Positions 1-64,000 of a stretch of DNA of 64,000 nucleotides are shown one piece after another (the stretch's first letter is position 1; the number at the start of each line of letters is the position of its first letter). Origin of the DNA: Microbacterium oleivorans (GTDB lineage: Bacteria; Actinomycetota; Actinomycetes; Actinomycetales; Microbacteriaceae); the NCBI RefSeq assembly GCF_001644225.1, contig NZ_LSTV01000001.1, positions 372,001-436,000 on the forward strand, read 5' to 3'. The notes beneath the pieces were generated by a model. It did no database searches and was not told the origin of the DNA. It was given only the letters and a program-made list of their open reading frames with translations. Both the position numbers and the translations under genes were made by a program.

Positions 1-42
1 GAAGGCCGCTGAAGCCGTCACGGCAGTTCGAGAGGACACCCC

Positions 43-540
43 ATGCGCACCCTGGTGCTGAACGCAGGTTACGAACCCCTGGCCGTCGTCTCCTTCAAAC
101 GAGCGCTCGTGCTCGTCATGACGGAGAAGGCCACCATCATCGAGCGCGTCGAGGAGGACCCCGTCTGGGGCACCCGTGACGTGTACGACCGCCCCGCCGT
201 CATCGTGCTGACCCGCTACGTGCGGATCCCCGCCGGGCGTCGCGTGCCCGTCACGCGCCGCGGGGTGTTGCGGCGCGACGGCAACCGGTGCGCCTACTGC
301 GGCAAGAGCGCGACGACGATCGACCACGTGCTGCCGCGGTCGCGCGGGGGAGCGGACTCGTGGGAGAACCTCGTCGCCGCGTGCCTGCGGTGCAACAACG
401 TGAAGGGCGACCGGACGCCCCAGGAGATGCACTGGGAGCTGCGCTGGACGCCGTCGGCCCCGCGCGGCGCCGGCTGGCGCGTGCGGGGGACCGAGCGCAC
501 CGATCCCGCGTGGGAGCCGTACCTGGCGCTCGCCGCGTAG
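43..540 (+). CDS. HNH endonuclease family protein
   Basis: A 165-residue protein with a C-terminal HNH/zinc-ribbon nuclease domain. The sequence shows CAYC, then IDHVLPRSRGG, then CLRCNN (about residues 84-126), the two Cys pairs and catalytic His of the compact HNH family. The N-terminal half (VLNAGYEPLAVVSFKRAL) is the conserved lead-in found in a widespread actinobacterial HNH family of this length. A GAGAGG ribosome site lies 7 bases before the ATG. It stands alone ahead of the metal ATPase. Its substrate is unknown; such proteins are common on actinobacterial chromosomes and are not evidence of restriction by themselves. Confidence 0.9.
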   Translation: MRTLVLNAGYEPLAVVSFKRALVLVMTEKATIIERVEEDPVWGTRDVYDRPAVIVLTRYVRIPAGRRVPVTRRGVLRRDGNRCAYCGKSATTIDHVLPRSRGGADSWENLVAACLRCNNVKGDRTPQEMHWELRWTPSAPRGAGWRVRGTERTDPAWEPYLALAA

Positions 541-584
541 GCGGTTCGGCCGGAATACTCGTGGACGGCTCGCGTTGGGCCGTA

Positions 585-603
585 TATACCCCTATGGGGT
601 ATA
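585..603. promoter_or_regulatory. CsoR-like copper operator
   Basis: A perfect palindrome, TATACCCC-TAT-GGGGTATA, lies 15 bases before the start of the metal ATPase gene. Its shape (short A/T ends, a run of C, a 3-base centre, a run of G) matches the operators of CsoR-type copper sensors in Actinobacteria. No csoR gene is in the window, so the regulator must be elsewhere. The identity of the regulator is inferred. Confidence 0.7.
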
Positions 604-618
604 AGCGAGAGGAGCGAC

Positions 619-2664
619 ATGCACGCGGAGCACGATATGCGCGCGGGCCACGATGTCCACTCCGGGCATCAGGGCCATGACATGCACGGCGGGCACGGTG
701 ACCACGTCGGGCAGTTCCGGCGGCTGTTCTGGATCAACCTCCTGATCGCGGTCCCGGTGGTTGCGGCCTCGCCGATGTTCGCGATGATCCTCGGGTACGA
801 GGTGCCGGGGTGGATGCGGTGGGTCGCCCCCGTCCTCGGAACCGTGATGTTCGTGTGGGGCGGCCGGCCGTTCCTGACCGGCGCGGTCGCCGAGCTGCGA
901 CGCCGTTCGCCCGGCATGATGCTCCTCATCGCCCTCGCGATCACCGTGGCGTTCCTCGCGTCGTGGGGGGCGAGCCTCGGCATCCTGCACCACGAACTCG
1001 AGTTCTGGTGGGAGCTCGCGCTCCTCATCGTCATCATGCTGCTCGGGCACTGGATCGAGATGCGATCGATCGCGCAGACGAGCTCGGCGCTCGACTCGCT
1101 GGCCGCGCTCCTGCCCGACGAAGCGGAGCGCGTCGAGGGCGATGCGGTCGTGACCGTCGCGCCCGGCGAGCTGCGGGTCGGCGACGTGGTCGTCGTGCGG
1201 CCCGGCGGCAGCGTTCCCGCCGACGGTCGTGTGGTCGACGGGCGCGCCGAGATGGACGAGTCGATGATCACGGGCGAGTCCCGTCCCGTCGCGCGCGGCG
1301 CGGGCGACTCCGTCACCGCCGGCACTGTCGCGACTGACTCCGGACTGCGCGTCGAGGTCACGGCGACCGGGGACGACACGGCGCTGGCCGGCATCCGTCG
1401 CCTCGTCAGTGACGCGCAGAATTCGTCGTCGCGGGCGCAGCGCATCGCCGACCGCGCGGCGGCGCTGCTGTTCTGGTTCGCGCTCGGTGCCGCCGTCGTG
1501 ACGGCGCTCGTCTGGACCCTGATCGGGATGCCGGACGAGGCCGTCGTGCGGACGATCACCGTCCTCGTCATCGCCTGCCCGCACGCGCTCGGTCTCGCGA
1601 TCCCGCTCGTCGTGTCCATCGCGACCGAGCGCGCGGCCCGCGGCGGGGTGCTCGTGACCGACCGTCTCGCCCTCGAGGCGATGCGGACCGTCGACACGGT
1701 GCTGTTCGACAAGACCGGCACCCTCACGAAGGGCGAGCCGGTCGTCGCGGAGGTCGCGGCATCCGCTCGGGTGAACGAGGCCGACGAGGTGCTCGCGCTG
1801 GCCGCCGCGGCGGAGGCCGACAGCGAGCACCCGCTGGCGCGCGCGATCGTCCGCGCCGCGGCGGAGCGCGGGCTGAGCGTGCCGAGGGCGACGGGGTTCT
1901 CGTCGTCGCCCGCGGTGGGGGTCACGGCATCCGTTGAGGGTGCGTCGGTGCGGGTCGGCGGCCCGCGCCTGCTCGAGGAGATCGGGGCGAGCGAGGTGGA
2001 TGCCGCCGAGGCGTGGTGCGCGGACGGGGCGATCATCCTGCACGTCGTCCGGGACGGCGCGGTCGTGGGCGGACTGAAGCTCGCGGACGAGGTGCGGCCC
2101 GAGTCGCGGGAGGCCGTCGACACGCTGCATCGGATGGGCGTGCAGGTGGTCATGATCACCGGCGACGCCGAGGCCGTCGCGCGGTCGGTCGGGGACGAGC
2201 TCGGGATCGACCGGGTGTTCGCGCAGGTGCGCCCCGAGGACAAGTCCGATGCGGTCGCCGCCCTGCAGGCGGAAGGGCGCACGGTCGCGATGGTCGGGGA
2301 CGGGGTCAACGACGCACCGGCGCTGGCCCGCGCGGATGTCGGGATCGCGATCGGAGCGGGCACCGACGTCGCGATCGCCTCGGCGGGTGTCGTGCTGGCG
2401 GGATCCGATCCGCGCAGTGTCGTCTCGGTGATCGCGCTGTCGCGCCGGTCGTACCGCAAGATGCAGCAGAACCTGTGGTGGGCGGCCGGGTACAACCTGC
2501 TGTCGGTGCCGCTCGCGGCGGGCGTACTGGCACCGGTCGGGTTCGTGCTGCCGATGTCGGTCGGCGCGATCCTCATGTCGCTGTCCACGGTCGTCGTCGC
2601 GCTCAACGCGCAACTGCTGCGACGGATGGACCTGCGGCCGGAGGTCAGCGTCCGCGAGGTATGA
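619..2664 (+). CDS. copB: P1B-type heavy-metal ATPase, CopB-like
   Basis: A 681-residue metal-exporting P-type ATPase of the inner membrane. The N-terminus is His-rich (seven His within the first 30 residues) instead of carrying a CxxC metal-binding domain. The transmembrane metal site is CPH (IACPHALGLAIP), the mark of the CopB subgroup. It also has the actuator TGES, the phosphorylation site DKTGT, HP (SEHPLARA) and GDGVND. CopB-type pumps export copper or silver from the cytoplasm. The GGAG ribosome site is 6 bases before ATG, just after the CsoR-like palindrome, which supports copper induction. Silver or another metal remains possible. Confidence 0.9.
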   Translation: MHAEHDMRAGHDVHSGHQGHDMHGGHGDHVGQFRRLFWINLLIAVPVVAASPMFAMILGYEVPGWMRWVAPVLGTVMFVWGGRPFLTGAVAELRRRSPGMMLLIALAITVAFLASWGASLGILHHELEFWWELALLIVIMLLGHWIEMRSIAQTSSALDSLAALLPDEAERVEGDAVVTVAPGELRVGDVVVVRPGGSVPADGRVVDGRAEMDESMITGESRPVARGAGDSVTAGTVATDSGLRVEVTATGDDTALAGIRRLVSDAQNSSSRAQRIADRAAALLFWFALGAAVVTALVWTLIGMPDEAVVRTITVLVIACPHALGLAIPLVVSIATERAARGGVLVTDRLALEAMRTVDTVLFDKTGTLTKGEPVVAEVAASARVNEADEVLALAAAAEADSEHPLARAIVRAAAERGLSVPRATGFSSSPAVGVTASVEGASVRVGGPRLLEEIGASEVDAAEAWCADGAIILHVVRDGAVVGGLKLADEVRPESREAVDTLHRMGVQVVMITGDAEAVARSVGDELGIDRVFAQVRPEDKSDAVAALQAEGRTVAMVGDGVNDAPALARADVGIAIGAGTDVAIASAGVVLAGSDPRSVVSVIALSRRSYRKMQQNLWWAAGYNLLSVPLAAGVLAPVGFVLPMSVGAILMSLSTVVVALNAQLLRRMDLRPEVSVREV

Positions 2665-2725
2665 GGCCGGGGTGGGAGCGATGTCGGAGGCCGAGCGTAT
2701 CTTCGAACTCGACCGCTTGAGTCAC

Positions 2726-2741
2726 TCGAACAAAGCTTCTA
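2726..2741. promoter_or_regulatory. LexA-like SOS box before imuA
   Basis: TCGAAC-AAAG-CTTCTA lies 10 bases before the imuA start. The left half is the exact actinobacterial LexA half-site and the right half matches GTTCGA at 4 of 6 positions. The genes behind it are classic SOS genes, so LexA control is the natural reading, but the site is degenerate. Confidence 0.5.
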
Positions 2742-2751
2742 CCATGTCGAG

Positions 2752-3450
2752 GTGAGATCCATCGTGCGCAACACCGCCACTGCCCAAGAGGTGCAGCGGC
2801 TGCGTGCGCAGATGGCAGAGATCCAGGGGCGCAAGCTCGATGCGCCGCCCCTTCCCACCCATCCTGCCCTGGCCGAGCTGCTGCCGGGCGGGGGACTGCG
2901 CCCCGGTTCGTCGTACGCGATCGGCGGATCGATGTCGCTGCTGTTCGGCCTGCTCGCGCAGCCGTCGCAGACCGGCAGCTGGTGCGGAGTCGTCGGGATG
3001 CCGGGGTTCGGCGCCGAGGCAGCCGAGAAAGCGGGGGTCGACCTCTCGCACCTCGTGCTGATCCCCGAGCCGGGGCCGCGCTGGCTCGCGGTGACGGCGA
3101 CGATCGCCGACGTGCTGCCGGTCGTCGCAGTGCGACCGCCGAGCAGAGCGAAGGATGCCGAGATCTCGCGGCTCGCGGCCCGCATGCGCGAGCGCGGCGT
3201 GGTGCTGCTCGTGCAGGGTCCGTGGCCGCAGACCGAGGCGATGATCGACGTGACGGATGCGCGGTGGTCGGGCCTCGGCGACGGGTACGGCGTGCTCGAG
3301 GGGCGCGAACTGACCGTCACGGTGACGAGCCGCCGCTTTCCGGTGCCGCGGTCGTCGCGGATGCTGCTGCCCGCCCCCGACGGGGCGATCGCGGTGCGCG
3401 CGCAGCCCGTCGCTCCCGTGGTCGACCTGCCGATGCGGGCGGTGAGCTGA
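2752..3450 (+). CDS. imuA: ImuA-type mutasome accessory protein
   Basis: A 232-residue RecA-fold protein that corresponds by position and sequence style to ImuA'/ImuA of the mutagenic translesion cassette. It starts at GTG, and the only nearby ATG (2744) meets a stop after three codons. The segment ALAELLPGGGLRPGSSYAIGGSMSLLFGLLAQ (about residues 40-72) occupies the place of the RecA nucleotide-binding core but lacks a clean Walker A. Its stop overlaps the imuB start by one base, so translation is probably coupled. In mycobacteria the ImuA' protein works with ImuB and DnaE2 in damage-induced mutagenesis; the same role is inferred here. Confidence 0.85.
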   Translation: MRSIVRNTATAQEVQRLRAQMAEIQGRKLDAPPLPTHPALAELLPGGGLRPGSSYAIGGSMSLLFGLLAQPSQTGSWCGVVGMPGFGAEAAEKAGVDLSHLVLIPEPGPRWLAVTATIADVLPVVAVRPPSRAKDAEISRLAARMRERGVVLLVQGPWPQTEAMIDVTDARWSGLGDGYGVLEGRELTVTVTSRRFPVPRSSRMLLPAPDGAIAVRAQPVAPVVDLPMRAVS

Positions 3451-5033
3451 TGGATCCCGCGCTCGTCGACACCGGCACCGAGCCGGTCCGCAGCCTCGTC
3501 GTGTGGGTGCCGGACTGGCCGGTCGTCGCGCTCGCCCGCGAGGGCCTCGCCGACGCCGCGCAGCCGATCGCCGTCTTCGCGAAGGGGACCGTCGCGGCGA
3601 CGTCGCCCGCTGCGCGCGGCGACGGGGTGCGGCGGGGGATGCGGCGCCGCGACGCGCAGGCGCGGTGCCCGCAGCTGCAGGTCGTCGACGCCGACGAGGC
3701 GCGCGACCATCGCACGTTCGCGCCGCTCATCGCGCGGCTCGAGGAGATCGCCCCGGGTGTGCAGCTGCGCGAGCCGGGGCTGTGCGCGCTGCGGGTGAAG
3801 GGTCCGGCCCGCTTCTACGGCGGCGAGGCGGGCGCGGCGACCGCACTGACCGGCGCGCTCGCCGAGCTCGGCGTGCTCGACGTGCGGGCGGGGGTGGGCG
3901 ACGGTCCGTTCACGGCGGAGCAGGCGGCGCGGGCGACCGGCGCCGACGCGCCGCTGCGGATCGTGCCGCCGGGCGGCGCGGCGGGGTTCCTGTCGCCGTT
4001 GCCGGTGACCGCGCTCGAGGACGAGGGCATCGCGAGCCTGTTCGCGCGTCTCGGCATCCACACCCTCGGTCAGCTCGCCGCGCTGCCGCCGCAGCGGCTC
4101 GTCGAACGGCTCGGTCCCCGTGGGGCGCGGTTGCATGCGCTCGCGTCGGGGCTCGATTCGCAGCCGGTGCAGCCGCGCACGCCGCCGCCCGAGCTCGAGC
4201 GCGAGGTGAGCTTCGAGCCGCCGCTCGAGATCGCCGACCAGGTCGCGTTCGGCATCCGGCTCGCCGCGGAGCAGTTCATCTCGGGGCTCGGCGCCGTCGA
4301 CCTGGTCTGCACGGAGCTGCGGGTCGCGCTGACGGGCGACCGCGGCGACCACAGCGAGCGGGTGTGGCTGCATCCGGGGGCGTTCGATGCGGCGGCCGTC
4401 GTCGACCGGGTGCGCTGGCAGCTCGCCGAGCGGGGGCTCAAGAGCGCCGTCGCGAAGGTGCGGATCGCGCCCGAGAAGGTGGATGCGGCATCCCATCACG
4501 TGAAGGGGCTGTTCGGCTCGGGTCCCGAGGAGCGCGTGCACTCGGCGCTCTCGCGCGTGCAGGCGATGCTCGGGCACACCGGGGTGGTCACCCCGCAGGT
4601 CGGCGGTGGGCGCTGGCTCGCCGAGCGGCAGGTGCTCGTGCCGTGGGGGGACCGTGCCGTGATCGCCGAGCGGGCTCGGCCGTGGCCGGGGAGCCTGCCC
4701 GACCCGCTGCCGGCGACGGTGTTCCCCGAGCCGGTGCCGGTCGCCGTCATCGACCGCGACGACGACATGGTCGCCGTCGACGGCCGCGGCGAGCTGACGG
4801 CCGAACCGGTCGCACTCATCCTCCCCGGAGCGCCGGACGCGTCGGGGGCACGCAGGCCCCGGCATCCGCGTCGCATCGCGTCGTGGGCGGGACCGTGGCC
4901 CGTCATGGAGCGGGGGTGGGATGCCGCCCGCGCCCGTCGCGCGCACCGGTTCCAGATCGTCGACGAGGCGCAGACGGCCTGGCTGCTCGTGTGCGAAGAG
5001 GGTGTCTGGCACGCCGAGGGCAGGTACGACTGA
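3450..5033 (+). CDS. imuB: ImuB, Y-family polymerase-like adaptor
   Basis: A 527-residue protein of the Y-family DNA polymerase fold. It begins with SLVVWVPDWPVVALA, typical of ImuB. A helix-hairpin-helix region (LGIHTLGQLAALPP) follows near residues 190-205, then the little-finger region (EVSFEPPLEIADQVAFGIRLAAEQF). The acidic residues of an active Y-family polymerase are not evident, as expected for ImuB, which acts as an adaptor and not as a polymerase. QVLVPWG at residues 394-400 looks like the beta-clamp binding motif. ATG was chosen because it overlaps the imuA stop; the open frame upstream is the antisense-free shadow of imuA. Confidence 0.92.
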   Translation: MDPALVDTGTEPVRSLVVWVPDWPVVALAREGLADAAQPIAVFAKGTVAATSPAARGDGVRRGMRRRDAQARCPQLQVVDADEARDHRTFAPLIARLEEIAPGVQLREPGLCALRVKGPARFYGGEAGAATALTGALAELGVLDVRAGVGDGPFTAEQAARATGADAPLRIVPPGGAAGFLSPLPVTALEDEGIASLFARLGIHTLGQLAALPPQRLVERLGPRGARLHALASGLDSQPVQPRTPPPELEREVSFEPPLEIADQVAFGIRLAAEQFISGLGAVDLVCTELRVALTGDRGDHSERVWLHPGAFDAAAVVDRVRWQLAERGLKSAVAKVRIAPEKVDAASHHVKGLFGSGPEERVHSALSRVQAMLGHTGVVTPQVGGGRWLAERQVLVPWGDRAVIAERARPWPGSLPDPLPATVFPEPVPVAVIDRDDDMVAVDGRGELTAEPVALILPGAPDASGARRPRHPRRIASWAGPWPVMERGWDAARARRAHRFQIVDEAQTAWLLVCEEGVWHAEGRYD

Positions 5034-8000
5034 TGGGCTGGGGCAACAACCCGTCGGTCTCGTGGTCGGAGATGGAGCGGATCCTCAGCGACCGGCGCCG
5101 TCCCGAGGGTGCGCCGGCGGGCACCGACGGTGGCGACAGTCCGGCGTGGTCGCACAAGCGCGGCAAGTACCGTGCGCCCGAGATCGAGCGGCCGCGGAAT
5201 GCCGTGCCGTACGCCGAGCTGCACGCGCACTCGTCGTTCTCGTTCCTCGACGGGGCGTCCTCACCCGAGGACCTCGTCGAAGAGGCGGAACGCCTCGGTC
5301 TGCACGCCCTCGCGATCACCGACCACGACGGGTTCTACGGCATCGTCCGCTTCGCCGAGGCGGCCGAGCACCTGCAGCTGCAGACCGTCTTCGGGGCCGA
5401 GCTGTCGCTGGGACTGCCCGGTCCGCAGAACGGCGAACCCGATCCGCACGGCACGCACCTGCTGGTGCTCGCGCGCGGCGAGGAGGGCTACCACCGACTC
5501 GCCGCCGCCATCACGCACGCGCAGCTGTCGGGGGGTGAGAAGGGGCGCCCGGTGTACGACCTGCACGACCTCGCCGACCGGGCGGGCGGGCACTGGCAGG
5601 TGTTGACCGGATGCCGCAAGGGCGCCGTCCGGCAGGCGCTCGCCGCCGACGGCCCGGCCGCCGCGGCGTACGAGCTCGACCGGCTCGTCGACCTGTTCGG
5701 GCCCGAGCGGGTCGACGTCGAGCTCATCGACCAGGGCGCGCCGACGGACTCGCGCGACAACGACGTGCTCGCCGCCATCGCCGCCGAGCGCGGGCTGCCG
5801 GTCGTCGCGACGAACAACGTGCACTACGCCGTGCCCGACAAGGTGCACCTCGCCGCGGCGGTTGCGGCGGTGCGGGCGAACCGCGGACTCGACGAGCTCG
5901 ACGGCTGGCTGCCCTCGCATGCGAGCGCGCACCTGCGGTCGGGCGCCGAGATGGCGCGGCGGTTCCGGCGGTACCCGGGGGCTATCGAGCGCACCGTCGT
6001 GCTCGCCGACGAGCTCGCCTTCCCGCTGCGCCGCGCGAAGCCCGCACTCCCGAAGATGCAGGTCCCCGAGGGGCACACGCCGATGACGTGGCTGCGGCAC
6101 CTCGTGTGGGAGGCGGTTCCCCGCAAGTACCCGGATGCCACCGACGCGAACCGCGCGCGCATCGAGAAGGAGCTCGGGGTCATCGAGCAGAAGGACTTCC
6201 CGGGCTACTTCCTCATCGTGCACGGCATCGTGCAAGAGGCGCGGCGCCGCGGCATCCTGTGTCAGGGACGGGGGTCCGCCGCGAACAGTGCCGTCTGCTA
6301 CCTGCTCGACATCACGGCGATCGACTCGATCTTCTACGACCTGCCGTTCGAGCGGTTCCTGTCGGCGCTGCGCGACGAGGAGCCCGACATCGACGTCGAC
6401 TTCGACTCGGACCGGCGCGAGGAGATCATCCAGTGGGTCTACGAGACGTACGGGCGCGAGCGGGCGGCGCAGGTCGCGAACGTCATCCAGTACCGGCCGA
6501 AGAACGCCGTCCGCGACATGGCGAAGGCGCTCGGGCACTCTCCGGGGCAGCAGGATGCCTGGTCGAAGCAGGTCGAGCGCTGGGGGGCGGTGCTCGACAC
6601 CCCGCCCGACCACGACATCCCGGAGCGGGTGGTCGAGTATGCGGGTGAGCTGTTGAAAGCGCCGCGGCACCTCGGCATCCACTCCGGCGGCATGGTGCTG
6701 ACCGATCGTCCGGTCGGCGAGGTCGTCCCGATCGAGCACGCGCGCATGGAGAACCGCACCGTCATCCAGTGGGACAAGGACGACGCCGCGTGGATGGGGC
6801 TCGTGAAGTTCGACCTGCTGGGGCTCGGGATGCTTGCCGCCTTGCAGTACTGCTTCGACATGATCGAGGTCGCGACGGGGGAGCAGTGGGACCTCGACTC
6901 CATGCCGAAGGAGGAGGCGGCGGTCTACGACATGCTGTGCCGGGCGGACTCGATCGGAGTGTTCCAGGTCGAGTCGCGTGCGCAGATGGGACTGCTGCCC
7001 CGCCTGCAGCCGCGGAAGTTCTACGACCTCGTGGTCGAGATCGCGCTCATCCGTCCGGGTCCGATCCAGGGTGGCGCGGTGCATCCGTTCGTGCGGCGCA
7101 AGCTCGGCGACGAGCCGATCACCTACGCGCACCCGAAGCTCAAGCCGGTGCTGGAGCGGACGCTCGGCATCCCGGTGTTCCAGGAGCAGCTCATGCAGAT
7201 GGGCATGGCCGTCGGTGATCTGTCGGGGGAGGATGCCGACCTGCTGCGCCGCGCGATGGGGTCGAAGCGCGGGATCGAGCGGATCGACTCGCTGAAGAAG
7301 AAGCTGTACGAGGGGATGGCACGCAACGGCCTGACCGGCAAGGCCGCCGACGACATCTACGTGAAGATCCAGGCGTTCGCGAACTTCGGTTTCGCCGAGA
7401 GTCACTCGCTGTCGTTCGGGCTGCTCGTGTACGCGTCGTCGTGGCTGAAGCTGCACTATCCGGCGGCGTTCCTCGCCGCGTTGCTTCGCGCGCAGCCGAT
7501 GGGCTTCTACTCGCCCGCGACCCTCACCGCCGACGCCCGCCGGCACGGGGTGGAGGTGCGCCGTCCGGACCTGCACGCGTCCGGGGTGGACGCGGGGCTC
7601 GAGCCAGTGGACGGGGGCGAGGCTGGGGCGGAGGTCGGCCTTGCCGCGGAGGTCGGCCGTGCCGAGGAGATCGGCCGTCGCGCGGGGATCGGCCTTGCCG
7701 CGGAGATCGGCCGTGCCGAGGACGTTTCGGGCGGGATTCCTCCTCGGGAGCGCAGATCTCCGCTGGAAGGTGGGGATGCGGAAGGGCGGGATGCCGAAGG
7801 GCGGGATGCCGGGGGTGCAAGGGCCGAAGGCGCCGGGGCGGATGCCGGGCACCGCCGCCCGCCGACAGGCCGGGACTCGTGCACCGACCGCATCCAGCCG
7901 CCGGTGCCGGAGTTCGACCGGTCGCTGCCGGACGAGTCCGCGGCGCATCGGCGGGACGGGAACTTCGCGGTGCGGCTGGGGCTCGCCTCGATCACGGGCA

Positions 8001-8668
8001 TCGGCGTGCCGCTGGCGACGAAGATCGTGGCGGAACGCGAGGCATCCGGTCCGTACCGGGACCTGCGCGACCTCGTGCGTCGCACCGGCGCGACGGCGGC
8101 GCAGCTCGAGGCGCTCGCGACGGCGGGCGCGTTCGAGAGCCTCGGGATCACGCGCCGCGAGGGCATCTGGTTGGCGGGGGATGCCGCGCAGGACCGGCAG
8201 GAGTTCCTCGAGGGCTCGCTCGTCTCGGTGCAGCCGCCGCTGTTCCCCGACCAGTCGAGCTACGACGTGCTCGCCGCGGACCTGTGGGCGACGGGGGTGT
8301 CGGCCGACGACCACCCGCTGACGCACTACCGGTCGCAGCTCGACGCGCGCGGGGTGATCACCTCACGCGGCATGCGCGAGCACGAGGTCGGGCGGCGCAT
8401 CGAGGTCGCGGGTCTGGTGACGCACCGTCAAAGGCCGGCGACGGCATCCGGCATCACGTTCCTGAACCTCGAGGATGAGCACGGCGTCATGAACGTGATC
8501 TGCTCGGTCGGGGTGTGGAACAGGTACCGCCGCATCCTGCGCGACAGTCCCGCCCTCATCGCGCGCGGCATGCTCGAGCGCTCACCTGAGGGCGTCACCA
8601 ACCTCGTCGCCGACGCGTTCGAGGACCTGCGGGTCGGGGTGCAGCACCGGTCGCGGGACTTCCGGTGA
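5033..8668 (+). CDS. dnaE2: Error-prone DNA polymerase DnaE2
   Basis: A 1211-residue C-family polymerase used for damage-induced translesion synthesis. The PHP domain starts near residue 62 (AELHAHSSFSFLDGAS, then ITDHDGF). The palm carries the catalytic aspartates in PDIDVDFDSDR (about residue 452). The C-terminal OB fold reads RIEVAGLVTHRQRP. The ATG overlaps the imuB stop, so imuA-imuB-dnaE2 form one coupled operon behind a LexA-like box. The protein is longer than usual (about 1050-1150) because of an unusual insertion at about residues 850-975, between VRRPDLHASGVDA and the helix-hairpin-helix region NFAVRLGLASITGIG. The insertion is Ala/Gly/Glu/Arg-rich with two tandem repeats. Confidence 0.95.
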   Translation: MGWGNNPSVSWSEMERILSDRRRPEGAPAGTDGGDSPAWSHKRGKYRAPEIERPRNAVPYAELHAHSSFSFLDGASSPEDLVEEAERLGLHALAITDHDGFYGIVRFAEAAEHLQLQTVFGAELSLGLPGPQNGEPDPHGTHLLVLARGEEGYHRLAAAITHAQLSGGEKGRPVYDLHDLADRAGGHWQVLTGCRKGAVRQALAADGPAAAAYELDRLVDLFGPERVDVELIDQGAPTDSRDNDVLAAIAAERGLPVVATNNVHYAVPDKVHLAAAVAAVRANRGLDELDGWLPSHASAHLRSGAEMARRFRRYPGAIERTVVLADELAFPLRRAKPALPKMQVPEGHTPMTWLRHLVWEAVPRKYPDATDANRARIEKELGVIEQKDFPGYFLIVHGIVQEARRRGILCQGRGSAANSAVCYLLDITAIDSIFYDLPFERFLSALRDEEPDIDVDFDSDRREEIIQWVYETYGRERAAQVANVIQYRPKNAVRDMAKALGHSPGQQDAWSKQVERWGAVLDTPPDHDIPERVVEYAGELLKAPRHLGIHSGGMVLTDRPVGEVVPIEHARMENRTVIQWDKDDAAWMGLVKFDLLGLGMLAALQYCFDMIEVATGEQWDLDSMPKEEAAVYDMLCRADSIGVFQVESRAQMGLLPRLQPRKFYDLVVEIALIRPGPIQGGAVHPFVRRKLGDEPITYAHPKLKPVLERTLGIPVFQEQLMQMGMAVGDLSGEDADLLRRAMGSKRGIERIDSLKKKLYEGMARNGLTGKAADDIYVKIQAFANFGFAESHSLSFGLLVYASSWLKLHYPAAFLAALLRAQPMGFYSPATLTADARRHGVEVRRPDLHASGVDAGLEPVDGGEAGAEVGLAAEVGRAEEIGRRAGIGLAAEIGRAEDVSGGIPPRERRSPLEGGDAEGRDAEGRDAGGARAEGAGADAGHRRPPTGRDSCTDRIQPPVPEFDRSLPDESAAHRRDGNFAVRLGLASITGIGVPLATKIVAEREASGPYRDLRDLVRRTGATAAQLEALATAGAFESLGITRREGIWLAGDAAQDRQEFLEGSLVSVQPPLFPDQSSYDVLAADLWATGVSADDHPLTHYRSQLDARGVITSRGMREHEVGRRIEVAGLVTHRQRPATASGITFLNLEDEHGVMNVICSVGVWNRYRRILRDSPALIARGMLERSPEGVTNLVADAFEDLRVGVQHRSRDFR
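7631..7720 (+). repeat. 18-bp tandem repeat, five copies, inside dnaE2
   Basis: Five head-to-tail units of the form GAGRTCGGCCKTGCCGMG keep the reading frame and encode six-residue units such as EVGLAA, EVGRAE, EIGRRA, GIGLAA and EIGRAE. A second in-frame array, 15-bp units GGATGCCGAAGGGCG encoding DAEGR, follows at about 7773-7817. Length variation between strains would be expected. Confidence 0.85.
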
Positions 8669-8683
8669 CCGGTGCCGCACCCC
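8636..8683. terminator. Bidirectional terminator hairpin
   Basis: Arms of 17 bases (8636-8652 and 8667-8683) pair with a single mismatch around a 14-base loop. The hairpin spans the dnaE2 stop codon and ends 5 bases before the stop of the convergent PepSY gene. Its place between convergent genes suggests it ends transcription from both sides. No U-tract is clear. Confidence 0.7.
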
Positions 8684-8688
8684 GCGCC

Positions 8689-10098
8689 TCACGCGGCGGC
8701 CGCGCGCCGCCGTTGCATCGCGTCGATTGCGACGTCGACCACGACGAACGCGGCGAGCGTCCAGCCGACGAGCGGCAGCGCGAGACCGATCAGCACCCCG
8801 CCGACGACCACGGCGGTGACTCCCCACCAGGGGGCGCCGTCGAGCACACCGCGACGGGGCGGCATCCCGAACCGTGCGGTCTTGGTCGGGCGGCGCTTCA
8901 CCCACATGACGTAGCCGAGCACGACCATGCCGGCGATGCCGACGGCCAGCAGCAGCATGACGATCTGGTTGGCGAGGCCGAACATCGTGCCCATATGGAT
9001 CGACACGCCCCACGAGGCGAGCTTGGCCGGCAGGGAGAAGTCGGCGAAGTCGACCCGGTCGACCGGCTGCAGCGTGGCGCCGTCGATCGCGACGGCGTCG
9101 AGGTGCCCGGGGAAGCCGCGGTCGATCTCCTGCACCTTCCACGCCTGATCTGGCGCGGGCGGCGGTGTGATCTGCACGAGTCCGGTGTCGATGTTGACGC
9201 GCTGCGCCGCCGCGAGCACGTCGTCGAATGTCCGCGGGTCGACGGAGAGAGCGGCGGATGCCGCGCCGTGCCCGGCGTGCTCGTCGCCGGCCGCACCTCC
9301 TCCTCCGAGACTCGTCGAGACCGCCGGCGTGCCCCAGTCGAGTGCGGCGCGCAGGTCGGTGACGTTCTGCCCGCCGTACGTCGACCAGGTGATGCCCGTC
9401 GCCGACAGGAACACGGCGCCGAGCGCGACCCAGATCCCGACCGAGGTGTGCCAGCTGAACGCCCGACGGTACCCGGTGAGCACGCGCGAGGGGCGCACGA
9501 AGTCCTTCTTCGTCCGAGCCCTCCGGATGCGGATGACCCACAGGATCACTCCGGCCACGACGACGATGCCAAGCCACGATGCGGCGAGCTCGCTGTACAG
9601 GCGCCCGGGTTCACCGAGCCCGAGGTTGCGGTGGAACGTGCTGATCGCGGTGCGCAGCGGCAGCGATCCGCTCGTGCCGTAGACGGTCTCGTCCCCGCGG
9701 ATTTCGCCGGTGCCGGGATCGATGAACACGGCGCGCGACTCGCTCGCGCCCAGACCGTCCTGCGCGAACATCACGCGGGTCGTGTCGCCCGGCTCGGGAG
9801 CGGGGCGGACGGCCGACAACCTCGCAGCGTCGCCCACGTGCGCCTCGGCGAGATCGACCTGCTCGCCGAGGGTCAGCTGCGTGTCGGTGGCGGGTGCGTG
9901 CAGCTGACGCGCGTAGACGGCCTGCTCGATCGTGGGGGCGATCGCGTAGAGCGCGCCGCTGAGCGCGGCGACGAGGATGAACGGCCCGACGAGGATGCCG
10001 GCGTAGAAGTGCAGGCGCACGAGCAGTGCACCGAACCAGCCGGGACGTCGCGCGGGTCGAGGGGGAGAGGGGGGAGGGGTGGGAAGGGTGGCGGTCAT
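8689..10098 (-). CDS. PepSY-associated membrane protein
   Basis: A 469-residue integral membrane protein of the PepSY-associated TM (PiuB-like) family. The order is a Pro-rich N-terminal tail, a first membrane helix (FYAGILVGPFILVAALSGALYAIA), a periplasmic PepSY-like domain, a helix near SWLGIVVVAGVILWVI, HTSVGIWVALGAVFLSATGITWS, a second extracytoplasmic domain with an EHAGHGAA stretch, and two or three C-terminal helices. The family is linked to iron or other metal uptake and to reductase partners. The ATG sits after GAAAG; the frame upstream lacks family features. It follows another membrane-protein gene at 106 bases on the same strand and may share its transcript. Confidence 0.88.
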   Translation of the reverse strand: MTATLPTPPPSPPRPARRPGWFGALLVRLHFYAGILVGPFILVAALSGALYAIAPTIEQAVYARQLHAPATDTQLTLGEQVDLAEAHVGDAARLSAVRPAPEPGDTTRVMFAQDGLGASESRAVFIDPGTGEIRGDETVYGTSGSLPLRTAISTFHRNLGLGEPGRLYSELAASWLGIVVVAGVILWVIRIRRARTKKDFVRPSRVLTGYRRAFSWHTSVGIWVALGAVFLSATGITWSTYGGQNVTDLRAALDWGTPAVSTSLGGGGAAGDEHAGHGAASAALSVDPRTFDDVLAAAQRVNIDTGLVQITPPPAPDQAWKVQEIDRGFPGHLDAVAIDGATLQPVDRVDFADFSLPAKLASWGVSIHMGTMFGLANQIVMLLLAVGIAGMVVLGYVMWVKRRPTKTARFGMPPRRGVLDGAPWWGVTAVVVGGVLIGLALPLVGWTLAAFVVVDVAIDAMQRRRAAAA

Positions 10099-10204
10099 GA
10101 TCGCTTTCGAAGAGAAGAGGGGATGCCGAGGCGGCGGGGAGCGCGCCGGCGGACGGCGCAGCGCGCCGCGGCATCCCTCATCGAGAGCGGGACGGCGGCG
10201 CGGG

Positions 10205-10798
10205 TCAGATCGTGAGCGCGCGCGGTGGGCCGCGTCGGGCCGGAACCCGGAGGGCGACCGAGCGCAGCACCGGCACGGTGGCGGGTGCCGCCGCGAGAGC
10301 GGGCCGGTCGACGGCGCCGAGAACGAGGACGGCGGCGAGGATGCGACGGCGCGCCCAGCGGGCGAGGTCCGCCGCGACGGCGAGCAGGCGCCGCGCCGCG
10401 CGCTCGCCACGGTGCAGCACCGCGACGGTGACCAGCGCGGCGACCCCGTGCAGGACCCACATGAGCGGGTCGGCGTGCATCGCGGCGGGGGCCGCGGCAT
10501 CCGTCATCACGGGCAGGTGGTGCGCGTGCGCCGCGCCCGACGGGGTGACGGCGCCCAGGACGAACAGCGTGTGGAAGAGCAGCTGACTCGCGGTCACCGA
10601 GACGGCGAGCCGGACGAGCGACAGGTGGCGTCCCGCGAGGGCGGTGCAGACGGCGACCGACAGCACGAGCGGCACTGCGACACCGAGCCAGCCCGGCATC
10701 GCGCCGCCGGCGGCGACGTGCGAGAGGAGTGCGGCCCACGTGGCGACGGATGCCGCGACTCCGCCGCGAGCGACGCGGGAGAGACGGGAGGGGCGCAC
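10205..10798 (-). CDS. Putative multi-pass membrane protein
   Basis: A 197-residue protein of unknown function, starting at GTG (VRPSRLSRVARGG). About four hydrophobic segments are visible: VAASVATWAALLSHVAAGG, WLGVAVPLVLSVAVCTALAG, LAVSVTASQLLFHTLFVLGAV and MWVLHGVAALVTVAVL. A His cluster (HAHHLPVM) follows the third. It lies upstream of the PepSY membrane gene on the same strand, 106 bases apart, which suggests a shared role, perhaps metal-related as the His cluster hints. That role is a guess. An upstream extension of the frame exists but would run into the neighbouring plus-strand gene. Confidence 0.7.
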   Translation of the reverse strand: MRPSRLSRVARGGVAASVATWAALLSHVAAGGAMPGWLGVAVPLVLSVAVCTALAGRHLSLVRLAVSVTASQLLFHTLFVLGAVTPSGAAHAHHLPVMTDAAAPAAMHADPLMWVLHGVAALVTVAVLHRGERAARRLLAVAADLARWARRRILAAVLVLGAVDRPALAAAPATVPVLRSVALRVPARRGPPRALTI

Positions 10799-10900
10799 GC
10801 GTCCATCATCGCAGGAGTGTTCCTGCCGAGATTGCAACCCCTGGGATCGCGTCGACCCGCGCCCGTACCGTGAGGGGACGATCGAGGGTCGGAGGCCACC

Positions 10901-11185
10901 ATGTCGAACCAGGCACAACGGAACGCAGCGATGCAGCGGAAGCAGATGGGCTCGGGCGCGTTCATCGCGATCTTCATCAGCCTCGTGTTCCTCGTCGTCG
11001 CGGCGGGCTTCGCGATCCTCGGGGTGCTGTTCATCACCAACCCGATGCCCGTGATCGTGCTGGGTGTCCTGATGCTGATCGGAGCCGTCGTGCTCCTCGC
11101 GACGAGCGGCGCCTGCATCGTCGCGAGTGTGCAGGCGATCGCCCGCCCGGCGAAGGCGAAAGCGCGCGTCGACCGCATGGCGTGA
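10901..11185 (+). CDS. Small two-helix membrane protein
   Basis: A 94-residue protein with a charged N-terminus (QRNAAMQRKQM), then two membrane helices (FIAIFISLVFLVVAAGFAIL and VIVLGVLMLIGAVVLLATS) and a basic C-terminal tail (ARPAKAKARVDRM). I do not recognise a family. The upstream GGTCGGAGG gives a good ribosome site. It precedes another small unknown gene by 33 bases. Confidence 0.7.
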   Translation: MSNQAQRNAAMQRKQMGSGAFIAIFISLVFLVVAAGFAILGVLFITNPMPVIVLGVLMLIGAVVLLATSGACIVASVQAIARPAKAKARVDRMA

Positions 11186-11218
11186 CGAGCTGACGCCGAT
11201 CGGTGCGAGGATCGGCGG

Positions 11219-11578
11219 ATGCTGGCTGATGTGCTCGAGTTCCTCGGCGAGGCGGTCGTGGGAGTGCGCGAGGCTCTCCGGGGCCCGCGCTTCATCCACG
11301 GTCGCTTCCGGTTGATCGACGGCGCGGCGGACGGGATGGCGCGCGGCGAGGAGATCTCGGCGGAAGCGATCGTCGATCACCGCACCATCACGCTCGGCGA
11401 GCTCGAGCTGACGGGCGTCGCGGTCTCATCACAGGCGCTGCGGATCTCCTATCTCGACGACATCGACCAGCGTGCGCAGGTGGTGCGCATCGAGTTCGAC
11501 GGCGGTGGCGGGGAGTGGACGATTCCGGCATCCGTGGATATGCGGAGACTCCGCAAGCGCATCGGCGCCTCGTTCTGA
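11219..11578 (+). CDS. Conserved hypothetical protein
   Basis: A 119-residue soluble protein with no family I can name. It has an N-terminal helix (LADVLEFLGEAVVGVREAL) and then beta-rich sequence ending in WTIPASVDMRRLRKR. A perfect 8-bp stem (CGCCGATC 11194-11201, GATCGGCG 11210-11217) ends two bases before the ATG and holds the only Shine-Dalgarno-like bases (GAGG) in its loop and stem, so translation may be tuned by structure. A terminator hairpin follows 20 bases after the stop. Confidence 0.65.
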   Translation: MLADVLEFLGEAVVGVREALRGPRFIHGRFRLIDGAADGMARGEEISAEAIVDHRTITLGELELTGVAVSSQALRISYLDDIDQRAQVVRIEFDGGGGEWTIPASVDMRRLRKRIGASF

Positions 11579-11597
11579 CCCGGCCCGGACGCGCGAA

Positions 11598-11623
11598 AGC
11601 CCCGAACCGATCGGTCCGGGGCT
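11598..11623. terminator. Terminator hairpin between convergent genes
   Basis: AGCCCCG-A-ACCG and CGGT-C-CGGGGCT pair with one mismatch around a 2-base centre, so the real loop must open a few pairs. It lies between convergent genes ending at 11578 and 11640 and can serve both. Confidence 0.65.
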
Positions 11624-11639
11624 CTCGGGAAGTTTGGGC

Positions 11640-11921
11640 TCAGACGGCCTGCGCGAGGGCGAAGCCGACGGCGCCGTCCTCCTGCACGCGGGCGTCGAGG
11701 ATGCGGTCGTCGAGCGCGACCGCGGCGGCCGGGTCGACGAACACGCGGGCGCCGTCGCTCTCGACGACGGTGTCGCCCTCGGCGGGGGCCGGGGCGAGGG
11801 AGAGGGCGTACCCGTTCTGCGGGTCGGCGGCCTCGGCGATGCGGATTCCACCGGTCTCGGTGGGGATCTGCGAGGCGAGGCTCTTGACGGCACTGCTGGC
11901 GTTCTCGGTGAGAGTGAGCAT
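11640..11921 (-). CDS. HesB/IscA-like protein without cysteines
   Basis: A 93-residue protein with the layout of the HesB/IscA iron-sulfur biogenesis fold: LTLTENASSAVKSL at the N-terminus, GGIRI, YALSLAP, a VFVDP segment and a short tail. The three cysteines that bind iron or a cluster in true A-type carriers are absent; the protein contains no cysteine. It is thus likely a fold relative with a different role. The ATG follows a strong GGAAGGGAG site. It stands alone, convergent with the gene ending at 11578. Confidence 0.75.
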   Translation of the reverse strand: MLTLTENASSAVKSLASQIPTETGGIRIAEAADPQNGYALSLAPAPAEGDTVVESDGARVFVDPAAAVALDDRILDARVQEDGAVGFALAQAV

Positions 11922-12086
11922 GATGCTCCCTTCCGTGGATTGCGGGCGTGAGCCGGCCACGATTCCGAGAATCGGATCGTCCTGCAACCGCTGACACGCC
12001 TTACCGCGGCACTCACACGGTTTACGGAGGTTCGCGGGAGCGAACTGCGGGCGTCATCTGAACCGCGCAGAACTCAGTTCAGATGA

Positions 12087-12130
12087 AAGTGGGCGGAGGC
12101 CGAGGCAACAGCCCCGGCCTCCGCCCACTT
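12087..12130 (-). terminator. Strong terminator hairpin
   Basis: Sixteen-base perfect arms (AAGTGGGCGGAGGCCG at 12087-12102 and its complement at 12115-12130) enclose a 12-base loop. It begins 9 bases after the stop of the DUF4352 gene, which reads towards it on the minus strand; the A/T ends can supply the U-rich flank. Confidence 0.85.
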
Positions 12131-12138
12131 CAGCGATG

Positions 12139-12987
12139 TCACTTGATCGCGACGAAGATCTTGTCTGCGATCATGCCCGGGCTGACGGCGAGGACGCCGT
12201 CTGCAGGCGCGGGGACCTGGATGGTGCGGTTGCCGGTTGCAGAGGCTCCCTCGTAGAGCGGGCTCAAGGAATCGAGCTCGTCCGGACCGACCACGAGCTT
12301 CTCGAATGCATCGACGGTGACACCATCTGCGGTCACGTAGTCGATCCCGACGAAGGCGGGAGACTGCCCGTCGGGGTCATTGCCGGTGTAAGTGATCGTC
12401 ACGTTGACCGAGATGTAGACGGTGCCCTCGTCGGCGGGCTCGTTGAACTCGTTCTCCGCGGCGACCTCCTCGTTGGCGTCGAGATCGACGGAATTGACGA
12501 CGACCGTCCAGTCCTCGCCCTCGATCGGAGCACCGAGAGGTGCGGGGTTGGCGCGAGTTCCCACCTCATCGCCAGCAGCTTCCTCGGTGTCCGCAGGCTG
12601 CTCCTCGTCGGTCTCCTCGACGACCGTCGAGTCGCCGACGGACGACTCGGAGCCTCCGAACGAGTCGTTGAAGGCGGTAGCGACCACGGTCACGAAGACG
12701 ATCACACCCACGATCGTGCCGACGATCGAGACGATCACCGCTGTGATCGCCTGCCACTTGGGCTTCCCGGACATGAAGAGTCCGACGATGCCGAGAATGA
12801 ATCCGACGGGCAGCAGGACCCATCCGACGATGAGAGCGCCCGGGATGCAAGCGAAAATGAAGCCGATCGCCGCGATGATGAGCGCGACGATGCCCACTGT
12901 GTTGCGGGCTTTTTTGACAGGTGCCTGCTGAATCGGCTGCGAAGCCGGAGCGGGCGCGCCCTGATACGGCGGCGGAGTAGTGGTCAT
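12139..12987 (-). CDS. DUF4352-type membrane-anchored protein
   Basis: A 282-residue protein. A Pro/Gln-rich cytoplasmic tail leads to three closely spaced membrane helices (VGIVALIIAAIGFIFACIPG, VGWVLLPVGFILGIVGLFMS, ITAVIVSIVGTIVGVIVFVTV). An acidic linker (EETDEEQPADTEEAAGDE) follows, then a beta-sandwich domain of the DUF4352/immunoglobulin-like kind (GEDWTVVVNSVDLDA through IKVPAPADG). Such proteins present the C-terminal domain outside the membrane. Function unknown. It is transcribed alone and ends in a strong hairpin. About 230 bases upstream separate it from the divergent lipoprotein gene; they hold an AT-rich patch (AATCTTTAACCTATCTC) but no promoter I can fix. Confidence 0.8.
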   Translation of the reverse strand: MTTTPPPYQGAPAPASQPIQQAPVKKARNTVGIVALIIAAIGFIFACIPGALIVGWVLLPVGFILGIVGLFMSGKPKWQAITAVIVSIVGTIVGVIVFVTVVATAFNDSFGGSESSVGDSTVVEETDEEQPADTEEAAGDEVGTRANPAPLGAPIEGEDWTVVVNSVDLDANEEVAAENEFNEPADEGTVYISVNVTITYTGNDPDGQSPAFVGIDYVTADGVTVDAFEKLVVGPDELDSLSPLYEGASATGNRTIQVPAPADGVLAVSPGMIADKIFVAIK

Positions 12988-13233
12988 GAAGAACCCCCAG
13001 GGTGGTGCGGTGGAGCAGCACGGCGGGTCGGGTGCGGACCATGTCCCCGTCCGCCCCGCGTGCCATATGAATCTTTAACCTATCTCTTAGGGAAGACACA
13101 CGTTTGTCACAGGAACAGCACGATGCGGTTGCGGAGGACCGTCGCGGACTGACTCCCGGGATCATCCGCCCGGCGTACGCGGGTCATCACGCGGGCCGAT
13201 TCCCCGCGGCGGCGCAGCGGCTTGGCTGGAGTC

Positions 13234-13698
13234 ATGTCCTCTCGCACTGCATCCTCGTCATCCCGCCGTCTCCGTCTCGCTGCTGCTGCCGGCCTCGTCG
13301 CGCCGCTGCTCGCCCTGACCCTCGCCGCCTGCAACCCGATGGACGTGCTCGAGAAGGTGCACTCCGAGGAGTTCGTCGACCGCGCCGCCGCCGAGAAGGG
13401 CTGGGTCGGGGTGGCCATGCCCGAGTGGATCCCGGCGGATGCCACGAAGATCAAGAACACCGCGACGAACAACGAGACCAACTCGGTCATCGCCGTCGAG
13501 GGTGGCAGCGCTCCGGAGGGGTGCGAGAAGAAGGAGCGCCTGGCGCTGCCGTTCGACGACCGCTACGGCGAGCTCGGCGAACCGCTGCCGTCGACGGTGT
13601 TCGCGTGCGAGCCGTACGAGGTCGTCCAGACCGAGACGGGCTGGCTCGGCTGGTTCAACGCGCGCGAGGAGAATCAGACCCCTGACGACCTCCGGTGA
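13234..13698 (+). CDS. Lipoprotein, function unknown
   Basis: A 154-residue secreted lipoprotein. Basic N-terminus (SSRRLRLAAAAG), hydrophobic core and lipobox LAAC place it on the outer face of the membrane. The mature part has three more cysteines (GCEKK, ACEPY) and an acidic, aromatic end (WLGWFNAREENQTPDD). I chose ATG at 13234; a TTG at 13222 in frame is also possible. A second lipoprotein gene starts 34 bases downstream, so the two probably form an operon. Confidence 0.75.
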   Translation: MSSRTASSSSRRLRLAAAAGLVAPLLALTLAACNPMDVLEKVHSEEFVDRAAAEKGWVGVAMPEWIPADATKIKNTATNNETNSVIAVEGGSAPEGCEKKERLALPFDDRYGELGEPLPSTVFACEPYEVVQTETGWLGWFNAREENQTPDDLR

Positions 13699-13732
13699 GA
13701 CACTGGAGCCTCGATCTCTCGGGGAGGCAACG

Positions 13733-14308
13733 ATGGCGCGGATGAGGATGCCGGTGGCCGGCGCGTGTACCGGTGCGCTCGCCGCCGTCGCGGCGCTGCT
13801 GCTCGCGGGGTGCGCACCCGAGCCCGTGCCGACACCCACGGCATCCGTGTCGTCTCCGGCACCGACCGCGTCTGCGCCGTCCCCGTCGGCCACGCCCTCC
13901 GCGTCGCCGACGCCGAGCGCGACCCCGACGCCGAGCGCGACCCCGACGCCGAACGGTCCGCCGGCGACGCGTCCCGTCGAGCCGCCGACCGGCACCGATC
14001 CCGATGCCGCCGGAATGAGCGCCGCGCAGGCGGGCCAGCTGTGCGCCGCCGAGCAGCGGAACGGGCTGGGCGCGGGCGACACGCAGGTCGGGGACCCGAC
14101 GGCGTACGAGCGCACGGTCGACCCGCAGTGGTACGTGACGATCCTCGCCGAGAACGAGTTCGGGCAGTACTACCAGGAGTGCGTCCTCGGGGGCTCCGCC
14201 GACGACCCGGAGTGGTCAGTCGTGCAGCAGACGCCGAAGGATCAACTCACGAAGGCGCATGTAGAGCACATGCGCACCGAGAACGAGGGGTTCGACGACG
14301 ACCACTGA
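13733..14308 (+). CDS. Lipoprotein with Pro/Ser/Thr linker
   Basis: A 191-residue lipoprotein. The signal peptide ends in the lipobox LAGC. A low-complexity linker of about 55 residues built from PTPSA-like repeats follows, as often seen where a domain must reach through the cell wall. The C-terminal domain (about 105-191) contains two Cys (LCAAEQ, ECVLGG) that could form a disulfide. The ATG follows GGGGAGG. Function unknown. The DNA of the linker (GCGACCCCGACGCCGA twice) is itself repetitive. Confidence 0.78.
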   Translation: MARMRMPVAGACTGALAAVAALLLAGCAPEPVPTPTASVSSPAPTASAPSPSATPSASPTPSATPTPSATPTPNGPPATRPVEPPTGTDPDAAGMSAAQAGQLCAAEQRNGLGAGDTQVGDPTAYERTVDPQWYVTILAENEFGQYYQECVLGGSADDPEWSVVQQTPKDQLTKAHVEHMRTENEGFDDDH

Positions 14309-14327
14309 CCGCCGGATACGGTGAGGC

Positions 14328-15224
14328 ATGGCCATCACCGTTTTTCCGCCGCGCGACTTCGCCCTCGACGGACAGCGCTGCCGCGTGCACGTGTACGACG
14401 TCGTCACGGGCACCGACCGCATCGTGTTCGAGACCGACGACATCCTGCTCGAAGCGCCGAACTGGGCGCCGGAGGGTCTACTGCTGAACGGTGCCGGCAA
14501 GCTGTGGTCGCTCGAAGCGGATGCCGAGGCCGGCGATATCAGCGAAGTGCCGCTCACCGGCATCCCACCCATCAACAACGATCACGTGCTGGTGCCCGGA
14601 ACGGCCGACATCCTGCTGTCGGCCAACGACGGCCAGATCTACCGTGCGCCGCGCGCCGGCGGAGAAGGCGTGCGGATCACGGATCCGGACGACCCGTTCA
14701 TGCACTTCCTTCACGGGGTGAGCCCGGATGCCGCGTGGATCGCGTACACGGCGCTGTCGATCGACGACGGGCGGGTGCTGTCGGCTGACCTGCGCACGGC
14801 CCGGATCGACGGGTCGGATGATGAGGCGCTCACGACGGGCGAGGTCGCCGACGGCAGCGAGTGGGCGCCCGACGGATCGTGGATCTACCTGAACACCGAA
14901 CAGTTCTCCGAGACGCCCGGGCACGCCCAGATCGCGCGGATGCACCGCGACCGGTCGCAGCTCGAGCAGCTGACGTTCGACGACCGCGTGAACTGGTTCC
15001 CGCACCCGTCGCCGACGGGCCGGGATGCGGTCTACATCAGCTTCCCGCCGGGGACGCAGGGGCACCCGGCCGATCTCGAGGTCGAGCTGCGGCTCGTGCG
15101 GAACGGTCACTGGCGGCATCCCGAGACCGTCGCGACGGTGTTCGGCGGGCAGGGGACGATCAACGTGAACAGCTGGACCCCCGACGGGTCGCGGTTCGCG
15201 TATGTCGACTATCCGGTGGGCTGA
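14328..15224 (+). CDS. TolB-like beta-propeller (PD40) protein
   Basis: A 298-residue protein built of repeats of the WD40-like PD40 type: NWAPEGLLLNG, LHGVSPDAAWIAY, SEWAPDGSWIYLN, NWFPHPSPTGRDAVYISF and NSWTPDGSRFAYVD. They are spaced by 40-60 residues, as in the TolB C-terminal propeller. No signal peptide is visible, so it is probably cytoplasmic. It may act as a sensor or scaffold, or belong to a sugar-metabolism context as many such proteins do. A GGTGAGG site lies 6 bases before the ATG; the gene starts 19 bases after the preceding lipoprotein. Confidence 0.85.
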   Translation: MAITVFPPRDFALDGQRCRVHVYDVVTGTDRIVFETDDILLEAPNWAPEGLLLNGAGKLWSLEADAEAGDISEVPLTGIPPINNDHVLVPGTADILLSANDGQIYRAPRAGGEGVRITDPDDPFMHFLHGVSPDAAWIAYTALSIDDGRVLSADLRTARIDGSDDEALTTGEVADGSEWAPDGSWIYLNTEQFSETPGHAQIARMHRDRSQLEQLTFDDRVNWFPHPSPTGRDAVYISFPPGTQGHPADLEVELRLVRNGHWRHPETVATVFGGQGTINVNSWTPDGSRFAYVDYPVG

Positions 15225-15231
15225 GGCGCCG

Positions 15232-15603
15232 TCAGCAGTCGACCTCGGGGACGGGTTGACCGTCGAGGGTGACGACGGAGCGGTCGTAGAGCGGCCCGTC
15301 GAGTTGCGCGACCAGAGTCGCCGGCGAGGCGTCCGCCGGGTACGAGCCCGAGCCCGTGAGATAGACGGAGAGGAAGACCTGCCCCAGGGTTCCGGCCTGG
15401 CGCGCCTCGGCGGACTCGACTCCGCGCCCGGACTCGTAGGTGATGGTGATCAGCTCGGGGTCGTCGGAGCACATCGCGTAGCCGATGGCCGGAACCGCCT
15501 GCTCCCAGGTGGGCGCGCATGCCGAGAGCAGGAGGGCCGTTGCCGCGAGGAGGGCAGCGACGACTCGACGTGACGGGGTGTGGGGCTGCGCAGCATCGCT
15601 CAC
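15232..15603 (-). CDS. Small lipoprotein
   Basis: A 123-residue lipoprotein with a hydrophobic signal (VVAALLAATALLLSAC) and lipobox LSAC at about residue 29. The mature part has two further cysteines (MCSDD and the last residue, Cys), which may pair. No family recognised. It converges with the PD40 gene, seven bases away. Confidence 0.75.
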   Translation of the reverse strand: MSDAAQPHTPSRRVVAALLAATALLLSACAPTWEQAVPAIGYAMCSDDPELITITYESGRGVESAEARQAGTLGQVFLSVYLTGSGSYPADASPATLVAQLDGPLYDRSVVTLDGQPVPEVDC

Positions 15604-15649
15604 ACGCGCACGCTATCGGCCGGTGCGACCGTTTCGCTAGGACGAGGTC

Positions 15650-15679
15650 TTGATAGGCAAGTAGGTACTTACCTATACT
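15650..15679 (+). promoter_or_regulatory. Promoter with ArsR-type operator
   Basis: A -35 box TTGATA (15650-15655) and a -10 box TATACT (15674-15679) are 18 bases apart. Between and overlapping them is a 24-bp near-perfect palindrome (15653-15676) with 11-base arms ATAGGCAAGTA and TACTTACCTAT around GG, differing at one pair. Position +1 falls on or next to the ATG at 15686, so the transcript is probably leaderless. The palindrome is the obvious site for autoregulation by the ArsR protein it precedes. Confidence 0.8.
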
Positions 15680-15685
15680 CGCGGC

Positions 15686-15964
15686 ATGGGCGACGTCTAC
15701 AGGGCTCTCGCCGACGAGACGCGTCGGATGATCCTCGACGACCTCGCTGAGCGCGACGAGCAGACGCTGTTCGAGCTGTGCGTCCGTCTCGCCGAGCGGG
15801 GTGTGACGCCGACTCGGCAGGCGGTGTCGCAGCACCTCGCCGTCCTCGAAGAGGCGGGGCTCGTGCACAGCGAGCGTCGCGGCAAGTTCAAGTTCCACAC
15901 CATCGACACCCGGCCGCTCGCGCAGATCGCGGAACGCTGGCCCCTTCCGTCAGGAGATTCATGA
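15686..15964 (+). CDS. ArsR-family transcriptional regulator
   Basis: A 92-residue winged-helix regulator. It starts with the typical YRALADETRRMILDDLAE segment; the recognition helix is TRQAVSQHLAVLEEAGLV, and the wing is SERRGKFKFHTID. It has one cysteine (ELCVRL) and no metal-binding Cys pair, so it belongs to the non-metal branch often found with small enzyme genes. Its stop overlaps the start of the VOC gene (ATGA), giving a coupled two-gene operon. It likely represses its own promoter through the palindrome at 15653-15676. Confidence 0.92.
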   Translation: MGDVYRALADETRRMILDDLAERDEQTLFELCVRLAERGVTPTRQAVSQHLAVLEEAGLVHSERRGKFKFHTIDTRPLAQIAERWPLPSGDS

Positions 15965-16350
15965 AGATTCAGACCGTCAGCGTGTTCGTCGACGACCAAC
16001 AGCGCGCGCTCGAGTTCTACACCGAGAAGCTCGGTTTCACCGTCGCCGCCGACGTCCCGATGGGGGAGTTCCGCTGGCTGACCGTCGTCGACCCGGCCTC
16101 GCCCGACGGCACCCAGCTGTCGCTCGAGCCGAAGGGTCACCCCGCGGTGTCGCCGTTCACCGACGCGCTGCTCGAGGACGGCATCCCGTTCTTCGTCCTC
16201 GGTGTCGACGACGTCGCGGCCGAGCACGACCGACTGCAGGGGCTGGGCGTCGAGTTCACGCAGGCGCCGATCGATCACGGCCCGGTGGTGACAGCGGTGT
16301 TCAGCGACACCGTCGGGAACCTGCTGCAGCTCGCGCAGTACAAGGGCTGA
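15961..16350 (+). CDS. VOC-family (glyoxalase-like) protein
   Basis: A 129-residue protein of the vicinal oxygen chelate fold. It has the paired beta-alpha-beta-beta-beta units: VSVFVDDQQRALEFYTEKLGF at the start and FFVLGVDDVAAEHDRLQGLGVEF in the second half, with the closing VFSDTVGNLLQLAQ. E from GTQLSLEP and E/Q near the C-terminus occupy metal-ligand positions. Partner enzymes in ArsR-VOC operons usually handle small reactive compounds or antibiotics; the substrate here is unknown. It starts inside the stop of the ArsR gene. Confidence 0.9.
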   Translation: MKIQTVSVFVDDQQRALEFYTEKLGFTVAADVPMGEFRWLTVVDPASPDGTQLSLEPKGHPAVSPFTDALLEDGIPFFVLGVDDVAAEHDRLQGLGVEFTQAPIDHGPVVTAVFSDTVGNLLQLAQYKG

Positions 16351-16450
16351 GGTCGGCGGCGTCCGGGTCGGGGTGGCGTCCGGGTCCGGGCGGCGGGCGG
16401 GTCGCGGCGTCCTGCGGGGTTCGGAGAGCGTTCGGGCGGGGGCATCCTGC

Positions 16451-16533
16451 GCCGAATCATCACCCGACTGCCGAATCACCATCGAGGTGGGCGCATTCCC
16501 GTGGTGATTCGGCACGCGAGTGGTGATTCGGCG
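16451..16533. repeat. Cluster of short inverted repeats
   Basis: The element TGCCGAATCACCA (16469-16481) recurs as its exact reverse complement at 16502-16514 and with one end change at 16521-16533. A diverged copy (GCCGAATCA) lies at 16451. The 211-base gap between the VOC gene and the SGNH hydrolase holds this cluster and a GTCCGGGTC-rich stretch, but no gene that I can see. It could fold into alternative hairpins and act as a terminator, or be a dispersed intergenic repeat. Confidence 0.6.
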
Positions 16534-16561
16534 CCCAACGGGGGCCGGCTCAGCGGCCCGC

Positions 16562-17683
16562 TCAGAACGCGATCGCCGCGAACCGCTCGCCGATGAGGCG
16601 GTGCGCCTCGGGGCTGGGGTGGAGTCGGTCGGGGAGCGGGTGGGTGGCGGCATCCGCTTCGCCGTAGAGGGTGAGGCCGTCGACGAGGTGCAGGTTCGGG
16701 TCGTTCCGGCGGGCGTAGACCTCGCCGAGGGCGTCGCGGATGACGCGGAGCGTGAGGCGTCCGCCGGCGGTGTCGCCGGGGGTGCCGGCCGCGCCAAAGA
16801 GCAGCGTGCTGGTGGCGAAGGATTCGGGCTCGATGATGCCGGGGCCGGGGGTGTCTTCGTGGATGCCGCACCAGATCGGCGTGATGAGGTGCAGGGGCGT
16901 CTCGGGGTGGCCGTCGCGGATGGTATCGAGGAAGCCGTGCACCGCCGGGACGAACGCGCGCAGCCGCATGGCGTCGGCGTTGACGACATTGATCCCGAGC
17001 GCGACGCTGATGACGTCGGCCGGGCTGTCGCGGATGACGCGCGCCATGAAGGGGTCGACCTGCGCGCTGCCGCCGACGCCGAGGTTGCGCAGGTCGAGTC
17101 CGGCATGCCGGGCGGCGAGCGAGACCCAGGTGCGGCTCGGCTGCGTCGCGTTGGAGCCCTGGCTGATCGAGCTGCCGTGGTGCACCCAGCGCGGTGGCTC
17201 GGTCGTGTCGGGGGAGGCGGTCGCGTCGGCGCGCAGCGCGATGAGCTCAATCGCCTCGTTGTGCGGCAGCCAGAGCTCGACGAGCTTGTCGCGCGGGTCG
17301 AGTCCGTTGACGGTGATGCGCTGGGCCGGTCCTTCGACGAGCTGGCGGATGCCGGTGGCCGGGTCGGTGTCGAGAGTGTCGCCGCCGTCGAGCTCGACGC
17401 TGGCGTGCAGGGCGCCGTCGATGCGGACGTCGACGCGTCCGCGCGGGCGCGAGAGTCCGCGCAGGGTCGCGCGCGTCGAGTGGAGGTCGAGTTCGAGACG
17501 GGATGCCGCGGTCCGCACCGCGATGCGCGCGCCGGCGGGCTGCGCCTCGACGCCGAGCAGCTGCGGCTCGGGGTACTGGGTGCGGACCCAGGCGGGCAGG
17601 CGGTGCAGGCGCAGGCCGCGGCTCGTGGGTTCGAGCTCGGCGAGTCCGCGGACGGTGGTCGTGTCGAGGGTGATGTCGATCAT
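16562..17683 (-). CDS. SGNH/GDSL-family hydrolase
   Basis: A 373-residue two-domain protein. Residues 1-160 form a beta-rich N-terminal domain; from about 165 the SGNH hydrolase fold begins with the block I serine in HHGSSISQGSNA, then GVGGSA (block II Gly), GINVVNADA in the place of GxND, and the catalytic Asp-His in PDRLHPSPEAHRL near the end. Such enzymes are esterases or lipases that often deacylate sugars. No signal peptide. Its start overlaps the TetR gene stop by 4 bases, so it is probably controlled by that regulator. Confidence 0.88.
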   Translation of the reverse strand: MIDITLDTTTVRGLAELEPTSRGLRLHRLPAWVRTQYPEPQLLGVEAQPAGARIAVRTAASRLELDLHSTRATLRGLSRPRGRVDVRIDGALHASVELDGGDTLDTDPATGIRQLVEGPAQRITVNGLDPRDKLVELWLPHNEAIELIALRADATASPDTTEPPRWVHHGSSISQGSNATQPSRTWVSLAARHAGLDLRNLGVGGSAQVDPFMARVIRDSPADVISVALGINVVNADAMRLRAFVPAVHGFLDTIRDGHPETPLHLITPIWCGIHEDTPGPGIIEPESFATSTLLFGAAGTPGDTAGGRLTLRVIRDALGEVYARRNDPNLHLVDGLTLYGEADAATHPLPDRLHPSPEAHRLIGERFAAIAF

Positions 17684-18237
17684 GCGGGGTCCTTGGTGGT
17701 CCAGGTGCGGAGCGCGCGGTCGAGGGCGTCGAGGGCGCGGTTCCACGAGGTGTCGGTGGTCTCGTCGCGGTGGGCGAACGACGAGGCGGATTCGAGGGCG
17801 AGGTAGCCGGCGATCGTGGCGCTCGCGAAGCGCACCGCGTGGACGGTCTCGCGTTCGGGCAGCGCGTAGTCGCCCAGCGAGCCGACGACGAGCGCCGAGA
17901 TGCGGGATGCCGCCGGCGCGGTGATCTCGTTGCGGTCGACCGGCTGCGAGATCATCGCCCAGCGCGCCGGATGCGCGAACGCGTAGGTGCGTTGCGCGTC
18001 CGCGAGCTCGCGGAGGGTGGGGGACTCGCCGATGGTGTCGGCGAGCTCGGTGAAGACGGCGGCCTGGACGGCGCTGCGGAGCGCCGCGAGGTCGCGGACG
18101 TGCGCGTAGAGGCTGGCGGTCTGCACACCGACGCGGCGGGCGAGCGCCGACATCGAGAGCGCGCCCGGTCCGTCGGCGTCGATGAGGTCGAGCGCCGCCC
18201 GGGTGAGGGCGTCGGGGGAGAGGTTCGCGCGGGGCAC
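17680..18237 (-). CDS. TetR-family regulator
   Basis: A 185-residue regulator with the TetR DNA-binding helices at residues 10-55 (ALDLIDADGPGALSMSALARRVGVQTASLYAHVRDLAAL). The C-terminal ligand domain includes the WHG-type region (HPARWAMI near residue 93 and HAVRFASATIAGYLALE). The start is GTG at 18237 with no ribosome site in front, and a TAGGTT -10-like box is located 8 bases upstream, which suggests a leaderless mRNA. An inverted repeat covers that box. The gene overlaps the SGNH hydrolase gene, which is its likely target. Confidence 0.9.
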   Translation of the reverse strand: MPRANLSPDALTRAALDLIDADGPGALSMSALARRVGVQTASLYAHVRDLAALRSAVQAAVFTELADTIGESPTLRELADAQRTYAFAHPARWAMISQPVDRNEITAPAASRISALVVGSLGDYALPERETVHAVRFASATIAGYLALESASSFAHRDETTDTSWNRALDALDRALRTWTTKDPA

Positions 18238-18245
18238 GAGGAGTT

Positions 18246-18264
18246 AACCTACACCCTTTAGGTT
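18246..18264. promoter_or_regulatory. Probable TetR operator
   Basis: AACCTA-CACCCTT-TAGGTT is a perfect 6-7-6 inverted repeat beginning 8 bases before the TetR gene start and overlapping its -10-like hexamer. Its place and symmetry fit an autorepression site. Confidence 0.6.
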
Positions 18265-18356
18265 TGAAGTGTCGATCGCGGCCGGATCGTAATCCCGCGC
18301 CTGACCCCCCCGCGCTACGTTCAGCGGAAGGGGATCGCTCGGGCGGAGGGGCACGC

Positions 18357-19067
18357 ATGGCCGGCAGTGGGACGAGGCGGTGGCGGATCGTCGTGACGGT
18401 CGTGGCGGTGCTGGGTCTGCTCGCCGTCGGCGCGTCCGCGGCGTCGGCTGCTGAGGGCGACACTCCCGCCGACGTGGTCGCCGCGTTCTCGGTGGAAGAG
18501 TCGGTCGCGCTCGGGTCGGACGAGGCGAGCGGCCTTGGACGTCTCGCGGATGCGGCATCCATCGGCACCGTGCACCGGGTGCACGCGTGGAGCGCGTCGC
18601 TGATCGCGGGGGAGGCGGGCGACCCGGTGTCGGCGATGGACGAGTGGGTGGCGCCGGTCCTGTCCGCGTCGGGCGAGGCTGTCGGTGTCTACCGGGTGTG
18701 GCGTGAGACGCCGGATTCCGAGGCGACGTTCGCCGGAGTCGACGGGGATGCCGCGACCGCCGCGGCGCTCGCCGAGGTCGCTGCCGGCACGACGGTCATC
18801 GAAGACCCGACCATCGCCGCCTGGTACACGCTGGAGGCGGGGATGGTGACGCCGGTGGGTTCCGCGCGGTTCGACGACATCCGTGTGGCGACGCCGATCG
18901 ACCGGGTGGCGGAGATCGTGTCGGCCCGGTTCGCGCAGAATGTGCGGGATGCGGCGCCGCCGGTGGGCCTCTCCTACGGGAGCTGGATGTGGGCCGGCAT
19001 CGCGCTGCTGGTGATGGCGGCGGTCGGGGTTGGCCTCGTGGTGCGGCGGCGGCGCCTGCCGGCGTGA
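18357..19067 (+). CDS. Secreted, C-terminally anchored protein
   Basis: A 236-residue protein with a cleavable signal peptide (IVVTVVAVLGLLAVGASAASA, cleavage near AxA) and a C-terminal membrane helix (WMWAGIALLVMAAVGVGLVV) followed by RRRR. The roughly 175-residue part between lies outside the membrane. No sorting LPxTG motif is seen. Function not recognised. The GGCGGAGGGG site precedes the ATG. Confidence 0.75.
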   Translation: MAGSGTRRWRIVVTVVAVLGLLAVGASAASAAEGDTPADVVAAFSVEESVALGSDEASGLGRLADAASIGTVHRVHAWSASLIAGEAGDPVSAMDEWVAPVLSASGEAVGVYRVWRETPDSEATFAGVDGDAATAAALAEVAAGTTVIEDPTIAAWYTLEAGMVTPVGSARFDDIRVATPIDRVAEIVSARFAQNVRDAAPPVGLSYGSWMWAGIALLVMAAVGVGLVVRRRRLPA

Positions 19068-19099
19068 GGGAGGGATTGCACGCGTGGGAGCATGACGGC

Positions 19100-19810
19100 A
19101 TGGATCCTGAGGATGAGCTGCCGCGACTCCACCATCACGCTGTCGACCCCGCTGCGCTCGAGGGTGAGGGTGAACCATTCGTCGAGCTCGTGCGCAGGTG
19201 CGGTGCCGACCCGATTCCGGTGCCGGTGGCGCAGGGGTGGCGGATCCTTCGGCAACACGAGTCGAGCGCCGTCATCGGCGCTCCGGCCGACGCTGACCGT
19301 CAGACGTGGTGGGTGGGTACCGTCCACGAGGGCGAGAGCGTCTGGGCCGAGGAAAGCCCCGCGCGGCTTCGCGGAAGCTACGCCGAGCGGCGGCGCGGCT
19401 TGGCGCTGCGGTGGCCGGCAGGTCAGCGGACGGATGCCGGGCCCGACGGCTTCGCGATCGACATCGTCAATGAGGGGGAGCGGCGGTGGGAACCTGACGG
19501 CGCCGCGTTCCACGTCGTCGGTGCGGTGGCGGGGCCGGAAGAGTCGCGCGTTGTGATGCACTGGGCTGCTTCCGACGGGACGCCGGCGGTGGCGCTCGAA
19601 CCCGGTGAGTACGCGCGCGTCCCGGTCGTGATCGACCGGGGGTCGTGGGCGCAGTTAGAGCCGGGCGAAGCGACCCTGCACGCGTGGCTGGTGCCGCTTC
19701 GGGTGAAGGGCGAGCCGCTGCCGATCATCGTCACCGCGGCATCCATCGACGCCCTTCGTCCGAGCGAGAGGTGGGAGGACTCGGGCTGGTCGCTGCGGGA
19801 GATGACGTAG
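19100..19810 (+). CDS. Conserved hypothetical protein
   Basis: A 236-residue soluble protein with no family I can name. It is acidic at the N-terminus (MDPEDELPRLHHH) and has Trp-rich beta strands in the second half (ERRWEPDGAAFHVVG, HAWLVPLRVKGEPLPIIV). The ATG was chosen because GGGAG lies 9 bases upstream and the frame further up overlaps the preceding gene. The TAG stop is followed by open sequence in the same frame that runs straight into the next small gene, so the two may be one protein interrupted by an amber codon. Confidence 0.65.
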   Translation: MDPEDELPRLHHHAVDPAALEGEGEPFVELVRRCGADPIPVPVAQGWRILRQHESSAVIGAPADADRQTWWVGTVHEGESVWAEESPARLRGSYAERRRGLALRWPAGQRTDAGPDGFAIDIVNEGERRWEPDGAAFHVVGAVAGPEESRVVMHWAASDGTPAVALEPGEYARVPVVIDRGSWAQLEPGEATLHAWLVPLRVKGEPLPIIVTAASIDALRPSERWEDSGWSLREMT

Positions 19811-19831
19811 GAACTGAACCAGCAACGCGCG

Positions 19832-20065
19832 GTGTCGGATGCCGCATCCCGCCTCCTGGACATCGTCGCCGCACTCGAGGGGACGACGACCGACGACGAG
19901 GCTGTCGCCGCGATCGCTGCGCGCCTGGAGGTCGACGAGTCGGCGGCGGGCGCCATCTTCAACGCTTTCCTGCGGGACCTGCACCCGGCATCGGCGGACG
20001 ACCGTCGCGAGCGGATCGCCGAGCTCGAGCAGATGATGCAGCAGGAGCGCAACGTAGCCGACTGA
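19832..20065 (+). CDS. Small helical hypothetical protein
   Basis: A 77-residue, mostly helical acidic protein (SDAASRLLDIVAALEG, AVAAIAARLEVDESAAGAIFNAFLRDL, RIAELEQMMQQE). The start is GTG with no clear ribosome site. It is in the same frame as the gene ending at 19810, separated by a single TAG and seven sense codons (ELNQQRA) that read naturally as the start of its first helix. Confidence 0.55.
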   Translation: MSDAASRLLDIVAALEGTTTDDEAVAAIAARLEVDESAAGAIFNAFLRDLHPASADDRRERIAELEQMMQQERNVAD

Positions 20066-20133
20066 ATCCGTCGCGCGGGGGAGGTCCGCTGTGTGCGGCC
20101 AGGCCTAGCCTCGAACCGCGGAAGGAATGAACC

Positions 20134-20352
20134 ATGACGGAAGAGAAGGCTGAGGTACCTGTCGCGGTCTGGTACTTCGTCGGAGCGACGTTCGCCGGAG
20201 TGGCGCCCGGGCTGTTCTTGAACGGCGCGGAGTGGTGGGTGAAGCTGCTGTTCGTTCCCGTGGCGCTCGGTTTGATCGTCGCCGGCTTCGTGCATCTGCG
20301 GCGCGAGACCGGGTCGGGCAAGAACGAGGGTGAGCAGCCGCCGACGGAGTGA
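20134..20352 (+). CDS. Small two-helix membrane protein
   Basis: A 72-residue protein with two hydrophobic segments (VAVWYFVGATFAGVAPGLFL and WWVKLLFVPVALGLIVAGFVHL) and a hydrophilic C-terminal tail. A GGAAGG site precedes the ATG. No family recognised. Confidence 0.65.
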   Translation: MTEEKAEVPVAVWYFVGATFAGVAPGLFLNGAEWWVKLLFVPVALGLIVAGFVHLRRETGSGKNEGEQPPTE

Positions 20353-20356
20353 CGCG

Positions 20357-21013
20357 TCAGGACTGCCCGGGCTCCCACGGGAACGGGTTGAAAATGAAAT
20401 TCTCCTGCAGGGTGAAGTCGCCCTCGCGCATGCCGCTGTAGACGCCGTCGTACCAGTCCTCGGGAGACGTGCCTGCGTAGTTGTTCGGGAACGCGTCCGA
20501 AAGGTAGGCATCGCGGACGACGTCGAGGTAGCCGATGGCGGCATCGTCGTCTCCCCGGTCGAAGGCGGCGCGCGCGGCGTCGACGTTGGCGTACTCGAAG
20601 TAGCTCCAGATGCGGTTGGCGGTGACGACCTCGGCCCAGTTCGGCCCGTCTTCGGGGCGGTCGTAGTAGCCCGGGTCGACGGGGAAGGAGTACCCGGCCG
20701 GGAGCGGGAAGGGGAACGCCGTCGCCGCGGCGCGGTAGTACTCGAGGATGCCGTCGAGGTCGCGGTGCAGCATGTGGTTGGGGTTCGCCTGCATGTAGGT
20801 GTCGGCGTACTCCGCGGGGGAGACCGGCTCGGAGGGGAGGCCCTCCCAGTCGGGGGCGTGGGGGCCTGCGGGGTCGGCGGGCTCGGGTGCTGCGGGGGTC
20901 TCGGCAGGCTTGTCGCTCGTCGCGACGATTTCCATGGCCGAGCACGCCGTGAGCGATCCCGCCGCGAGGAGCGCCGTGGTGGCGAGGGCGAGGATCGTCG
21001 AGGCGCGGCGCAT
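20357..21013 (-). CDS. Lipoprotein, function unknown
   Basis: A 218-residue lipoprotein. The signal region TILALATTALLAAGSL is followed by the lipobox LTAC (Cys 24). A Pro/Glu/Ala linker comes next, then an aromatic-rich C-terminal domain (NPNHMLHRDLDGILEYYRAA, WSYFEYANVDAARAAFDRG, FIFNPFPWEP). No family recognised. It converges with the small membrane protein gene (4 bases apart). Confidence 0.75.
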   Translation of the reverse strand: MRRASTILALATTALLAAGSLTACSAMEIVATSDKPAETPAAPEPADPAGPHAPDWEGLPSEPVSPAEYADTYMQANPNHMLHRDLDGILEYYRAAATAFPFPLPAGYSFPVDPGYYDRPEDGPNWAEVVTANRIWSYFEYANVDAARAAFDRGDDDAAIGYLDVVRDAYLSDAFPNNYAGTSPEDWYDGVYSGMREGDFTLQENFIFNPFPWEPGQS

Positions 21014-21093
21014 GGGGGCAGTCTGGCAGACGGGGTGGTGGGTGCGCCGCCCGATGAGGTGAAGGGACGAGAAGCACGACGTAACCTCGCCTT

Positions 21094-21927
21094 GTGACAG
21101 ACATGCCCTATGACGCTGCCGAAGCGGTGCCGCCGTTGAGCCCGACGGAAGAGATCGCGAACCTCATACGGAACAACGACGGACGGCTCGGTGAGGTATT
21201 CCGGCTGGACGAGCAGGGCTTCGCGCCCGACGAGATCGCTCAGCAGCTCAATGTCGCAACCGTGGGCTTTGTCTACTCCTACCGGACGTACGCCAACGCT
21301 GCTCTGCACGGCAAGGTGCCAGGCGGGTCCACGCTTCGGAAGGCGACGCTCAGTTCGCTGAACTCTCTGGTGAAAGCCGGGCGTGACGTCTTGTCTCGCG
21401 ACGCCATGCAGCTTCTCTTGGCGCATCGATCTGCCGTCGAGGCAGCCGAGTTGGACGCTGGGCAGACCGTTCAGGAGGTCGAGGACAACGAGCAGCAGGA
21501 ACGCGACGCTCTCTCGACTTTGGAGCGGCTTCGTGCGGTTCCCGGGATCTATGCGTTCTCCTACGGTTGGTATCTCGAGAGCCCCGTCGATCACGCTCGG
21601 GGCAACACCCTCATCAAGGTCGGGCGCGCCGAGGATGTCAGCGCCCGTATTAAGCAGCATTCGAGTGGAGCCAGAGCCCACATGCCAGAACCGCTCGCGC
21701 TCCTCCGTGTCTATTCCGTCGGGACACCGGAGCTCGTTCACACGGAGCGAATGTTCCATCAGCTTCTCGACACTGCGGGGCATGGTAATCCGCGGCGCCG
21801 TGGCCTCAATCGCAGCGAGGTAGGAAAGGAGTGGTTCCTCACGAACGAGGACTTCCTCGACACGATTGCCAAGGCGCTGAATCTGACGACGCTCTACATC
21901 GGTCGGTCAGAGTTCGCCGACGAGTAG
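21094..21927 (+). CDS. GIY-YIG (T5orf172-type) nuclease-like protein
   Basis: A 277-residue protein. The N-terminal half looks helical with an HTH-like stretch (LDEQGFAPDEIAQQLNVATVGFVYSYRTY). The C-terminal half has the T5orf172 variant of the GIY-YIG fold: GIYAFSYGWYLE, then TLIKVGRAEDVSARIKQHSSGA with the conserved Arg, then HTERMFHQLLDTAGHGN with a conserved Glu, then GKEWF. T5orf172 domains occur in phage genes and in defence or accessory loci. Base composition looks less G+C-rich than its neighbours. It lies just outside the tRNA-bounded island, so it is a separate acquisition if foreign. Confidence 0.82.
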   Translation: MTDMPYDAAEAVPPLSPTEEIANLIRNNDGRLGEVFRLDEQGFAPDEIAQQLNVATVGFVYSYRTYANAALHGKVPGGSTLRKATLSSLNSLVKAGRDVLSRDAMQLLLAHRSAVEAAELDAGQTVQEVEDNEQQERDALSTLERLRAVPGIYAFSYGWYLESPVDHARGNTLIKVGRAEDVSARIKQHSSGARAHMPEPLALLRVYSVGTPELVHTERMFHQLLDTAGHGNPRRRGLNRSEVGKEWFLTNEDFLDTIAKALNLTTLYIGRSEFADE

Positions 21928-21936
21928 CCGCGACGT

Positions 21937-22752
21937 TCAGCCGCAGGTCTCGAACACATACGCAGAGTCATCCGGCGTGACGAGGTCCCGGTCTCGCAGG
22001 ACGACGGATGCCGGTGTCTCCGGGTCGGCGCAGACCTCGTCCCACGGGCGGGGGAGGTTGTCGGTGTACTCGATCACGAGCACGTGGTCGCCGTAGACCT
22101 CGGTGTAGGCGGAGCACTCCTCGTAGGCCGCGCACTCCTCGACGACGGCGAAGTCGAAGCCGGCGCGCGAGTGGAGGAGGGAGGCATCCTCGGCGGCGTT
22201 CTTCTGTCCGGCGGCGAGTCCGACGTCGTGCGCGGTGTCGACGAGCAGGGTCGCGAGGTCGAGGGCGTCGTCGCGGGTGAGGGCGCCGTCGGTGCGGGTG
22301 TAGGTGTCGAGGTTGTCGAACTCGACGGCGTCGAACCCGTCGGACGCGCAGTCGCGGATCCACGGTCCGACGATCTTCGCGATCTCGTCTGCCTTGCGGG
22401 TGTCGAGGATGACCTCGTCCGGCCAGTCCGGGTCGATGACCGGCTCACCGTCGTCATCGCGCAGGAGGAGATCGTCGGGCCAGGCGTCGAGCTCACCCGG
22501 CTGCGTCTGGAAGCCGTTGACGTAACAGACGGAGTAGAGGTCATCGACGGATGCCGCGGCCCGGTCGCGCACGACGATGTCGACCCCGTCGGGTGGGTCG
22601 TACGCGCCGCCGAGCTGGTAGTCGAGCTGACCTCCAGCGGGCGGCAGCTGCGGTCCGGCGGGCGGATCGTGCGGTGGCGGCGATTGGCCGGCGCACCCGG
22701 TGAGCAGCACCGCGGCCGCGGCGAGCAGGGGGAGAGCGCGCCGGACGGTCAT
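21937..22752 (-). CDS. GH114-type lipoprotein (polygalactosaminidase-like)
   Basis: A 271-residue lipoprotein (lipobox LTGC at residue 20, then a Pro-rich linker) with a TIM-barrel domain of the GH114 / endo-alpha-1,4-polygalactosaminidase family. Supporting segments are VCYVNGFQTQPGE, WPDEVILDTRK, DGFDAVEFDNLDTY (carrying the family's acidic residues) and VGLAAGQKNAAE, then FAVVEECAAYEEC. Members cleave galactosamine-rich exopolysaccharides; the substrate here is unknown. The enzyme would act on the outside of the membrane. Confidence 0.85.
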   Translation of the reverse strand: MTVRRALPLLAAAAVLLTGCAGQSPPPHDPPAGPQLPPAGGQLDYQLGGAYDPPDGVDIVVRDRAAASVDDLYSVCYVNGFQTQPGELDAWPDDLLLRDDDGEPVIDPDWPDEVILDTRKADEIAKIVGPWIRDCASDGFDAVEFDNLDTYTRTDGALTRDDALDLATLLVDTAHDVGLAAGQKNAAEDASLLHSRAGFDFAVVEECAAYEECSAYTEVYGDHVLVIEYTDNLPRPWDEVCADPETPASVVLRDRDLVTPDDSAYVFETCG

Positions 22753-22799
22753 GTCGCGAACCTACCGGACGTCGGGGGGTCGGTAGACTCGACGGGCCA

Positions 22800-22871
22800 G
22801 CCTCTGTAGCTCAATGGAAGAGCAGTTCCGTCCTAAGGAAACGGTTGGGGGTTCGAGTCCCTCCAGGGGCA
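22800..22871 (+). tRNA. tRNA-Arg (anticodon CCT)
   Basis: A full cloverleaf can be folded: acceptor GCCTCTG with CAGGGGC (one G-U), D stem GCTC/GAGC, anticodon stem with one mismatch at its base, loop GTCCTAA with anticodon CCT at 22832-22834, T stem GGGGG/CCCTC and loop TTCGAGT. No CCA is encoded. A TAGACT -10 box (22784-22789) lies 10 bases upstream. The last part of the gene (22851-22869) is repeated at 41355-41373 and is the integration site of the island. Confidence 0.95.
22851..22869 (+). repeat. att repeat, tRNA side
   Basis: GTTCGAGTCCCTCCAGGGG, the T-arm and 3' acceptor part of tRNA-Arg, is identical to 41355-41373. Site-specific tyrosine integrases commonly use this part of tRNA genes, and insertion leaves the tRNA intact. 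Confidence 0.9.
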
Positions 22872-22924
22872 CAGTCATTCTTTGCCCGCATTCTGATATT
22901 TCGGCGGGCCGAAAATGAGGGCCT

Positions 22925-23131
22925 TCAACGGCCTGCGCGCGACGTCTGAGAGAAACAATCGTAGACGTACCCAAACTGGGTGCCTTCGGCAGGGTCCGTG
23001 AACACGAAGACGGAGTTGGACGTGTTGCTCGGAACGATGCCGCCAGACTGGACGCTCCCGCCGTGCTCCACCACGAGATCTGCACGCGTGACGATGTCAC
23101 CAGCGCGGAGGCGAAAGGCGGACGACGACAC
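22925..23131 (-). pseudogene. Fragment resembling ScoMcrA-type SRA domain
   Basis: A 68-codon frame from GTG. From memory of the family it resembles the N-terminal SRA-like domain of actinobacterial ScoMcrA-type HNH restriction enzymes: AGDIVTRADLVVEHGGS, GGIVPSNTSNSVFVFTDP and FGYVYD. The reading frame ends at once after YVYDCFSQTS, where the full-length relatives go on for several hundred residues to the HNH domain. It points towards the att site 55 bases away. Truncation during rearrangement at the island edge is the simplest explanation. A real short gene cannot be excluded. Confidence 0.5.
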
Positions 23132-23147
23132 GTGATCAACCTATCGA

Positions 23148-23642
23148 TCAGATGGAGTCGAGCGCGATGATCGTTCCACCCACAAGAGCGGCGACGACGA
23201 GGCCGAGTGTGGACCAGACGATTACCCGTGTCCAGTCGACATAGCGGGGCGATCGAACGCCAGGCCCGAACCCGGCCGCGTCCGTCCATGCCACATACTC
23301 GTCGAATCGCATCGTTACACGAGGCGGGGGCGGAGTCGGTTGTGGCGACCCCGAGGCTGTCGGTGGGACCATGCGCGGGCCCGCCGATGAGCGCGTCGGC
23401 TTCTGCTCATCAGACCGCGGCGGTTCCTTCCGCAGCGGGTCACTGACGTAGCGGACAAGGATGTCGCGGGCCTCGCGCGCGTTGTGGAACTCTCGGCCAA
23501 GCCGCGCTCGATCTGCGTCATCGGCGTCCGGACGGAGATCGGGATGCAGCGCCCGCGCCCGACGCCGGAATGCGTCGCGAATTTCTTCGACGGATGCCGC
23601 AGTCGTGACACCGAGGTAGGCGCGCGCTTCATCCAGGGTCAT
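23148..23642 (-). CDS. J-domain membrane protein
   Basis: A 164-residue protein with an N-terminal J domain (residues 1-65) containing the HPD motif at 33-35 (RARALHPDLRPD) that stimulates Hsp70 ATPase. A Pro/Ser linker follows and one C-terminal membrane helix (VIVWSTLGLVVAALVGGTIIAL) near residues 142-163. It is not a normal DnaJ, as the G/F region and zinc fingers are absent. It lies at the downstream end of the minus-strand defence genes, 568 bases past the helicase stop, with a second small membrane protein between, and may be cargo of the island or an accessory part of the system. Confidence 0.8.
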   Translation of the reverse strand: MTLDEARAYLGVTTAASVEEIRDAFRRRARALHPDLRPDADDADRARLGREFHNAREARDILVRYVSDPLRKEPPRSDEQKPTRSSAGPRMVPPTASGSPQPTPPPPRVTMRFDEYVAWTDAAGFGPGVRSPRYVDWTRVIVWSTLGLVVAALVGGTIIALDSI

Positions 23643-23755
23643 GTCATCGCCGTCAGATAGCGCTGGTACTTGCGTGTGAGTCGCTGCTGCCGGCCCCGTT
23701 GTGCCACGACCGCGAACTGAACAAGCAGTGTCTTCGACATCCGGGCCTTGAGCGA

Positions 23756-24163
23756 CTAGTGAACGATGAGAAATGCGAGCGACGCCGCCGCCGCAGCGGA
23801 CCACGCAACGATCCGGAGCATCGGCGAAAATCCGAGGAACGCGGCGCCGGCGAATGCCACGAGCCACAGTGCCGCACACCAGTTTGAGAGACGCGCCCAG
23901 ATCGCGATCGAGGCGTAGTACGCCCCCGTTGTCTGCGCCCACAGCTTGTTCGGCACCCAGTACCGCCATTGTGACGGCGCTGCGGCCACGCTCGGTACGG
24001 GTGTCCAGCCCTCCGGAGGCTGCCACAGCGCGTTGTCGCGAATCCACTTGTCGGTCGGGCTCGGCCAGCCTGGCGGCACGCGGAAGTCCGCAGGTACTCC
24101 GCGCACGCGGATCCGCTTCGATCGTCCGATCAACGTCGTCGTCCTCCCCAGAAAACGGGACAT
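23756..24163 (-). CDS. Small membrane protein with W-rich N-terminus
   Basis: A 135-residue protein. The N-terminal part has VPPGWPSPTDKWIRDNALWQPPEGWTPVPS, two Pro-Trp units that recall DUF2510-like SHOCT/W modules; two hydrophobic C-terminal segments (ALWLVAFAGAAFLGF and IVAWSAAAAASLAFLIV) follow. It starts 46 bases after the helicase stop on the same strand and so may be in its transcript. Function unknown. The 100 bases between it and the J-domain gene hold no gene that I see. Confidence 0.65.
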   Translation of the reverse strand: MSRFLGRTTTLIGRSKRIRVRGVPADFRVPPGWPSPTDKWIRDNALWQPPEGWTPVPSVAAAPSQWRYWVPNKLWAQTTGAYYASIAIWARLSNWCAALWLVAFAGAAFLGFSPMLRIVAWSAAAAASLAFLIVH

Positions 24164-24209
24164 CGTCGCCGCCAGACTAGCGCGGCGTGCGCCGAAGCCA
24201 GATACCGAT

Positions 24210-27200
24210 TTACGACTGCCGGCGAGGCGGTCTGAGGTCGATCGTCGGCACCGACTCACCGTCTACGCCGCGCTTTGCGAGCATGTCGACCATGTCCTCC
24301 TGGCGAGGCTGGCCCAGCGTCAACCGGTAGAGCGTCAAGGCGCTGCGCAGTCGCTCGTACTTGGCGATGTCGCGACTGAGTGGATACTGCGCGATCACGC
24401 GGTGAATGCGTGCAGAACCCGGGTAGAGCCACCAAGGGGAAAACTCGCCGAGCTCATTCTCGACGTCCGCTGCCGCATCGAAGGCGACCTGCCACGCGCG
24501 CACGTCGTCGGAGGCCAGCACATCGGGCCAGTGCGACTCAGCGACATTCTTGCGGACGGCGTGACCCGCGAAGCGGTTGACGCGGCCTTCGCGCTGCTCG
24601 AAGTCCACCGGATTCGAGGGGAGGTTCCAGTGCACAACGGAATGGCTCCACCAGTGAAAGTCGATCCCTTCCTGACCAACGCTGGTCGACGCAAGCACGA
24701 AGGGTGCGAACGGGCTGTTGAACGCGGCCCGCACCTCGGCCTGGCGCACCCCCGACGTGTCATCCGACTCGGTGGCGTACTTGCCGCCGTACCGCAGTGC
24801 GAAGCGCGCCATCATGGGAATCTCGTCACGTGCCGTCGTGTTGTCGCGAGCAACGTACCGGGCGGGGCGAAGCTCCATCGACTCGACCGTGCGGCGAGAG
24901 AGAGCCGCGAGCCCGGCATCGTCGAGGTCGCCGCCGCCTGTCTCGCTGAGTAACTGGTACATGTACTCGTCCATGACGGCCTGCAGGTTGCCGTCGGCGC
25001 AGTAGTCGAGCACGCTTCGCCAAAACGGTTGCTCATCGCCGTACAGCGTGACAAGCAGCGCGATCGATTCGGTGCGGTTGAAGAGCGTACGGATGCCTCG
25101 CACGAGTTCGAAAGCGGCAGCCCAGAGTCCGTCGGGGGTGACGCTGAGCCCGGCAACGGTGCGCAGTGCGCGCCACGCAATGTTGCCGGGCGAGTGGACG
25201 GCCATGCGTGCGAGGTCGGGGTGTGAGAGGACACCGTTCGACGACGGTTCCAGCGCCAGCCGCACGTGCTCCAGGAGGCCGCCGATGCGGCCCTCCTCGG
25301 CGCGAGACTCGACGAGCCGCTCTGCTGTCGCCGATTCGAGTTCTGCCGGCAGCATCCCGGGATATGCGAACACGGCCTCTGCAACCTGGTCCGTCTCCGA
25401 ACCTGTGGTGAGCTTCGCGTCGACGGTAGCGAGCAAAGTATCTGCCGCCACGGTCGCGCCGGCGGTTCGTGCGGCTTGCAAGGGATCACCGAGCTCGGCC
25501 AAGGCCGGGTGGGGCCAGAAAAGCGCGAGTGTCGACATTGCGGCCGGCCGGCCTTCCGCCAGCCGGTACTGCAGGCGTGCGCCGACCGCCTTTCGGGCAT
25601 CGGGTGTGTTCTCGCGGAGGAGCGCTCGATCACCCGCCGCGAGGCGGTCTGCCTCGTAGCTGAGCAATGATGCGATCGCGGTGGGTACTCCGGTCCAGGC
25701 CGAGAACACCACGTGCTTTGTCACGGATCCGTCCGACATTGGCGCATAGATCGGCCCGGGTTGGAGATACGGCATCGTCGGTGGGACCCAGAGCAGCCGC
25801 CACCACCCGCGCTCCAGCGTCTCGTCCGCGAGTGCACGCAGATGTCCGTTGCCGAGGTCGACCGGATCGAACGAGGCGACCGCGCCCGCCTCGAGCGACC
25901 GAGTCGTCGCGAGAAGGGAGCCGACGTTCTCCGCGTCGGGTCCATCCAACGCGGCTTTGACGCGATCTGCCGCCTTGTAGCCATCCATGAAGCTGGCGAA
26001 GTAGGGAATCGACTTCCAATACTCGAGGTCGATCGGCGAATCGACGGTGCGCCCAAGGGCACGCAAAGATGCCCACTCACGGAGGTCGGCCGCGGTTGGG
26101 GATCCGGTAGCCAAATGCCGCACGGCGACGAGATCTTCGCGCTCACCGATGGGCGGTCGCTCTGACCTGATCATGAGCGGTGTCAGTGCCTCGCTGACAC
26201 GGCGAGCCGAGGCAGCCGCGTCACCCCCGACCACGAGTGATTGGCGGTACGTCGCAAGCGCCGCGGCAACCTCTCTTTCGGCCCCGGGTGCCCCGCCCGC
26301 AAGGAAGCGCACCGTCGCGAGGAAGTCCTGATAGTGGTCGTCCTCGGCGTCGTCGCTGTTGGTGAACGGCTTGTACGGCGTTGCTGAGAGCAGCAGAACC
26401 TTCGCGTCGGGATGCTCGAACAGAGCGTGGGCGAGTTCGGCGGCGTCGCCGGACTGTGGGTTGAGCAGGTGCCGGAACCGTTGGAACTCGTCGAGGATGA
26501 TGAGGTCCGGCTCCAGAGTGTCGACACCGGCCTTGGCTAGCGACTGGCGAAACTCGGCGATGAGGTCGTGGTTCCGATGCCAGAGCTCGCCCGGGACAGA
26601 CTGCTTGCGTCGAACCTCGTCGCGGAGCGCGATAAAGCGGGCAAGGGAGCCGTCCGCCTCGATCATGCGAGTGAACGCTGTCACGATCCGCGGGTCAGGC
26701 TCACCAGCGAGTTCGCGCAGCAACGGCTGGACATACCACTGGTCGAACCGCTTGGCCGTCTTCACGGTGCCGTGCATCAGCAGACGCGTGACCCGTCGGT
26801 CCGAGTCGGTGCGGTTCGCGATCCTGTCGAGAATCACGGTCAGCATCGCTCGCTCTGGCGCTGACCCCTGCCGCCACCCGCCTTCGCTAAAGGACGTACC
26901 CGGTGTGAACGAGACGAGGTTGACCTTCTTCCCGGCATCCGATGTCTTCTCCGACAGGCGTCGGCTTTCCTTCGCCAGCAGCGTGAGACGGGTGGCCATG
27001 CCGATGTGCTTATCGCCCGTCACGTTCAGTCGGCGCAGGTTCTGGGTCGCTAGATCGACGTTGCTGCAGACGTAGACGATGTCGATGCGGTCGACGTGGT
27101 CAACATCCTGCAGGTGCTCGATCGCCTTCGCGATCACACCGCGCGCGACGATACTCTTGCCGAGTCCTGTTTCGTCAGCGACGAGAAAGCGACCGGATGC

Positions 27201-27305
27201 ATCACCGGACGCGACACCATAGAACCGCTCGATGACGTGATCGACGGCATCTCGCTGAAAGCCCTTCAGCCCCGCGATGACCGCGTCGACGTCGACAGTG
27301 CTCAC
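24210..27305 (-). CDS. SNF2-like superfamily 2 helicase of a defence module
   Basis: A 1031-residue helicase. Motif I is ADETGLGKS (residues 43-51), motif II is ILDEFQRF (DEFQ 272-275, a variant of DEAH), motif III is LLLSATPYKPF, motif V is QEGIDFHWWSHSVVHWNLP and motif VI is QREGRVNRFAG (near 903). The separated halves and the DEFQ variant place it with SNF2/HepA-like ATPases such as the DrmD and DpdE type proteins. GTG is the start because it overlaps the PLD gene stop (GTGA); the frame upstream is a shadow. It is the last of four overlapping minus-strand genes. It likely moves on or remodels DNA for the nuclease partners; the partner assignment is inferred. Confidence 0.88.
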   Translation of the reverse strand: MSTVDVDAVIAGLKGFQRDAVDHVIERFYGVASGDASGRFLVADETGLGKSIVARGVIAKAIEHLQDVDHVDRIDIVYVCSNVDLATQNLRRLNVTGDKHIGMATRLTLLAKESRRLSEKTSDAGKKVNLVSFTPGTSFSEGGWRQGSAPERAMLTVILDRIANRTDSDRRVTRLLMHGTVKTAKRFDQWYVQPLLRELAGEPDPRIVTAFTRMIEADGSLARFIALRDEVRRKQSVPGELWHRNHDLIAEFRQSLAKAGVDTLEPDLIILDEFQRFRHLLNPQSGDAAELAHALFEHPDAKVLLLSATPYKPFTNSDDAEDDHYQDFLATVRFLAGGAPGAEREVAAALATYRQSLVVGGDAAASARRVSEALTPLMIRSERPPIGEREDLVAVRHLATGSPTAADLREWASLRALGRTVDSPIDLEYWKSIPYFASFMDGYKAADRVKAALDGPDAENVGSLLATTRSLEAGAVASFDPVDLGNGHLRALADETLERGWWRLLWVPPTMPYLQPGPIYAPMSDGSVTKHVVFSAWTGVPTAIASLLSYEADRLAAGDRALLRENTPDARKAVGARLQYRLAEGRPAAMSTLALFWPHPALAELGDPLQAARTAGATVAADTLLATVDAKLTTGSETDQVAEAVFAYPGMLPAELESATAERLVESRAEEGRIGGLLEHVRLALEPSSNGVLSHPDLARMAVHSPGNIAWRALRTVAGLSVTPDGLWAAAFELVRGIRTLFNRTESIALLVTLYGDEQPFWRSVLDYCADGNLQAVMDEYMYQLLSETGGGDLDDAGLAALSRRTVESMELRPARYVARDNTTARDEIPMMARFALRYGGKYATESDDTSGVRQAEVRAAFNSPFAPFVLASTSVGQEGIDFHWWSHSVVHWNLPSNPVDFEQREGRVNRFAGHAVRKNVAESHWPDVLASDDVRAWQVAFDAAADVENELGEFSPWWLYPGSARIHRVIAQYPLSRDIAKYERLRSALTLYRLTLGQPRQEDMVDMLAKRGVDGESVPTIDLRPPRRQS

Positions 27306-29104
27306 GCGTGACCTCCGGTCAGGTCGAGGTGCGCTGACCAGACCTGACTCCACAGCTCATCGAAGCCGTCGGGCAGTACGGCGTCGTGGTCGTGCTCGCG
27401 CAGGTAGTCGATGATGCGCCGAGCGTCGGCGAGTCCGTGGTGGCCCTCGCCGACGGCGCGTACGAGTGCCTCGAACAGACCGGTGCCGGTGCCGGAGGCA
27501 TGCGCGGTTCCGAAGAAGCCGGCCACGCCGGAGTTGGATGCCGTCAGCGCCCACGCACCGGACAACTCCAAGAGCAGCGTCAGGAGGCGCACGAACGACG
27601 AACGGTCGGTGAGCTGGCGCGCGATGATCGCATCGTGCCGGCTCTCGACGTCGTCGAGCAGCCGTGCGAGAACGATGGTGCGACGCTCGTTGCCGGCGAC
27701 GTCGCGAGCGACCAGAACAACGAATGGGCTGATGTCGGCGAGCGGAATCCCCTCAAGCAGGACGCCCTCTGATTCGGACGCGCTGATGATGCTGCTTCCC
27801 AGGTCGGGACGAGTGAGCAGGTGCCACCGCACCGAGACGTCGCCGGCGCGACTGGTCAAGGCCGACGTGACGGAATCGTCCGCCCATACCCGCAGCGCGT
27901 ACGGATCCGCGGGGAGCGCGCGGGCGGAGAAGCGCGCACCCGCGAGCGCGCGCACAAGGGCTTCGAGCATGCGCGCCGCCTCCTCTTTGGCGTCTGGCTC
28001 ACTACCTCCCGTGGTGGCGTACTCCTGCTTCAGCTCACCGAGGGCGTCCAGGGTTGCCTGCACCCCGACCTTCGGGATAGGTCCGACGAACTCGACCATC
28101 ACCTCGACATTGCTCTGCCAGCCGGCATCCGTTGCGTTCGCAGACCCCAGGAACACGTGAGCGCCGTCCAGACGATCGACGACGACGGCTTTCGCATGCA
28201 GGCCCGCAAGTCGGTCGCCGGGAGGGACGAACCCCCCGTGGTCGTCAGCGTCGTCCGGGGAGTAGGTCGCGGCTTCGTCCAATACGTACGTCGAGAGCTT
28301 GGCATCGAGGGAGCCAGGCAGCAGTCGGTCGAGGCTCTCGGCGCGTGAGAGAACGTGCGTCTCCGTGCGAACGCCGGACCGCAACGTCCGCAGTCCGTCA
28401 TCTGACAGGAAGGGTGACATGATCAGCGCGCGCTTGCCGTGCAGGTCGGGCGCGGTGGCGCTGGGCACCCCGAAGACGTGGAACACGATGCTGCGCATCG
28501 GATCGGGCTGCTCCCAGAGGATGTTGCGCCAGCGCTCAGCCAGCTCGTCGATGCGTGCCCACCGGTTGGGATCGAGATCGTGCACACCGAGAGACGGCAA
28601 TCGGCGCAGCAGCTCGACAAGTGGACGGTTCACCGCGGCGGCTTCGCGCTTCTGTCCGTCGGCCGCGGGCTCACCGTCGAGGCGCACGATGACATCCCAA
28701 CTGCGGTCGGCCGTGAGATTGCGGCTCGCGCACAGAAATCGGTAGGCGGTGCGCTCGCCCGCGCGATACTCCAGGAACCACACCTTGGGATGGAAGAGGC
28801 CGCGGCGGAGGGCAACGGGGTGCACCATCGGCTCGAGGAATGCGACGAGGTCGGAGTGGGCGCCCATCGAGATCTCGCCAGCCTGCGCGAATACGTCCAC
28901 GCGGTCGGCGGCGCGGCGAATCGCGTCGAGAACGCCGAGCGTGTCGTCTTGTGCTGACAGTCGATGCGAGGCGAACGACAGCGGCACCGCGAGCGCGGTG
29001 GCCAGGTCGAGCGTGAACGTGGTGCCGACAGCATGCGAGAGCTCGAATCCCGTAGGCGGCTTGAGCTGCTCGGTGAGGGCCGCGCGAGATTGTGGCTCAA
29101 GCAT
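27302..29104 (-). CDS. PLD-superfamily protein with two HxK motifs
   Basis: A 600-residue phospholipase-D-fold protein. Repeat one has FHPKVWFLEY then SRNLT (His 105, Lys 107, Asn 129); repeat two has LHAKAVVVDRLDG then GSANAT (His 303, Lys 305, Asp 310, Gly-Ser 320-321), a canonical HxK(x4)D(x)nGSxN. PLD-fold nucleases occur in DISARM (DrmC) and Dpd (DpdK) next to helicases. The C-terminal 250 residues have no known domain. It overlaps the DUF6361 gene by 8 bases upstream and the helicase by 4 bases downstream, so it is translated with both. Confidence 0.88.
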   Translation of the reverse strand: MLEPQSRAALTEQLKPPTGFELSHAVGTTFTLDLATALAVPLSFASHRLSAQDDTLGVLDAIRRAADRVDVFAQAGEISMGAHSDLVAFLEPMVHPVALRRGLFHPKVWFLEYRAGERTAYRFLCASRNLTADRSWDVIVRLDGEPAADGQKREAAAVNRPLVELLRRLPSLGVHDLDPNRWARIDELAERWRNILWEQPDPMRSIVFHVFGVPSATAPDLHGKRALIMSPFLSDDGLRTLRSGVRTETHVLSRAESLDRLLPGSLDAKLSTYVLDEAATYSPDDADDHGGFVPPGDRLAGLHAKAVVVDRLDGAHVFLGSANATDAGWQSNVEVMVEFVGPIPKVGVQATLDALGELKQEYATTGGSEPDAKEEAARMLEALVRALAGARFSARALPADPYALRVWADDSVTSALTSRAGDVSVRWHLLTRPDLGSSIISASESEGVLLEGIPLADISPFVVLVARDVAGNERRTIVLARLLDDVESRHDAIIARQLTDRSSFVRLLTLLLELSGAWALTASNSGVAGFFGTAHASGTGTGLFEALVRAVGEGHHGLADARRIIDYLREHDHDAVLPDGFDELWSQVWSAHLDLTGGHA

Positions 29105-30314
29105 CCGTCATCTCCGATGTGCGTTCGAGACCGTCATGGATGTCGAGAAGGATGCCGCGTACCTGCGGCCACCGATACACCAGCGCGCCCGCGCCGGAGC
29201 TGCCGCCCCAGGTCGCGAGGCGGGCGCGGTTGCCGAGACGTGCCTGGGCGCCCTTATGCTGCCGCTCGCGTCGGGTCATGAAGGCGCGGGCCGCTGCGCT
29301 GTCGACAAGCACTTCGATTCCCTGCTCGACGAGGAGATCGCGCCAACCCCGGACGAAGCGACGGGAGTTGAGGTTGATCGGTGAACCTCGCGTCAGCTCG
29401 ACTCGGGCGAGCAGTGCGTCGAGGTTCCATGTCGTGAGGTCGACCATCGAGGGAAGTCCGTCGGACCACTGGGTGAGCCGTTCGCGGAACCCCTCGCTCG
29501 GATCGCTGAGTCTGTCGTAGCCAGCATCCCGATACTCCTCGGCGAGCAGCAGGTTGTAGAGCAGCTGCGCGCCGTGCATTAGGGCCGAGAACGCGCGCGC
29601 ATCGGCGAGCATCTCGTGGGCTTCGCCGTCGACGGCGAGAGCGGCGGCGTCTGCCCACGGCGCCGGGCTCTCGCCGGTGGGGCGTTCCACGGCGAGGTGA
29701 GCGAACAGCGATCCTGCTGCCTCGTCGAGGATCCGGTCACGCAACCACGCGGCTTCGTCCGGCCGCAGCGCGAACCCGTCGGGGATCGACTTAGGAAAGC
29801 CTTCGGGAGCCGAAGGCAGCGTCGTCGACCATGCGTGGAAGCGGCTGTCAGACGTGTCGCCGAAATCGTCGCCGGAAGTGCTCATTCCGTCGAGTCGGAG
29901 GGCATCGTCGCGCGACAGTGAGGCATCGGTGAGGACGCGGTAGTGGCGCAGCATCGACCAGTAGATCGCTGAGGGGAGGTTCTTCAACGCCTCGCCGGCC
30001 TGCATCCCGAGGAGTCCCGCGTAGTCGCCCGAGTCCTTCACCGCGTGGATGATGTCGCGTTCATACCGGTCAGCATCCGCCGCGGGGTTCGGGCGCCGTG
30101 AGGCCTTCTGGTACGCCCACGGCACGAATAGCAGATACCGCGCACGGGTGAGCAGCGTTGACGTGCCAGGGAAGAGCGAGTCCGCGATCGTGTCTCGTAT
30201 CTGGCCGAGGCCGAGTTCATCGCGACTCTCGCGCTCCGAAAAGAGACGGATGATGTCGCGCATGCGGCGCTGTTCTTCGCTCGACGCATCGAGCCACGCG
30301 ATGAGGGAGGCCAT
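29097..30314 (-). CDS. DUF6361-family protein
   Basis: A 405-residue protein that matches from memory the DUF6361 family, whose N-terminus (SLIAWLDASSEEQRRMRDIIRLFSERESRDELGLGQIRD) and PGTSTLLTRARYLLFVPWAYQ block are characteristic. The family has no known activity but is met in putative defence loci with helicase and PLD genes. The C-terminal part (INLNSRRFVRGWRDLLVEQG, then GSSGAGALVYRWPQVRGIL) shows no nuclease motif. Its start shares a base with the stop of the upstream gene, and its end overlaps the PLD gene. Confidence 0.82.
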   Translation of the reverse strand: MASLIAWLDASSEEQRRMRDIIRLFSERESRDELGLGQIRDTIADSLFPGTSTLLTRARYLLFVPWAYQKASRRPNPAADADRYERDIIHAVKDSGDYAGLLGMQAGEALKNLPSAIYWSMLRHYRVLTDASLSRDDALRLDGMSTSGDDFGDTSDSRFHAWSTTLPSAPEGFPKSIPDGFALRPDEAAWLRDRILDEAAGSLFAHLAVERPTGESPAPWADAAALAVDGEAHEMLADARAFSALMHGAQLLYNLLLAEEYRDAGYDRLSDPSEGFRERLTQWSDGLPSMVDLTTWNLDALLARVELTRGSPINLNSRRFVRGWRDLLVEQGIEVLVDSAAARAFMTRRERQHKGAQARLGNRARLATWGGSSGAGALVYRWPQVRGILLDIHDGLERTSEMTDA

Positions 30315-30889
30315 CAGTTCTCGGACGATAGCGGACGAAGTGAATCTGTGGCGTCGAGGACTTTGAGCGTGGCTAACACTGCACTGTCGCGGTATTGCTT
30401 GGATCTCGCGGCCTGGCGAACGGCCTGCAGAACGCTGCGGGCGTCATACACCTTCACAACGCCACCGCCCACGTGCTGTTCCGCCGCCCACGCACGGATG
30501 GTGGATTCGCTGGCAGGGGTTGAGAGCCGCCGAGCATAAAGCCGCAGCTCGATCTGGTCGAGGTCGTAGCCGAACCGCTCTGCGGCTCCCTTGACCACGC
30601 TCTCGCGAACGTCGTCCTGATTCAGCAGGGCGTACCACTTGGAATAGGTTGCGTCGTTGCCCAACACGTGGTCGGCGGCTACTCCCTGCGAGCCGAAGAA
30701 CGACTTCACCGTCGCGAGGATTAGCTTGTCTCGGCGCGCACCGACGAGGTCGACCTCGAATCCGTGCGTCCGGTATTCGTCGTACGCCTGCTTGCGGGTC
30801 CTGCGGCGCACGTTGAACTTGAGTGCGCTCGACACAACGAGGCCCTCCGACTCCATCGCAAGCGCCACGAACTGTTCGAATGCTTCCAT
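30314..30889 (-). CDS. PD-(D/E)XK-like protein, first gene of the minus-strand module
   Basis: A 191-residue protein. A restriction-nuclease-like core is visible: Tyr/Phe-rich strand, then FEVDLVGARRDKLILATVKSFFGS (Glu 45, Asp 47, then Thr-Val-Lys 60-62). The pattern D-(x)12-xVK fits the PD-(D/E)XK fold, but the usual Glu/Asp of the second motif is Thr. Whether it cuts DNA is thus open; it may only bind it. The C-terminal half holds a helical domain. GGGGAG precedes the ATG. It leads the four-gene minus-strand operon and is divergent from the gene at 31023, with 133 bases between them. Confidence 0.72.
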   Translation of the reverse strand: MEAFEQFVALAMESEGLVVSSALKFNVRRRTRKQAYDEYRTHGFEVDLVGARRDKLILATVKSFFGSQGVAADHVLGNDATYSKWYALLNQDDVRESVVKGAAERFGYDLDQIELRLYARRLSTPASESTIRAWAAEQHVGGGVVKVYDARSVLQAVRQAARSKQYRDSAVLATLKVLDATDSLRPLSSEN

Positions 30890-31022
30890 AGCTCCCCGTC
30901 GCCACGATAGCGGCTCGGCACGACACATTGACGATCCATGCGAACCCGACCCGCCGCCTATTGATACGCCGCTCCTCGCGGCCGCAAACGACCCGCTAGC
31001 CTTACAAAGGGGAAAGGTAGCT

Positions 31023-32555
31023 ATGTCAGTTGCACTGGGAGGCGGCACCAGCGCTGTGGCCGCGTCGACGCATGCTGCGTGCGCGCGGTTCCGTGGCACC
31101 GATCCGATGATCACGGGCCGGGCACGCCGCACGCTGGCGGCGCACCTCGGCAAGCCCGACAGGGGGGCGGGCATCCCTGAGGCGCGTTGGATGCGTGCCA
31201 TGGTGTTCGAACGTCTCGTCCGGGACGAGCGATTCGCGTCGCAGATCGCCACTCGCTCCGTGGGTGAGCTCGGGCTCGACAGGCCAGAGTCGGTCGTCAT
31301 CCGTGACGCACGCACCGACGTCACGACGATGGCAGCAGAGTTGCTGGCCGCGCACGACCGCGCCGTGGAGCATTCCGCCGCAACGCTGATTCATCGTGCT
31401 GCGGTTCCGTTCCCGGGATTCGAGGATGCCGCGGCGACTGCGGTGCTCCCCGACTTCATCGTGGTGGCACCAAAGGTCGCGCCCGACACAGGCAGTTGGC
31501 TGGTCGCCGGTGACGCGAAGGACTACGAGCGGGTGCGTTCCCGGATTGAGGAGATGCATGCGGTGCTCGACGGGTACGCCGTCCGATTCAAGGGCAAGCT
31601 CGATGACGCCGTCACCGAGATCTGGAATGTGCACGGCCAGAGCCTCGTCGGCTCCCGCGGAACGACGAAGATCACCTACGACGATTTCGTGGAACGAGCG
31701 GACGACCGCGCGATCGGCGTCGCCTTCGACTTCGCGAAGAAGGTGTTCGGCGGCGAGCTGGCGACGTCGTACCTCAAACACCACGCTGGAGACGCCGACG
31801 ACCTTCGCGACTCCTACGTCACGACCGCGACGCTCGCCACGGTAAAGGAGATTCGCGAGCGGCTCGACGGTGAGGCGAACCAAGCAGCGGCCCAACTGTT
31901 CGACCATCACCGCGTCGCGATTCGTGGGCTGAGCGACGAGCGGCAGCAGATATATGAGGACATTCGCGCCCTCGCCGCCGACCCGCAGCTGACAGCGCTG
32001 CGGCGCCCGCGCACGCGCGTCGAGGGGTTCGCTGTGGCAGATCCGGACGGGTTGCTCGAACAGGTCGAGGCGCCCGTGGTGCGGAAGCACCTGATGTCAG
32101 ATGCCGCCGGTGACTTCCCGATTGGCTCGCTCAACGTGTGGGAGCAGGAAGTCGTCGGCACTGAGATCGCGCGGGTGGATTCCCTCGCCTGGTATCGGAA
32201 CCCGTCACGCCCGGCCGTGGACTCCCTTGGCGTGGTCTACCGCGACGACGTGGGCAACTGGCGCTCCATGCATCCGGACTTCCTCTTCTTCAACGAGGTC
32301 GGCGGCGAAGTGAAGGCGTCGATCGTCGACCCGCACGGTCATCACCTCGCGGACTCGGTGGTGAAACTGCGCGCGCTCGCCGACTTCGCCCACGAGTTCG
32401 GCGACCGGTTCCACCGCATCGAGGCTGTCGCCAAGGCGGGCGGCAAGATGAAGGTGCTCGATTTGAAGGACCGTGACACGCGGTCGGTCATCCGGGCCTG
32501 GGAGGGGTCCGTGGAGGGACTGTACTCGGAGCCCGCGGCGCGCACCTACGTCTAG
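31023..32555 (+). CDS. Protein with two PD-(D/E)XK-like motifs
   Basis: A 510-residue protein, first of the plus-strand module. Near residues 143-168 it has LPDFIVV then GSWLVAGDAKDYERV (Asp 144, Asp 164-Ala-Lys 166), a canonical PD...DxK nuclease motif. Near 417-440 a second block, HPDFLFF then SIVDPHGHHLADS, resembles the Res-type nuclease of type III restriction enzymes (which read IVDPKG), but the Lys is His 438. The ends of the protein show no other domain. An AAAGGGGAAAGG site precedes the ATG. It is separated by 23 bases from the next gene. I infer a nuclease or DNA-recognition part of the system. Confidence 0.75.
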   Translation: MSVALGGGTSAVAASTHAACARFRGTDPMITGRARRTLAAHLGKPDRGAGIPEARWMRAMVFERLVRDERFASQIATRSVGELGLDRPESVVIRDARTDVTTMAAELLAAHDRAVEHSAATLIHRAAVPFPGFEDAAATAVLPDFIVVAPKVAPDTGSWLVAGDAKDYERVRSRIEEMHAVLDGYAVRFKGKLDDAVTEIWNVHGQSLVGSRGTTKITYDDFVERADDRAIGVAFDFAKKVFGGELATSYLKHHAGDADDLRDSYVTTATLATVKEIRERLDGEANQAAAQLFDHHRVAIRGLSDERQQIYEDIRALAADPQLTALRRPRTRVEGFAVADPDGLLEQVEAPVVRKHLMSDAAGDFPIGSLNVWEQEVVGTEIARVDSLAWYRNPSRPAVDSLGVVYRDDVGNWRSMHPDFLFFNEVGGEVKASIVDPHGHHLADSVVKLRALADFAHEFGDRFHRIEAVAKAGGKMKVLDLKDRDTRSVIRAWEGSVEGLYSEPAARTYV

Positions 32556-32578
32556 AGAGCTGCGGATCGGGAATCGAC

Positions 32579-35500
32579 ATGGTGGTCGTCACAAACGAGA
32601 TCTTCGATCAGTGGGAGCGCGACTGGCGCAAGCGCATGGTCGGCTGCTCGCTCGTGGCCGAGGCGAACGTCGACCCGGAGGAAGCGTTCGCAGCATTCCG
32701 CATTTATGGGCTCAACTGGGTTCGGCTTCCGTCGGCCGGCGAACGGACACGCCTCGCCCGTAGCTACCGTGCCGTTCTGCTCGCGGGCCTCTGCGCGGTC
32801 GGCGCGCGCGACTACGACGCGGGCAACTACTGGGACCACGTCTTCGCAACCTTCGACGCGTCGAGCGATGGGAACCGGCAGGCGGAGCTTGCGGAGTCAT
32901 TCCGATACGGACTGCAGACCTTGGGGCTCTCGCGGTTCACGCTGCCCACGCGGCGGCACGTCGGCGAGATCCTGCTCCATGGCGGCATCCCGATCAAGAG
33001 CACCGGGCAGTTCGCGAAGGTGCTCGCACGCTGGGATGCGCAGAATCCCTCCGGCGATGCACGCAGCTTCGTGTCCTGGATCGCCGCGTCTTCCCAACGC
33101 GTCGCGATCTCGCGTGGCATCGACGTGCCGACCTGGCTCTTCCTCACCGAGACCGGGGAGATCGCGGAGGACTTCGTCGAGCGGTGCCTCGTCGCAATCG
33201 ACGAGCTCGGGCACCCGACGGCGGCAGACACAGGGCTGCCACCTGCGATCCTTCGGGAGATCTCCGATGCCCTGGGAGAGAGCAGGCCCGGCGCGCGCCG
33301 ACGGGACAGGAGTCGGCGGCCCGTCGATTCGGCACCGTCAATCTCGTTCTCACCCCAGCGGGGAGTGCAGGTGCAGCTGCCGCCGCTCGAAGCATTCACC
33401 GAGTCGGACGTGGAGTGGGTCGTGAGTGCCGACGGGATGGGCGCGCGCGTCGAATCTCCGGCGCCCTGGCCGGGTGACCCCGTCGCCTCCAAGTTCGTGA
33501 GCGTCCGTGCGCCCGTCAAGCGTGCTGTGGTCCAGGTCTCCCCGTCGGATCAGACGTGGGATCTCGACGTCGTCGACGTCGACGATCCACTCCTCGTCTT
33601 CGACGGCGATTCCCGGCAGCTCATTCCCGCGCGCAACACCCTGCCTCGCGGGCGCGTGTGGGTCGCCTTTCCAAACGAGAGCGATGGCGCCATCGCAGAT
33701 CGACTGAGTTCTGACTCGCCGCTGGTCGTCGTCGAAGAGGCTCCGGCGCCGAACGGCTGGCACGGGTGGACCTTCGCCGCGCTCGACCTCTCGGCGGCTG
33801 CCAGACTGTCGCTCGCCGACGCCACGCGGGCGCGGTACGTGTCCACGATTCGGCGCCCGCGGCTCATCGAAGGCGCCCGCATTCCACATCTCGAGACGCG
33901 CGACGGGCGCCCCGTGCTCGACGCCCCGCCGCTCGTGGAGTTGCCCGGAACGGGAAGCGAAGGGACCCTCGACTGGCGCGTCTCGATCGCATCCGTCGCC
34001 GGCGACGTGGTGGCCGTTCAGGAGTTCACCGTCGCAGGCGAGTCGCGGACTGTCGATGCGTGGCCCGAGGGAGCCGGGCCGATGCTTGGCGACTTCATCA
34101 TCACGGTTCGCGGGCCCTGGGGTCGTGGAGCATTCCTCAGCGCAGCCATCGCGCAGGGCGCATCGACGGAATCCTCGACCACCTTTCGATGGATGCGGTC
34201 GGACGGGCAGGGCCTCGAGGACGCCGAGTTGCTTGTGCGGGCGGGGGAGACAGGTGCTCCGGGCACTCGGCTCGCGTTCGAACCTCGTCGTTGGCGCCGC
34301 GCGGTCACATTGCGGTCATCGACGGGCGAGCTCGAGCTCACGGCCCGGCTCCCCTCGATGGCAGTCAGTGCCGTCGGCGCGATCTCACGGGGGAAGTCCG
34401 GCGGCCCGATCCCGCTCGACCTCGAGCTTCTGCGTGATACCACGCTGCGCGTCGATGTGCCTCGCGGTACACGCCACACACAGCTCGCCGCAGTCGCCGC
34501 CGACCGATTGGTACAGGCGATCGACTCGAGCCAGCAGACGGGTGAGTCGCGGGTCTTCTCGCTCGGCAAGTTGAGCGACACGCTCCAGGCCCATCGTTTC
34601 GCGCAGCTTCGGCTGGTTGTGGATGATCGCTCGATTCCCGTTGCTTATGTGAGGCCCCAGTTGCTCGCGTCGGGCGCGACGGTCACTGACGGCGTGCTGT
34701 CGCTCGAGGAGGCGCAACCCGTTGAAGGGCTCATGGCCCTCGCATACCCGCGCTACGCCCCGTGGCAGAAGCCGACGCGGATCGACTTCGCGGCGGGTGC
34801 GACCAGTGCGACGGTTCCCGAGGAGGTGCTCCGTGAGGGCGCCGCGACGTTCGTGGTCTACGTCGCGAACCCGTGGGTGCCATTCGACGTGCCGGATCTG
34901 CCCGACTGGTCGACGCGCAATGCGTTCATCGCCGAATGGGGCGACGCGGTCGAGCCCATTGACGAGCCCGAGTCCGGTTTCAGAAGCTGGCTCGCGGGCC
35001 GTGGGCCGTGCCCCGCCTCGGACACGAGCTTGTACATCGCGCTGAACATATACACGCTGGTGCCGAGATTCGCGATGCGACGAGATGTCGACCGGCTCCG
35101 CAGCGAACTCGCAGAGTCGGTCCGATCGAGCCGCGTTCATGTCGTGGATGCGGTGCTGCGTTCGCAGGCTGACGCGCACGACCTCTTCCGGCTTTTCGTC
35201 GAAGCAGACGTCGTGAAGGTTCCCCGCGAGGATTGGGAGTCCTCAGACCTGCTGTGGTCTTTCAGTCCCGCCCTCGGGATCGTCGCCGACAGCGACGAAC
35301 ACATCGGCGAAGGTCGAGAGCAGTTCCGCGCGAACCTGACCACCTACGCCGGGGACCCGGCCCTGACGATCCTCGACGATGGAGTCGACTCGTTCGCGGC
35401 GGTAGGCAGGTTCGGGCCCAATGAGCGAGCGCTCGATCGGATGCCCCAAGACCGCATCGATGCGATCATGGCGGTCGCCAACCTCCTCCCGCAGGGTCTT

Positions 35501-35887
35501 CTGGATAGGGACTCGCGCGCGCAGGCGAGCAAGCAGCTGTTCGACGCGAGGCGAGATCGTGCAATGGAGGCGGTGATCGCGGTGTCGCGAGGGCTCATCG
35601 CTGAAGCGCGCGCGGCCGTCACGTCCGACATCGGCGACTACGCGACCACTCCCATCGACGTGCGGGCCAGCGACGAGGGGTGGATGAGTCTGCCTGTGCT
35701 GTCGCTGGCATGCGCCTTCGTGGCCAGGAGCGCTGCGCGAGGCGGCTCCGCATCCGGCCGCACATTCATCAAGCTACGGAAGGCCTACATGCGACTCGCA
35801 GAGGCTGCCCCCGGCATCGTCCAGCAAGACCTCGGCCTCGCCGAGCTTTGGATCACGAGGTGGAACGAGAATGACCGCAGCAATTGA
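32579..35887 (+). CDS. Large unknown protein of the defence module
   Basis: A 1102-residue protein with no domain I recognise. Residues 1-240 are mainly helical (WERDWRKRM, CAVGARDYDAGNYWDHVF). A basic linker (RRRDRSRRP) near 245 separates them from about 550 residues of predicted beta-rich sequence with several sandwich-like repeats (WTFAALDLSAAARLSLADATRARYV, MLGDFIITVRGPWGRGAFLSAAI, LRLVVDDRSIPVAYVRPQLL). The last 280 residues are helical again (VPREDWESSDLLWSFSPALG). It has no nuclease, helicase or methylase motif. Gene order makes it a partner of the helicase, whose start overlaps its end by 17 bases. A role as a scaffold or recognition subunit is a guess. Confidence 0.75.
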   Translation: MVVVTNEIFDQWERDWRKRMVGCSLVAEANVDPEEAFAAFRIYGLNWVRLPSAGERTRLARSYRAVLLAGLCAVGARDYDAGNYWDHVFATFDASSDGNRQAELAESFRYGLQTLGLSRFTLPTRRHVGEILLHGGIPIKSTGQFAKVLARWDAQNPSGDARSFVSWIAASSQRVAISRGIDVPTWLFLTETGEIAEDFVERCLVAIDELGHPTAADTGLPPAILREISDALGESRPGARRRDRSRRPVDSAPSISFSPQRGVQVQLPPLEAFTESDVEWVVSADGMGARVESPAPWPGDPVASKFVSVRAPVKRAVVQVSPSDQTWDLDVVDVDDPLLVFDGDSRQLIPARNTLPRGRVWVAFPNESDGAIADRLSSDSPLVVVEEAPAPNGWHGWTFAALDLSAAARLSLADATRARYVSTIRRPRLIEGARIPHLETRDGRPVLDAPPLVELPGTGSEGTLDWRVSIASVAGDVVAVQEFTVAGESRTVDAWPEGAGPMLGDFIITVRGPWGRGAFLSAAIAQGASTESSTTFRWMRSDGQGLEDAELLVRAGETGAPGTRLAFEPRRWRRAVTLRSSTGELELTARLPSMAVSAVGAISRGKSGGPIPLDLELLRDTTLRVDVPRGTRHTQLAAVAADRLVQAIDSSQQTGESRVFSLGKLSDTLQAHRFAQLRLVVDDRSIPVAYVRPQLLASGATVTDGVLSLEEAQPVEGLMALAYPRYAPWQKPTRIDFAAGATSATVPEEVLREGAATFVVYVANPWVPFDVPDLPDWSTRNAFIAEWGDAVEPIDEPESGFRSWLAGRGPCPASDTSLYIALNIYTLVPRFAMRRDVDRLRSELAESVRSSRVHVVDAVLRSQADAHDLFRLFVEADVVKVPREDWESSDLLWSFSPALGIVADSDEHIGEGREQFRANLTTYAGDPALTILDDGVDSFAAVGRFGPNERALDRMPQDRIDAIMAVANLLPQGLLDRDSRAQASKQLFDARRDRAMEAVIAVSRGLIAEARAAVTSDIGDYATTPIDVRASDEGWMSLPVLSLACAFVARSAARGGSASGRTFIKLRKAYMRLAEAAPGIVQQDLGLAELWITRWNENDRSN

Positions 35888-38800
35888 CCCGGTAGCAGTA
35901 TCGGCGACCGTCTCGAGCGCGTACCGCCGCTATCTGCGTTCGCTGGTGACGCCGAGCGACGCCGAGATCGCGATCGCACTGAACCGTGCCATCGAAGCTG
36001 AGGCGACGCAACAGCTCGTGAAGGGCCCCTATCTCGAGGCGACACCGCCGTTCGTCAAGGGCGCCGCCCCCGCCGACCTCATCGCCGAGGGCATCCTGTG
36101 CAAGAGCTTCGCCTCAGTCGCGTCGTCGTCGTTTCCCCTCGATCGGCCGCTCTATTCGCACCAGGAGTCATCGATCCGGGCGATTCACAGCGGGCGGAAT
36201 GTCGTCGTCGCGACGGGAACAGGATCGGGCAAAACGGAGAGCTTCCTCCTCCCGATCGTCGACCGCCTCTTGCGTGAACACGAGGCGGGCACGCTCGGCG
36301 CCGGGGTGAGAGCGATCCTGCTCTACCCGATGAACGCACTCGCCAACGACCAGCTGAAGCGGCTGCGCTCACTGCTCGCGAACACCCCGCAGATCACCTT
36401 CGGTCGCTATACCGGCGACACCGAGCAGACCACCGAGTACGCGCGGAAGCGTTTCAGCAAGCAGTTCCCGGGGCAGTCCATGCTGCCGAACGAACTGCTC
36501 AGCCGAGAGCAGATGCGTGAGACGCCGCCGCACCTCCTCCTCACGAACTACGCGATGCTTGAGTATCTCCTGCTCCGCCCTCAAGACATGGAGCTGTTCG
36601 CGTCACCCGGCGGCAAGAGCACGTGGCAGTTCATCGTCGTGGATGAGGCGCACGTGTACGACGGGGCCTCCGGCGCGGAAGTGGGGTTCCTTCTTCGCCG
36701 ACTTCGCGAACGCGTTGGCGGAAGCGCGGGCATCCAGGCGATCGCCACGAGCGCGACCGTCGGCAACGACGTCGCACGAGCCGCGAAGTTCGCCGAGGAC
36801 CTGTTCGGGCTACCCTTCGCCACGGGCGAGAACGGGCCCGCCGATGTGATCACCGCGCGTCGTGTGGAATTCGGGGGGACGCCGACGTGGGGTCGGTTCA
36901 GCTCGGAGGAGCTGGCGACGGACTCCGCTGACATGCTGCTGGCCGCTGCTCGGACGCGCGGAAGCTCCGCGACCGATATCGCCGGTGCACTGATCGGCGA
37001 GGAACGGCTTGCGGGGATTCGCTCCCTTGCGGGCGACCGAGCCCGCACCGTCGGCGACATCGCTCACCGACTCGACCCGGCCGCGCCGCCGTCGGTGGAC
37101 GAGATCACGCGGTTGGTCACCTGGGGGGCGAGTCAGCGCACCACCGACGGAGAGCCCGTGCTGTCGGCGAAGTACCACTTGTTCGCCCGCGCGACCGAGG
37201 GTGCCTTTCTCTGCCTGTCACCCGATGGGCCGCACGTGACACTCAGCCGCCACGAACGCTGCGCGACCTGTGGCTGGCAGGCGTTCGAGATGGCCGCGTG
37301 CCAGATGTGCGGCGCCGTCCACCTCGTGGGCTCGGTGGAGATCACCGGCAGGACGCGGCGGATCTCGCCCAAGAGCGGCGATGATCAGCGAATCGCGTGG
37401 TTCTCTCTCGGGGCCGGTGACGAAGCCGAATTCGACGAAGACGTCGTGCTGCTCGACGAGCAGTCCGGGCGCGCAGGAGTAGGCACGGGAACGGTGGTGG
37501 CGCTCTGCCCGCGGTGTGGTGGCCTGAGCCAGAACGTCGGCAGTCCCTGCACGAACGCAGACTGCGGGGGAACAGCCACACGCACGATCGTGCAGGTCGG
37601 CCGTTCGGTGGAGAGTCCACGCAAGTGCGTGCACTGCGGCGGAAACCGGCCGCGGTTGATCCGTCGATTCGAGAGCGGCAATGACGCCTCGGTGTCGGTG
37701 CTCGTGACTGCGCTCTATCCCGAGCTTCCGGCGGCATCTGCGGACCAGGTGAACCTGCCGGGTGGCGGCCGCAAGCTGCTCGCCTTCAGTGACAGCCGCC
37801 AGCAGGCAGCCTTCTTCGCCCCGTATCTCAAAGACACCTACGGAAGGCTGCTGCAGCGCAGGATTCTCTACACAGCGATGCAGAAGGGTCAGTTCGGCGG
37901 CAATGCGGCGGCCTGCACCGACATCGCCGCGCTCACGAGCAATCTCGCATCGCAGGCGGGCGTGTTCGATGCCTCGGAGACGGAGCTCACTCGACAGCGC
38001 ACGGCAGAGACCTGGCTGCAGGCGGAGCTCATGGGTCTCGATCGGCGAATCTCCCTTGAGGGAGTCGGTTTGGTCGCTTGGAGACTGCGCGATCTCGGTG
38101 AGTTACCGCTGATGCCGCCGCTGACGGCTCTGGGGCTCAGCCGCGACGAGATTCGCGCGCTGTGCCAGACGCTCCTGGACTCCTTGCGGCATCAGGGCGC
38201 CGTCGCCGGACTCGAGTTCGTCAACTTGCAAGACGAGATCTTCGAACCGCGCCTCGGCCCGATCTATGCCCGAAAGCACGGCGCCGACGCAAAGAAGAAG
38301 ATCCTCAGCTGGGTGCCCACGCGCGGGCGGAATGCTCGGTCCGACTACTTCGGGCGGGTGCTCGCAGCGCTCGGGGCGGACCCCTCGAAGGCCGACGACT
38401 TCCTCGGCGGCGTCTTCGACGCTCTCACGCACCCCGCAGCTGCGACCGCAGCCTGGTTCGAGAGGACGATCGACCCGGTGCTGGGTGAGCTGGTGCGGCT
38501 GAACCCACGCATGTTCGAGGCGCGACTCGTCACCGGGGCAGACGCCGTGTGGCGCTGTGCGGTATGCCGTGCAGTGACCGCCGAGGACGTCCGCGGAGTT
38601 TGCCCGACCTATCGGTGCACGGGTTCGCTTGAGCCGTGGGCGCCCAGGGAGGAGCACGACGACGATCACTACCGCACCATCTACCGACGGCTCGTCCCGA
38701 TACCCCTGTCGGCGATGGAACACACCGCGCAGTGGAGTACCGAGCGGGCCGCAGAGATCCAGCAGGACTTCATCGACGGTCGGGTCAATGTGCTTTCATG

Positions 38801-40529
38801 TTCGACCACGTTCGAGCTCGGTGTCGATGTCGGAGAACTGCAGTCCGTCGTCCTGCGCAACGTACCTCCCACCGTGTCGAACTATGTCCAGCGGGCCGGT
38901 CGCGCCGGCCGGCGGTCAGACAACGCCGCCCTCGCGCTGACCTACGCGCAACGGCGGCCGCACGATCTCGCCGCGTTCGCGCGCCCCGAGCAGATGATCA
39001 GCGGCGCAGTGCGGCCGCCGGTGGTGCCCATCGACAATGACCGAATCGCCGAGCGGCACATCTACTCAATCGCCCTCGCGCGGTTCTTCCGGGAGCAGCT
39101 GGCAAGTGCCGGGGCCATATATCGAACGGTGGGCGACTTCTTCGACAGCCCAGCCGGTCAGCCGACGGGCGCTGACCTATTCGCGGACTTCGTCGAGTTT
39201 CCCGACACCCAGCTTCAGGCTGCGATCGACGATGTGCTTCCGGCGTCCATCCGGGGCACCGACCTGACGAAATGGGATGGGTGGTCACGCGATCTGCGCG
39301 AGCTGCTCATCGCCGTTCAACAGGAGCACCGAGAGGAAACCAAGTTCTACGAGGAGGAGTCCCTTGCTGCCTACCAGTCGCGCAAGGGTTTCCTCGGAGA
39401 CCGCTACGGTCGCATTCTCGACACGATCCGAAGCGCACCTCTTCTTGGTTACCTTGCGAACCACAACCTCATCCCGAAGTACGGATTCCCCGTCGACACA
39501 GTCGAGATGAAGCCACCGCTGGGTGCGCCCGGTTCGGCATCCGATCTCGATCTCACCCGAGATCTGTCTCAGGCCATCTTCGAGTACGCCCCGGGCGCAG
39601 CCATCATCGCGGGCGGACAACTGTGGACGTCAGCGGGAGTCGCGACGCGTCACAACCGAGAGTGGCAGCCGTTCTTCTTCGCGACGTGCGAAAACTGCGG
39701 TCGGTACTGGGAGAAGCTCGGCGAGGATCTGGGCGGATGTCCGGATTGCGGCACGGTTCCCGACGGCGCGCGGCGGAAATACATGGAGCCGCGTTTCGGA
39801 TTCGTCACCTCGCCCTCACCCGGGAAGCCCGGTGACGCGCCGCCGCGCACGAGCTGGCGGGGCGAGACCCATGTGGCCGAGCCTGGCAGGAGCACCTCCA
39901 AGCGGACTCTCACGCTCGGTGGCGTCCCTGTCGAGTGCGAGGTGCAGGAGCGTGCGCGGCTGGTGCGACTGAATCTCGGCCCGGGCGAGCTTGGATACCG
40001 TCTGTGCGAGTGGTGTGGCGCGGGTGTCACGGCGCTCGGCGAGGCGCCGAAGTCGCACGTCAACGTGCGCACCCAGAAGCCGTGCGGCGGTCACTTCCAC
40101 CCATGGACACTCGGCCATCGGTACGAGACTGACGTTGTGCGGATCGCCCTCGGCGTCCCGTGGGCTGGATCCACGGTCGGTGAGCGTCGAGCCATGGCGT
40201 ACTCCGTGCTCTATGCAGTGCTTCAGGCCGTGAGCGAGTCTCTCCAAATCGCGCAGGACAACGTCGACGGCTCGGTCGTGGGAGGCCTCGCCCACGGGAT
40301 GCCCGAACTCGTGCTCATAGACACAGTGCCCGGCGGCGCGGGCTACGCGATCCTGATCGCCGAGAACATGGAGTCGGTTCTGCGGCGCTCGCTCGAGATC
40401 GCCGCAACCTGCGAATGCGGACCGGAGACGAGCTGCAGCTCCTGTCTTCGGACCTACTCGAACCAGAAGTGGCACAACCAACTCTCACGCGGCGCCGCCG
40501 AGGTGTACCTGGAGCGGCTTATGGCGTGA
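35871..40529 (+). CDS. YprA-type DEAH helicase with DUF1998
   Basis: A 1552-residue superfamily 2 helicase. Motif I is ATGTGSGKT (about 114-121), motif Ia LLYPMNALANDQLKR, motif II DEAH (258-261, VVDEAHVYDG), motif III TSATV, motif V FELGVDVGELQSVVLRNVPP and motif VI QRAGRAGRRSD (about 1007). Several zinc pairs occur: CATCGW and CQMCG, CPRCGG, CVHCGG, CAVCR, CENCGRYW and CPDCG. The C-terminal DUF1998 module reads LIDTVPGGAGYA and then CECG plus CSSCLRTYSNQ. The layout is that of the YprA/MrfA family, which in DISARM, Dpd and Druantia carries the core motor. Here it ends the plus-strand operon. A family role in antiviral defence is known; the mechanism in this locus is not. Confidence 0.92.
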   Translation: MTAAIDPVAVSATVSSAYRRYLRSLVTPSDAEIAIALNRAIEAEATQQLVKGPYLEATPPFVKGAAPADLIAEGILCKSFASVASSSFPLDRPLYSHQESSIRAIHSGRNVVVATGTGSGKTESFLLPIVDRLLREHEAGTLGAGVRAILLYPMNALANDQLKRLRSLLANTPQITFGRYTGDTEQTTEYARKRFSKQFPGQSMLPNELLSREQMRETPPHLLLTNYAMLEYLLLRPQDMELFASPGGKSTWQFIVVDEAHVYDGASGAEVGFLLRRLRERVGGSAGIQAIATSATVGNDVARAAKFAEDLFGLPFATGENGPADVITARRVEFGGTPTWGRFSSEELATDSADMLLAAARTRGSSATDIAGALIGEERLAGIRSLAGDRARTVGDIAHRLDPAAPPSVDEITRLVTWGASQRTTDGEPVLSAKYHLFARATEGAFLCLSPDGPHVTLSRHERCATCGWQAFEMAACQMCGAVHLVGSVEITGRTRRISPKSGDDQRIAWFSLGAGDEAEFDEDVVLLDEQSGRAGVGTGTVVALCPRCGGLSQNVGSPCTNADCGGTATRTIVQVGRSVESPRKCVHCGGNRPRLIRRFESGNDASVSVLVTALYPELPAASADQVNLPGGGRKLLAFSDSRQQAAFFAPYLKDTYGRLLQRRILYTAMQKGQFGGNAAACTDIAALTSNLASQAGVFDASETELTRQRTAETWLQAELMGLDRRISLEGVGLVAWRLRDLGELPLMPPLTALGLSRDEIRALCQTLLDSLRHQGAVAGLEFVNLQDEIFEPRLGPIYARKHGADAKKKILSWVPTRGRNARSDYFGRVLAALGADPSKADDFLGGVFDALTHPAAATAAWFERTIDPVLGELVRLNPRMFEARLVTGADAVWRCAVCRAVTAEDVRGVCPTYRCTGSLEPWAPREEHDDDHYRTIYRRLVPIPLSAMEHTAQWSTERAAEIQQDFIDGRVNVLSCSTTFELGVDVGELQSVVLRNVPPTVSNYVQRAGRAGRRSDNAALALTYAQRRPHDLAAFARPEQMISGAVRPPVVPIDNDRIAERHIYSIALARFFREQLASAGAIYRTVGDFFDSPAGQPTGADLFADFVEFPDTQLQAAIDDVLPASIRGTDLTKWDGWSRDLRELLIAVQQEHREETKFYEEESLAAYQSRKGFLGDRYGRILDTIRSAPLLGYLANHNLIPKYGFPVDTVEMKPPLGAPGSASDLDLTRDLSQAIFEYAPGAAIIAGGQLWTSAGVATRHNREWQPFFFATCENCGRYWEKLGEDLGGCPDCGTVPDGARRKYMEPRFGFVTSPSPGKPGDAPPRTSWRGETHVAEPGRSTSKRTLTLGGVPVECEVQERARLVRLNLGPGELGYRLCEWCGAGVTALGEAPKSHVNVRTQKPCGGHFHPWTLGHRYETDVVRIALGVPWAGSTVGERRAMAYSVLYAVLQAVSESLQIAQDNVDGSVVGGLAHGMPELVLIDTVPGGAGYAILIAENMESVLRRSLEIAATCECGPETSCSSCLRTYSNQKWHNQLSRGAAEVYLERLMA

Positions 40530-40787
40530 GGCTGTGCGCACTCCTGAAGACCTGCGTCGCACGCGGCTGGCATCAGCGGGCCGTGACCGGCGCTAGCCTC
40601 GAATCGGAGGCACGCATGATCGAAGGCTGGTTCGCCAGCACTGCTTCAGCGGGGAACGCACCGCCCTCTTCATCGGGCACGACGGTCGAGACGCTCCGTT
40701 GACAAGAGCGATGCACGCAGGCACCCAGGGTGCAGGACGCTCTTTAGAAGCACTCCGCTACACGTACTTGCACATCAGAAAAATCCC

Positions 40788-40816
40788 TGGACAAATACAA
40801 AAACGCGTCCTATTCT
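40788..40816 (+). promoter_or_regulatory. Promoter for a leaderless transcript
   Basis: TGGACA (40788-40793) and TATTCT (40811-40816) are separated by 17 bases. The expected +1, seven bases after the -10 box, falls on the A of the ATG at 40823. The 293 bases before this promoter after the helicase gene hold nothing that I can identify as a gene. Confidence 0.65.
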
Positions 40817-40822
40817 GTCGGC

Positions 40823-41203
40823 ATGCGAGGAGGCCTCGAGCGATGGAAGCGAGGTGTCGAGTCCAGAGGGGTTCGACAGGCGATCGGTTACGCGCTCAAG
40901 GGCACCTGCGATGCCCACCTGGAGCGCTCTCCCGGCGTTGACGCGCTCGAAGCGTACAGTGCGACGTCCGGTTCAACCGTCTCGCGATTCATCGTGGCGA
41001 ACGGCGTCATCACCTCCGACGAGCTCTCCCCCGGCGGCCTTCGCGTCTGGCTCACCGGGCACGACCCAGTCACCGGGGAAGAGCGCGGCCACCAGCGGCT
41101 GAGCCCCGACGCCGACCCTCTGCTCGACGGAACCCTCAACCACCCGAAGTCGTACAGCATGGACACCCGCCGAGCCCTCCCCTCGGTCGCCCGTGGTCAC
41201 TGA
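40823..41203 (+). pseudogene. N-terminal remnant of a MobF-type relaxase
   Basis: A 126-codon frame beginning MRGGLERWKRG, as actinobacterial MobF (TraA-like) relaxases do. It continues with a degraded AEGTG-like block (LKGTCDAHLER), then LRVWLTGHDPVTGEERGHQR, which corresponds to the WVAG(Y/F)DxxTGxxxGR block, and LLDGTLNHPKSYSM, corresponding to the PKSwSl core before the catalytic tyrosines. Intact relaxases exceed 1000 residues; here the frame stops soon after PKSYSM. The promoter in front looks intact. It shows that the island was once mobilizable or conjugative. The identification rests on family memory. Confidence 0.6.
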
Positions 41204-41334
41204 TTTTCCGGGGATTCTTGCCCGCATTTTGACCGCAAACGGTTTGCCGCAGCCTGCTTTCACCGGTCGCTCAATGTTGTCCCGGTCCTTGAAGATCCGC
41301 GTAATTCCGCTGTTCTCGCAGGTTCACGTGTGAT

Positions 41335-41349
41335 TGAGCATTATGCTCA
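41335..41349. repeat. 15-bp palindrome next to the right att site
   Basis: TGAGCAT-T-ATGCTCA, perfect, ends 5 bases before the right copy of the att repeat. No such palindrome is next to the tRNA copy. It may be a binding site for a lost integrase or excisionase. The 290 bases between the relaxase remnant and the SDR gene hold only this, the att copy and the TTGCCCGCATTTTGA string. Confidence 0.4.
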
Positions 41350-41354
41350 GTCGT

Positions 41355-41373
41355 GTTCGAGTCCCTCCAGGGG
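41355..41373 (+). repeat. att repeat, distal side
   Basis: A 19-bp exact copy of the tRNA-Arg 3' end (GTTCGAGTCCCTCCAGGGG) with no tRNA around it. The sequence beyond it (TTGCTGCTCC...) would be the original chromosomal flank of the tRNA gene. Confidence 0.9.
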
Positions 41374-41496
41374 TTGCTGCTCCTCGATAGGGACCCCTGG
41401 GCTCGCGCGTCTTGTCCCGACCGTCGGCCCGCAGTCACACATCTCTCATGTCGTCAAGGCGACGCTCGACAGCCGCCCACATGTGACACTCACCCC

Positions 41497-42318
41497 ATGC
41501 GCACCATCGTCATCACCGGAGCCAGCGACGGGATCGGGGCCGCGGCATCCCGTCAGCTCGTCGCTCGGGGCCACCGTGTCGTCCTCGTCGGCCGTTCGCC
41601 GAAGAAGACCCGGGCCGTCGCGGCTGAGCTCGGCACGCCGTACCACCTCGCCGACTTCTCCGACCTGGCGCAGGTGCGCCGGCTCGCGGGGGAGCTGCTC
41701 GACGCGTACTCGCGCATCGACGTGCTCGCGAACAACGCGGGCGGGGTCTTCGGCAAGCGACAGCTGACCGGCGACGGGTTCGAGCAGACGTTCCAGGTGA
41801 ATCACCTCGGGCCGTTCCTGCTCACGAACCTGCTGCGCGAGCGGCTGGTCGAAAGCGAGGCATCCGTCATTCAGACCGCGAGCGCCGCGGCGCGACTGTT
41901 CTCGCGCTTCGACGTCACCGACCTCGACGCCGCTCGCCGGTACTCGGGGTGGCGGGCGTACGGCAACGCGAAGCTCGCGAACATCCTCTTCACCCGCGAG
42001 CTGCAGCGCCGGTGGGGGAGCGACGGCGTCTCGGCGGTCGCGTTCCACCCCGGCGTCGTGGCGACGAACTTCGCGGGCAACACGGGCGGAGCGCTGCGGT
42101 GGATGTACCACAGCCCCCTCGCACGCCGCCTGCTGACCACGACCGACGAGGGCGGCAAACGCCTCGTGTTCCTCGCCGACGGCACCCCGCGCGGGGACTG
42201 GCTGCCAGGCGCCTACTACGAGAACGACCGCGTCACGAAAACGCACCGACTCGCGACCGACCCGCGCCTCGCGCAGGAACTCTGGGAGCGCAGCGCCGAG
42301 ATGGTGCAGCTCGGGTGA
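41497..42318 (+). CDS. Short-chain dehydrogenase/reductase
   Basis: A 273-residue NAD(P)-dependent oxidoreductase of the SDR family. TGASDGIG (residues 7-14) is the cofactor motif, NNAGG the second conserved block, and the catalytic Tyr-Lys appears in YGNAKLAN, with Ser from TASAAARL. The C-terminal region is like that of retinol-dehydrogenase-type SDRs (HPGVVATNFAGN). Substrate unknown. It is the first chromosomal gene to the right of the island. Confidence 0.92.
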   Translation: MRTIVITGASDGIGAAASRQLVARGHRVVLVGRSPKKTRAVAAELGTPYHLADFSDLAQVRRLAGELLDAYSRIDVLANNAGGVFGKRQLTGDGFEQTFQVNHLGPFLLTNLLRERLVESEASVIQTASAAARLFSRFDVTDLDAARRYSGWRAYGNAKLANILFTRELQRRWGSDGVSAVAFHPGVVATNFAGNTGGALRWMYHSPLARRLLTTTDEGGKRLVFLADGTPRGDWLPGAYYENDRVTKTHRLATDPRLAQELWERSAEMVQLG

Positions 42319-42356
42319 GGCTCCGTTAGCCTGAGGTCCACACGACGCGACGGGAG

Positions 42357-42638
42357 GTGAGCACGATCCACGACCTGTTGCGCGTCGTCCTCGAGGTCCT
42401 CGGGCTCCTCGTCGCCGTCGATCCGTCGCTGAGCGGCTCCGCGCTCACTGTCGCGCTGCTCGCGCTCGCCGTCCTCACGCTCGCGCTCCTCGCGACCGCC
42501 GTGCACGCGGGCACGCGCGGGGCGGCGCCGCATCCGACCCGTCGCATCGAACTCACAGCACCGCTCGCGCAGAGCGATCCCGACGCGGCCGGACACGTCC
42601 GCCGTCGCGGGCCCGGTCAGGTGACTGCGGCCGCGTAG
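42357..42638 (+). CDS. DUF6412-type small membrane protein
   Basis: A 93-residue protein starting at GTG after GGGAGG. Two hydrophobic stretches form the N-terminal part (LLRVVLEVLGLLVAV and LTVALLALAVLTLALLATAV), and the tail has LAQSDPDAAGHVRRRGPGQ, which recalls the conserved DPDAxGxxRPRAPG end of DUF6412 proteins. Those are typically found just ahead of a YidC-type insertase gene in Microbacteriaceae, exactly as here. Function unknown. Confidence 0.7.
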   Translation: MSTIHDLLRVVLEVLGLLVAVDPSLSGSALTVALLALAVLTLALLATAVHAGTRGAAPHPTRRIELTAPLAQSDPDAAGHVRRRGPGQVTAAA

Positions 42639-42722
42639 CGTCGAACCGTCCGGGCACCGTGTGCCCCGGCATCCGTTCGCGGCCGATCAGCCGACCCTGA
42701 TCGCTCCGACGAACGGAACCCC

Positions 42723-43436
42723 GTGGACATCACCACCCTGCCTGTCATCTCCACCCTGCTCGACCTCACCTCGCGCGGCCTGCTCGCCCTGACCTCGCTG
42801 CTCACCCCCTGGACGGGAGCGTTCGCCGGCGCGCTCGCCATCGTGCTCGTGACCCTCGTGGTGCGGGCAGCGCTGATCCCCGCCGGCATCGCGCAAGCCA
42901 AAGCCGACCAGGCACGGATGCGGCTCGCGCCGCGGCTGCGCGAGATCCAAACCCGGTACCGCGGCGACCGGGAACGCCTGCAACGCGAGACGATGGCGCT
43001 CTACCGCTCCGAGAACGTGTCGCCGTTCGCGAGCTGCCTGCCGATCCTCATCCAGGCGCCGATCGTCGGGCTGCTGTACTCCGTGTTCATCCACGCGAGC
43101 ATCGCCGGGAACGCCAACGAGCTGCTGTCGCAGACGCTGCTCGGCGTCTCGCTCGGCACGAGCCTGCTGCACGCCGTCACGACCGGAACCGCCGACCCCG
43201 CGACCTGGCTGGTGATCGGATGCCTCGTCCTCGCGATCGCGGCGGTGGGTGAGATCACGCGCCGGGCGTTCCGGGCCGAACCGGTGGAGGGGATGCCGGT
43301 GGGTGTGCTGGGAGCGCTGCAGTTCGCCACCGCGGTCGTCGCGGTGTTCGTGCCGCTCGCGGCGGGGGTGTACCTGCTGACGACGGTGACGTGGACGCTG
43401 GGGCAGCGGGTGGTGTTCCGGCGGGTGTATGGGTGA
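42723..43436 (+). CDS. yidC: YidC/Oxa1-family membrane insertase
   Basis: A 237-residue membrane protein of the YidC/Oxa1/Alb3 family with five or so helices: an N-terminal pair (WTGAFAGALAIVLVTLVVRAAL), the cytoplasmic helical hairpin (LAPRLREIQTRYRGDRERLQRETMALYRSENVSPFASCLPILIQAPIVGLLYSVF) that holds the family signature, and three C-terminal helices. The helix after the start lies in VTLVVRAALIP, where the conserved Arg of the groove sits. It is shorter than main YidC proteins, so it is a second, accessory copy. Start GTG. Confidence 0.88.
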   Translation: MDITTLPVISTLLDLTSRGLLALTSLLTPWTGAFAGALAIVLVTLVVRAALIPAGIAQAKADQARMRLAPRLREIQTRYRGDRERLQRETMALYRSENVSPFASCLPILIQAPIVGLLYSVFIHASIAGNANELLSQTLLGVSLGTSLLHAVTTGTADPATWLVIGCLVLAIAAVGEITRRAFRAEPVEGMPVGVLGALQFATAVVAVFVPLAAGVYLLTTVTWTLGQRVVFRRVYG

Positions 43437-43465
43437 GGCGCGCCCGGTCCGCCGAGCTCGCCGGC

Positions 43466-44089
43466 CTACTCGGACGCCCAGCCCGCGACGATGCGGTCGC
43501 ACTGCTCCCGCGCCTCGGCGAGGTCGACGAGGTCCCGTTCGAGATCGGCGACCTGTGGGTCGAGGTGGTCGTCCGCTGTCCGATGCCTGGACAGGAGGTC
43601 GAGGTTGGCTCGCGCCGTGTGGTTCGTGCCTTCGAGCGCCGCCCTCAGTGCCTCCACCGCGACGCGGAGATCCGCCTCGACGTGCGGATTGCCGATGTCG
43701 GCCAGCAAGCGGACCTCCTCGAGAAGGGATGCCGCGACCCGGCCGACATCCAGCACAGACGAGACGGCGTCGACCGTCGCTCCCCGGACCGCCCGCTCCC
43801 GGTCGGGGCCCTGCTCCATCGCGAGAGCCGCTCCGAAACCCGCGGACCGGACGCCGTCCTCCTCGGCGGCCCTCATCGCCAGGCCCCGCTTGTCGCTGAG
43901 TCGCTGCTCAGCCCGTCGAGCCTCGAGGTCGTCAGCGGTGTAGGCGGCCACCATCCCGAGCAGCCCCGCTGCGATGCCCGTCATCACGCCGCAGGCGGCG
44001 CCTCCGCCCGGCGCGCCCTTCGCCTGGGCGAGACGGTCCACCCATTCGGCGAGCGGCGTCTCTGCAGGGTCGATGTCATCGCTGGGCAT
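43466..44089 (-). CDS. Cyclodeaminase/cyclohydrolase-family protein
   Basis: A 207-residue all-helical protein of the formiminotransferase-cyclodeaminase C-terminal family. Signature segments are APGGGAACGVMTGIAAGLLGMVAAYT and the central EEDGVRSAGFGAALAM with LEEVRLLADIGNPHVEADL. The family acts on formimino- or methenyl-tetrahydrofolate; the partner formyltransferase domain is not in the window. The gene converges with yidC, 29 bases apart. Confidence 0.85.
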   Translation of the reverse strand: MPSDDIDPAETPLAEWVDRLAQAKGAPGGGAACGVMTGIAAGLLGMVAAYTADDLEARRAEQRLSDKRGLAMRAAEEDGVRSAGFGAALAMEQGPDRERAVRGATVDAVSSVLDVGRVAASLLEEVRLLADIGNPHVEADLRVAVEALRAALEGTNHTARANLDLLSRHRTADDHLDPQVADLERDLVDLAEAREQCDRIVAGWASE

Positions 44090-44203
44090 GCGACGACGCT
44101 ACCCGCAGCGACAACCGGCGATGATGCGGCCGGCGAGGATACGGCCGCGGTCGCCCGCTGCAACCCTTCCAGGCGAAACGTCCCCGTGCTTTACCGTGAC
44201 ACC

Positions 44204-46564
44204 ATGACCCGCCCCCTGCCCTTCGACATCGCGCCGTGGAGCATCGGCCTCAGCGGCGTCGACGTCGACCGCCTGCCGCATCGCGAGTCCGTCTTCGCCC
44301 TCGCCAACGGGCACATCGGCTGGCGTGGGCTGCTCGACGAAGGGGAGCCCCACGGCGTTCCCGGCAGCTACCTCAACGGCGTCTTCGAGGAGCATCCGAT
44401 GCCCTATGCCGAGGACGGCTACGGCTACCCCGAATCGGGCCAGAGCGTCATCAACGTGCCGAACGGCCAGGTCATCCGCCTCACCGTCGACGACGAACCC
44501 CTCGACATCCGCGAAGGCACCCTCCACGACCACGAGCAGCACCTCGACTTCCGCGCCGGCACCCTGGAACGCACGCTCGCCTGGACCTCGCCCGCCGGCA
44601 GCACCGTCCGCGTCCGCTCGACCCGCATCGTCTCGCTCGCCCACCGCTCCGTAGCCGCCGTCCGATACGAGGTCGAAGCCGTCGACGACCCGGTCACGAT
44701 CACCGTCCAGTCCGAGCTGGTCGCGAACGAACCCCTGCCCGAGCCGCACCCCGATCCGCGCGTGCAGGACATCCTCGAGACCCCGCTGCGCAGCGCGGGC
44801 AGCTTCGTCTTCGGCAGCGCCGCGACCCTCGTCCACGAGACCCGCAACAGCGGGATCGGCGTCGCCGTCAGCATGGACCACCTCGTGTCGGGCGCGACCG
44901 CCGAGGTGCGCACCGCGGCATCCGACGACCTCGCGCGCACCACCATAAGCGCCCGCCTCGCAGCCGGCGAACGGGTCGAGGTCGTCAAGATCGTCGGGCA
45001 CGCATGGGCGACCGGACTCTCGGCGCCCGCACTGCGCGACCGCGCCGAAGCCGCCGTCGCCGATGCGATGCGGGACGGCTGGAACGGCCTCGCCACCGCG
45101 CAGCGCAAATGCCTCGACGACTTCTGGACCTGCGCCGACGTCCGCGTCGACGGGCAGCCCCGACTGCAGCAGGCAGCGCGGTTCGCGCTGTTCTCGGTGT
45201 TCCAGGCCGCGGCGCGCGCCGAGCAGCGCTCCGTCGCCGGCAAGGGGCTGACCGGCGCCGGCTACGCGGGCCACGTCTTCTGGGACGTCGAGGCCTACGT
45301 CCTGCCCGTCCTCACGGCGACCGCACCGGATGCCGCGAGGGAAGCCCTCCGCTGGCGCCATGCCACCCTCGACCACGCCCGCGATCGCGCGCGCCAGCTG
45401 CACCTGCGGGGTGCGGCGTTCGCGTGGCGCACCGTCGACGGACGCGAGTCGTCGGGATACTGGCCCGCCAGCACCGCCGCATTCCACATCAACGCCGACA
45501 TCGCCGCCGCCGTCGTCCACTACGTCCGCGCGACCGGCGACGTCGACTTCGAACGCGACGCGGGCCTCGAGATCCTGATCGAGACCGCCCGCCTCTGGCA
45601 GTCCCTCGGCCGCACCGACGCCGACGGTCGCTTCCACATCGACGGCGTCACCGGCCCCGACGAATACACCGCGCTTTACGACGACAACGTCTTCACGAAC
45701 CTCATGGCCCGGGCGAATCTCGAAGCCGCCGCGGATGCCGCGCGTCGGCATCCGGATCTCGCCCGTGATCTCGGGGTCGACGACGGCGAGATCGGCGGGT
45801 GGGTGCGCACGGCCGGCGCGATGCACGTGCCGTACGACGAGGAACGCGGCGTGCACCCGCAGGCGGCGCGGTTCACCGAGCTGGAGCGGTGGGACTTCGA
45901 GACCGACACCCCCGGCGACGAGCTGCTCCAGGAGCGCTACCCGTACGTGCAGCTCTACCGCAAGCAGGTGCTGAAGCAGGCGGACCTCGTGCTCGCACTG
46001 TTCTTCTGCAGCGACGCGTTCACGGCGGACGAGAAGGCGCGGGCATTCCGCTACTACGAGGCGCTGACCGTGCGCGACTCCTCGCTGTCGGCGGCGATCC
46101 AGGCGGTCGTCGCCGCCGAGGTCGGGCACCTCGGGCTCGCGGCCGACTACCTCGCCGAAGCCGCGACGATCGACCTCGACGACTTGCACGGCAACGCCGA
46201 GGACGGCCTGCACATCGCGTCTCTCGGCGGCATCTGGACGGCGCTCGTCGCCGGCTTCGGCGGCATGCGAGACACGGCCGACGGACTGCGGTTCGCCCCT
46301 CGGGTGCCGGACCAGCTGACGGGGCTCGCGTTCGGCATCCGCTGGCACGGTCGAACCCTGCGTCTCGAGATCACGCCGGATGCCACGACCTATCGCATCA
46401 GTGCCGGCGCGCCGCTGACGATCCGGCACTTCGGCGAGCCGGTGGAGCTGACGTCCGGCGCAGACGTGACGATGCCGACACCGCCGCTGCCGGATCCGGG
46501 GGAGCGCCCGACCCAGCCGAAGGGGTGCGCGCCGCGGCCGTTCGCGGAGGCGTTCGCGGAGTGA
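44204..46564 (+). CDS. Glycoside hydrolase family 65 phosphorylase
   Basis: A 786-residue GH65 enzyme, a cytosolic phosphorylase that splits an alpha-linked disaccharide (maltose, trehalose, kojibiose or similar) with phosphate to yield beta-glucose 1-phosphate and glucose. The N-terminal beta-sandwich domain (SVFALANGHIGWRGLLDEGEP) leads into the (alpha/alpha)6 barrel. The general acid is Glu 487 in TGPDEYTALYDDN; the substrate pocket includes FWDVEAYVLPVL and SGYWPAST, and the phosphate loop lies near residues 600-640 (LYRKQVLKQADLV). No beta-phosphoglucomutase gene is next to it. The exact substrate cannot be told from sequence. Confidence 0.93.
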   Translation: MTRPLPFDIAPWSIGLSGVDVDRLPHRESVFALANGHIGWRGLLDEGEPHGVPGSYLNGVFEEHPMPYAEDGYGYPESGQSVINVPNGQVIRLTVDDEPLDIREGTLHDHEQHLDFRAGTLERTLAWTSPAGSTVRVRSTRIVSLAHRSVAAVRYEVEAVDDPVTITVQSELVANEPLPEPHPDPRVQDILETPLRSAGSFVFGSAATLVHETRNSGIGVAVSMDHLVSGATAEVRTAASDDLARTTISARLAAGERVEVVKIVGHAWATGLSAPALRDRAEAAVADAMRDGWNGLATAQRKCLDDFWTCADVRVDGQPRLQQAARFALFSVFQAAARAEQRSVAGKGLTGAGYAGHVFWDVEAYVLPVLTATAPDAAREALRWRHATLDHARDRARQLHLRGAAFAWRTVDGRESSGYWPASTAAFHINADIAAAVVHYVRATGDVDFERDAGLEILIETARLWQSLGRTDADGRFHIDGVTGPDEYTALYDDNVFTNLMARANLEAAADAARRHPDLARDLGVDDGEIGGWVRTAGAMHVPYDEERGVHPQAARFTELERWDFETDTPGDELLQERYPYVQLYRKQVLKQADLVLALFFCSDAFTADEKARAFRYYEALTVRDSSLSAAIQAVVAAEVGHLGLAADYLAEAATIDLDDLHGNAEDGLHIASLGGIWTALVAGFGGMRDTADGLRFAPRVPDQLTGLAFGIRWHGRTLRLEITPDATTYRISAGAPLTIRHFGEPVELTSGADVTMPTPPLPDPGERPTQPKGCAPRPFAEAFAE

Positions 46565-46647
46565 CGCTCGGCGCGGTCTGATCTCGCTCGCCCGCTGTCG
46601 CCCCGGCATCCGAAACCGATGTCGGAGGCCCTCACCACAATGGGACT

Positions 46648-47961
46648 ATGACCACCTGGCACGGCACGATCGGCACGCGGGAACGCCTCGCGCCCCTCGC
46701 CGACATCGCGCACGAGGCGGTCCTGGCCGAGAAGCTCCTCACCCAGGCGCAGATCGTGCAACTGCAGGTGCTCGCCCGGGCGGGACAGCTCGCCGAGCAG
46801 CAAGCCGCCGACTCGCCCGCCCGTGTGCAGGCCCACGACATGGCGCTGCGGGCGATCGCCGCCGAGCTCGGTGGGCTCATGCACCTCACCGACCGTGCCG
46901 TGCAGCGCCGCATCACCCGCGCCCGCACGATCGTCGAGGACTACGCCGCCTCGCTCGCGGCGTGGCGCGCCGGTTCCATCACCCGCGCGCACGTCGACAT
47001 CATCGTCGACGCCGGCGCTGACCTTCCGCCGGACATCCGTCTGCCGTTCGAAGCCGTCGCGATCCAGCGCTGCCGGCGCGACACGCCCAACCGGGTGCGC
47101 GCCGAGATCGAGATGCTCGCCCTGCAGATGCACCCGCGCACCTTCAGCGAGCGCCACCAGGATGCCGCCGCCCACCGCGCCGTGCGCCTTGTCCCCGGCC
47201 GCAACGGCATGAGCGACGTCGTCGCCACGGTGCCCACCGTGATCGCCGAAGGCATCCACGACCGGCTCACCCGCCAGGCCCGCGCGGTCATTGACACGCG
47301 CACCGAACGCTCCAGCGACGTCGTCGACACCGACGGCCGAACCATCGATCAGGTCCGAGCCGACGTCGTCGCCGACCTCCTGCTCGCCGGAACGCCGGCC
47401 CTTGACGACACACGCGACACGACCGCCGGCCCGCTCGGAGCCATCCGCGCCCACGTGCAGGTCGTCATCCCCGCGCTCGCCCTCGCCGGCACCGAGGCGC
47501 CGTGCGACCTCGTCGGACGCACCCCCACCGACGCGGCCACCGCCCGGCGCCTCGCCGGCGACACCCCCTCGTGGGAGCGCCTCGTCACCGACCCGGTCAC
47601 CCACACGGTGCTCGCCGTCGACACCTACCGGGTGCCCTCTCCGCTGCGCCGCCACCTGCGTGCCCGTGACCAGCACTGCCGATTCCCCGGATGCCGCGTC
47701 CCCGCCATCCGCTCCGAAATCGACCACACGCACGACCACGCCCTCGGCGGCCGCACCGAACGGGCGAACCTCGCCCACCTGTGTCAGCGGCACCATTCGA
47801 TGAAACAATTCACCGCCTGGCGGGTTCGACAACTCGGGGGTGGCGTCCTCGAATGGACCTCACCCCTCGGCAGGATCTACCGCGAAGACGCACCCACACC
47901 GGCCGTCGCGTTCACACCTGCCAGGCGGGCACCGCACACCCACGATCCGGCGCCGTTCTGA
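46648..47961 (+). CDS. DUF222/HNH endonuclease-like protein
   Basis: A 437-residue protein of the DUF222 plus HNH type that is abundant in actinobacterial genomes. The N-terminal helical DUF222 region spans roughly residues 20-330 (LTDRAVQRRITRARTIVEDY, HVDIIVDAGADLP); the C-terminal HNH nuclease motif is CRFPGCRVPAIRSEIDHTHDHALGGRTERANLAHLCQRHH. Many copies are scattered in these genomes and some behave as mobile elements of the 13E12 repeat type. A hairpin terminator is found 55 bases after the stop. Confidence 0.92.
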   Translation: MTTWHGTIGTRERLAPLADIAHEAVLAEKLLTQAQIVQLQVLARAGQLAEQQAADSPARVQAHDMALRAIAAELGGLMHLTDRAVQRRITRARTIVEDYAASLAAWRAGSITRAHVDIIVDAGADLPPDIRLPFEAVAIQRCRRDTPNRVRAEIEMLALQMHPRTFSERHQDAAAHRAVRLVPGRNGMSDVVATVPTVIAEGIHDRLTRQARAVIDTRTERSSDVVDTDGRTIDQVRADVVADLLLAGTPALDDTRDTTAGPLGAIRAHVQVVIPALALAGTEAPCDLVGRTPTDAATARRLAGDTPSWERLVTDPVTHTVLAVDTYRVPSPLRRHLRARDQHCRFPGCRVPAIRSEIDHTHDHALGGRTERANLAHLCQRHHSMKQFTAWRVRQLGGGVLEWTSPLGRIYREDAPTPAVAFTPARRAPHTHDPAPF

Positions 47962-48016
47962 TCAGGGCGCCCCGACCGCGCGCACGGAGCGCCGCGTCGA
48001 AGTCGCCCGACTCCGC

Positions 48017-48049
48017 GCGGCGTGAACCGTCCCCACACGTTCACGCCGC
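48017..48049 (+). terminator. Hairpin terminator after DUF222-HNH gene
   Basis: GCGGCGTGAAC (48017-48027) and GTTCACGCCGC (48039-48049) pair perfectly around an 11-base loop. No U-tract is evident. Confidence 0.65.
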
Positions 48050-48113
48050 ACGGCATCCGTCGATGTGTCGCGCGGGGCGATCCATCCCCCAGAAGTCACG
48101 CCGCACGGCATCC
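48041..48113 (+). repeat. 18-bp direct repeat in an intergenic gap
   Basis: TCACGCCGCACGGCATCC occurs at 48041-48058 and 48096-48113, 37 bases apart; the first copy forms an arm of the terminator hairpin. The 356-base gap to the DUF2750 gene holds these copies, a few GGATGCCGC-type strings and no gene that I can see. Confidence 0.55.
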
Positions 48114-48317
48114 ATCGTCATTGTCGGGCCATGCCAGCATAGGGATGCCGCGCAACCGGTCGCGATGGAGACTCCTCCCCATTGCGCGCCAGGACCGCGA
48201 GAGTCCCGAGCGGCCAAACGGTCATGCTGATGAAGGTCATGATGATCGCGGCGTCGGCGAGGGGCTCAGGCTGGTGGAATGGTGTCTCTGTGCTACGGAA
48301 AGCAAGGAGGCGAACCG

Positions 48318-48659
48318 ATGACCGTGAGCGCGGCGCACATGTCGTCCTTCTTTTCGGAGGTGCTCACCCACCAAGAGGTGTTCACGATTTCGGACGAGGG
48401 TGGGGTGCCCGCGCCGAAAAACGCCGACGGACGTCGTGCGATGCCGTTCTGGTCGCTCGAGACCCGCGCTCAACGCATCATCGAAGGCGTTTCCACTTAC
48501 CGAGCGTTCACTCCGATACGACTGACCCTCGAAGAGTTCAGAGCGAGGTGGCTTCCGGGTCTGACGGGCGACGGTCTGCTGGTCGGGATCAATTGGTCCG
48601 GGGAGACCGCTACCGGATACGACCTCACACCCGGCGAGGTTGAGTCGCGACTGCGCTGA
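48318..48659 (+). CDS. DUF2750-family protein
   Basis: A 113-residue protein of the DUF2750 family: HMSSFFSEVLTHQEVFTISDEGGVPAPKNADGRRAMPFW followed by RAQRIIEGVSTYRAF and RWLPGLTGDGLLVGINWSGETATGYDL. The function of the family is unknown. The ATG was chosen because a consensus AAGGAGG site lies 7 bases before it (48304-48310); a start further upstream has no such site. Confidence 0.85.
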   Translation: MTVSAAHMSSFFSEVLTHQEVFTISDEGGVPAPKNADGRRAMPFWSLETRAQRIIEGVSTYRAFTPIRLTLEEFRARWLPGLTGDGLLVGINWSGETATGYDLTPGEVESRLR

Positions 48660-48669
48660 GACGACCGCC

Positions 48670-49464
48670 TCAGGGCAGGATGCTGTCCACGTACCCGCCG
48701 TCGACGCGCAGCGCGCCACCGGTCGTCGCCGACGCCAGCGGCGACGCGAGGTACACGACCATGTTCGCGATCTCCTCGGGCTCGATCAGTCGGCCGATCA
48801 GCGACTGCGGACGCGCCGTGCGCATGAACTCGCGCTGCGCCGCCTCCCAGTCGAGCGACCGGTCGACCATCTCGTACACGAATTCCTCGACGCCCTCGGT
48901 GTGCGTCGGCCCGGCGATCACCGAGTTCACCGTGACACCGGTCCCCGCCGCCGCCTTGGCGAACCCGCGAGACACCGCGAGCAGCGCGCTCTTCGACGCG
49001 CCGTAGTGGATCATCTCCTCCGGGATGACGACCGCCGAGTCGCTCGCGATGTTCAGCACGCGACCCCAGCCGCGCTCCGTCATTCCGGGCAGCACCAGCC
49101 GCGTCAGTCGCGCCGCGCTCAGCACGTTCACCTCGAAGAACCGTCGCCACTCGTCATCGCTGATCTCGAGCGCCGGCGTCGAACCGAAGACACCGAGGTT
49201 GTTGACGAGGATGTCGACACCACCGGCGGCATCCACCAGCGCCTGCGCACCCTCGGCAGTCGTCACGTCCGCGGCGACGCCCCGCACCGGAAGCCCGCTC
49301 AGCGACGCGACCGCCTGCGACACCCGCTCGTCGCTGCGTCCGTTGATCACGACGTCCGCGCCCGCCTCGGCGAGCCGCCGCGCGATCGCGAGCCCGATGC
49401 CCTGCGTCGAACCGGTCACCACCGCGGTCTTGCCGCTCAGGTCCAGCATCAGTCCGTCAGTCAT
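48670..49464 (-). CDS. SDR-family oxidoreductase
   Basis: A 264-residue classical SDR enzyme. Cofactor motif TGSTQGIG (residues 17-24), NNLG in place of NNAG, catalytic Ser in NIASDSA, Tyr-Lys in YGASKSALL. The end ALRVDGGYVDSILP is typical of the family. The conserved insert TEGVEEFVYEMVDRSLDW is shared with a group often called oxidoreductases of unknown substrate. The gene converges with the DUF2750 gene (10 bases). Confidence 0.92.
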   Translation of the reverse strand: MTDGLMLDLSGKTAVVTGSTQGIGLAIARRLAEAGADVVINGRSDERVSQAVASLSGLPVRGVAADVTTAEGAQALVDAAGGVDILVNNLGVFGSTPALEISDDEWRRFFEVNVLSAARLTRLVLPGMTERGWGRVLNIASDSAVVIPEEMIHYGASKSALLAVSRGFAKAAAGTGVTVNSVIAGPTHTEGVEEFVYEMVDRSLDWEAAQREFMRTARPQSLIGRLIEPEEIANMVVYLASPLASATTGGALRVDGGYVDSILP

Positions 49465-49545
49465 GCGTCGTCCTCTCTCGTCCGTCCTTCGATGCTCGCA
49501 GACCCACACGGCCCTGGCGCCGTCCGGCGATGGCACGCTGGAAGG

Positions 49546-50445
49546 GTGACGTCCGCACCGCCCTACCTGACCCGCATCCGCGGCCGCGTGCTCACCGCCC
49601 TCGCGGGCGACCCGACCGGAATGGCGCCGTACGTCCGCGCCCTCGCCGACGGCGACGACGCCGGGTACTTCGCCGAGAACGGCCCCGCCTGGACGGTCCA
49701 CGCCGGCATGGGCACCCTCGTCGCCGGCATCCGCGCGCTGCTCCTCCAAGCCCTCCACCCGGGCGCCCTCGCCGGCGTGCATGACTGGTCCCGCTACCGC
49801 GACGACCCGATCGGCCGCCTCACCGGCACCGTCCGCTGGGTCATAACCCTCACCTACGGTTCGACCGAGCAAGCGGATGCCGAGACGGCCCGCGTCGGCA
49901 GATTCCACCGCCGCGTGCAGGGCGAGTACGTCGCCGGCGACGGTTCCGCTCGCACCTACACTGCCGAGCAGACCGACCTCGTCCGCTGGGTGCACCTCGC
50001 CTTCACCGACGCGTTCCTCCGCAGCCACCAGGCGTACGGCGGACCCATCCCCGGCGGACCCGACGCCTACGTCGCCGACTGGGCGACAGCCGGCCGTCTC
50101 ATGCGTGTCACCGACCCACCGCTCACCGACGCCGCCCTCCGCGCCGAGATCGACGGCTTCCTCGACCGCGGCGAACTCCGCCGCGACGAGCGCGTCGACG
50201 ACGTCGTCCGGTTCCTCAAGAAACCGCCCTTCCCCGGGATGATGGGCGTCGCCTACCGTGTGCTGTTCGCCGCCGCGGTCGCGACCTTCCCGCCGCGCAT
50301 CCGACGGATGCTGGGCCTGCGCCGCTCCTGGCTCCCCGTGAAGACGGCGACGCGGATCGTCCTGCGCGTCACCGAGCGCGCGCTGGGGTCGGGACCCCGC
50401 GCGCAGGACATGGCGCGCCTGCGGTTGCGTCGCCTGGGCCGGTAG
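49546..50445 (+). CDS. MpaB-type oxygenase (DUF2236)
   Basis: A 299-residue helical protein of the DUF2236 / ER-bound oxygenase MpaB family, also related to latex-clearing rubber oxygenase. Key segments are LQALHPGALAGVHDWSRYRDDPIGRLTGTVRWVITLTYG, WVHLAFTDAFLRSHQAYGG and the C-terminal RMLGLRRSWLPVKTATRI. These proteins bind heme or a di-metal centre through conserved His and Arg; the His in LHPGA and HDWSR fit. Substrate unknown. Start GTG after GGAAGG, divergent from the SDR gene (81 bases). Confidence 0.85.
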   Translation: MTSAPPYLTRIRGRVLTALAGDPTGMAPYVRALADGDDAGYFAENGPAWTVHAGMGTLVAGIRALLLQALHPGALAGVHDWSRYRDDPIGRLTGTVRWVITLTYGSTEQADAETARVGRFHRRVQGEYVAGDGSARTYTAEQTDLVRWVHLAFTDAFLRSHQAYGGPIPGGPDAYVADWATAGRLMRVTDPPLTDAALRAEIDGFLDRGELRRDERVDDVVRFLKKPPFPGMMGVAYRVLFAAAVATFPPRIRRMLGLRRSWLPVKTATRIVLRVTERALGSGPRAQDMARLRLRRLGR

Positions 50446-50453
50446 CCGACCGG

Positions 50454-50843
50454 TCAGACCAGCTTCTCGAACACCATCGTCGCCTGGATACGGTCACCGC
50501 CGCCGAAGCCCGTGCTGCCGGACGATGCCGTCGTGATCGTGTGCAGGCGATAGCCGAGCGCCGCCTGCCGGTTGATCGCCGCCTCGAGCTCGACGAGGTT
50601 GTTCGACCCCGCGCCCCACATCTTCTCCTTCAGCACGACCTGCAGCACGACGTAGCTCATACCGGCCGGCGCCTGCCGCGGCTGCGCGCCCGCGACAGCG
50701 TCTGCCTGCGCCTGCGCGATGAAGCCGCCGAGACCACCCTGCGGGGGAGGAGCGGGCTGGGTCTGCTCAGTCCAGGCCTTGCCGTCCCACCACCGCATCG
50801 TGCCCGAACCGTCGTCGTACCACCCTGCTGCCGTGTCGCTCAT
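50454..50843 (-). CDS. DUF2510 / DUF4177 protein
   Basis: A 129-residue protein of two parts. The N-terminus (GWYDDGSGTMRWWDGKAWTEQT, residues 7-28) is a DUF2510 motif, a short Trp-rich module of actinobacterial membrane-linked proteins. The C-terminal half (YVVLQVVLKEKMWGAGSNNLVELEAAINRQAALGYRLHTITTA) is a DUF4177-like alpha-beta domain. No signal or membrane helix. Function unknown. It converges with the MpaB-type gene. Confidence 0.8.
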   Translation of the reverse strand: MSDTAAGWYDDGSGTMRWWDGKAWTEQTQPAPPPQGGLGGFIAQAQADAVAGAQPRQAPAGMSYVVLQVVLKEKMWGAGSNNLVELEAAINRQAALGYRLHTITTASSGSTGFGGGDRIQATMVFEKLV

Positions 50844-50882
50844 GTCGTCACCGTAGTGGTGCGGAGTGCCGGCGGTGAAGAG

Positions 50883-51152
50883 TCAGGCGCTGCCGGGCGC
50901 CCCGATCAGCCACGCCATCAGGGCGATCGTGGAGATCAGCCCGGTGATCGCCGCGACCGCGCCGAGCGACCCGCCCGTCAGCGCGAGCGGCTTCGACTGG
51001 CCGCGCGTGAGCGCGAACACTCCCAACGCGAACGCCGACAGGCCTAGGAGCAGGCCGACCCACGGGATGAGTCCGGTGAGGAACGCGAAGATGCCGACGA
51101 TCAGCGTCGTGATCGCGAGCCCGTTCTTGGGCGTCGTCTGCGGCTGCGTCAT
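50883..51152 (-). CDS. Small membrane protein (DUF4190-like)
   Basis: An 89-residue membrane protein with two or three helices (GLAITTLIVGIFAFLTGLIPWVGLLLGLSAFALGVFAL and LTGGSLGAVAAITGLISTIALMAWLIG), of the DUF4190-like type. Its start overlaps the TetR stop by 4 bases (ATGA) and a GGAG lies 8 bases in front, so it is co-translated with the regulator. Confidence 0.75.
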   Translation of the reverse strand: MTQPQTTPKNGLAITTLIVGIFAFLTGLIPWVGLLLGLSAFALGVFALTRGQSKPLALTGGSLGAVAAITGLISTIALMAWLIGAPGSA

Positions 51153-51769
51153 CGTGTCTCCTCCTCGTCGAGCTCGACCGTCGTCAGCAGCTCGAGCTGC
51201 CGGCGCAGCGTCCCGACGATGTCGATCGCGTCGGGGTCGTGCATCCACTGCACCTGCAGGCCGTCCCACAGGGCCAGCGTAGACACCGCCGCGAACTCGG
51301 CGTCGACGCCCGGACGCAGCAGCCCGGCATCCGCCATCTCGCGGAACGCTGCGGTGAACTCCGCGCGCACTCGCGCGTAGCGCAGGAAGAAGTACTCGTT
51401 GCTCGGGTGCTCCGGCGTCGCCGACTCGGCGGCCAGCAGCGTGTAGAGCTCGACGATCCCCGGGATCTTCTCGTTCGCTCGGGCCAGCCGCAGGAGGGCG
51501 GCGGGGGTGTCGGCGGGACCGGCTGCCGGATCGGGGGCCGCGTCGCCGAGGCTCCGGGTGTCGCGGTCCTCGAGCACCCGCTGCAGCAGCACGCTCTTGT
51601 TCGCGAAGTGGTGGAGGATCGTCGACGCATCGATCCCGACCCGATCCGCGATGTCCTTCAGCGACCCCGCGCGGTAGCCGTGCGTCGCGAACACCTCGCC
51701 CGCCGCGTCGAGGATCTCGCGCTGCCGCGCAGCGGTCTTCGCGTACGGGCCGCGCTTGCTCGACGTCAT
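51149..51769 (-). CDS. TetR-family regulator
   Basis: A 206-residue regulator. The DNA-binding helices are in residues 15-60 (REILDAAGEVFATHGYRAGSLKDIADRVGIDASTILHHFANKSVLL), with a typical variable ligand domain behind. It is divergent from the GH30 glycosidase gene. A strong inverted repeat lies between them, and a small membrane-protein gene overlaps its end. It most likely represses the glycosidase and itself. Confidence 0.92.
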   Translation of the reverse strand: MTSSKRGPYAKTAARQREILDAAGEVFATHGYRAGSLKDIADRVGIDASTILHHFANKSVLLQRVLEDRDTRSLGDAAPDPAAGPADTPAALLRLARANEKIPGIVELYTLLAAESATPEHPSNEYFFLRYARVRAEFTAAFREMADAGLLRPGVDAEFAAVSTLALWDGLQVQWMHDPDAIDIVGTLRRQLELLTTVELDEEETR

Positions 51770-51785
51770 GGCCCCAGCCTACTGA

Positions 51786-51813
51786 GCAAAATCCAACACG
51801 CGTGGGATTTTGC
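51786..51813. promoter_or_regulatory. Operator between TetR and GH30 genes
   Basis: GCAAAATCC (51786-51794) and GGATTTTGC (51805-51813) form a perfect 9-base inverted repeat with a 10-base centre, in the 79-base gap between divergent start codons. Position, length and symmetry fit a TetR operator controlling both genes. Confidence 0.75.
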
Positions 51814-51848
51814 GCTACCGTGATCGGACACCACTCACGGGAGAGCAC

Positions 51849-53228
51849 ATGGCGCCGTCGGCATCCGTCCGCTGGATCAGCACCACGCAGCACGAGCCCT
51901 GGCGCGACCTCGCCGTGCCGTCCATCGGCGGGGTGCGCGGGATGCCGTCGGTGTTGCTGCAGACCGACGACCCGCAGCAGACGATCGAGGGGTTCGGTGC
52001 CTCGTTCAACGAGCTCGGCTGGACCTCCCTCGCCCACCTCACCGAGGAGGACCGGGATGCCGTCCTGCGCGAACTCTTCGCCCCCGGTGTCGGCCTCGGC
52101 CTCACACGCTGCCGCATGCCGATCGGCGCGAACGACTTCTCCACCGACTGGTACAGCTACGACGAGACCCCCGACGACCTCGCCCTCGACCACTTCTCGA
52201 TCGAGCACGATCACGCGACCCTCGTGCCCTTCATCCGGGCGGCGCAACGCCACCAGCCGGACCTCACCCTCTGGGCGTCACCGTGGAGCCCGCCCACCTG
52301 GATGAAGACCAACGGCCACTACGCCGGCGCCAAGGGCAGTCCGATCGCCGCCGGCGTCGACAACGGCATCTGCGACGACCAGCTCGGCGCCGAAGGCACC
52401 GACATGATGCGCCTCGACGACGACACACTCGCCGCGTACGCCGCCTACTTCGGGCGCTTCGTTGACGCGTATGCCGACCTCGGCATCCCTGTCACGATGG
52501 TGATGCCGCAGAACGAGTTCAACTCGGCGCAGATCTTCCCGAGCTGCACGTGGACCCCCGAGGGCCTCGCCGCGTTCATCCGCCACCTCGGCCCCGAGAT
52601 GGCCCGTCGCAGCGTCGACGTCTTCCTCGGCACCCTCGAGCGCGCCGACGATGAGCTGGTCGAGCGGGTCCTCACCGACGGGGATGCGGCCCGGTGGATC
52701 ACCGGCATCGGCGCGCAATGGGCCGGCAAGGGCGCCGTGCCCTACCTGCACCGCCACCATCCCGACCTGACGATCTACCAGACCGAGCAGGAGTGCGGCG
52801 ACGGCCGCAACGACTGGCGCCTCGCGCGGCACGCCTGGTTCCTCATGAAGCACTTCCTGCTCCACGGCGCGACGGCCTACATGTACTGGAACATGTCGCT
52901 CCTGCGCGGCGGCGTCAGCCGGTGGGGCTGGGCGCAGAACTCGCTCGTCGTCGTGAACCCCGAGACGCGTTCGTACGAGTTCACGCACGAGCACTACGTC
53001 CTGAAGCACGTGTCGCACTTCGTCGCGCCCGGTGCGCGCCGCATCCCGACCCTCAGCTACACCGGCCACGAGAACCAGTTGGCGTTCCGGAACCCGGACG
53101 GCAGCCTCGTCATCGTCGTGCAGAACGACCTCGCCGAGGAGATGCCGATGTCGTTCCTCATCGACGGGCGGGCGCTGGACGTCACCCTGCCGGCGGACTC
53201 GCTCAACACGCTCGTCGTCGTCGCCTGA
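51849..53228 (+). CDS. GH30-family glycosidase (glucosylceramidase-like)
   Basis: A 459-residue retaining glycosidase with a TIM barrel and C-terminal beta domain. The acid/base is Glu 223 in MPQNEFN, and the nucleophile is Glu 313 in IYQTEQECG. The opening (IEGFGASFNELGW) and WSPPTWMKTNGHY are GH30 signatures. No signal peptide, so it is cytosolic and works on imported oligosaccharides or glycosides. I chose the ATG at 51849 (GGGAGAG in front); an ATG-less in-frame extension would start inside the operator. It is under the TetR regulator by position. Confidence 0.92.
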   Translation: MAPSASVRWISTTQHEPWRDLAVPSIGGVRGMPSVLLQTDDPQQTIEGFGASFNELGWTSLAHLTEEDRDAVLRELFAPGVGLGLTRCRMPIGANDFSTDWYSYDETPDDLALDHFSIEHDHATLVPFIRAAQRHQPDLTLWASPWSPPTWMKTNGHYAGAKGSPIAAGVDNGICDDQLGAEGTDMMRLDDDTLAAYAAYFGRFVDAYADLGIPVTMVMPQNEFNSAQIFPSCTWTPEGLAAFIRHLGPEMARRSVDVFLGTLERADDELVERVLTDGDAARWITGIGAQWAGKGAVPYLHRHHPDLTIYQTEQECGDGRNDWRLARHAWFLMKHFLLHGATAYMYWNMSLLRGGVSRWGWAQNSLVVVNPETRSYEFTHEHYVLKHVSHFVAPGARRIPTLSYTGHENQLAFRNPDGSLVIVVQNDLAEEMPMSFLIDGRALDVTLPADSLNTLVVVA

Positions 53229-53266
53229 GGTGCGGCGGGGCTCGCCATCGGTGCCAGGATGGTCCG

Positions 53267-54310
53267 GTGGCCGAAGCCGTGAACGCCCTGCAGAACCACC
53301 CCGGTGACGTCGAGTACCCCGTCCGGTCCCGTCGTCGCTATGCGCGGATGCTGGAGGCGAGGCGCAAAGCGGACCCGGCCGAAATGCGCCGGCGCGCGCT
53401 CCCGGTGACGCTCATCGCCGCCCCCTTCGGCATCGCCGCGTTCGTCCTGTCCATGGTCTGGGACGTCACCGACATCGGCCTCAACTTCTTCGCCTTCTTC
53501 ATCGGCATGTGCCTCGGCCTGCTGATCGCGTCGATCGTCCTCGCGGTGAGGGATGCCGATGCTCCCCGCCGTGCCCAGCTCGCCTACGTCGCGGCATCCG
53601 GTCGTCGGCCGCTCACCGAACGCCAGCAGCAGATCCTCGCGCTCGACGTCGCGAGCGACTTCGCCGTGCGCGGCTGGAACGCCTCGCTCGCCTTCACGCC
53701 GACCTTCGCCGAGCTTCCGCAGGATCTGCGTGCGAAGCACCGGGACGGCGAGGACGGCACGCCGTGGTTCGCGCTGCCGATGACGCCGCTCAAGCAGCTC
53801 CGCGGCGCCCTCGACGAGCAGTTCAAGGTCGTGACGAAGGCCGACGCCGAGCTGCTCGTCGCCGACACCCTCGTCATGGGCCTCAACTCGCAGCGTTTCG
53901 TCGAGGTCGCCCACGGCGACAACGCCGAGCACACGATGTCCCGTGTCGCCGCGCTCACCGACCTGCCCGTCTTCGACATCCAGGACCTGCTGCGGGGCAC
54001 CGACGAGCGCCCGGCGCGGCTGCTGCTCGCCGCCGACATCGAACGGGGGATCGGTGGCATCCGCTACGCCTACGTGGCCGGCTACCTCACCGCCGACGAG
54101 ACATGGGCCCTCCTCGAGCCGCTCGCCGAGAAAGCGTTCAGCACCTACCGCAGCTGGGACGAGTACTGGCGCGAGGTGAGCATCGCCACGGCGTTCCGCA
54201 CCGACTCGCTGCAGGCCGTGCAGAGTCAGCGCGACGCGCTCGCCGAACTGCGCACGTCGCGGTGGCCGGCGGCATCCGTCGCCTGGCCGACCAACGGGGG
54301 AACCGCATGA
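53267..54310 (+). CDS. DUF1266-containing membrane protein
   Basis: A 347-residue protein starting at GTG. An N-terminal cytoplasmic stretch rich in Arg is followed by two membrane helices (LIAAPFGIAAFVLSMVWDV and FFAFFIGMCLGLLIASIVLAV). The C-terminal half matches DUF1266 (AFDLMRAADIERGIGGIRYAYVAGYLTADETWALLEPLAEKAFSTYRSWDEYW in style). Function unknown. Its stop overlaps the start of the GNAT gene (ATGA). Confidence 0.82.
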   Translation: MAEAVNALQNHPGDVEYPVRSRRRYARMLEARRKADPAEMRRRALPVTLIAAPFGIAAFVLSMVWDVTDIGLNFFAFFIGMCLGLLIASIVLAVRDADAPRRAQLAYVAASGRRPLTERQQQILALDVASDFAVRGWNASLAFTPTFAELPQDLRAKHRDGEDGTPWFALPMTPLKQLRGALDEQFKVVTKADAELLVADTLVMGLNSQRFVEVAHGDNAEHTMSRVAALTDLPVFDIQDLLRGTDERPARLLLAADIERGIGGIRYAYVAGYLTADETWALLEPLAEKAFSTYRSWDEYWREVSIATAFRTDSLQAVQSQRDALAELRTSRWPAASVAWPTNGGTA

Positions 54311-54705
54311 GGGTCACGACCGACCTCGCCGAGATCGACCTCGACGTCGTCCACCGCTGGCTGTCCGAGGACGCGTATTGGGCGCTCGGGCGCAGCCGCG
54401 ACCTCGTCGATCGTGCGGCGCGGAACTCGATGAACTTCGGCGCCCTCGACGAGGACGGCGCTCTCGTCGGGTACGCCCGCGTGGTGACCGACCACACGAC
54501 CTTCGCTTGGCTCTGCGACGTCTACGTGTCGCCCGACGCGCGTGGCCGGGGCGTCGGACAGGCGCTCGCGGGGACGGTCGTCTCCACACTCGAGCCGCTC
54601 AATCTGAAGCGCATCCTGCTGGTCACGGCCGACGCGCACGGTCTCTACGAGAAGTTCGGCTTCGAGCTCTACCCGACGCCCGAGCGCCTCATGCATCGGG
54701 CCTGA
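54307..54705 (+). CDS. GNAT-family acetyltransferase
   Basis: A 132-residue acetyl-CoA-dependent N-acyltransferase. The acetyl-CoA loop is VYVSPDARGRGVGQALAG (residues 76-93, the Q/RxxGxG/A motif), with LLVTADAHGLYEKFGFELY near the end. Substrate unknown. It is co-translated with the DUF1266 gene by a four-base overlap. Confidence 0.9.
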   Translation: MRVTTDLAEIDLDVVHRWLSEDAYWALGRSRDLVDRAARNSMNFGALDEDGALVGYARVVTDHTTFAWLCDVYVSPDARGRGVGQALAGTVVSTLEPLNLKRILLVTADAHGLYEKFGFELYPTPERLMHRA

Positions 54706-54712
54706 AGCAGCG

Positions 54713-55009
54713 TCAGCGCTCGACCGGGCGACCCTCCGCGATCCACGAGCCCGTGCCGCCTTCGACGTTCGTCGTCTCGAGTCCGTGGTGCTCGAGGAAC
54801 GCGGCCGCGCGGGCGCTGCGCCCACCGGCCTGGCAGATGAGGTGCAGGTCGTCGAGCTCGCGCAACTCGTCGACGTGATCGGGCACCGTCGCGAGCGGGA
54901 TGTTGCGCGCGCCGGGCACGTGGCCGGCCGCGAACTCGTCGGGTTCGCGCACGTCGATGATGTTCGCGGGGGAGGCCTCGGCCAGCTGCGCCGTCGTGAT
55001 GGAGTGCAT
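54713..55009 (-). CDS. Rhodanese-like sulfurtransferase
   Basis: A 98-residue single-domain rhodanese. The opening NIIDVREPDEFAAGHVPGARNIPL is the family signature, and the active-site Cys lies in CQAGGRS (about 60-66). It is a complete short rhodanese of the GlpE/PspE kind. It converges with the GNAT gene (7 bases). Confidence 0.92.
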   Translation of the reverse strand: MHSITTAQLAEASPANIIDVREPDEFAAGHVPGARNIPLATVPDHVDELRELDDLHLICQAGGRSARAAAFLEHHGLETTNVEGGTGSWIAEGRPVER

Positions 55010-55072
55010 ACCTCGATGCTCGCAGATCAGAGCGGACCGAGGCGCGGCGTCGGCGATCGTTACCCTCGGATC

Positions 55073-56005
55073 ATGCCGATCCGCTCAGCTCTTCGTGCCC
55101 TGAACGATCCGACCTCGATCACCCACGGCGTCGTGTCGTCGTGTGTCGTCGGTGTCCTCACCCTCATCGACCCCCGCCGTCTCACGGTGGGGCAGCGCCT
55201 CGTCTACCGGCTGGCGAACGCTGGGCTCGCCGCCTGGACCGTCGGCGTCGGATTCCGCAGCAGCGATCCGAGCGGCGCCGTGCCGCCGGTCGGGCGGGCG
55301 GCGCTCGTCGCGGGCGCCGCCGGTGCGGCCCTCGGCTTCGCCGATGCGGGCGAAGCGGTGGACGCCCGCGTGCAGAACGCGATCGCGCGCACAGGCGCCC
55401 GGCATCCGCGCCGTTGGCTAGCAGCCGGCGGGACCGTCCTCGCCTTCGGCTCATGGTGGGCGAGCCGAACCCTCGACGCTCCGGGGAACGAGGACACCCC
55501 CGAGGTGCACGAAGCCGCCGTCGACCTGCCGGAGGACGTCCGCGCCCTCGCCGCGCATCTACTCGCCGCCACCGATCTCTTCGGTGCACCGGAGCTCCGC
55601 GCCCAGCTCGCGCATGCGCAGCGTCTGGTCTTCGACGACAGCGACGGTGGGTTCTGGCCGGTCGCGCAACTCCAGGTCGACGTCGACCTGCCGCGGGCCG
55701 TTCCGGCGGACGCGACGTTCCCCGTCGTCGGTCGGTTCCGCGCCCTGGGCGATGTGACCTTCGACGTGCGGCTCGTGGTGACGGACGGTGTGCTCGCGAG
55801 CCTCTTCGTCGATGAAGGCGGCGACTGGACGCCCGAGCAACGCGACGCCTGGTACGAGTCTGGCGGCGACCTCGGAGCGCTCGGCGGCTGGCCCGCGCTC
55901 GGCGACCTGGAGATGCTCATCGAATCGTCCGAGGGGCTTCGCCCGATCGGCGTCTGGACGGCAGAGTCGGAGCCGGATGCCGGCCGCGATAACGTTCCCT
56001 CATGA
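55073..56005 (+). CDS. Conserved hypothetical protein with N-terminal membrane helices
   Basis: A 310-residue protein. The N-terminal third is hydrophobic (VVSSCVVGVLTLID, LANAGLAAWTVGVGF, ALVAGAAGAALGFAD, LAAGGTVLAFGSWWASR). The remainder is a soluble domain (LAHAQRLVFDDSDGGFWPVAQLQVDVDL, VTFDVRLVVTDGVLASLFV) without a family I can name. Its stop overlaps the start of the LysE-type exporter gene, so the two are coupled. Confidence 0.78.
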   Translation: MPIRSALRALNDPTSITHGVVSSCVVGVLTLIDPRRLTVGQRLVYRLANAGLAAWTVGVGFRSSDPSGAVPPVGRAALVAGAAGAALGFADAGEAVDARVQNAIARTGARHPRRWLAAGGTVLAFGSWWASRTLDAPGNEDTPEVHEAAVDLPEDVRALAAHLLAATDLFGAPELRAQLAHAQRLVFDDSDGGFWPVAQLQVDVDLPRAVPADATFPVVGRFRALGDVTFDVRLVVTDGVLASLFVDEGGDWTPEQRDAWYESGGDLGALGGWPALGDLEMLIESSEGLRPIGVWTAESEPDAGRDNVPS

Positions 56006-56634
56006 TGCCGATCGAGAACCTCCTCGCCTTCGCCCTGGCGTCGATCGTGATCATCGTCATCCCGGGGCCGGGCGTCCTGTTCGTCGTGGGGCGATCGATC
56101 GCACTCGGCCGCCGCGCCGGCATCCTCAGCGTGCTCGGCAACTCCCTCGGGAACATCCCCGCAATCCTCCTCGTCGCCTTCGGCGTCGGCGCGATCGTCG
56201 CCTCATCGGTCGTCGCCTTCACCGCGATCAAGATCGTCGGCGCGATCTACCTCGTCTACCTCGGCGTCCAGGCGATCCGGCATCGGCGTCACCGCGCAGA
56301 GCAGGGGCGGCCGACCGCGGCATCCACCGTCACACTGCTGCGCCAGGGGTTCGTCGTCGGCCTGACGAACCCGAAGACCATCGCGTTCTTCGTCGCCGTC
56401 CTGCCGCAGTTCGTCGCGCGCGAAGCCGGCCCGGTCTGGCTGCAGCTGCTGCTTCTGGGCCTGATCTTCCAGGTGCTGGCGATCCTCTGCGACAGCACCT
56501 GGGCGATCGCCGCCGGCACGGCGCGGACGTGGTTCGGTCGCTCGCCGCGGCGGCTCTCTGCGCTGTCGGGCACCGGCGGCATCCTCATGATCGGGCTCGG
56601 CGGCGCGCTCGCGTTCACCGGCGCGAAGAGCTGA
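56002..56634 (+). CDS. LysE/RhtB-family exporter
   Basis: A 210-residue amino-acid or metabolite exporter with six membrane helices. The N-terminal signature is [37 protein letters not shown] (LysE family, with GPG and the long first loop), followed by [11 protein letters not shown] and [23 protein letters not shown]. The substrate cannot be told. It overlaps the stop of the preceding gene by 4 bases. Confidence 0.92.
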
Positions 56635-56674
56635 CGCGGGAATGTTCCGGCGCCCCGATGCGCTGGAACCCCGC

Positions 56675-57544
56675 ATGACGAACAACACGAAGCCTGCACA
56701 GTCGTCCGGCACGTTCCGCATCGGCGGAGACCTCGAGGTCAACCGCCTCGGCTACGGCACGATGCAGCTCACCGGACCCGGCGTCTGGGGTCCGCCTAAG
56801 GATCACGACGAGGCCATCCGCGTCCTCCGCCGCAGCGTCGAGCTCGGCGTCAACTTCTTCGACACTGCCGAGTCCTACGGCCCGTACGTCGCCGAAGAAC
56901 TCCTCAAGGAAGCACTGCACCCATACGCCGACGACGTCGTCATCGCGACGAAGTCCGGCCTCACCCGCACCGGCCCCAACGTGTGGCCGCCGCTCGGGCG
57001 CCCCGAGTTCCTGCGCCAGGGTGCCGAGATGAGCCTGCGGCGTCTCGGCCTCGAGCGCATCGACCTGTTCCAGCTGCACCGCATCGACCCGAAGGTCCCG
57101 CTCGAGGACCAGGTCGGCGAGCTGAAGGCGCTGCAGGACGAGGGCAAGATCCGCTACATCGGCCTATCCGAGGTCTCCGTCGACGAGGTGAAGGCCGCGC
57201 AGGAGATCGCCGAGATCGTCACGGTCCAGAACCTCTACAACCTGCAGCACCGCGACGCCGAGGCCCTTCTGGACTGGTCGGAGGAGCAGGGCATCGGGTT
57301 CATCCCCTGGTTCCCGCTCGCGACCGGCGGACTCACCGGCGCCGACTCGCCGCTCACCGACATCGCCGAGCGCAAGAACGCGACGCCGGCGCAGATCGCG
57401 CTCGCCTGGCTGCTGAAGCGTTCGCCGGTCATGTTGCCGATCCCGGGCACGTCGAGCGTCGCGCACCTCGAGGACAACCTGCAGGGCGCCGTCATCGAGC
57501 TCAGCGACGACGAGTTCGCGGAGCTCTCGAAGCTCGGCAGCTGA
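56675..57544 (+). CDS. Aldo/keto reductase
   Basis: A 289-residue NADPH-dependent reductase of the AKR superfamily (TIM barrel). The catalytic tetrad is Asp in [11 protein letters not shown], Tyr in the same segment, Lys in ATKSGLTR and His in [16 protein letters not shown]. The cofactor end reads [15 protein letters not shown]. The ATG at 56675 follows a weak GGAA site; another in-frame ATG at 56642 gives 11 more residues with no family match. Substrate unknown. Confidence 0.93.
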
Positions 57545-57583
57545 CCCCTCGCGTCACCCGCCCGCCTCTGTCATGGTGGGCGG

Positions 57584-58231
57584 GTGACGAGTATCTCTCC
57601 CGCACAGTTCCATCGCGCGCCCGGCGTCGCCGACTGGCGCGTCACGGCGATCGGGCCTGAAGCCGTCTTCGTGGCTCCTTCGCTCGTCGAGGCGTCGCGC
57701 CTCGTTCCGATGGCCGTGGCCGCGGCCGAGCGACACGACGTGAGTCCCGACGTCGACCTGCGGCCCGAGGCGGTGGTCGTCCGCGTGCCGAGCGGGGAGG
57801 ACGGCATCCCGGCTGCCGCGACCGACTTCGCCCGAGCGGTGTCCGAGGGCGCAGCATCCCTCGGACTCTCGCCGGATCCCGCGCGGGTCCAGAGCGTCGG
57901 CGTCTACGTGGCCGAGCACTCCGGCGCCGACGTGCGCCCGTTCTTCCTCGCCGCCCTCGGGTACGACGCCGTCGGCGACACCGACGCGGCGGATCCGCTG
58001 CGAACAGGGCCGGTTCTCGCATTCAATCCCCTGACCGGGGATGCCCCGGGCCGGGGGCGGACGCACCTCGATGTCTTCGTCCCCGCCGATCAGGCGCAGG
58101 CGAGGGTGGATGCCGCGATCGCGGCCGGTGGGCGTCTCGTCGACGACGCGAACGCACCGGCCTGGTGGACGCTCGCCTCACCCGACAACCACGGCGTCGA
58201 CATCGCGAGTTGGACGGACATGTACGAATGA
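57584..58231 (+). CDS. VOC-family protein with pterin-dehydratase-like N-terminus
   Basis: A 215-residue two-domain protein. Residues 1-100 (FHRAPGVADWRVTAIGPEAVFVAPSLVEASRLVPMAVAAAERHDVSPDVDLRPEAVVVRVPS) follow the layout of pterin-4a-carbinolamine dehydratase, including the His-Asp region of its active site. Residues 105-215 form a VOC-like domain (RPFFLAALGYDAVGD, HLDVFVPADQAQARVDAAIAAGGRLV, SPDNHGVDIASW). Actinobacterial VOC proteins of this fused kind are known. Substrate unknown. Its stop overlaps the next start (ATGA). Confidence 0.82.
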   Translation: MTSISPAQFHRAPGVADWRVTAIGPEAVFVAPSLVEASRLVPMAVAAAERHDVSPDVDLRPEAVVVRVPSGEDGIPAAATDFARAVSEGAASLGLSPDPARVQSVGVYVAEHSGADVRPFFLAALGYDAVGDTDAADPLRTGPVLAFNPLTGDAPGRGRTHLDVFVPADQAQARVDAAIAAGGRLVDDANAPAWWTLASPDNHGVDIASWTDMYE

Positions 58232-58530
58232 GCATCGTGCGCATGTGGACCGGCGTCGTCCGCACCGAAGACCGTGACCGGTACGCCGACTATGTCGAGC
58301 GCACCGGGATGAGCGCCTATCGCGCCACACCGGGCAACCTCGACGCCTGGCTGCTCACGCGCGACCTCGGCGACGGGCGCACCGAGATCACCACCGTCTC
58401 GCGCTGGGAGAGCCTCGAGGTGATCGCGGCGTTCGCCGGCGACGACATCGAGAAGGCCGTGTTCTATCCCGAGGACGACGAGTTCCTCGTCGACCGCGAC
58501 GAGCGCGTGCGGCACTACCACCAGGTCTGA
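58228..58530 (+). CDS. ABM-like (antibiotic biosynthesis monooxygenase) protein
   Basis: A 100-residue protein of the ferredoxin-like dimeric ABM fold: SIVRMWTGVVRTEDRDRYADYVERTG, a loop with GNLDAWLLTRDLGDGRTEITTVSRWESLEVIAAFAG, and EKAVFYPEDDEFL. Members are monooxygenases or stress-linked heme or lipid partners. The role here is unknown. Co-translated with the VOC gene. Confidence 0.82.
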   Translation: MSIVRMWTGVVRTEDRDRYADYVERTGMSAYRATPGNLDAWLLTRDLGDGRTEITTVSRWESLEVIAAFAGDDIEKAVFYPEDDEFLVDRDERVRHYHQV

Positions 58531-58531
58531 C

Positions 58532-59398
58532 GTGCGGCAGAGTGGGCGTGTGCCCGTCGTCTCGCAACTGTTCCGCTACCCGATCAAGGGCTTCACCCCC
58601 GAGCCGCGTTCCGAGCTCCTCGTGCAGGACGATGGGCGGGTCGCGGGCGACCGCGTGCTCGCGTTCCGTTTCGCCGACGCGACCGAGCCGGAGGATGCCG
58701 ACGGTCTCGACTCCTGGCCGAAGAGCCGCGGTCTCGCGCTCATGGACTTCCCGTCGCTCGCGCGGGTGCGGATGCAGTTCAACGACGGGCGCGTGCGCCT
58801 GAGCGACGGCGACGCGACGCTCGCCGAGGCGGGCCTCGACGACGCCGGGCGGCGGCTGCTCGAAGACGCCGTCACCGCGTTCGTCCGGGGAACCTCCGAC
58901 GCGCGGCTGCTCGACCGCCCTGGCGTCCTGCCGCTGCGCCTCGTCGGTGACGGGGTGACGTCGCGCTTCCAGGACCGAGCCCGCGGGTACGTCTCGCTGC
59001 ACGGCGAGGGTTCGGTGGCGGAGGTGGATGCCGCGGTCCCGGCATCCGTCGACCATCGCAGGTTCCGCTCGAACATCGTCGTCTCGGGGATCGAGGCGTG
59101 GGCGGAGCTCGGCTGGTCGGGCCGGGTGCGCATCGGCGAGGTGGAGTTCGAGGTGCAGCGTCCGATCGGGCGGTGCGCTGCGATCACGGCGAATCCGGAC
59201 ACGGGCGAGCGCGATGCGCGCCTGCTGCGCCTGCTGACGACCGAGTTCGGACAGGACGAGCCGACCCTCGGCATCCTGCTCCTACCGGTGCATGGCGGCG
59301 GGGGAGTCGTGCGCGTGGGGGACGAGGTCGTGGTCGAGGGGGACCGAGCAGCATCCGCCTCGAACCGAGAGTGGCGGAGCGTCGAACCGAACCACTAG
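58532..59398 (+). CDS. MOSC-domain protein
   Basis: A 288-residue protein with an N-terminal beta-barrel (LFRYPIKGFTPEPRSELLVQDDGRVAGDRVLAFRFAD) and a C-terminal MOSC domain (FRSNIVVSGIEAWAELGWSGRVRIGEVEFEVQRPIGRCAAITANPDTGERD). The Cys of RPIGRC corresponds to the one that carries sulfur or binds molybdenum cofactor in MOSC proteins. Such proteins transfer sulfur or oxidize nitrogen compounds with the cofactor. A GTG at 58550 (VPVVSQLF) fits relatives better as the start; 58532 is the longest possibility. Confidence 0.87.
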   Translation: MRQSGRVPVVSQLFRYPIKGFTPEPRSELLVQDDGRVAGDRVLAFRFADATEPEDADGLDSWPKSRGLALMDFPSLARVRMQFNDGRVRLSDGDATLAEAGLDDAGRRLLEDAVTAFVRGTSDARLLDRPGVLPLRLVGDGVTSRFQDRARGYVSLHGEGSVAEVDAAVPASVDHRRFRSNIVVSGIEAWAELGWSGRVRIGEVEFEVQRPIGRCAAITANPDTGERDARLLRLLTTEFGQDEPTLGILLLPVHGGGGVVRVGDEVVVEGDRAASASNREWRSVEPNH

Positions 59399-59499
59399 AT
59401 TCCGGAGAGGGCCGTCCCCACGTCGGGTCGGCCCGGGACGGGATCTGGGGTCTCGTTCACACGAGCGCTCGCCGCGTGCGTTCGGTTTCAGGGGGAGCA

Positions 59500-60552
59500 A
59501 TGACACGTCTGCGCCGCGCGCTCGTCGCGATCATCACGTCACTGGGGTTGGTAGGAGCGGCCATGGTCGCGCCCGGTGCAGCCGTCGCCGCCGATGGTGA
59601 TGTCGTCGAGGGGCGCATCACGGTTTCTCGGACTTCCTTAACGGTGAACCCGTACGCAGAGGCGCCGGTGACCATCAAGGTCCCCGGATGCGGCCGCGAT
59701 GTGTACGTCGAGCTATGGGACGAAGGGAAGTGGCGGGAGAAGAGCTCGCTCTTCCTCTATGACCCGGCCACCGGCGACGAGTGCCTGACGACGAGCGAGG
59801 CCGTCGATCTCAATGAGGTCGCCAACGACTACACCGCTTTCCCGGCGGGCACCTACAAGATTCGTTTCCGGACAGACTCCGAGAGCGACTATTACGGACC
59901 CGAGTACGACTACGTGACCTACACGAAGGCTTACAGCCCGACGATCACCCTGAAGGTGCGCAAAGGCAAGACGTCGTTCTCCGGATGGCCCACCGGCACG
60001 TGGTACGTCAAGAAGGGCGCCGACATGAAGCCCCTCAAGATCCGCGTCGGGTGGCCCGGTGTGGACAACCCCGTCGAGCTGCAGGAACGCGTGTCGAAGA
60101 GGTGGGAATGGGCCGGAGGGAAATACGCCACCTACCCGGACGTCATGACGTCCACGATCACTGCTCAGTCTCTCTACACCAGCGCGACACTGCGGTTGAA
60201 GGTCGTCGGCGACGGATACGTGACGGGTGGTGTGACCGAACCGCTCACGCTCAAAGTGGGCAACGCGCCGAATGTGAAGGCCAGCGTCTCGAAGTCATCT
60301 CAGGTGTACGGCAAGGCCCCCGCCAAGCTGACTGTCTCCGTGAGCTCGCGCGTTTCGGGGACGGCTACGGTCTACAGCGGATCGACGAAGATCGGAACTG
60401 CGAAGATCGCCAAGGGCAAAGGGTCTCTGACCTTGTCGAAGAAGCTGAAAGTGGGATCGCACTCGCTCTCAGTGCGGTTCACGCCGTCGAAGGGCAGCAA
60501 GTTCAAGCGGACGCTCGGCCCGACGATCTCTTTCACCGTCAAGGCGAAGTAG
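59500..60552 (+). CDS. Secreted Ig-like repeat protein
   Basis: A 350-residue exported protein. The signal peptide ends in GAAVAADGD (AxA site). The mature part is rich in beta strands, Lys and Ser, with repeated Ig-like modules (VTIKVPGCGRDVYVELWDEGKWRE, ITLKVRKGKTSFSG, VYGKAPAKLTVSVSSRVSGTATVYSGSTKIGTAKIAKGKGSLTLSKKLKVGSHSLSVRFTPSKGSKFKRTLG). The last 80 residues match the Big_3-type bacterial Ig domain. It is probably a surface or wall protein. GGGGGAG is the ribosome site. A palindrome (GTAGCC-GAATC-GGCTAC, 60549-60565) covers the stop codon and may end transcription. Confidence 0.82.
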   Translation: MTRLRRALVAIITSLGLVGAAMVAPGAAVAADGDVVEGRITVSRTSLTVNPYAEAPVTIKVPGCGRDVYVELWDEGKWREKSSLFLYDPATGDECLTTSEAVDLNEVANDYTAFPAGTYKIRFRTDSESDYYGPEYDYVTYTKAYSPTITLKVRKGKTSFSGWPTGTWYVKKGADMKPLKIRVGWPGVDNPVELQERVSKRWEWAGGKYATYPDVMTSTITAQSLYTSATLRLKVVGDGYVTGGVTEPLTLKVGNAPNVKASVSKSSQVYGKAPAKLTVSVSSRVSGTATVYSGSTKIGTAKIAKGKGSLTLSKKLKVGSHSLSVRFTPSKGSKFKRTLGPTISFTVKAK

Positions 60553-60636
60553 CCGAATCGGCTACAGCACGGCTGGCCGATGCGGGCCCGGCCTGAGGTC
60601 TTGGGACCGATCCCATAGACTCTCCGTCGGCTCCAC

Positions 60637-62961
60637 ATGGACACCGACACCCCGACTCCCGCTGCACCGCGCCGCGACATCCAGGGCCTGCGCGCCCTCG
60701 CCGTCGTCGCGGTCATCGGCGCACACGCGGCCGGGTGGCCCGCCGGCGGCGTGCTCGGCGTCGACGTGTTCTTCGTCATCTCCGGCTTCCTCATCACCGG
60801 GATGCTGCTGCGCGAGGCGCGCGGGAGCGGCAGCATCCGGCTCGCCGGGTTCTACGCGCGACGCGCGCGACGGCTGCTGCCCGCCGCCGTCGTCGTCCTG
60901 ATCGCCGTCGCGACCGCCGGCTGGTTCCTCTTTAACCGCACCCGCGGCGAGCAGACCCTGTGGGATGCCGCCTGGGCCGCCGCCCTCACCTCGAACTGGA
61001 ACCTCGCCGCGCAGGGCACCGACTACTTCGCCGACACCGGCGCCGTCTCGCCGCTGCAGCATTTCTGGTCGCTCTCCGTCGAGGAGCAGTTCTACCTCGT
61101 CTGGCCGGTGCTGCTGCTCCTGCTGCTCGGCGTCGCCGGCCGTCGTCTGATCCGTCTCGTCGCCGGCGCGGTCGCGTTTGCCGTCGTCGCGGCATCCTTC
61201 GCGTGGGCCCTCGTGCAGACCGACACCCAGGCGACCGTCGCCTACTTCTCCACCCTCACCCGCGCGTGGGAGCTGGGTGTCGGAGCGTTCGTCGCCGCGC
61301 TGGCACCGCTCCTGCGCCGCCTGCCGCGCGGTCTCGGCGGCGCGCTGCAGTGGACCGGCCTCGCCGCGATCGTCGCGTCGCTCGTGCTGATCGACCCCGC
61401 CGCCGGCGGATTCCCCGCGCCGTGGGCGGCCGCGCCCGTCGCGGCGACCGCGCTGGTGCTCGCAGGAGGCGTCGGCGGCGACGCACGCCATTGCCACCTC
61501 GTCCCGCTGTCGAACCCGGTCGCGGTCTTCGTCGGCGACGCGTCGTACTCGCTCTACCTGTGGCACTTCCCGGTCGTCGTCTTCGCGGAGGTGCTGCTCC
61601 CGGCATCCGCGGCCCGCCTCTGGATCGTCCTCGGCGCGTCACTCGTCCTGGGCGTCGCGTCGTACCTCATCGTCGAGCAGCCGCTCCGGTACGCACCGTT
61701 CCTCGGCGGGATGCCGCGGGTCGCCGCGTCGGACGCACCCGCACCCGAGCCGATCCCGGCGCCGGCCGCGCCCGTGACACCGCCGGTGCTCGCCGCGACC
61801 ACCCGCCCGGCCGGATGGACGCCGGGGACGCGGTACTACCCGGGACAGACCCGCCCGAGCGCGCCGCCGGCGGTGCAGGCGCCCGTTGTCGCCGCGACCG
61901 CGCCGGCACCGGCCGAAACCATCATCGCCGCGGAGCCTGCGCGGATGAGCGCCTGGCGCGACCGCTTCGGCGCGCAGGTCTTCCTCGCGACCGCGGGACT
62001 CGTCATCGTGGCGCTCGCCGGCGCTCTGTGGGTCACCGCGTCGGGCCACGGGCCGCGTGTCACCATGCCCGAGGCCGCACCCGCGGCATCCGCTCCCGCC
62101 GTCGTGGGGGATCCCGGAGCAGACCTCCGGGCCGAGCTCGCCGCCGCCGTCACCGCCGACGCGTGGCCGACGCTCACCCCGTCGCTCGACGAGGTCATGG
62201 CGGCGTCGTCGGGCGCGAACCCGGCGCATGCCTGCTTCGACCCGGGTCCGACGCCCGATCCGGCGGGGTGCTCATGGGGGAGCGGTGACGCGCCCGTGCA
62301 CATCTGGCTCGTCGGGGACTCGACCGCGATGGCCTACGCGCCCGCGTTCCGGCGGATAGCCGACGACAGTGCCGGCGGCATCCGCGTCACGGCGATGGGC
62401 ATGTACGGATGCCGCTTCACCGACGTGCTCGTCGAGAACGACGACCCGCGGGTGATGGCGAGCTGCCAGGAGCGCAAGGCCGCCGTGCGGGCGATGATCC
62501 TCGCCGACCGCCCGGACCTCGTCGTCATGTCGAACGCCTTCACCCTCGGTCACACGGTCGCCGGTCAGGACCTGTCGGCCGACGCGCTGATCGCCGCGCA
62601 GCGCCGCGAGGCCGCGACCTACGACATGGGCGATCGGATGCTCTTCCTCGCCCCGCCGCCGCAGGGCGTCAGCCTCGCCGCCTGCTTCACACCGACCTCG
62701 TCGCCGCGGGCGTGCGACAGCGCCGTCGACGGCACCTGGCGCACGATGGAGGCGATCTCGGAGTCGTCGGCGAAGACGGACGGCGGCCACGCGTTATCGT
62801 CGCTGCCGTTCACCTGCGCCGACGACGTCTGTCCGCCCTTCGCCGGAACGATCCCGACGAAGTACGACCAGACCCACCTCACCGTCGCCTACGCCGAGCA
62901 CATCGCCCCGGCCCTGCAGCAGGCACTCGACGCGATGGGGCTCCTGAAGGCGGCGCGCTAG
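60637..62961 (+). CDS. Acyltransferase-3 / SGNH membrane protein (OafA-like)
   Basis: A 774-residue membrane O-acyltransferase. The N-terminal part has the acyltransferase-3 core with about ten helices: DIQGLRALAVVAVIGAHAA, VDVFFVISGFLITGMLL, YARRARRLLPAAVVVLI and the LSVEEQFYLVWPVLL block. A Pro/Ala linker follows (about 360-460), then one more helix, then a C-terminal SGNH-like domain (WLVGDSTAMAYAPAFRRIADD, from about 555) with closing DQTHLTVAYAEH. Such OafA/PatB-type proteins move an acyl group across the membrane and put it on cell-surface sugars. A TAGACT -10 box lies at 60616-60621. Confidence 0.92.
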   Translation: MDTDTPTPAAPRRDIQGLRALAVVAVIGAHAAGWPAGGVLGVDVFFVISGFLITGMLLREARGSGSIRLAGFYARRARRLLPAAVVVLIAVATAGWFLFNRTRGEQTLWDAAWAAALTSNWNLAAQGTDYFADTGAVSPLQHFWSLSVEEQFYLVWPVLLLLLLGVAGRRLIRLVAGAVAFAVVAASFAWALVQTDTQATVAYFSTLTRAWELGVGAFVAALAPLLRRLPRGLGGALQWTGLAAIVASLVLIDPAAGGFPAPWAAAPVAATALVLAGGVGGDARHCHLVPLSNPVAVFVGDASYSLYLWHFPVVVFAEVLLPASAARLWIVLGASLVLGVASYLIVEQPLRYAPFLGGMPRVAASDAPAPEPIPAPAAPVTPPVLAATTRPAGWTPGTRYYPGQTRPSAPPAVQAPVVAATAPAPAETIIAAEPARMSAWRDRFGAQVFLATAGLVIVALAGALWVTASGHGPRVTMPEAAPAASAPAVVGDPGADLRAELAAAVTADAWPTLTPSLDEVMAASSGANPAHACFDPGPTPDPAGCSWGSGDAPVHIWLVGDSTAMAYAPAFRRIADDSAGGIRVTAMGMYGCRFTDVLVENDDPRVMASCQERKAAVRAMILADRPDLVVMSNAFTLGHTVAGQDLSADALIAAQRREAATYDMGDRMLFLAPPPQGVSLAACFTPTSSPRACDSAVDGTWRTMEAISESSAKTDGGHALSSLPFTCADDVCPPFAGTIPTKYDQTHLTVAYAEHIAPALQQALDAMGLLKAAR

Positions 62962-62964
62962 ACT
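62959..62964 (+). promoter_or_regulatory. -10 box for the erm leader transcript
   Basis: TAGACT overlaps the stop of the acyltransferase gene and lies 7 bases before the leader-peptide ATG at 62972, the spacing expected for a leaderless mRNA. No good -35 box is seen. Confidence 0.5.
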
Positions 62965-62971
62965 CGGGCGC

Positions 62972-63037
62972 ATGGGAACGATATTCGCAGCGCCGATGAC
63001 GGCGTTCGTCTACTCGATCCGCGACCGCCGCGCCTGA
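62972..63037 (+). CDS. Erm leader peptide
   Basis: A 21-codon frame ahead of the erm gene: MGTIFAAPM, then TAFVYSIRDRRA. No ribosome site is seen; a TAGACT box 7 bases upstream suggests translation starts at the 5' end of the mRNA. The end RDR fits the basic-x-basic type of macrolide-stalling motif known from leader peptides of Erm genes. The stop lies inside the first attenuator hairpin. It is too short for a normal gene; its position and the structures behind it support a regulatory role. Confidence 0.65.
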   Translation: MGTIFAAPMTAFVYSIRDRRA

Positions 63038-63151
63038 CGGCGCGTCGAGATCTCCGCGTGATCGCGCCGTCTTCCGGGATGTCCTCGCACCCCGGCAGCG
63101 CGTCCATTCCCGTACCCGCTCACCGGGGTGCTCCGAATCTTCCTTTGGAGC
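63029..63151 (+). promoter_or_regulatory. Translational attenuator in front of erm
   Basis: Complementary segments allow alternative folds. CGCGCC (63029-63034) can pair with GGCGCG (63039-63044) over the leader stop; ACGGCGCG (63037-63044) can instead pair with CGCGCCGT (63063-63070); GCACCCCGG (63087-63095) with CCGGGGTGC (63123-63131); and GCTCC (63130-63134) with GGAGC (63147-63151), which hides the erm ribosome site. The last two stems share bases and exclude each other. A ribosome stalled in the leader would shift the balance and expose the ribosome site. Confidence 0.65.
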
Positions 63152-63155
63152 GCTC

Positions 63156-63914
63156 ATGCGTACCCGTTCCGTTCACGGCGGCCGCCACGAACTCGGCCAG
63201 AACTACCTGATCCACCAGCCCACCATCGACCGGATCACTGCGCTCGTCGCGGCGACCGACGGCGCGATACTCGAGATCGGCGCGGGCGGTGGGGCACTGA
63301 CCACCGCGCTCGCGGGGCTCGGCCGCGACCTCACCGCGATCGACATCGACGAGCGCCGCGTCGCCGCGCTCCAGCGCCGGCACCCGGCGGTGCGCGTCGA
63401 GCTCGCCGACGCGCTGCGGCATCCGCTGGACGCTCCGGTGATCGCCGGCAACGTCCCGTTCCATCTCACGACCCCGATCCTGCGGCGACTGCTGCAACGA
63501 CCGGCCTGGAGCGACGCCGTCCTCCTCACGCAGTGGGAGGTCGCGCGCAAACGCGCCGGCGTCGGCGGCGGCACCCTCCTCACCGCACAGGCGGCGCCGT
63601 GGTTCGCGTTCGCGTTGCACGGCAGGGTTCCGGCGCGCGCGTTCCGGCCGATGCCGAGTGTCGATGGCGGCATCCTCTCCATTACCCGCCGCGGCTCACC
63701 GCTCGTCCCGCTCGCAGAGCGCCGTGCCTACGAACGATTCGTCGGCGACGTCTTCACCGCGCGCGGACGGGGGATGGCGGCGATCCTCTCGACGGTCGGG
63801 CGGATGCCGCGGCCCGCCGCGCGGCGCGTGCTCGACCGAGCCGGGGTCGAGCACGACTCCCTTCCGCGTGAGCTGGCGCCGACGCAGTGGGCTGCGCTCT
63901 GGTCGACGGCCTGA
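63156..63914 (+). CDS. erm: Erm-type 23S rRNA adenine methyltransferase
   Basis: A 252-residue S-adenosylmethionine-dependent methyltransferase of the Erm/KsgA family. N-terminal HGGRHELGQNYLIHQPTIDRI is the Erm signature, motif I is LEIGAGGGALTTAL (about 40-53), motif II IDIDERR and motif IV GNVPFHLTTPILRRLLQ. Family members methylate adenine 2058 of 23S rRNA in the ribosome and confer resistance to macrolides, lincosamides and streptogramin B. The N-terminus and length match actinobacterial Erm proteins rather than the housekeeping KsgA. The ATG follows TTGGAG, which the attenuator can sequester. Confidence 0.9.
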   Translation: MRTRSVHGGRHELGQNYLIHQPTIDRITALVAATDGAILEIGAGGGALTTALAGLGRDLTAIDIDERRVAALQRRHPAVRVELADALRHPLDAPVIAGNVPFHLTTPILRRLLQRPAWSDAVLLTQWEVARKRAGVGGGTLLTAQAAPWFAFALHGRVPARAFRPMPSVDGGILSITRRGSPLVPLAERRAYERFVGDVFTARGRGMAAILSTVGRMPRPAARRVLDRAGVEHDSLPRELAPTQWAALWSTA

Positions 63915-63917
63915 GTC

Positions 63918-63953
63918 CCGGCGCCGTGAAGGCTCAGCCCTTCACGGCGCCGG
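63918..63953. terminator. Hairpin between erm and convergent permease gene
   Basis: CCGGCGCCGTGAAGG (63918-63932) and CCTTCACGGCGCCGG (63939-63953) pair perfectly around a 6-base loop. It lies just after the erm stop and runs over the stop codon of the permease gene on the other strand, so one arm is coding sequence. It can end erm transcripts. Confidence 0.75.
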
Positions 63954-64000
63954 CCATCACTCCTGCGACCAGCTGACGGCCCGCGATCGCGAGCACGAGC
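63934..64000 (-). CDS. Sugar ABC transporter permease, C-terminal end (partial)
   Basis: The minus strand reads LVLAIAGRQLVAGVMAGAVKG and then a TGA stop at 63934-63936. GRQLVAGVMAGAVKG is the conserved C-terminal end of CUT1-type (MalG/UgpE-like) permeases of carbohydrate ABC transporters. The start is beyond the window. Confidence 0.85.
   Translation of the reverse strand, partial: LVLAIAGRQLVAGVMAGAVKG

What the first reader, a model, noticed from the sequence alone, without database searches (positions are those of the whole stretch)
24210..40529. Divergent seven-gene helicase/nuclease system with no methyltransferase
Seven genes lie in two head-to-head operons with overlapping or close-set coding sequences. 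Minus strand: PD-(D/E)XK-like, DUF6361, PLD, SNF2-like helicase. Plus strand: two-motif nuclease-like protein, unknown 1102-residue protein, YprA-type DUF1998 helicase. YprA helicase plus SNF2 helicase plus PLD is the shared core of DISARM and Dpd (established), but DISARM methylases, DpdA and the 7-deazaguanine genes are absent. A recent survey of YprA-family helicases describes further system types, of which ARMADA is one that I recall; this locus may be one of them or a new variant. Without a methylase, self and non-self must be told apart in another way.
Basis: partly seen in the sequence, partly recalled or inferred. Interest (0 to 1): 0.88.

Follow-up and report, generated by a model that had tools for sequence, protein, structure and literature searches.

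The report
Two phage-defence modules in tRNA island
The stretch is not one new seven-gene machine but two separately known kinds of bacterial anti-virus module sitting side by side in what is probably a small genomic island, together with the leftover of two other genes fused into one.

Summary
The seven reading frames are there, but they are not one system. The minus-strand trio (24210-30314) matches PADLOC's ZacA, ZacB and ZacC over nearly full length; Zac also occurs without Druantia neighbours elsewhere. The plus-strand pair (32579-40529) is a type III-like Druantia: a DruE helicase with no room for a C-terminal nuclease, plus an unannotated 1102-residue partner. That partner's family lies beside DruE in 77 of 80 related loci and in the same stretch in all 80. 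In a quick tree the window's DruE falls with these, apart from DruE linked to YjiT-type DruH. Three residues named for the experimentally tested M. smegmatis DruE match this branch (2 of 84 proteins, both of it), so that system probably belongs here; a phage tail protein triggers it, which would explain why no methylase is needed. g5 is an in-frame chimera of two unrelated gene fragments; g4 is a rare orphan. Zac lies near the pair in only 1 of the 80 loci, plus one sampled genome and the window, each time in a different arrangement. An exact 19-bp copy of the tRNA-Arg 3' end brackets the block; no empty site was found. DISARM, Dpd and ARMADA membership failed. New member of known kinds; modest interest.

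The parts
24210..27353 (-). ZacC: SNF2-type helicase of the Zac module, 1047 aa
   Evidence: PADLOC ZacC over residues 20-1042, 1086 bits; helicase motifs at DETGLGKS, LDEFQRF and QREGRVNR, kept with small variants in 15 of 15 aligned rows, window included
27302..29104 (-). ZacB: phospholipase-D-type protein of the Zac module, 600 aa
   Evidence: PADLOC ZacB 536 bits over residues 1-592; Pfam PLDc_2 E 2.2e-5, 24.7 bits, under the curated cut-off of 27; two HxK motifs (H105, H303), the first in 25 of 26 aligned rows, one row gapped; rows include second copies of one gene from overlapping loci
29097..30314 (-). ZacA: DUF6361 protein of the Zac module, 405 aa, mostly helical in the model
   Evidence: Pfam DUF6361 E 2.7e-52; PADLOC ZacA 415 bits; model pLDDT 83.2, no PDB match at E 0.001
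30314..30889 (-). g4: small PD-(D/E)XK-like orphan, 191 aa; rare, not seen tied to Zac or DruE
31023..32555 (+). g5: chimeric reading frame, N-terminal part of a ~930-aa gene joined to the end of a type III restriction R subunit
   Evidence: its interior is missing in the nearest relative L033
32579..35887 (+). g6: DruH-position partner of DruE, 1102 aa (helical ends, long beta-rich middle)
   Evidence: family member in 80 of 80 kept DruE loci, within 400 bp upstream in 77; AlphaFold2 pLDDT 89.1
35871..40529 (+). DruE: YprA-family helicase with MZB (DUF1998) end and no room for a C-terminal nuclease, 1552 aa
   Evidence: PADLOC DruE3 596 bits; Pfam DEAD, Helicase_C, MZB; 28 residues from the last MZB cysteine to the end; tree
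22800..22872 (+). tRNA-Arg (CCT), presumed integration site
22851..22869 (+). left 19-bp direct repeat (tRNA 3' end)
41355..41373 (+). right 19-bp direct repeat, presumed right end of the island

Best explanation
The block is an 18.5-kb island, probably integrated at a tRNA-Arg gene, that carries two independent anti-phage modules. Module 1 is a type III-like Druantia: g6 takes the place of DruH and DruE is the helicase, here without a C-terminal nuclease. By analogy with the tested M. smegmatis pair, the DruH-like protein responds to a phage structural (tail) protein, binds DruE, and together they stop incoming phage DNA from circularising and replicating. Recognition would rest on a phage protein plus DNA structure, so no methylase is needed. 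Module 2 is the three-gene Zac module: a helicase (ZacC) and a PLD-type protein (ZacB), most likely moving along and cutting foreign DNA, with a helical protein of unknown role (ZacA). g5 is a fusion relic of two other genes and g4 an orphan. Shown here: family identities, conserved g6-DruE pairing, modular occurrence of Zac, chimerism of g5, the tRNA repeat. Inferred: all biochemical steps, any phage protection by this copy, and the integration event.
For: PADLOC ZacA/B/C and DruE matches. g6 family in 80 of 80 kept DruE loci, adjacent in 77. The tree puts the window's DruE with 38 g6-linked rows (39 rows, SH-aLRT 100), apart from three DruE next to YjiT-type DruH. A292, R823 and A1016, named for the tested M. 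smegmatis DruE (1667 aa), coincide in raw numbering with 2 of 84 DruE-like proteins, both g6-linked (L077, 1668 aa; L089, 1549 aa), and with none of 3 DruH-linked or 2 ARMADA-type ones. That pair and the window pair both overlap by 17 bp. Six of seven non-self genomes with all three Zac genes detected show no g6/DruE pair in the stretch fetched. Zac is near the pair in 1 of 80 loci (L055). g5 halves match different proteins. 19-bp tRNA repeat.
Against: g6 matches no DruH model: no Pfam, NCBIfam or PADLOC hit, and profile comparison with three YjiT-type DruH gives E 0.0069 but a probability of only 5.6%, over one 113-column stretch. Foldseek and VIA-align returned only common beta-sandwich folds. 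The M. smegmatis DruH sequence was not compared, its DruE residues V857 and R859 do not match L077, and its DruE has about 115 more residues than the window's, a tail of unknown nature. Eleven of 38 g6-linked tree rows have tails of 121-147 residues, one with an HxK motif (L067), so the branch as a whole is not shown to lack nucleases. My HxK pattern and Pfam also found no PLD in the DruH-linked DruE controls, so their silence proves nothing. No empty site was found; in the closest flank match (G931) similarity stops at 41466 and the piece holds no tRNA. The low-GC stretch starts near 20 kb, left of the tRNA. No integrase among the ORFs scanned. The tree program warned of long branches.
Confidence: 0.77

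Rival explanations
1. Zac and this Druantia pair work together: the PLD-type ZacB and helicase ZacC supply the cutting step that the short DruE lacks.
For: The window DruE ends 28 residues after the last MZB cysteine, those beside Zac in L055 and G499 32 and 102, while three DruE next to YjiT-type DruH carry 404-413. ZacB is a PLD-type protein. Zac lies beside the pair in three lineages with three arrangements: divergent in the window, ZacABC-g6-DruE in tandem in Klenkia (L055), g6-DruE-ATPase-ZacABC in G499.
Against: Zac is near only 1 of 80 pairs, and 6 of 7 sampled non-self Zac operons have no g6/DruE pair nearby. Many short-tailed DruE have no Zac in the stretch held. Three arrangements fit ordinary clustering of defence genes equally well.
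Confidence: 0.1
2. One integrated seven-gene system.
For: Overlapping or close-set genes in two divergent operons on one bracketed block.
Against: g5 is a chimera without full-length relatives in the searches; g4 occurs without the rest in the one annotated plasmid opened; the two cores occur apart; the relative L033 with a 94%-identical DruE shows no Zac or g4 and lacks the interior of g5.
Confidence: 0.03
3. A variant of ARMADA, DISARM, Dpd, BRIGADE or TALON.
For: They share YprA-family helicases, and some share SNF2 helicases and PLD nucleases (PMC12458937).
Against: No methylase and no ARMADA, DISARM or Dpd equivalog over its cut-off among the seven: DrmD, DpdE and DpdJ score 44 v 610, 49 v 500 and 84 v 800 bits. 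The tree keeps the window's DruE apart from the ARMADA-type rows. BRIGADE and TALON rows were not in the tree.
Confidence: 0.02
4. A decaying island: the modules no longer function.
For: g5 is a relic; the nearest relative L033 has g6 split into two frames; no integrase among the ORFs scanned.
Against: ZacA-C, g6 and DruE are open over full length, with helicase, HxK and Zn motifs in place and coding-type third-position GC.
Confidence: 0.05

Closest known systems
Type III Druantia of Mycolicibacterium smegmatis, MSMEG_1253-1254 (PMC13316683: abstract, sections 2.1 and 2.3, passages)
   Same: Two genes in the same order with a 17-bp overlap; DruE with DExD/H, Helicase_C and DUF1998 and no further domain listed there; A292, R823 and A1016 coincide with g6-linked DruE L077 and L089. 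Partner of similar size, 1132 v 1102 aa.
   Different: The window's DruE is shorter (1552 v 1667 aa) and lacks the tail. The M. smegmatis DruH sequence itself was not compared; V857 and R859 do not match L077.
Zac (ZacA-ZacB-ZacC, PADLOC-DB 2.0.0)
   Same: Same three genes, order and close spacing; all three models match over nearly full length.
   Different: Here it shares an island with a Druantia pair and is preceded by an orphan gene. Origin and experimental basis of the label were not found: the 20 papers listed of 504 that hold its gene names were unrelated, and none holds DUF6361.
Druantia type III-like branch, 'III-B' (Bell et al. 2025 preprint, PMC12458937: sections 3, 4, 26)
   Same: YprA helicase on a branch apart from canonical type III; described there as most often without a nuclease domain.
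   Different: The text does not describe the partner gene; 'DruH' occurs 0 times. The reference protein GIH50614.1 was not compared.
Canonical Druantia III (DruH of the YjiT family + DruE with two PLD domains; PMC13192584: section 13 and passages)
   Same: Large upstream partner with helical ends and beta-rich middle, DruE helicase core, position in the operon.
   Different: No YjiT-model match, no room for PLD domains in DruE, separate tree branch.

Membership tests
Zac (PADLOC) | ZacA, ZacB and ZacC models matched by adjacent genes | tested here: met
   415, 536 and 1086 bits, nearly full length; adjacent and overlapping
Druantia (any type) | DruE helicase | tested here: met
   PADLOC DruE3 596 bits, best non-DruE model 107 bits
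Canonical Druantia III | DruH of the YjiT/STY4851 family (NF038336) | tested here: not met
   no NCBIfam match for g6 at E 0.1, while M. parvus DruH scores 574 bits; hhalign weak
Canonical Druantia III | C-terminal PLD domains in DruE | tested here: not met
   by length: 28 residues after the last MZB cysteine, v 404-413 in three DruH-linked DruE; motif and Pfam tests do not count, since they miss the PLD in the controls too
Druantia III-like ('III-B') | DruE on a branch separate from DruH(YjiT)-linked DruE | tested here: met
   39 rows on one side, SH-aLRT 100; quick method, long-branch warnings
Druantia III-like ('III-B') | conserved large partner gene directly upstream | tested here: met
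   77 of 80 adjacent, 80 of 80 present; a feature found here, not taken from the preprint
Druantia III-like ('III-B') | grouping with the preprint's reference GIH50614.1 | not tested
   sequence not at hand under that accession
[quoted passage not shown]
   no methylase among the seven; ZacC fits BrxH models at only 30 bits
DISARM | DrmA helicase with separate DrmB (DUF1998) and a methylase | tested here: not met
   MZB is fused to the helicase; no methylase; DrmA and DrmD scores far below DruE and Zac
Dpd | DpdA and 7-deazaguanine genes | tested here: not met
   none among the seven; DpdE and DpdJ far below cut-off; the rest of the window was not scanned for them

The most novel reading that the evidence does not exclude
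Zac is the missing cutting arm of short type III-like Druantia: where DruE has no C-terminal nuclease, a separate three-gene Zac module supplies a PLD nuclease and a second motor, so that sensing of a phage tail protein by the DruH-like partner leads to DNA cleavage. The three independent Zac/DruE neighbourhoods would then be selected pairings, not chance.
Probability: 0.1. Interest if true: 0.6.

Novelty: new member of a known kind. Interest (0 to 1): 0.33.

Why it matters
It shows how two known modules side by side can look like a new multi-gene system. It also ties a large unannotated protein family to the DruH role: g6 relatives are in 80 of 80 kept DruE loci, in Actinomycetota, Chloroflexota, Bacillota, Archaea and others, yet the window's member matches nothing in Pfam, NCBIfam or PADLOC, and two relatives nothing in PADLOC, so annotation that looks for YjiT-type DruH may miss it. 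The short DruE leaves a testable question: where does the cutting step, if any, come from?

Tried and rejected
Housekeeping origin of the helicase: rejected; it fits DruE at 596 bits against 142 bits for the DECH_helic model, whose cut-off is 874. No MrfA row was in the tree, so this rests on models, not on the tree.

ARMADA/DISARM/Dpd membership: rejected (membership test).

g5 as a real two-nuclease component: rejected as the leading view, because 16 of 248 genomes matched it, own included, and only the own genome matched it whole. Its two parts keep coding-type GC, so a working fusion is not excluded.

Empty integration site: looked for with the right flank only, in 39 same-genus genomes, own included; 34 matched at E <= 0.001, many by short hits. 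Three matched loci were compared with the window and scanned; none held a tRNA. Left unproven.

Homology of g6 to YjiT-type DruH: profile comparison weak. Foldseek/VIA against PDB gave beta-sandwich folds; the solved DruH (9tud, in the sequence copy) is not among the rows shown. It is not known whether that library holds it, so nothing follows.

Nuclease in the tails of longer g6-linked DruE: Pfam found none in three, but found no PLD in two DruH-linked controls either; inconclusive.

Viral contigs: 9 YprA-family loci, 6 put in the tree; none fell inside the g6-linked group. DruH query: nothing. Plasmids: no g6 relative.

ZacA model: no PDB match at E 0.001.

Rows dropped: the tree used 36 of 80 genome loci and 6 of 9 viral ones; the g6 alignment used 47 of 63 hits of 950-1260 aa. 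Of 12 non-self genomes with a ZacA match, two lie on contigs under 5 kb and three gave only a ZacA fragment, leaving 7. One of the 6 without a pair (G284) has a 64-residue match to the MZB end of DruE about 9 kb from ZacA, a trace of some other YprA-type gene. L077 was chosen for comparison with M. smegmatis because of its length; one search is the control on all 84.

Failed or timed-out scripts.

Full report
What is in the sequence. The seven ORFs are present. Pfam, PADLOC and NCBIfam identify four: 24210-27353 (minus) is ZacC, 27302-29104 ZacB (PLD-type), 29097-30314 ZacA (DUF6361), and 35871-40529 (plus) is DruE with a fused MZB/DUF1998 end. The other three match nothing in these libraries at E 0.1. 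The two innermost frames are read too long: they overlap each other in antisense, and homologues support starts near 30889 (minus) and 31023 (plus).

The plus-strand core is a two-gene Druantia. A profile of the 1102-residue protein g6 finds a member in all 80, within 400 bp upstream of DruE in 77; in the other three it lies in the same stretch. In the tree (53 rows) the window's DruE and 38 g6-linked DruE lie on one side of a branch (SH-aLRT 100), three DruE next to YjiT-type DruH on another (100), and the ARMADA-type rows elsewhere; the method was quick and the program warned of long branches. The window's DruE stops 28 residues after the last Zn-binding cysteine, against 404-413 in the DruH-linked ones. 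This fits the 'type III-like' branch of Bell et al. (PMC12458937; sections 3, 4 and 26 read), described there as most often without a nuclease domain. The branch is not uniform: 11 of 38 g6-linked tree rows have tails of 121-147 residues, one with an HxK motif, and Pfam names no domain in three such tails; it also misses the PLD in two DruH-linked controls.

What g6 is. The window's member has no match in Pfam, PADLOC, NCBIfam or PHROGs, and two relatives none in PADLOC. Its AlphaFold2 model is good (pLDDT 89.1, 47 sequences): helices at 6-232, mostly strands at 254-786, helices at 799-1101. That resembles the layout reported for the DruH structure, helical ends around a core with Ig-like domains and a beta-rich region (PMC13192584, section 13). 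Sequence support for common descent with YjiT-type DruH is weak (E 0.0069, probability 5.6%). Fold searches gave only common beta-sandwich matches. I therefore call g6 a DruH in position and probable role, not a proven homologue of the YjiT family.

The best functional evidence. Li and He (PMC13316683; abstract, sections 2.1 and 2.3, passages) tested an M. smegmatis DruH-DruE pair (1132 and 1667 aa, 17-bp overlap). [quoted passage not shown] The DruE residues named there, A292, R823 and A1016, fall on A, R and A of the g6-linked DruE of L077 (1668 aa), in the SAT motif, a PGRG loop and motif VI; V857 and R859 do not match. In raw numbering 2 of 84 DruE-like proteins fit all three, L077 and L089, both g6-linked; 0 of 3 DruH-linked and 0 of 2 ARMADA-type ones do. 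The window has A292 and R823 but S1016 in raw numbering, its motif VI lying a few residues earlier. The window pair also overlaps by 17 bp. So the tested system probably belongs to this branch, though its DruH sequence was not compared and its DruE has a tail that the window's lacks. The window's own copy is untested.

Zac is a separate module. In the plasmid collection, ZacC relatives occur in 49 records, 39 of them with at least 80% of the query in one place. Five were opened: DUF6361-PLD-helicase stands without Druantia neighbours in the stretch shown in Cronobacter and Halomarina, beside a PD-(D/E)XK/UvrD pair in Bradyrhizobium and Shinella, and about 14 kb from a canonical DruH-DruE in Methylocystis. 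In genomes, ZacA was found in 8 of 396 (phylum sample) and 8 of 345 (class sample), both counts including the own genome and overlapping. Of seven non-self genomes with all three Zac genes, one (G499) has g6-DruE nearby. From the DruE side, Zac lies in 1 of 80 loci (L055, Klenkia terrae); 51 of the 80 hold both 10-kb flanks. The three neighbourhoods differ: divergent (window), ZacABC-g6-DruE (L055), g6-DruE-ATPase-ZacABC (G499).

The two odd genes. g5 joins residues resembling the N-terminal region of proteins of about 930-1100 aa (G213, G116, G050; 53-60% identity) to 333 residues resembling the end of type III restriction R subunits (50% identity on a Rhodococcus plasmid); apart from the own genome no match covers both. 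The ~930-aa gene stands near Zac in G213 and G800, so the island may once have held it. The nearest relative of the pair, L033 (Microbacterium sp. CSI-V, DruE 94% identical), lacks the interior of g5, shows no Zac or g4, and has g6 in two overlapping frames. g4 has one relative in 72,556 plasmid records and one in 247 other genomes of the order.

The island. An exact 19-bp copy of the tRNA-Arg 3' end begins 826 bp after the DruE stop, and the bracketed block has 66.2% GC against 70.9% and 70.8% outside it. Against this, the GC drop begins near 20 kb, no integrase was found among the ORFs scanned, and no empty site was found.

How it most likely works. Druantia module: sensing of a phage structural protein by g6, contact with DruE, loading on phage DNA with exposed single strands, block of circularisation and replication. 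All steps are inferred from the two papers. Zac module: helicase plus PLD-type nuclease acting on DNA, inferred from motifs. Neither needs a methylase mark.

Verdict. Two known kinds of module in one probable island, plus a gene-fusion relic and an orphan. The seven-gene system is not supported. The most novel reading left open is that Zac supplies the nuclease that this DruE lacks.

Noticed in passing
L033-L112 (loci): 20 of 80 g6-DruE loci have a DrmD/BrxHII-like helicase (18) and/or an Eco57I-type methylase (14) nearby, 12 have both: an ARMADA-like pair next to type III-like Druantia. Families were checked on two helicases and two methylases only.
   Followed up: partly
L167:4864-9193; L169:3831-8429; by size and g5 match also L168:6978-11282: An unnamed two-gene pair: a protein of 888-983 aa (no family match in the two scanned) and one of 515-547 aa (weak AAA_19/AAA_30 matches in the two scanned); in L167 beside Zac. 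Possibly an undescribed defence module.
   Followed up: partly
L005:16434-18386: An ABC/OLD-like ATPase of 650 aa sits between DruE and ZacA in G499.
   Followed up: no
   Followed up: partly
window 23148-24047, minus strand: ORF downstream of ZacC with a DnaJ-domain match (E 4.2e-7) near its middle; no relatives among the fetched loci.
   Followed up: partly
L033:6710-10017: The nearest relative of the pair carries g6 in two overlapping frames, so its DruH-like gene is broken or misread.
   Followed up: no
L007:5627-8226: In G585 the g6-DruE pair lies directly behind two genes that look like type III CRISPR Csm5 and a CARF protein (my reading of the letters; not tested).
   Followed up: no
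L018:2853-3038: A 64-residue match to the MZB end of DruE about 9 kb from Zac in G284, trace of another YprA-type gene.
   Followed up: no
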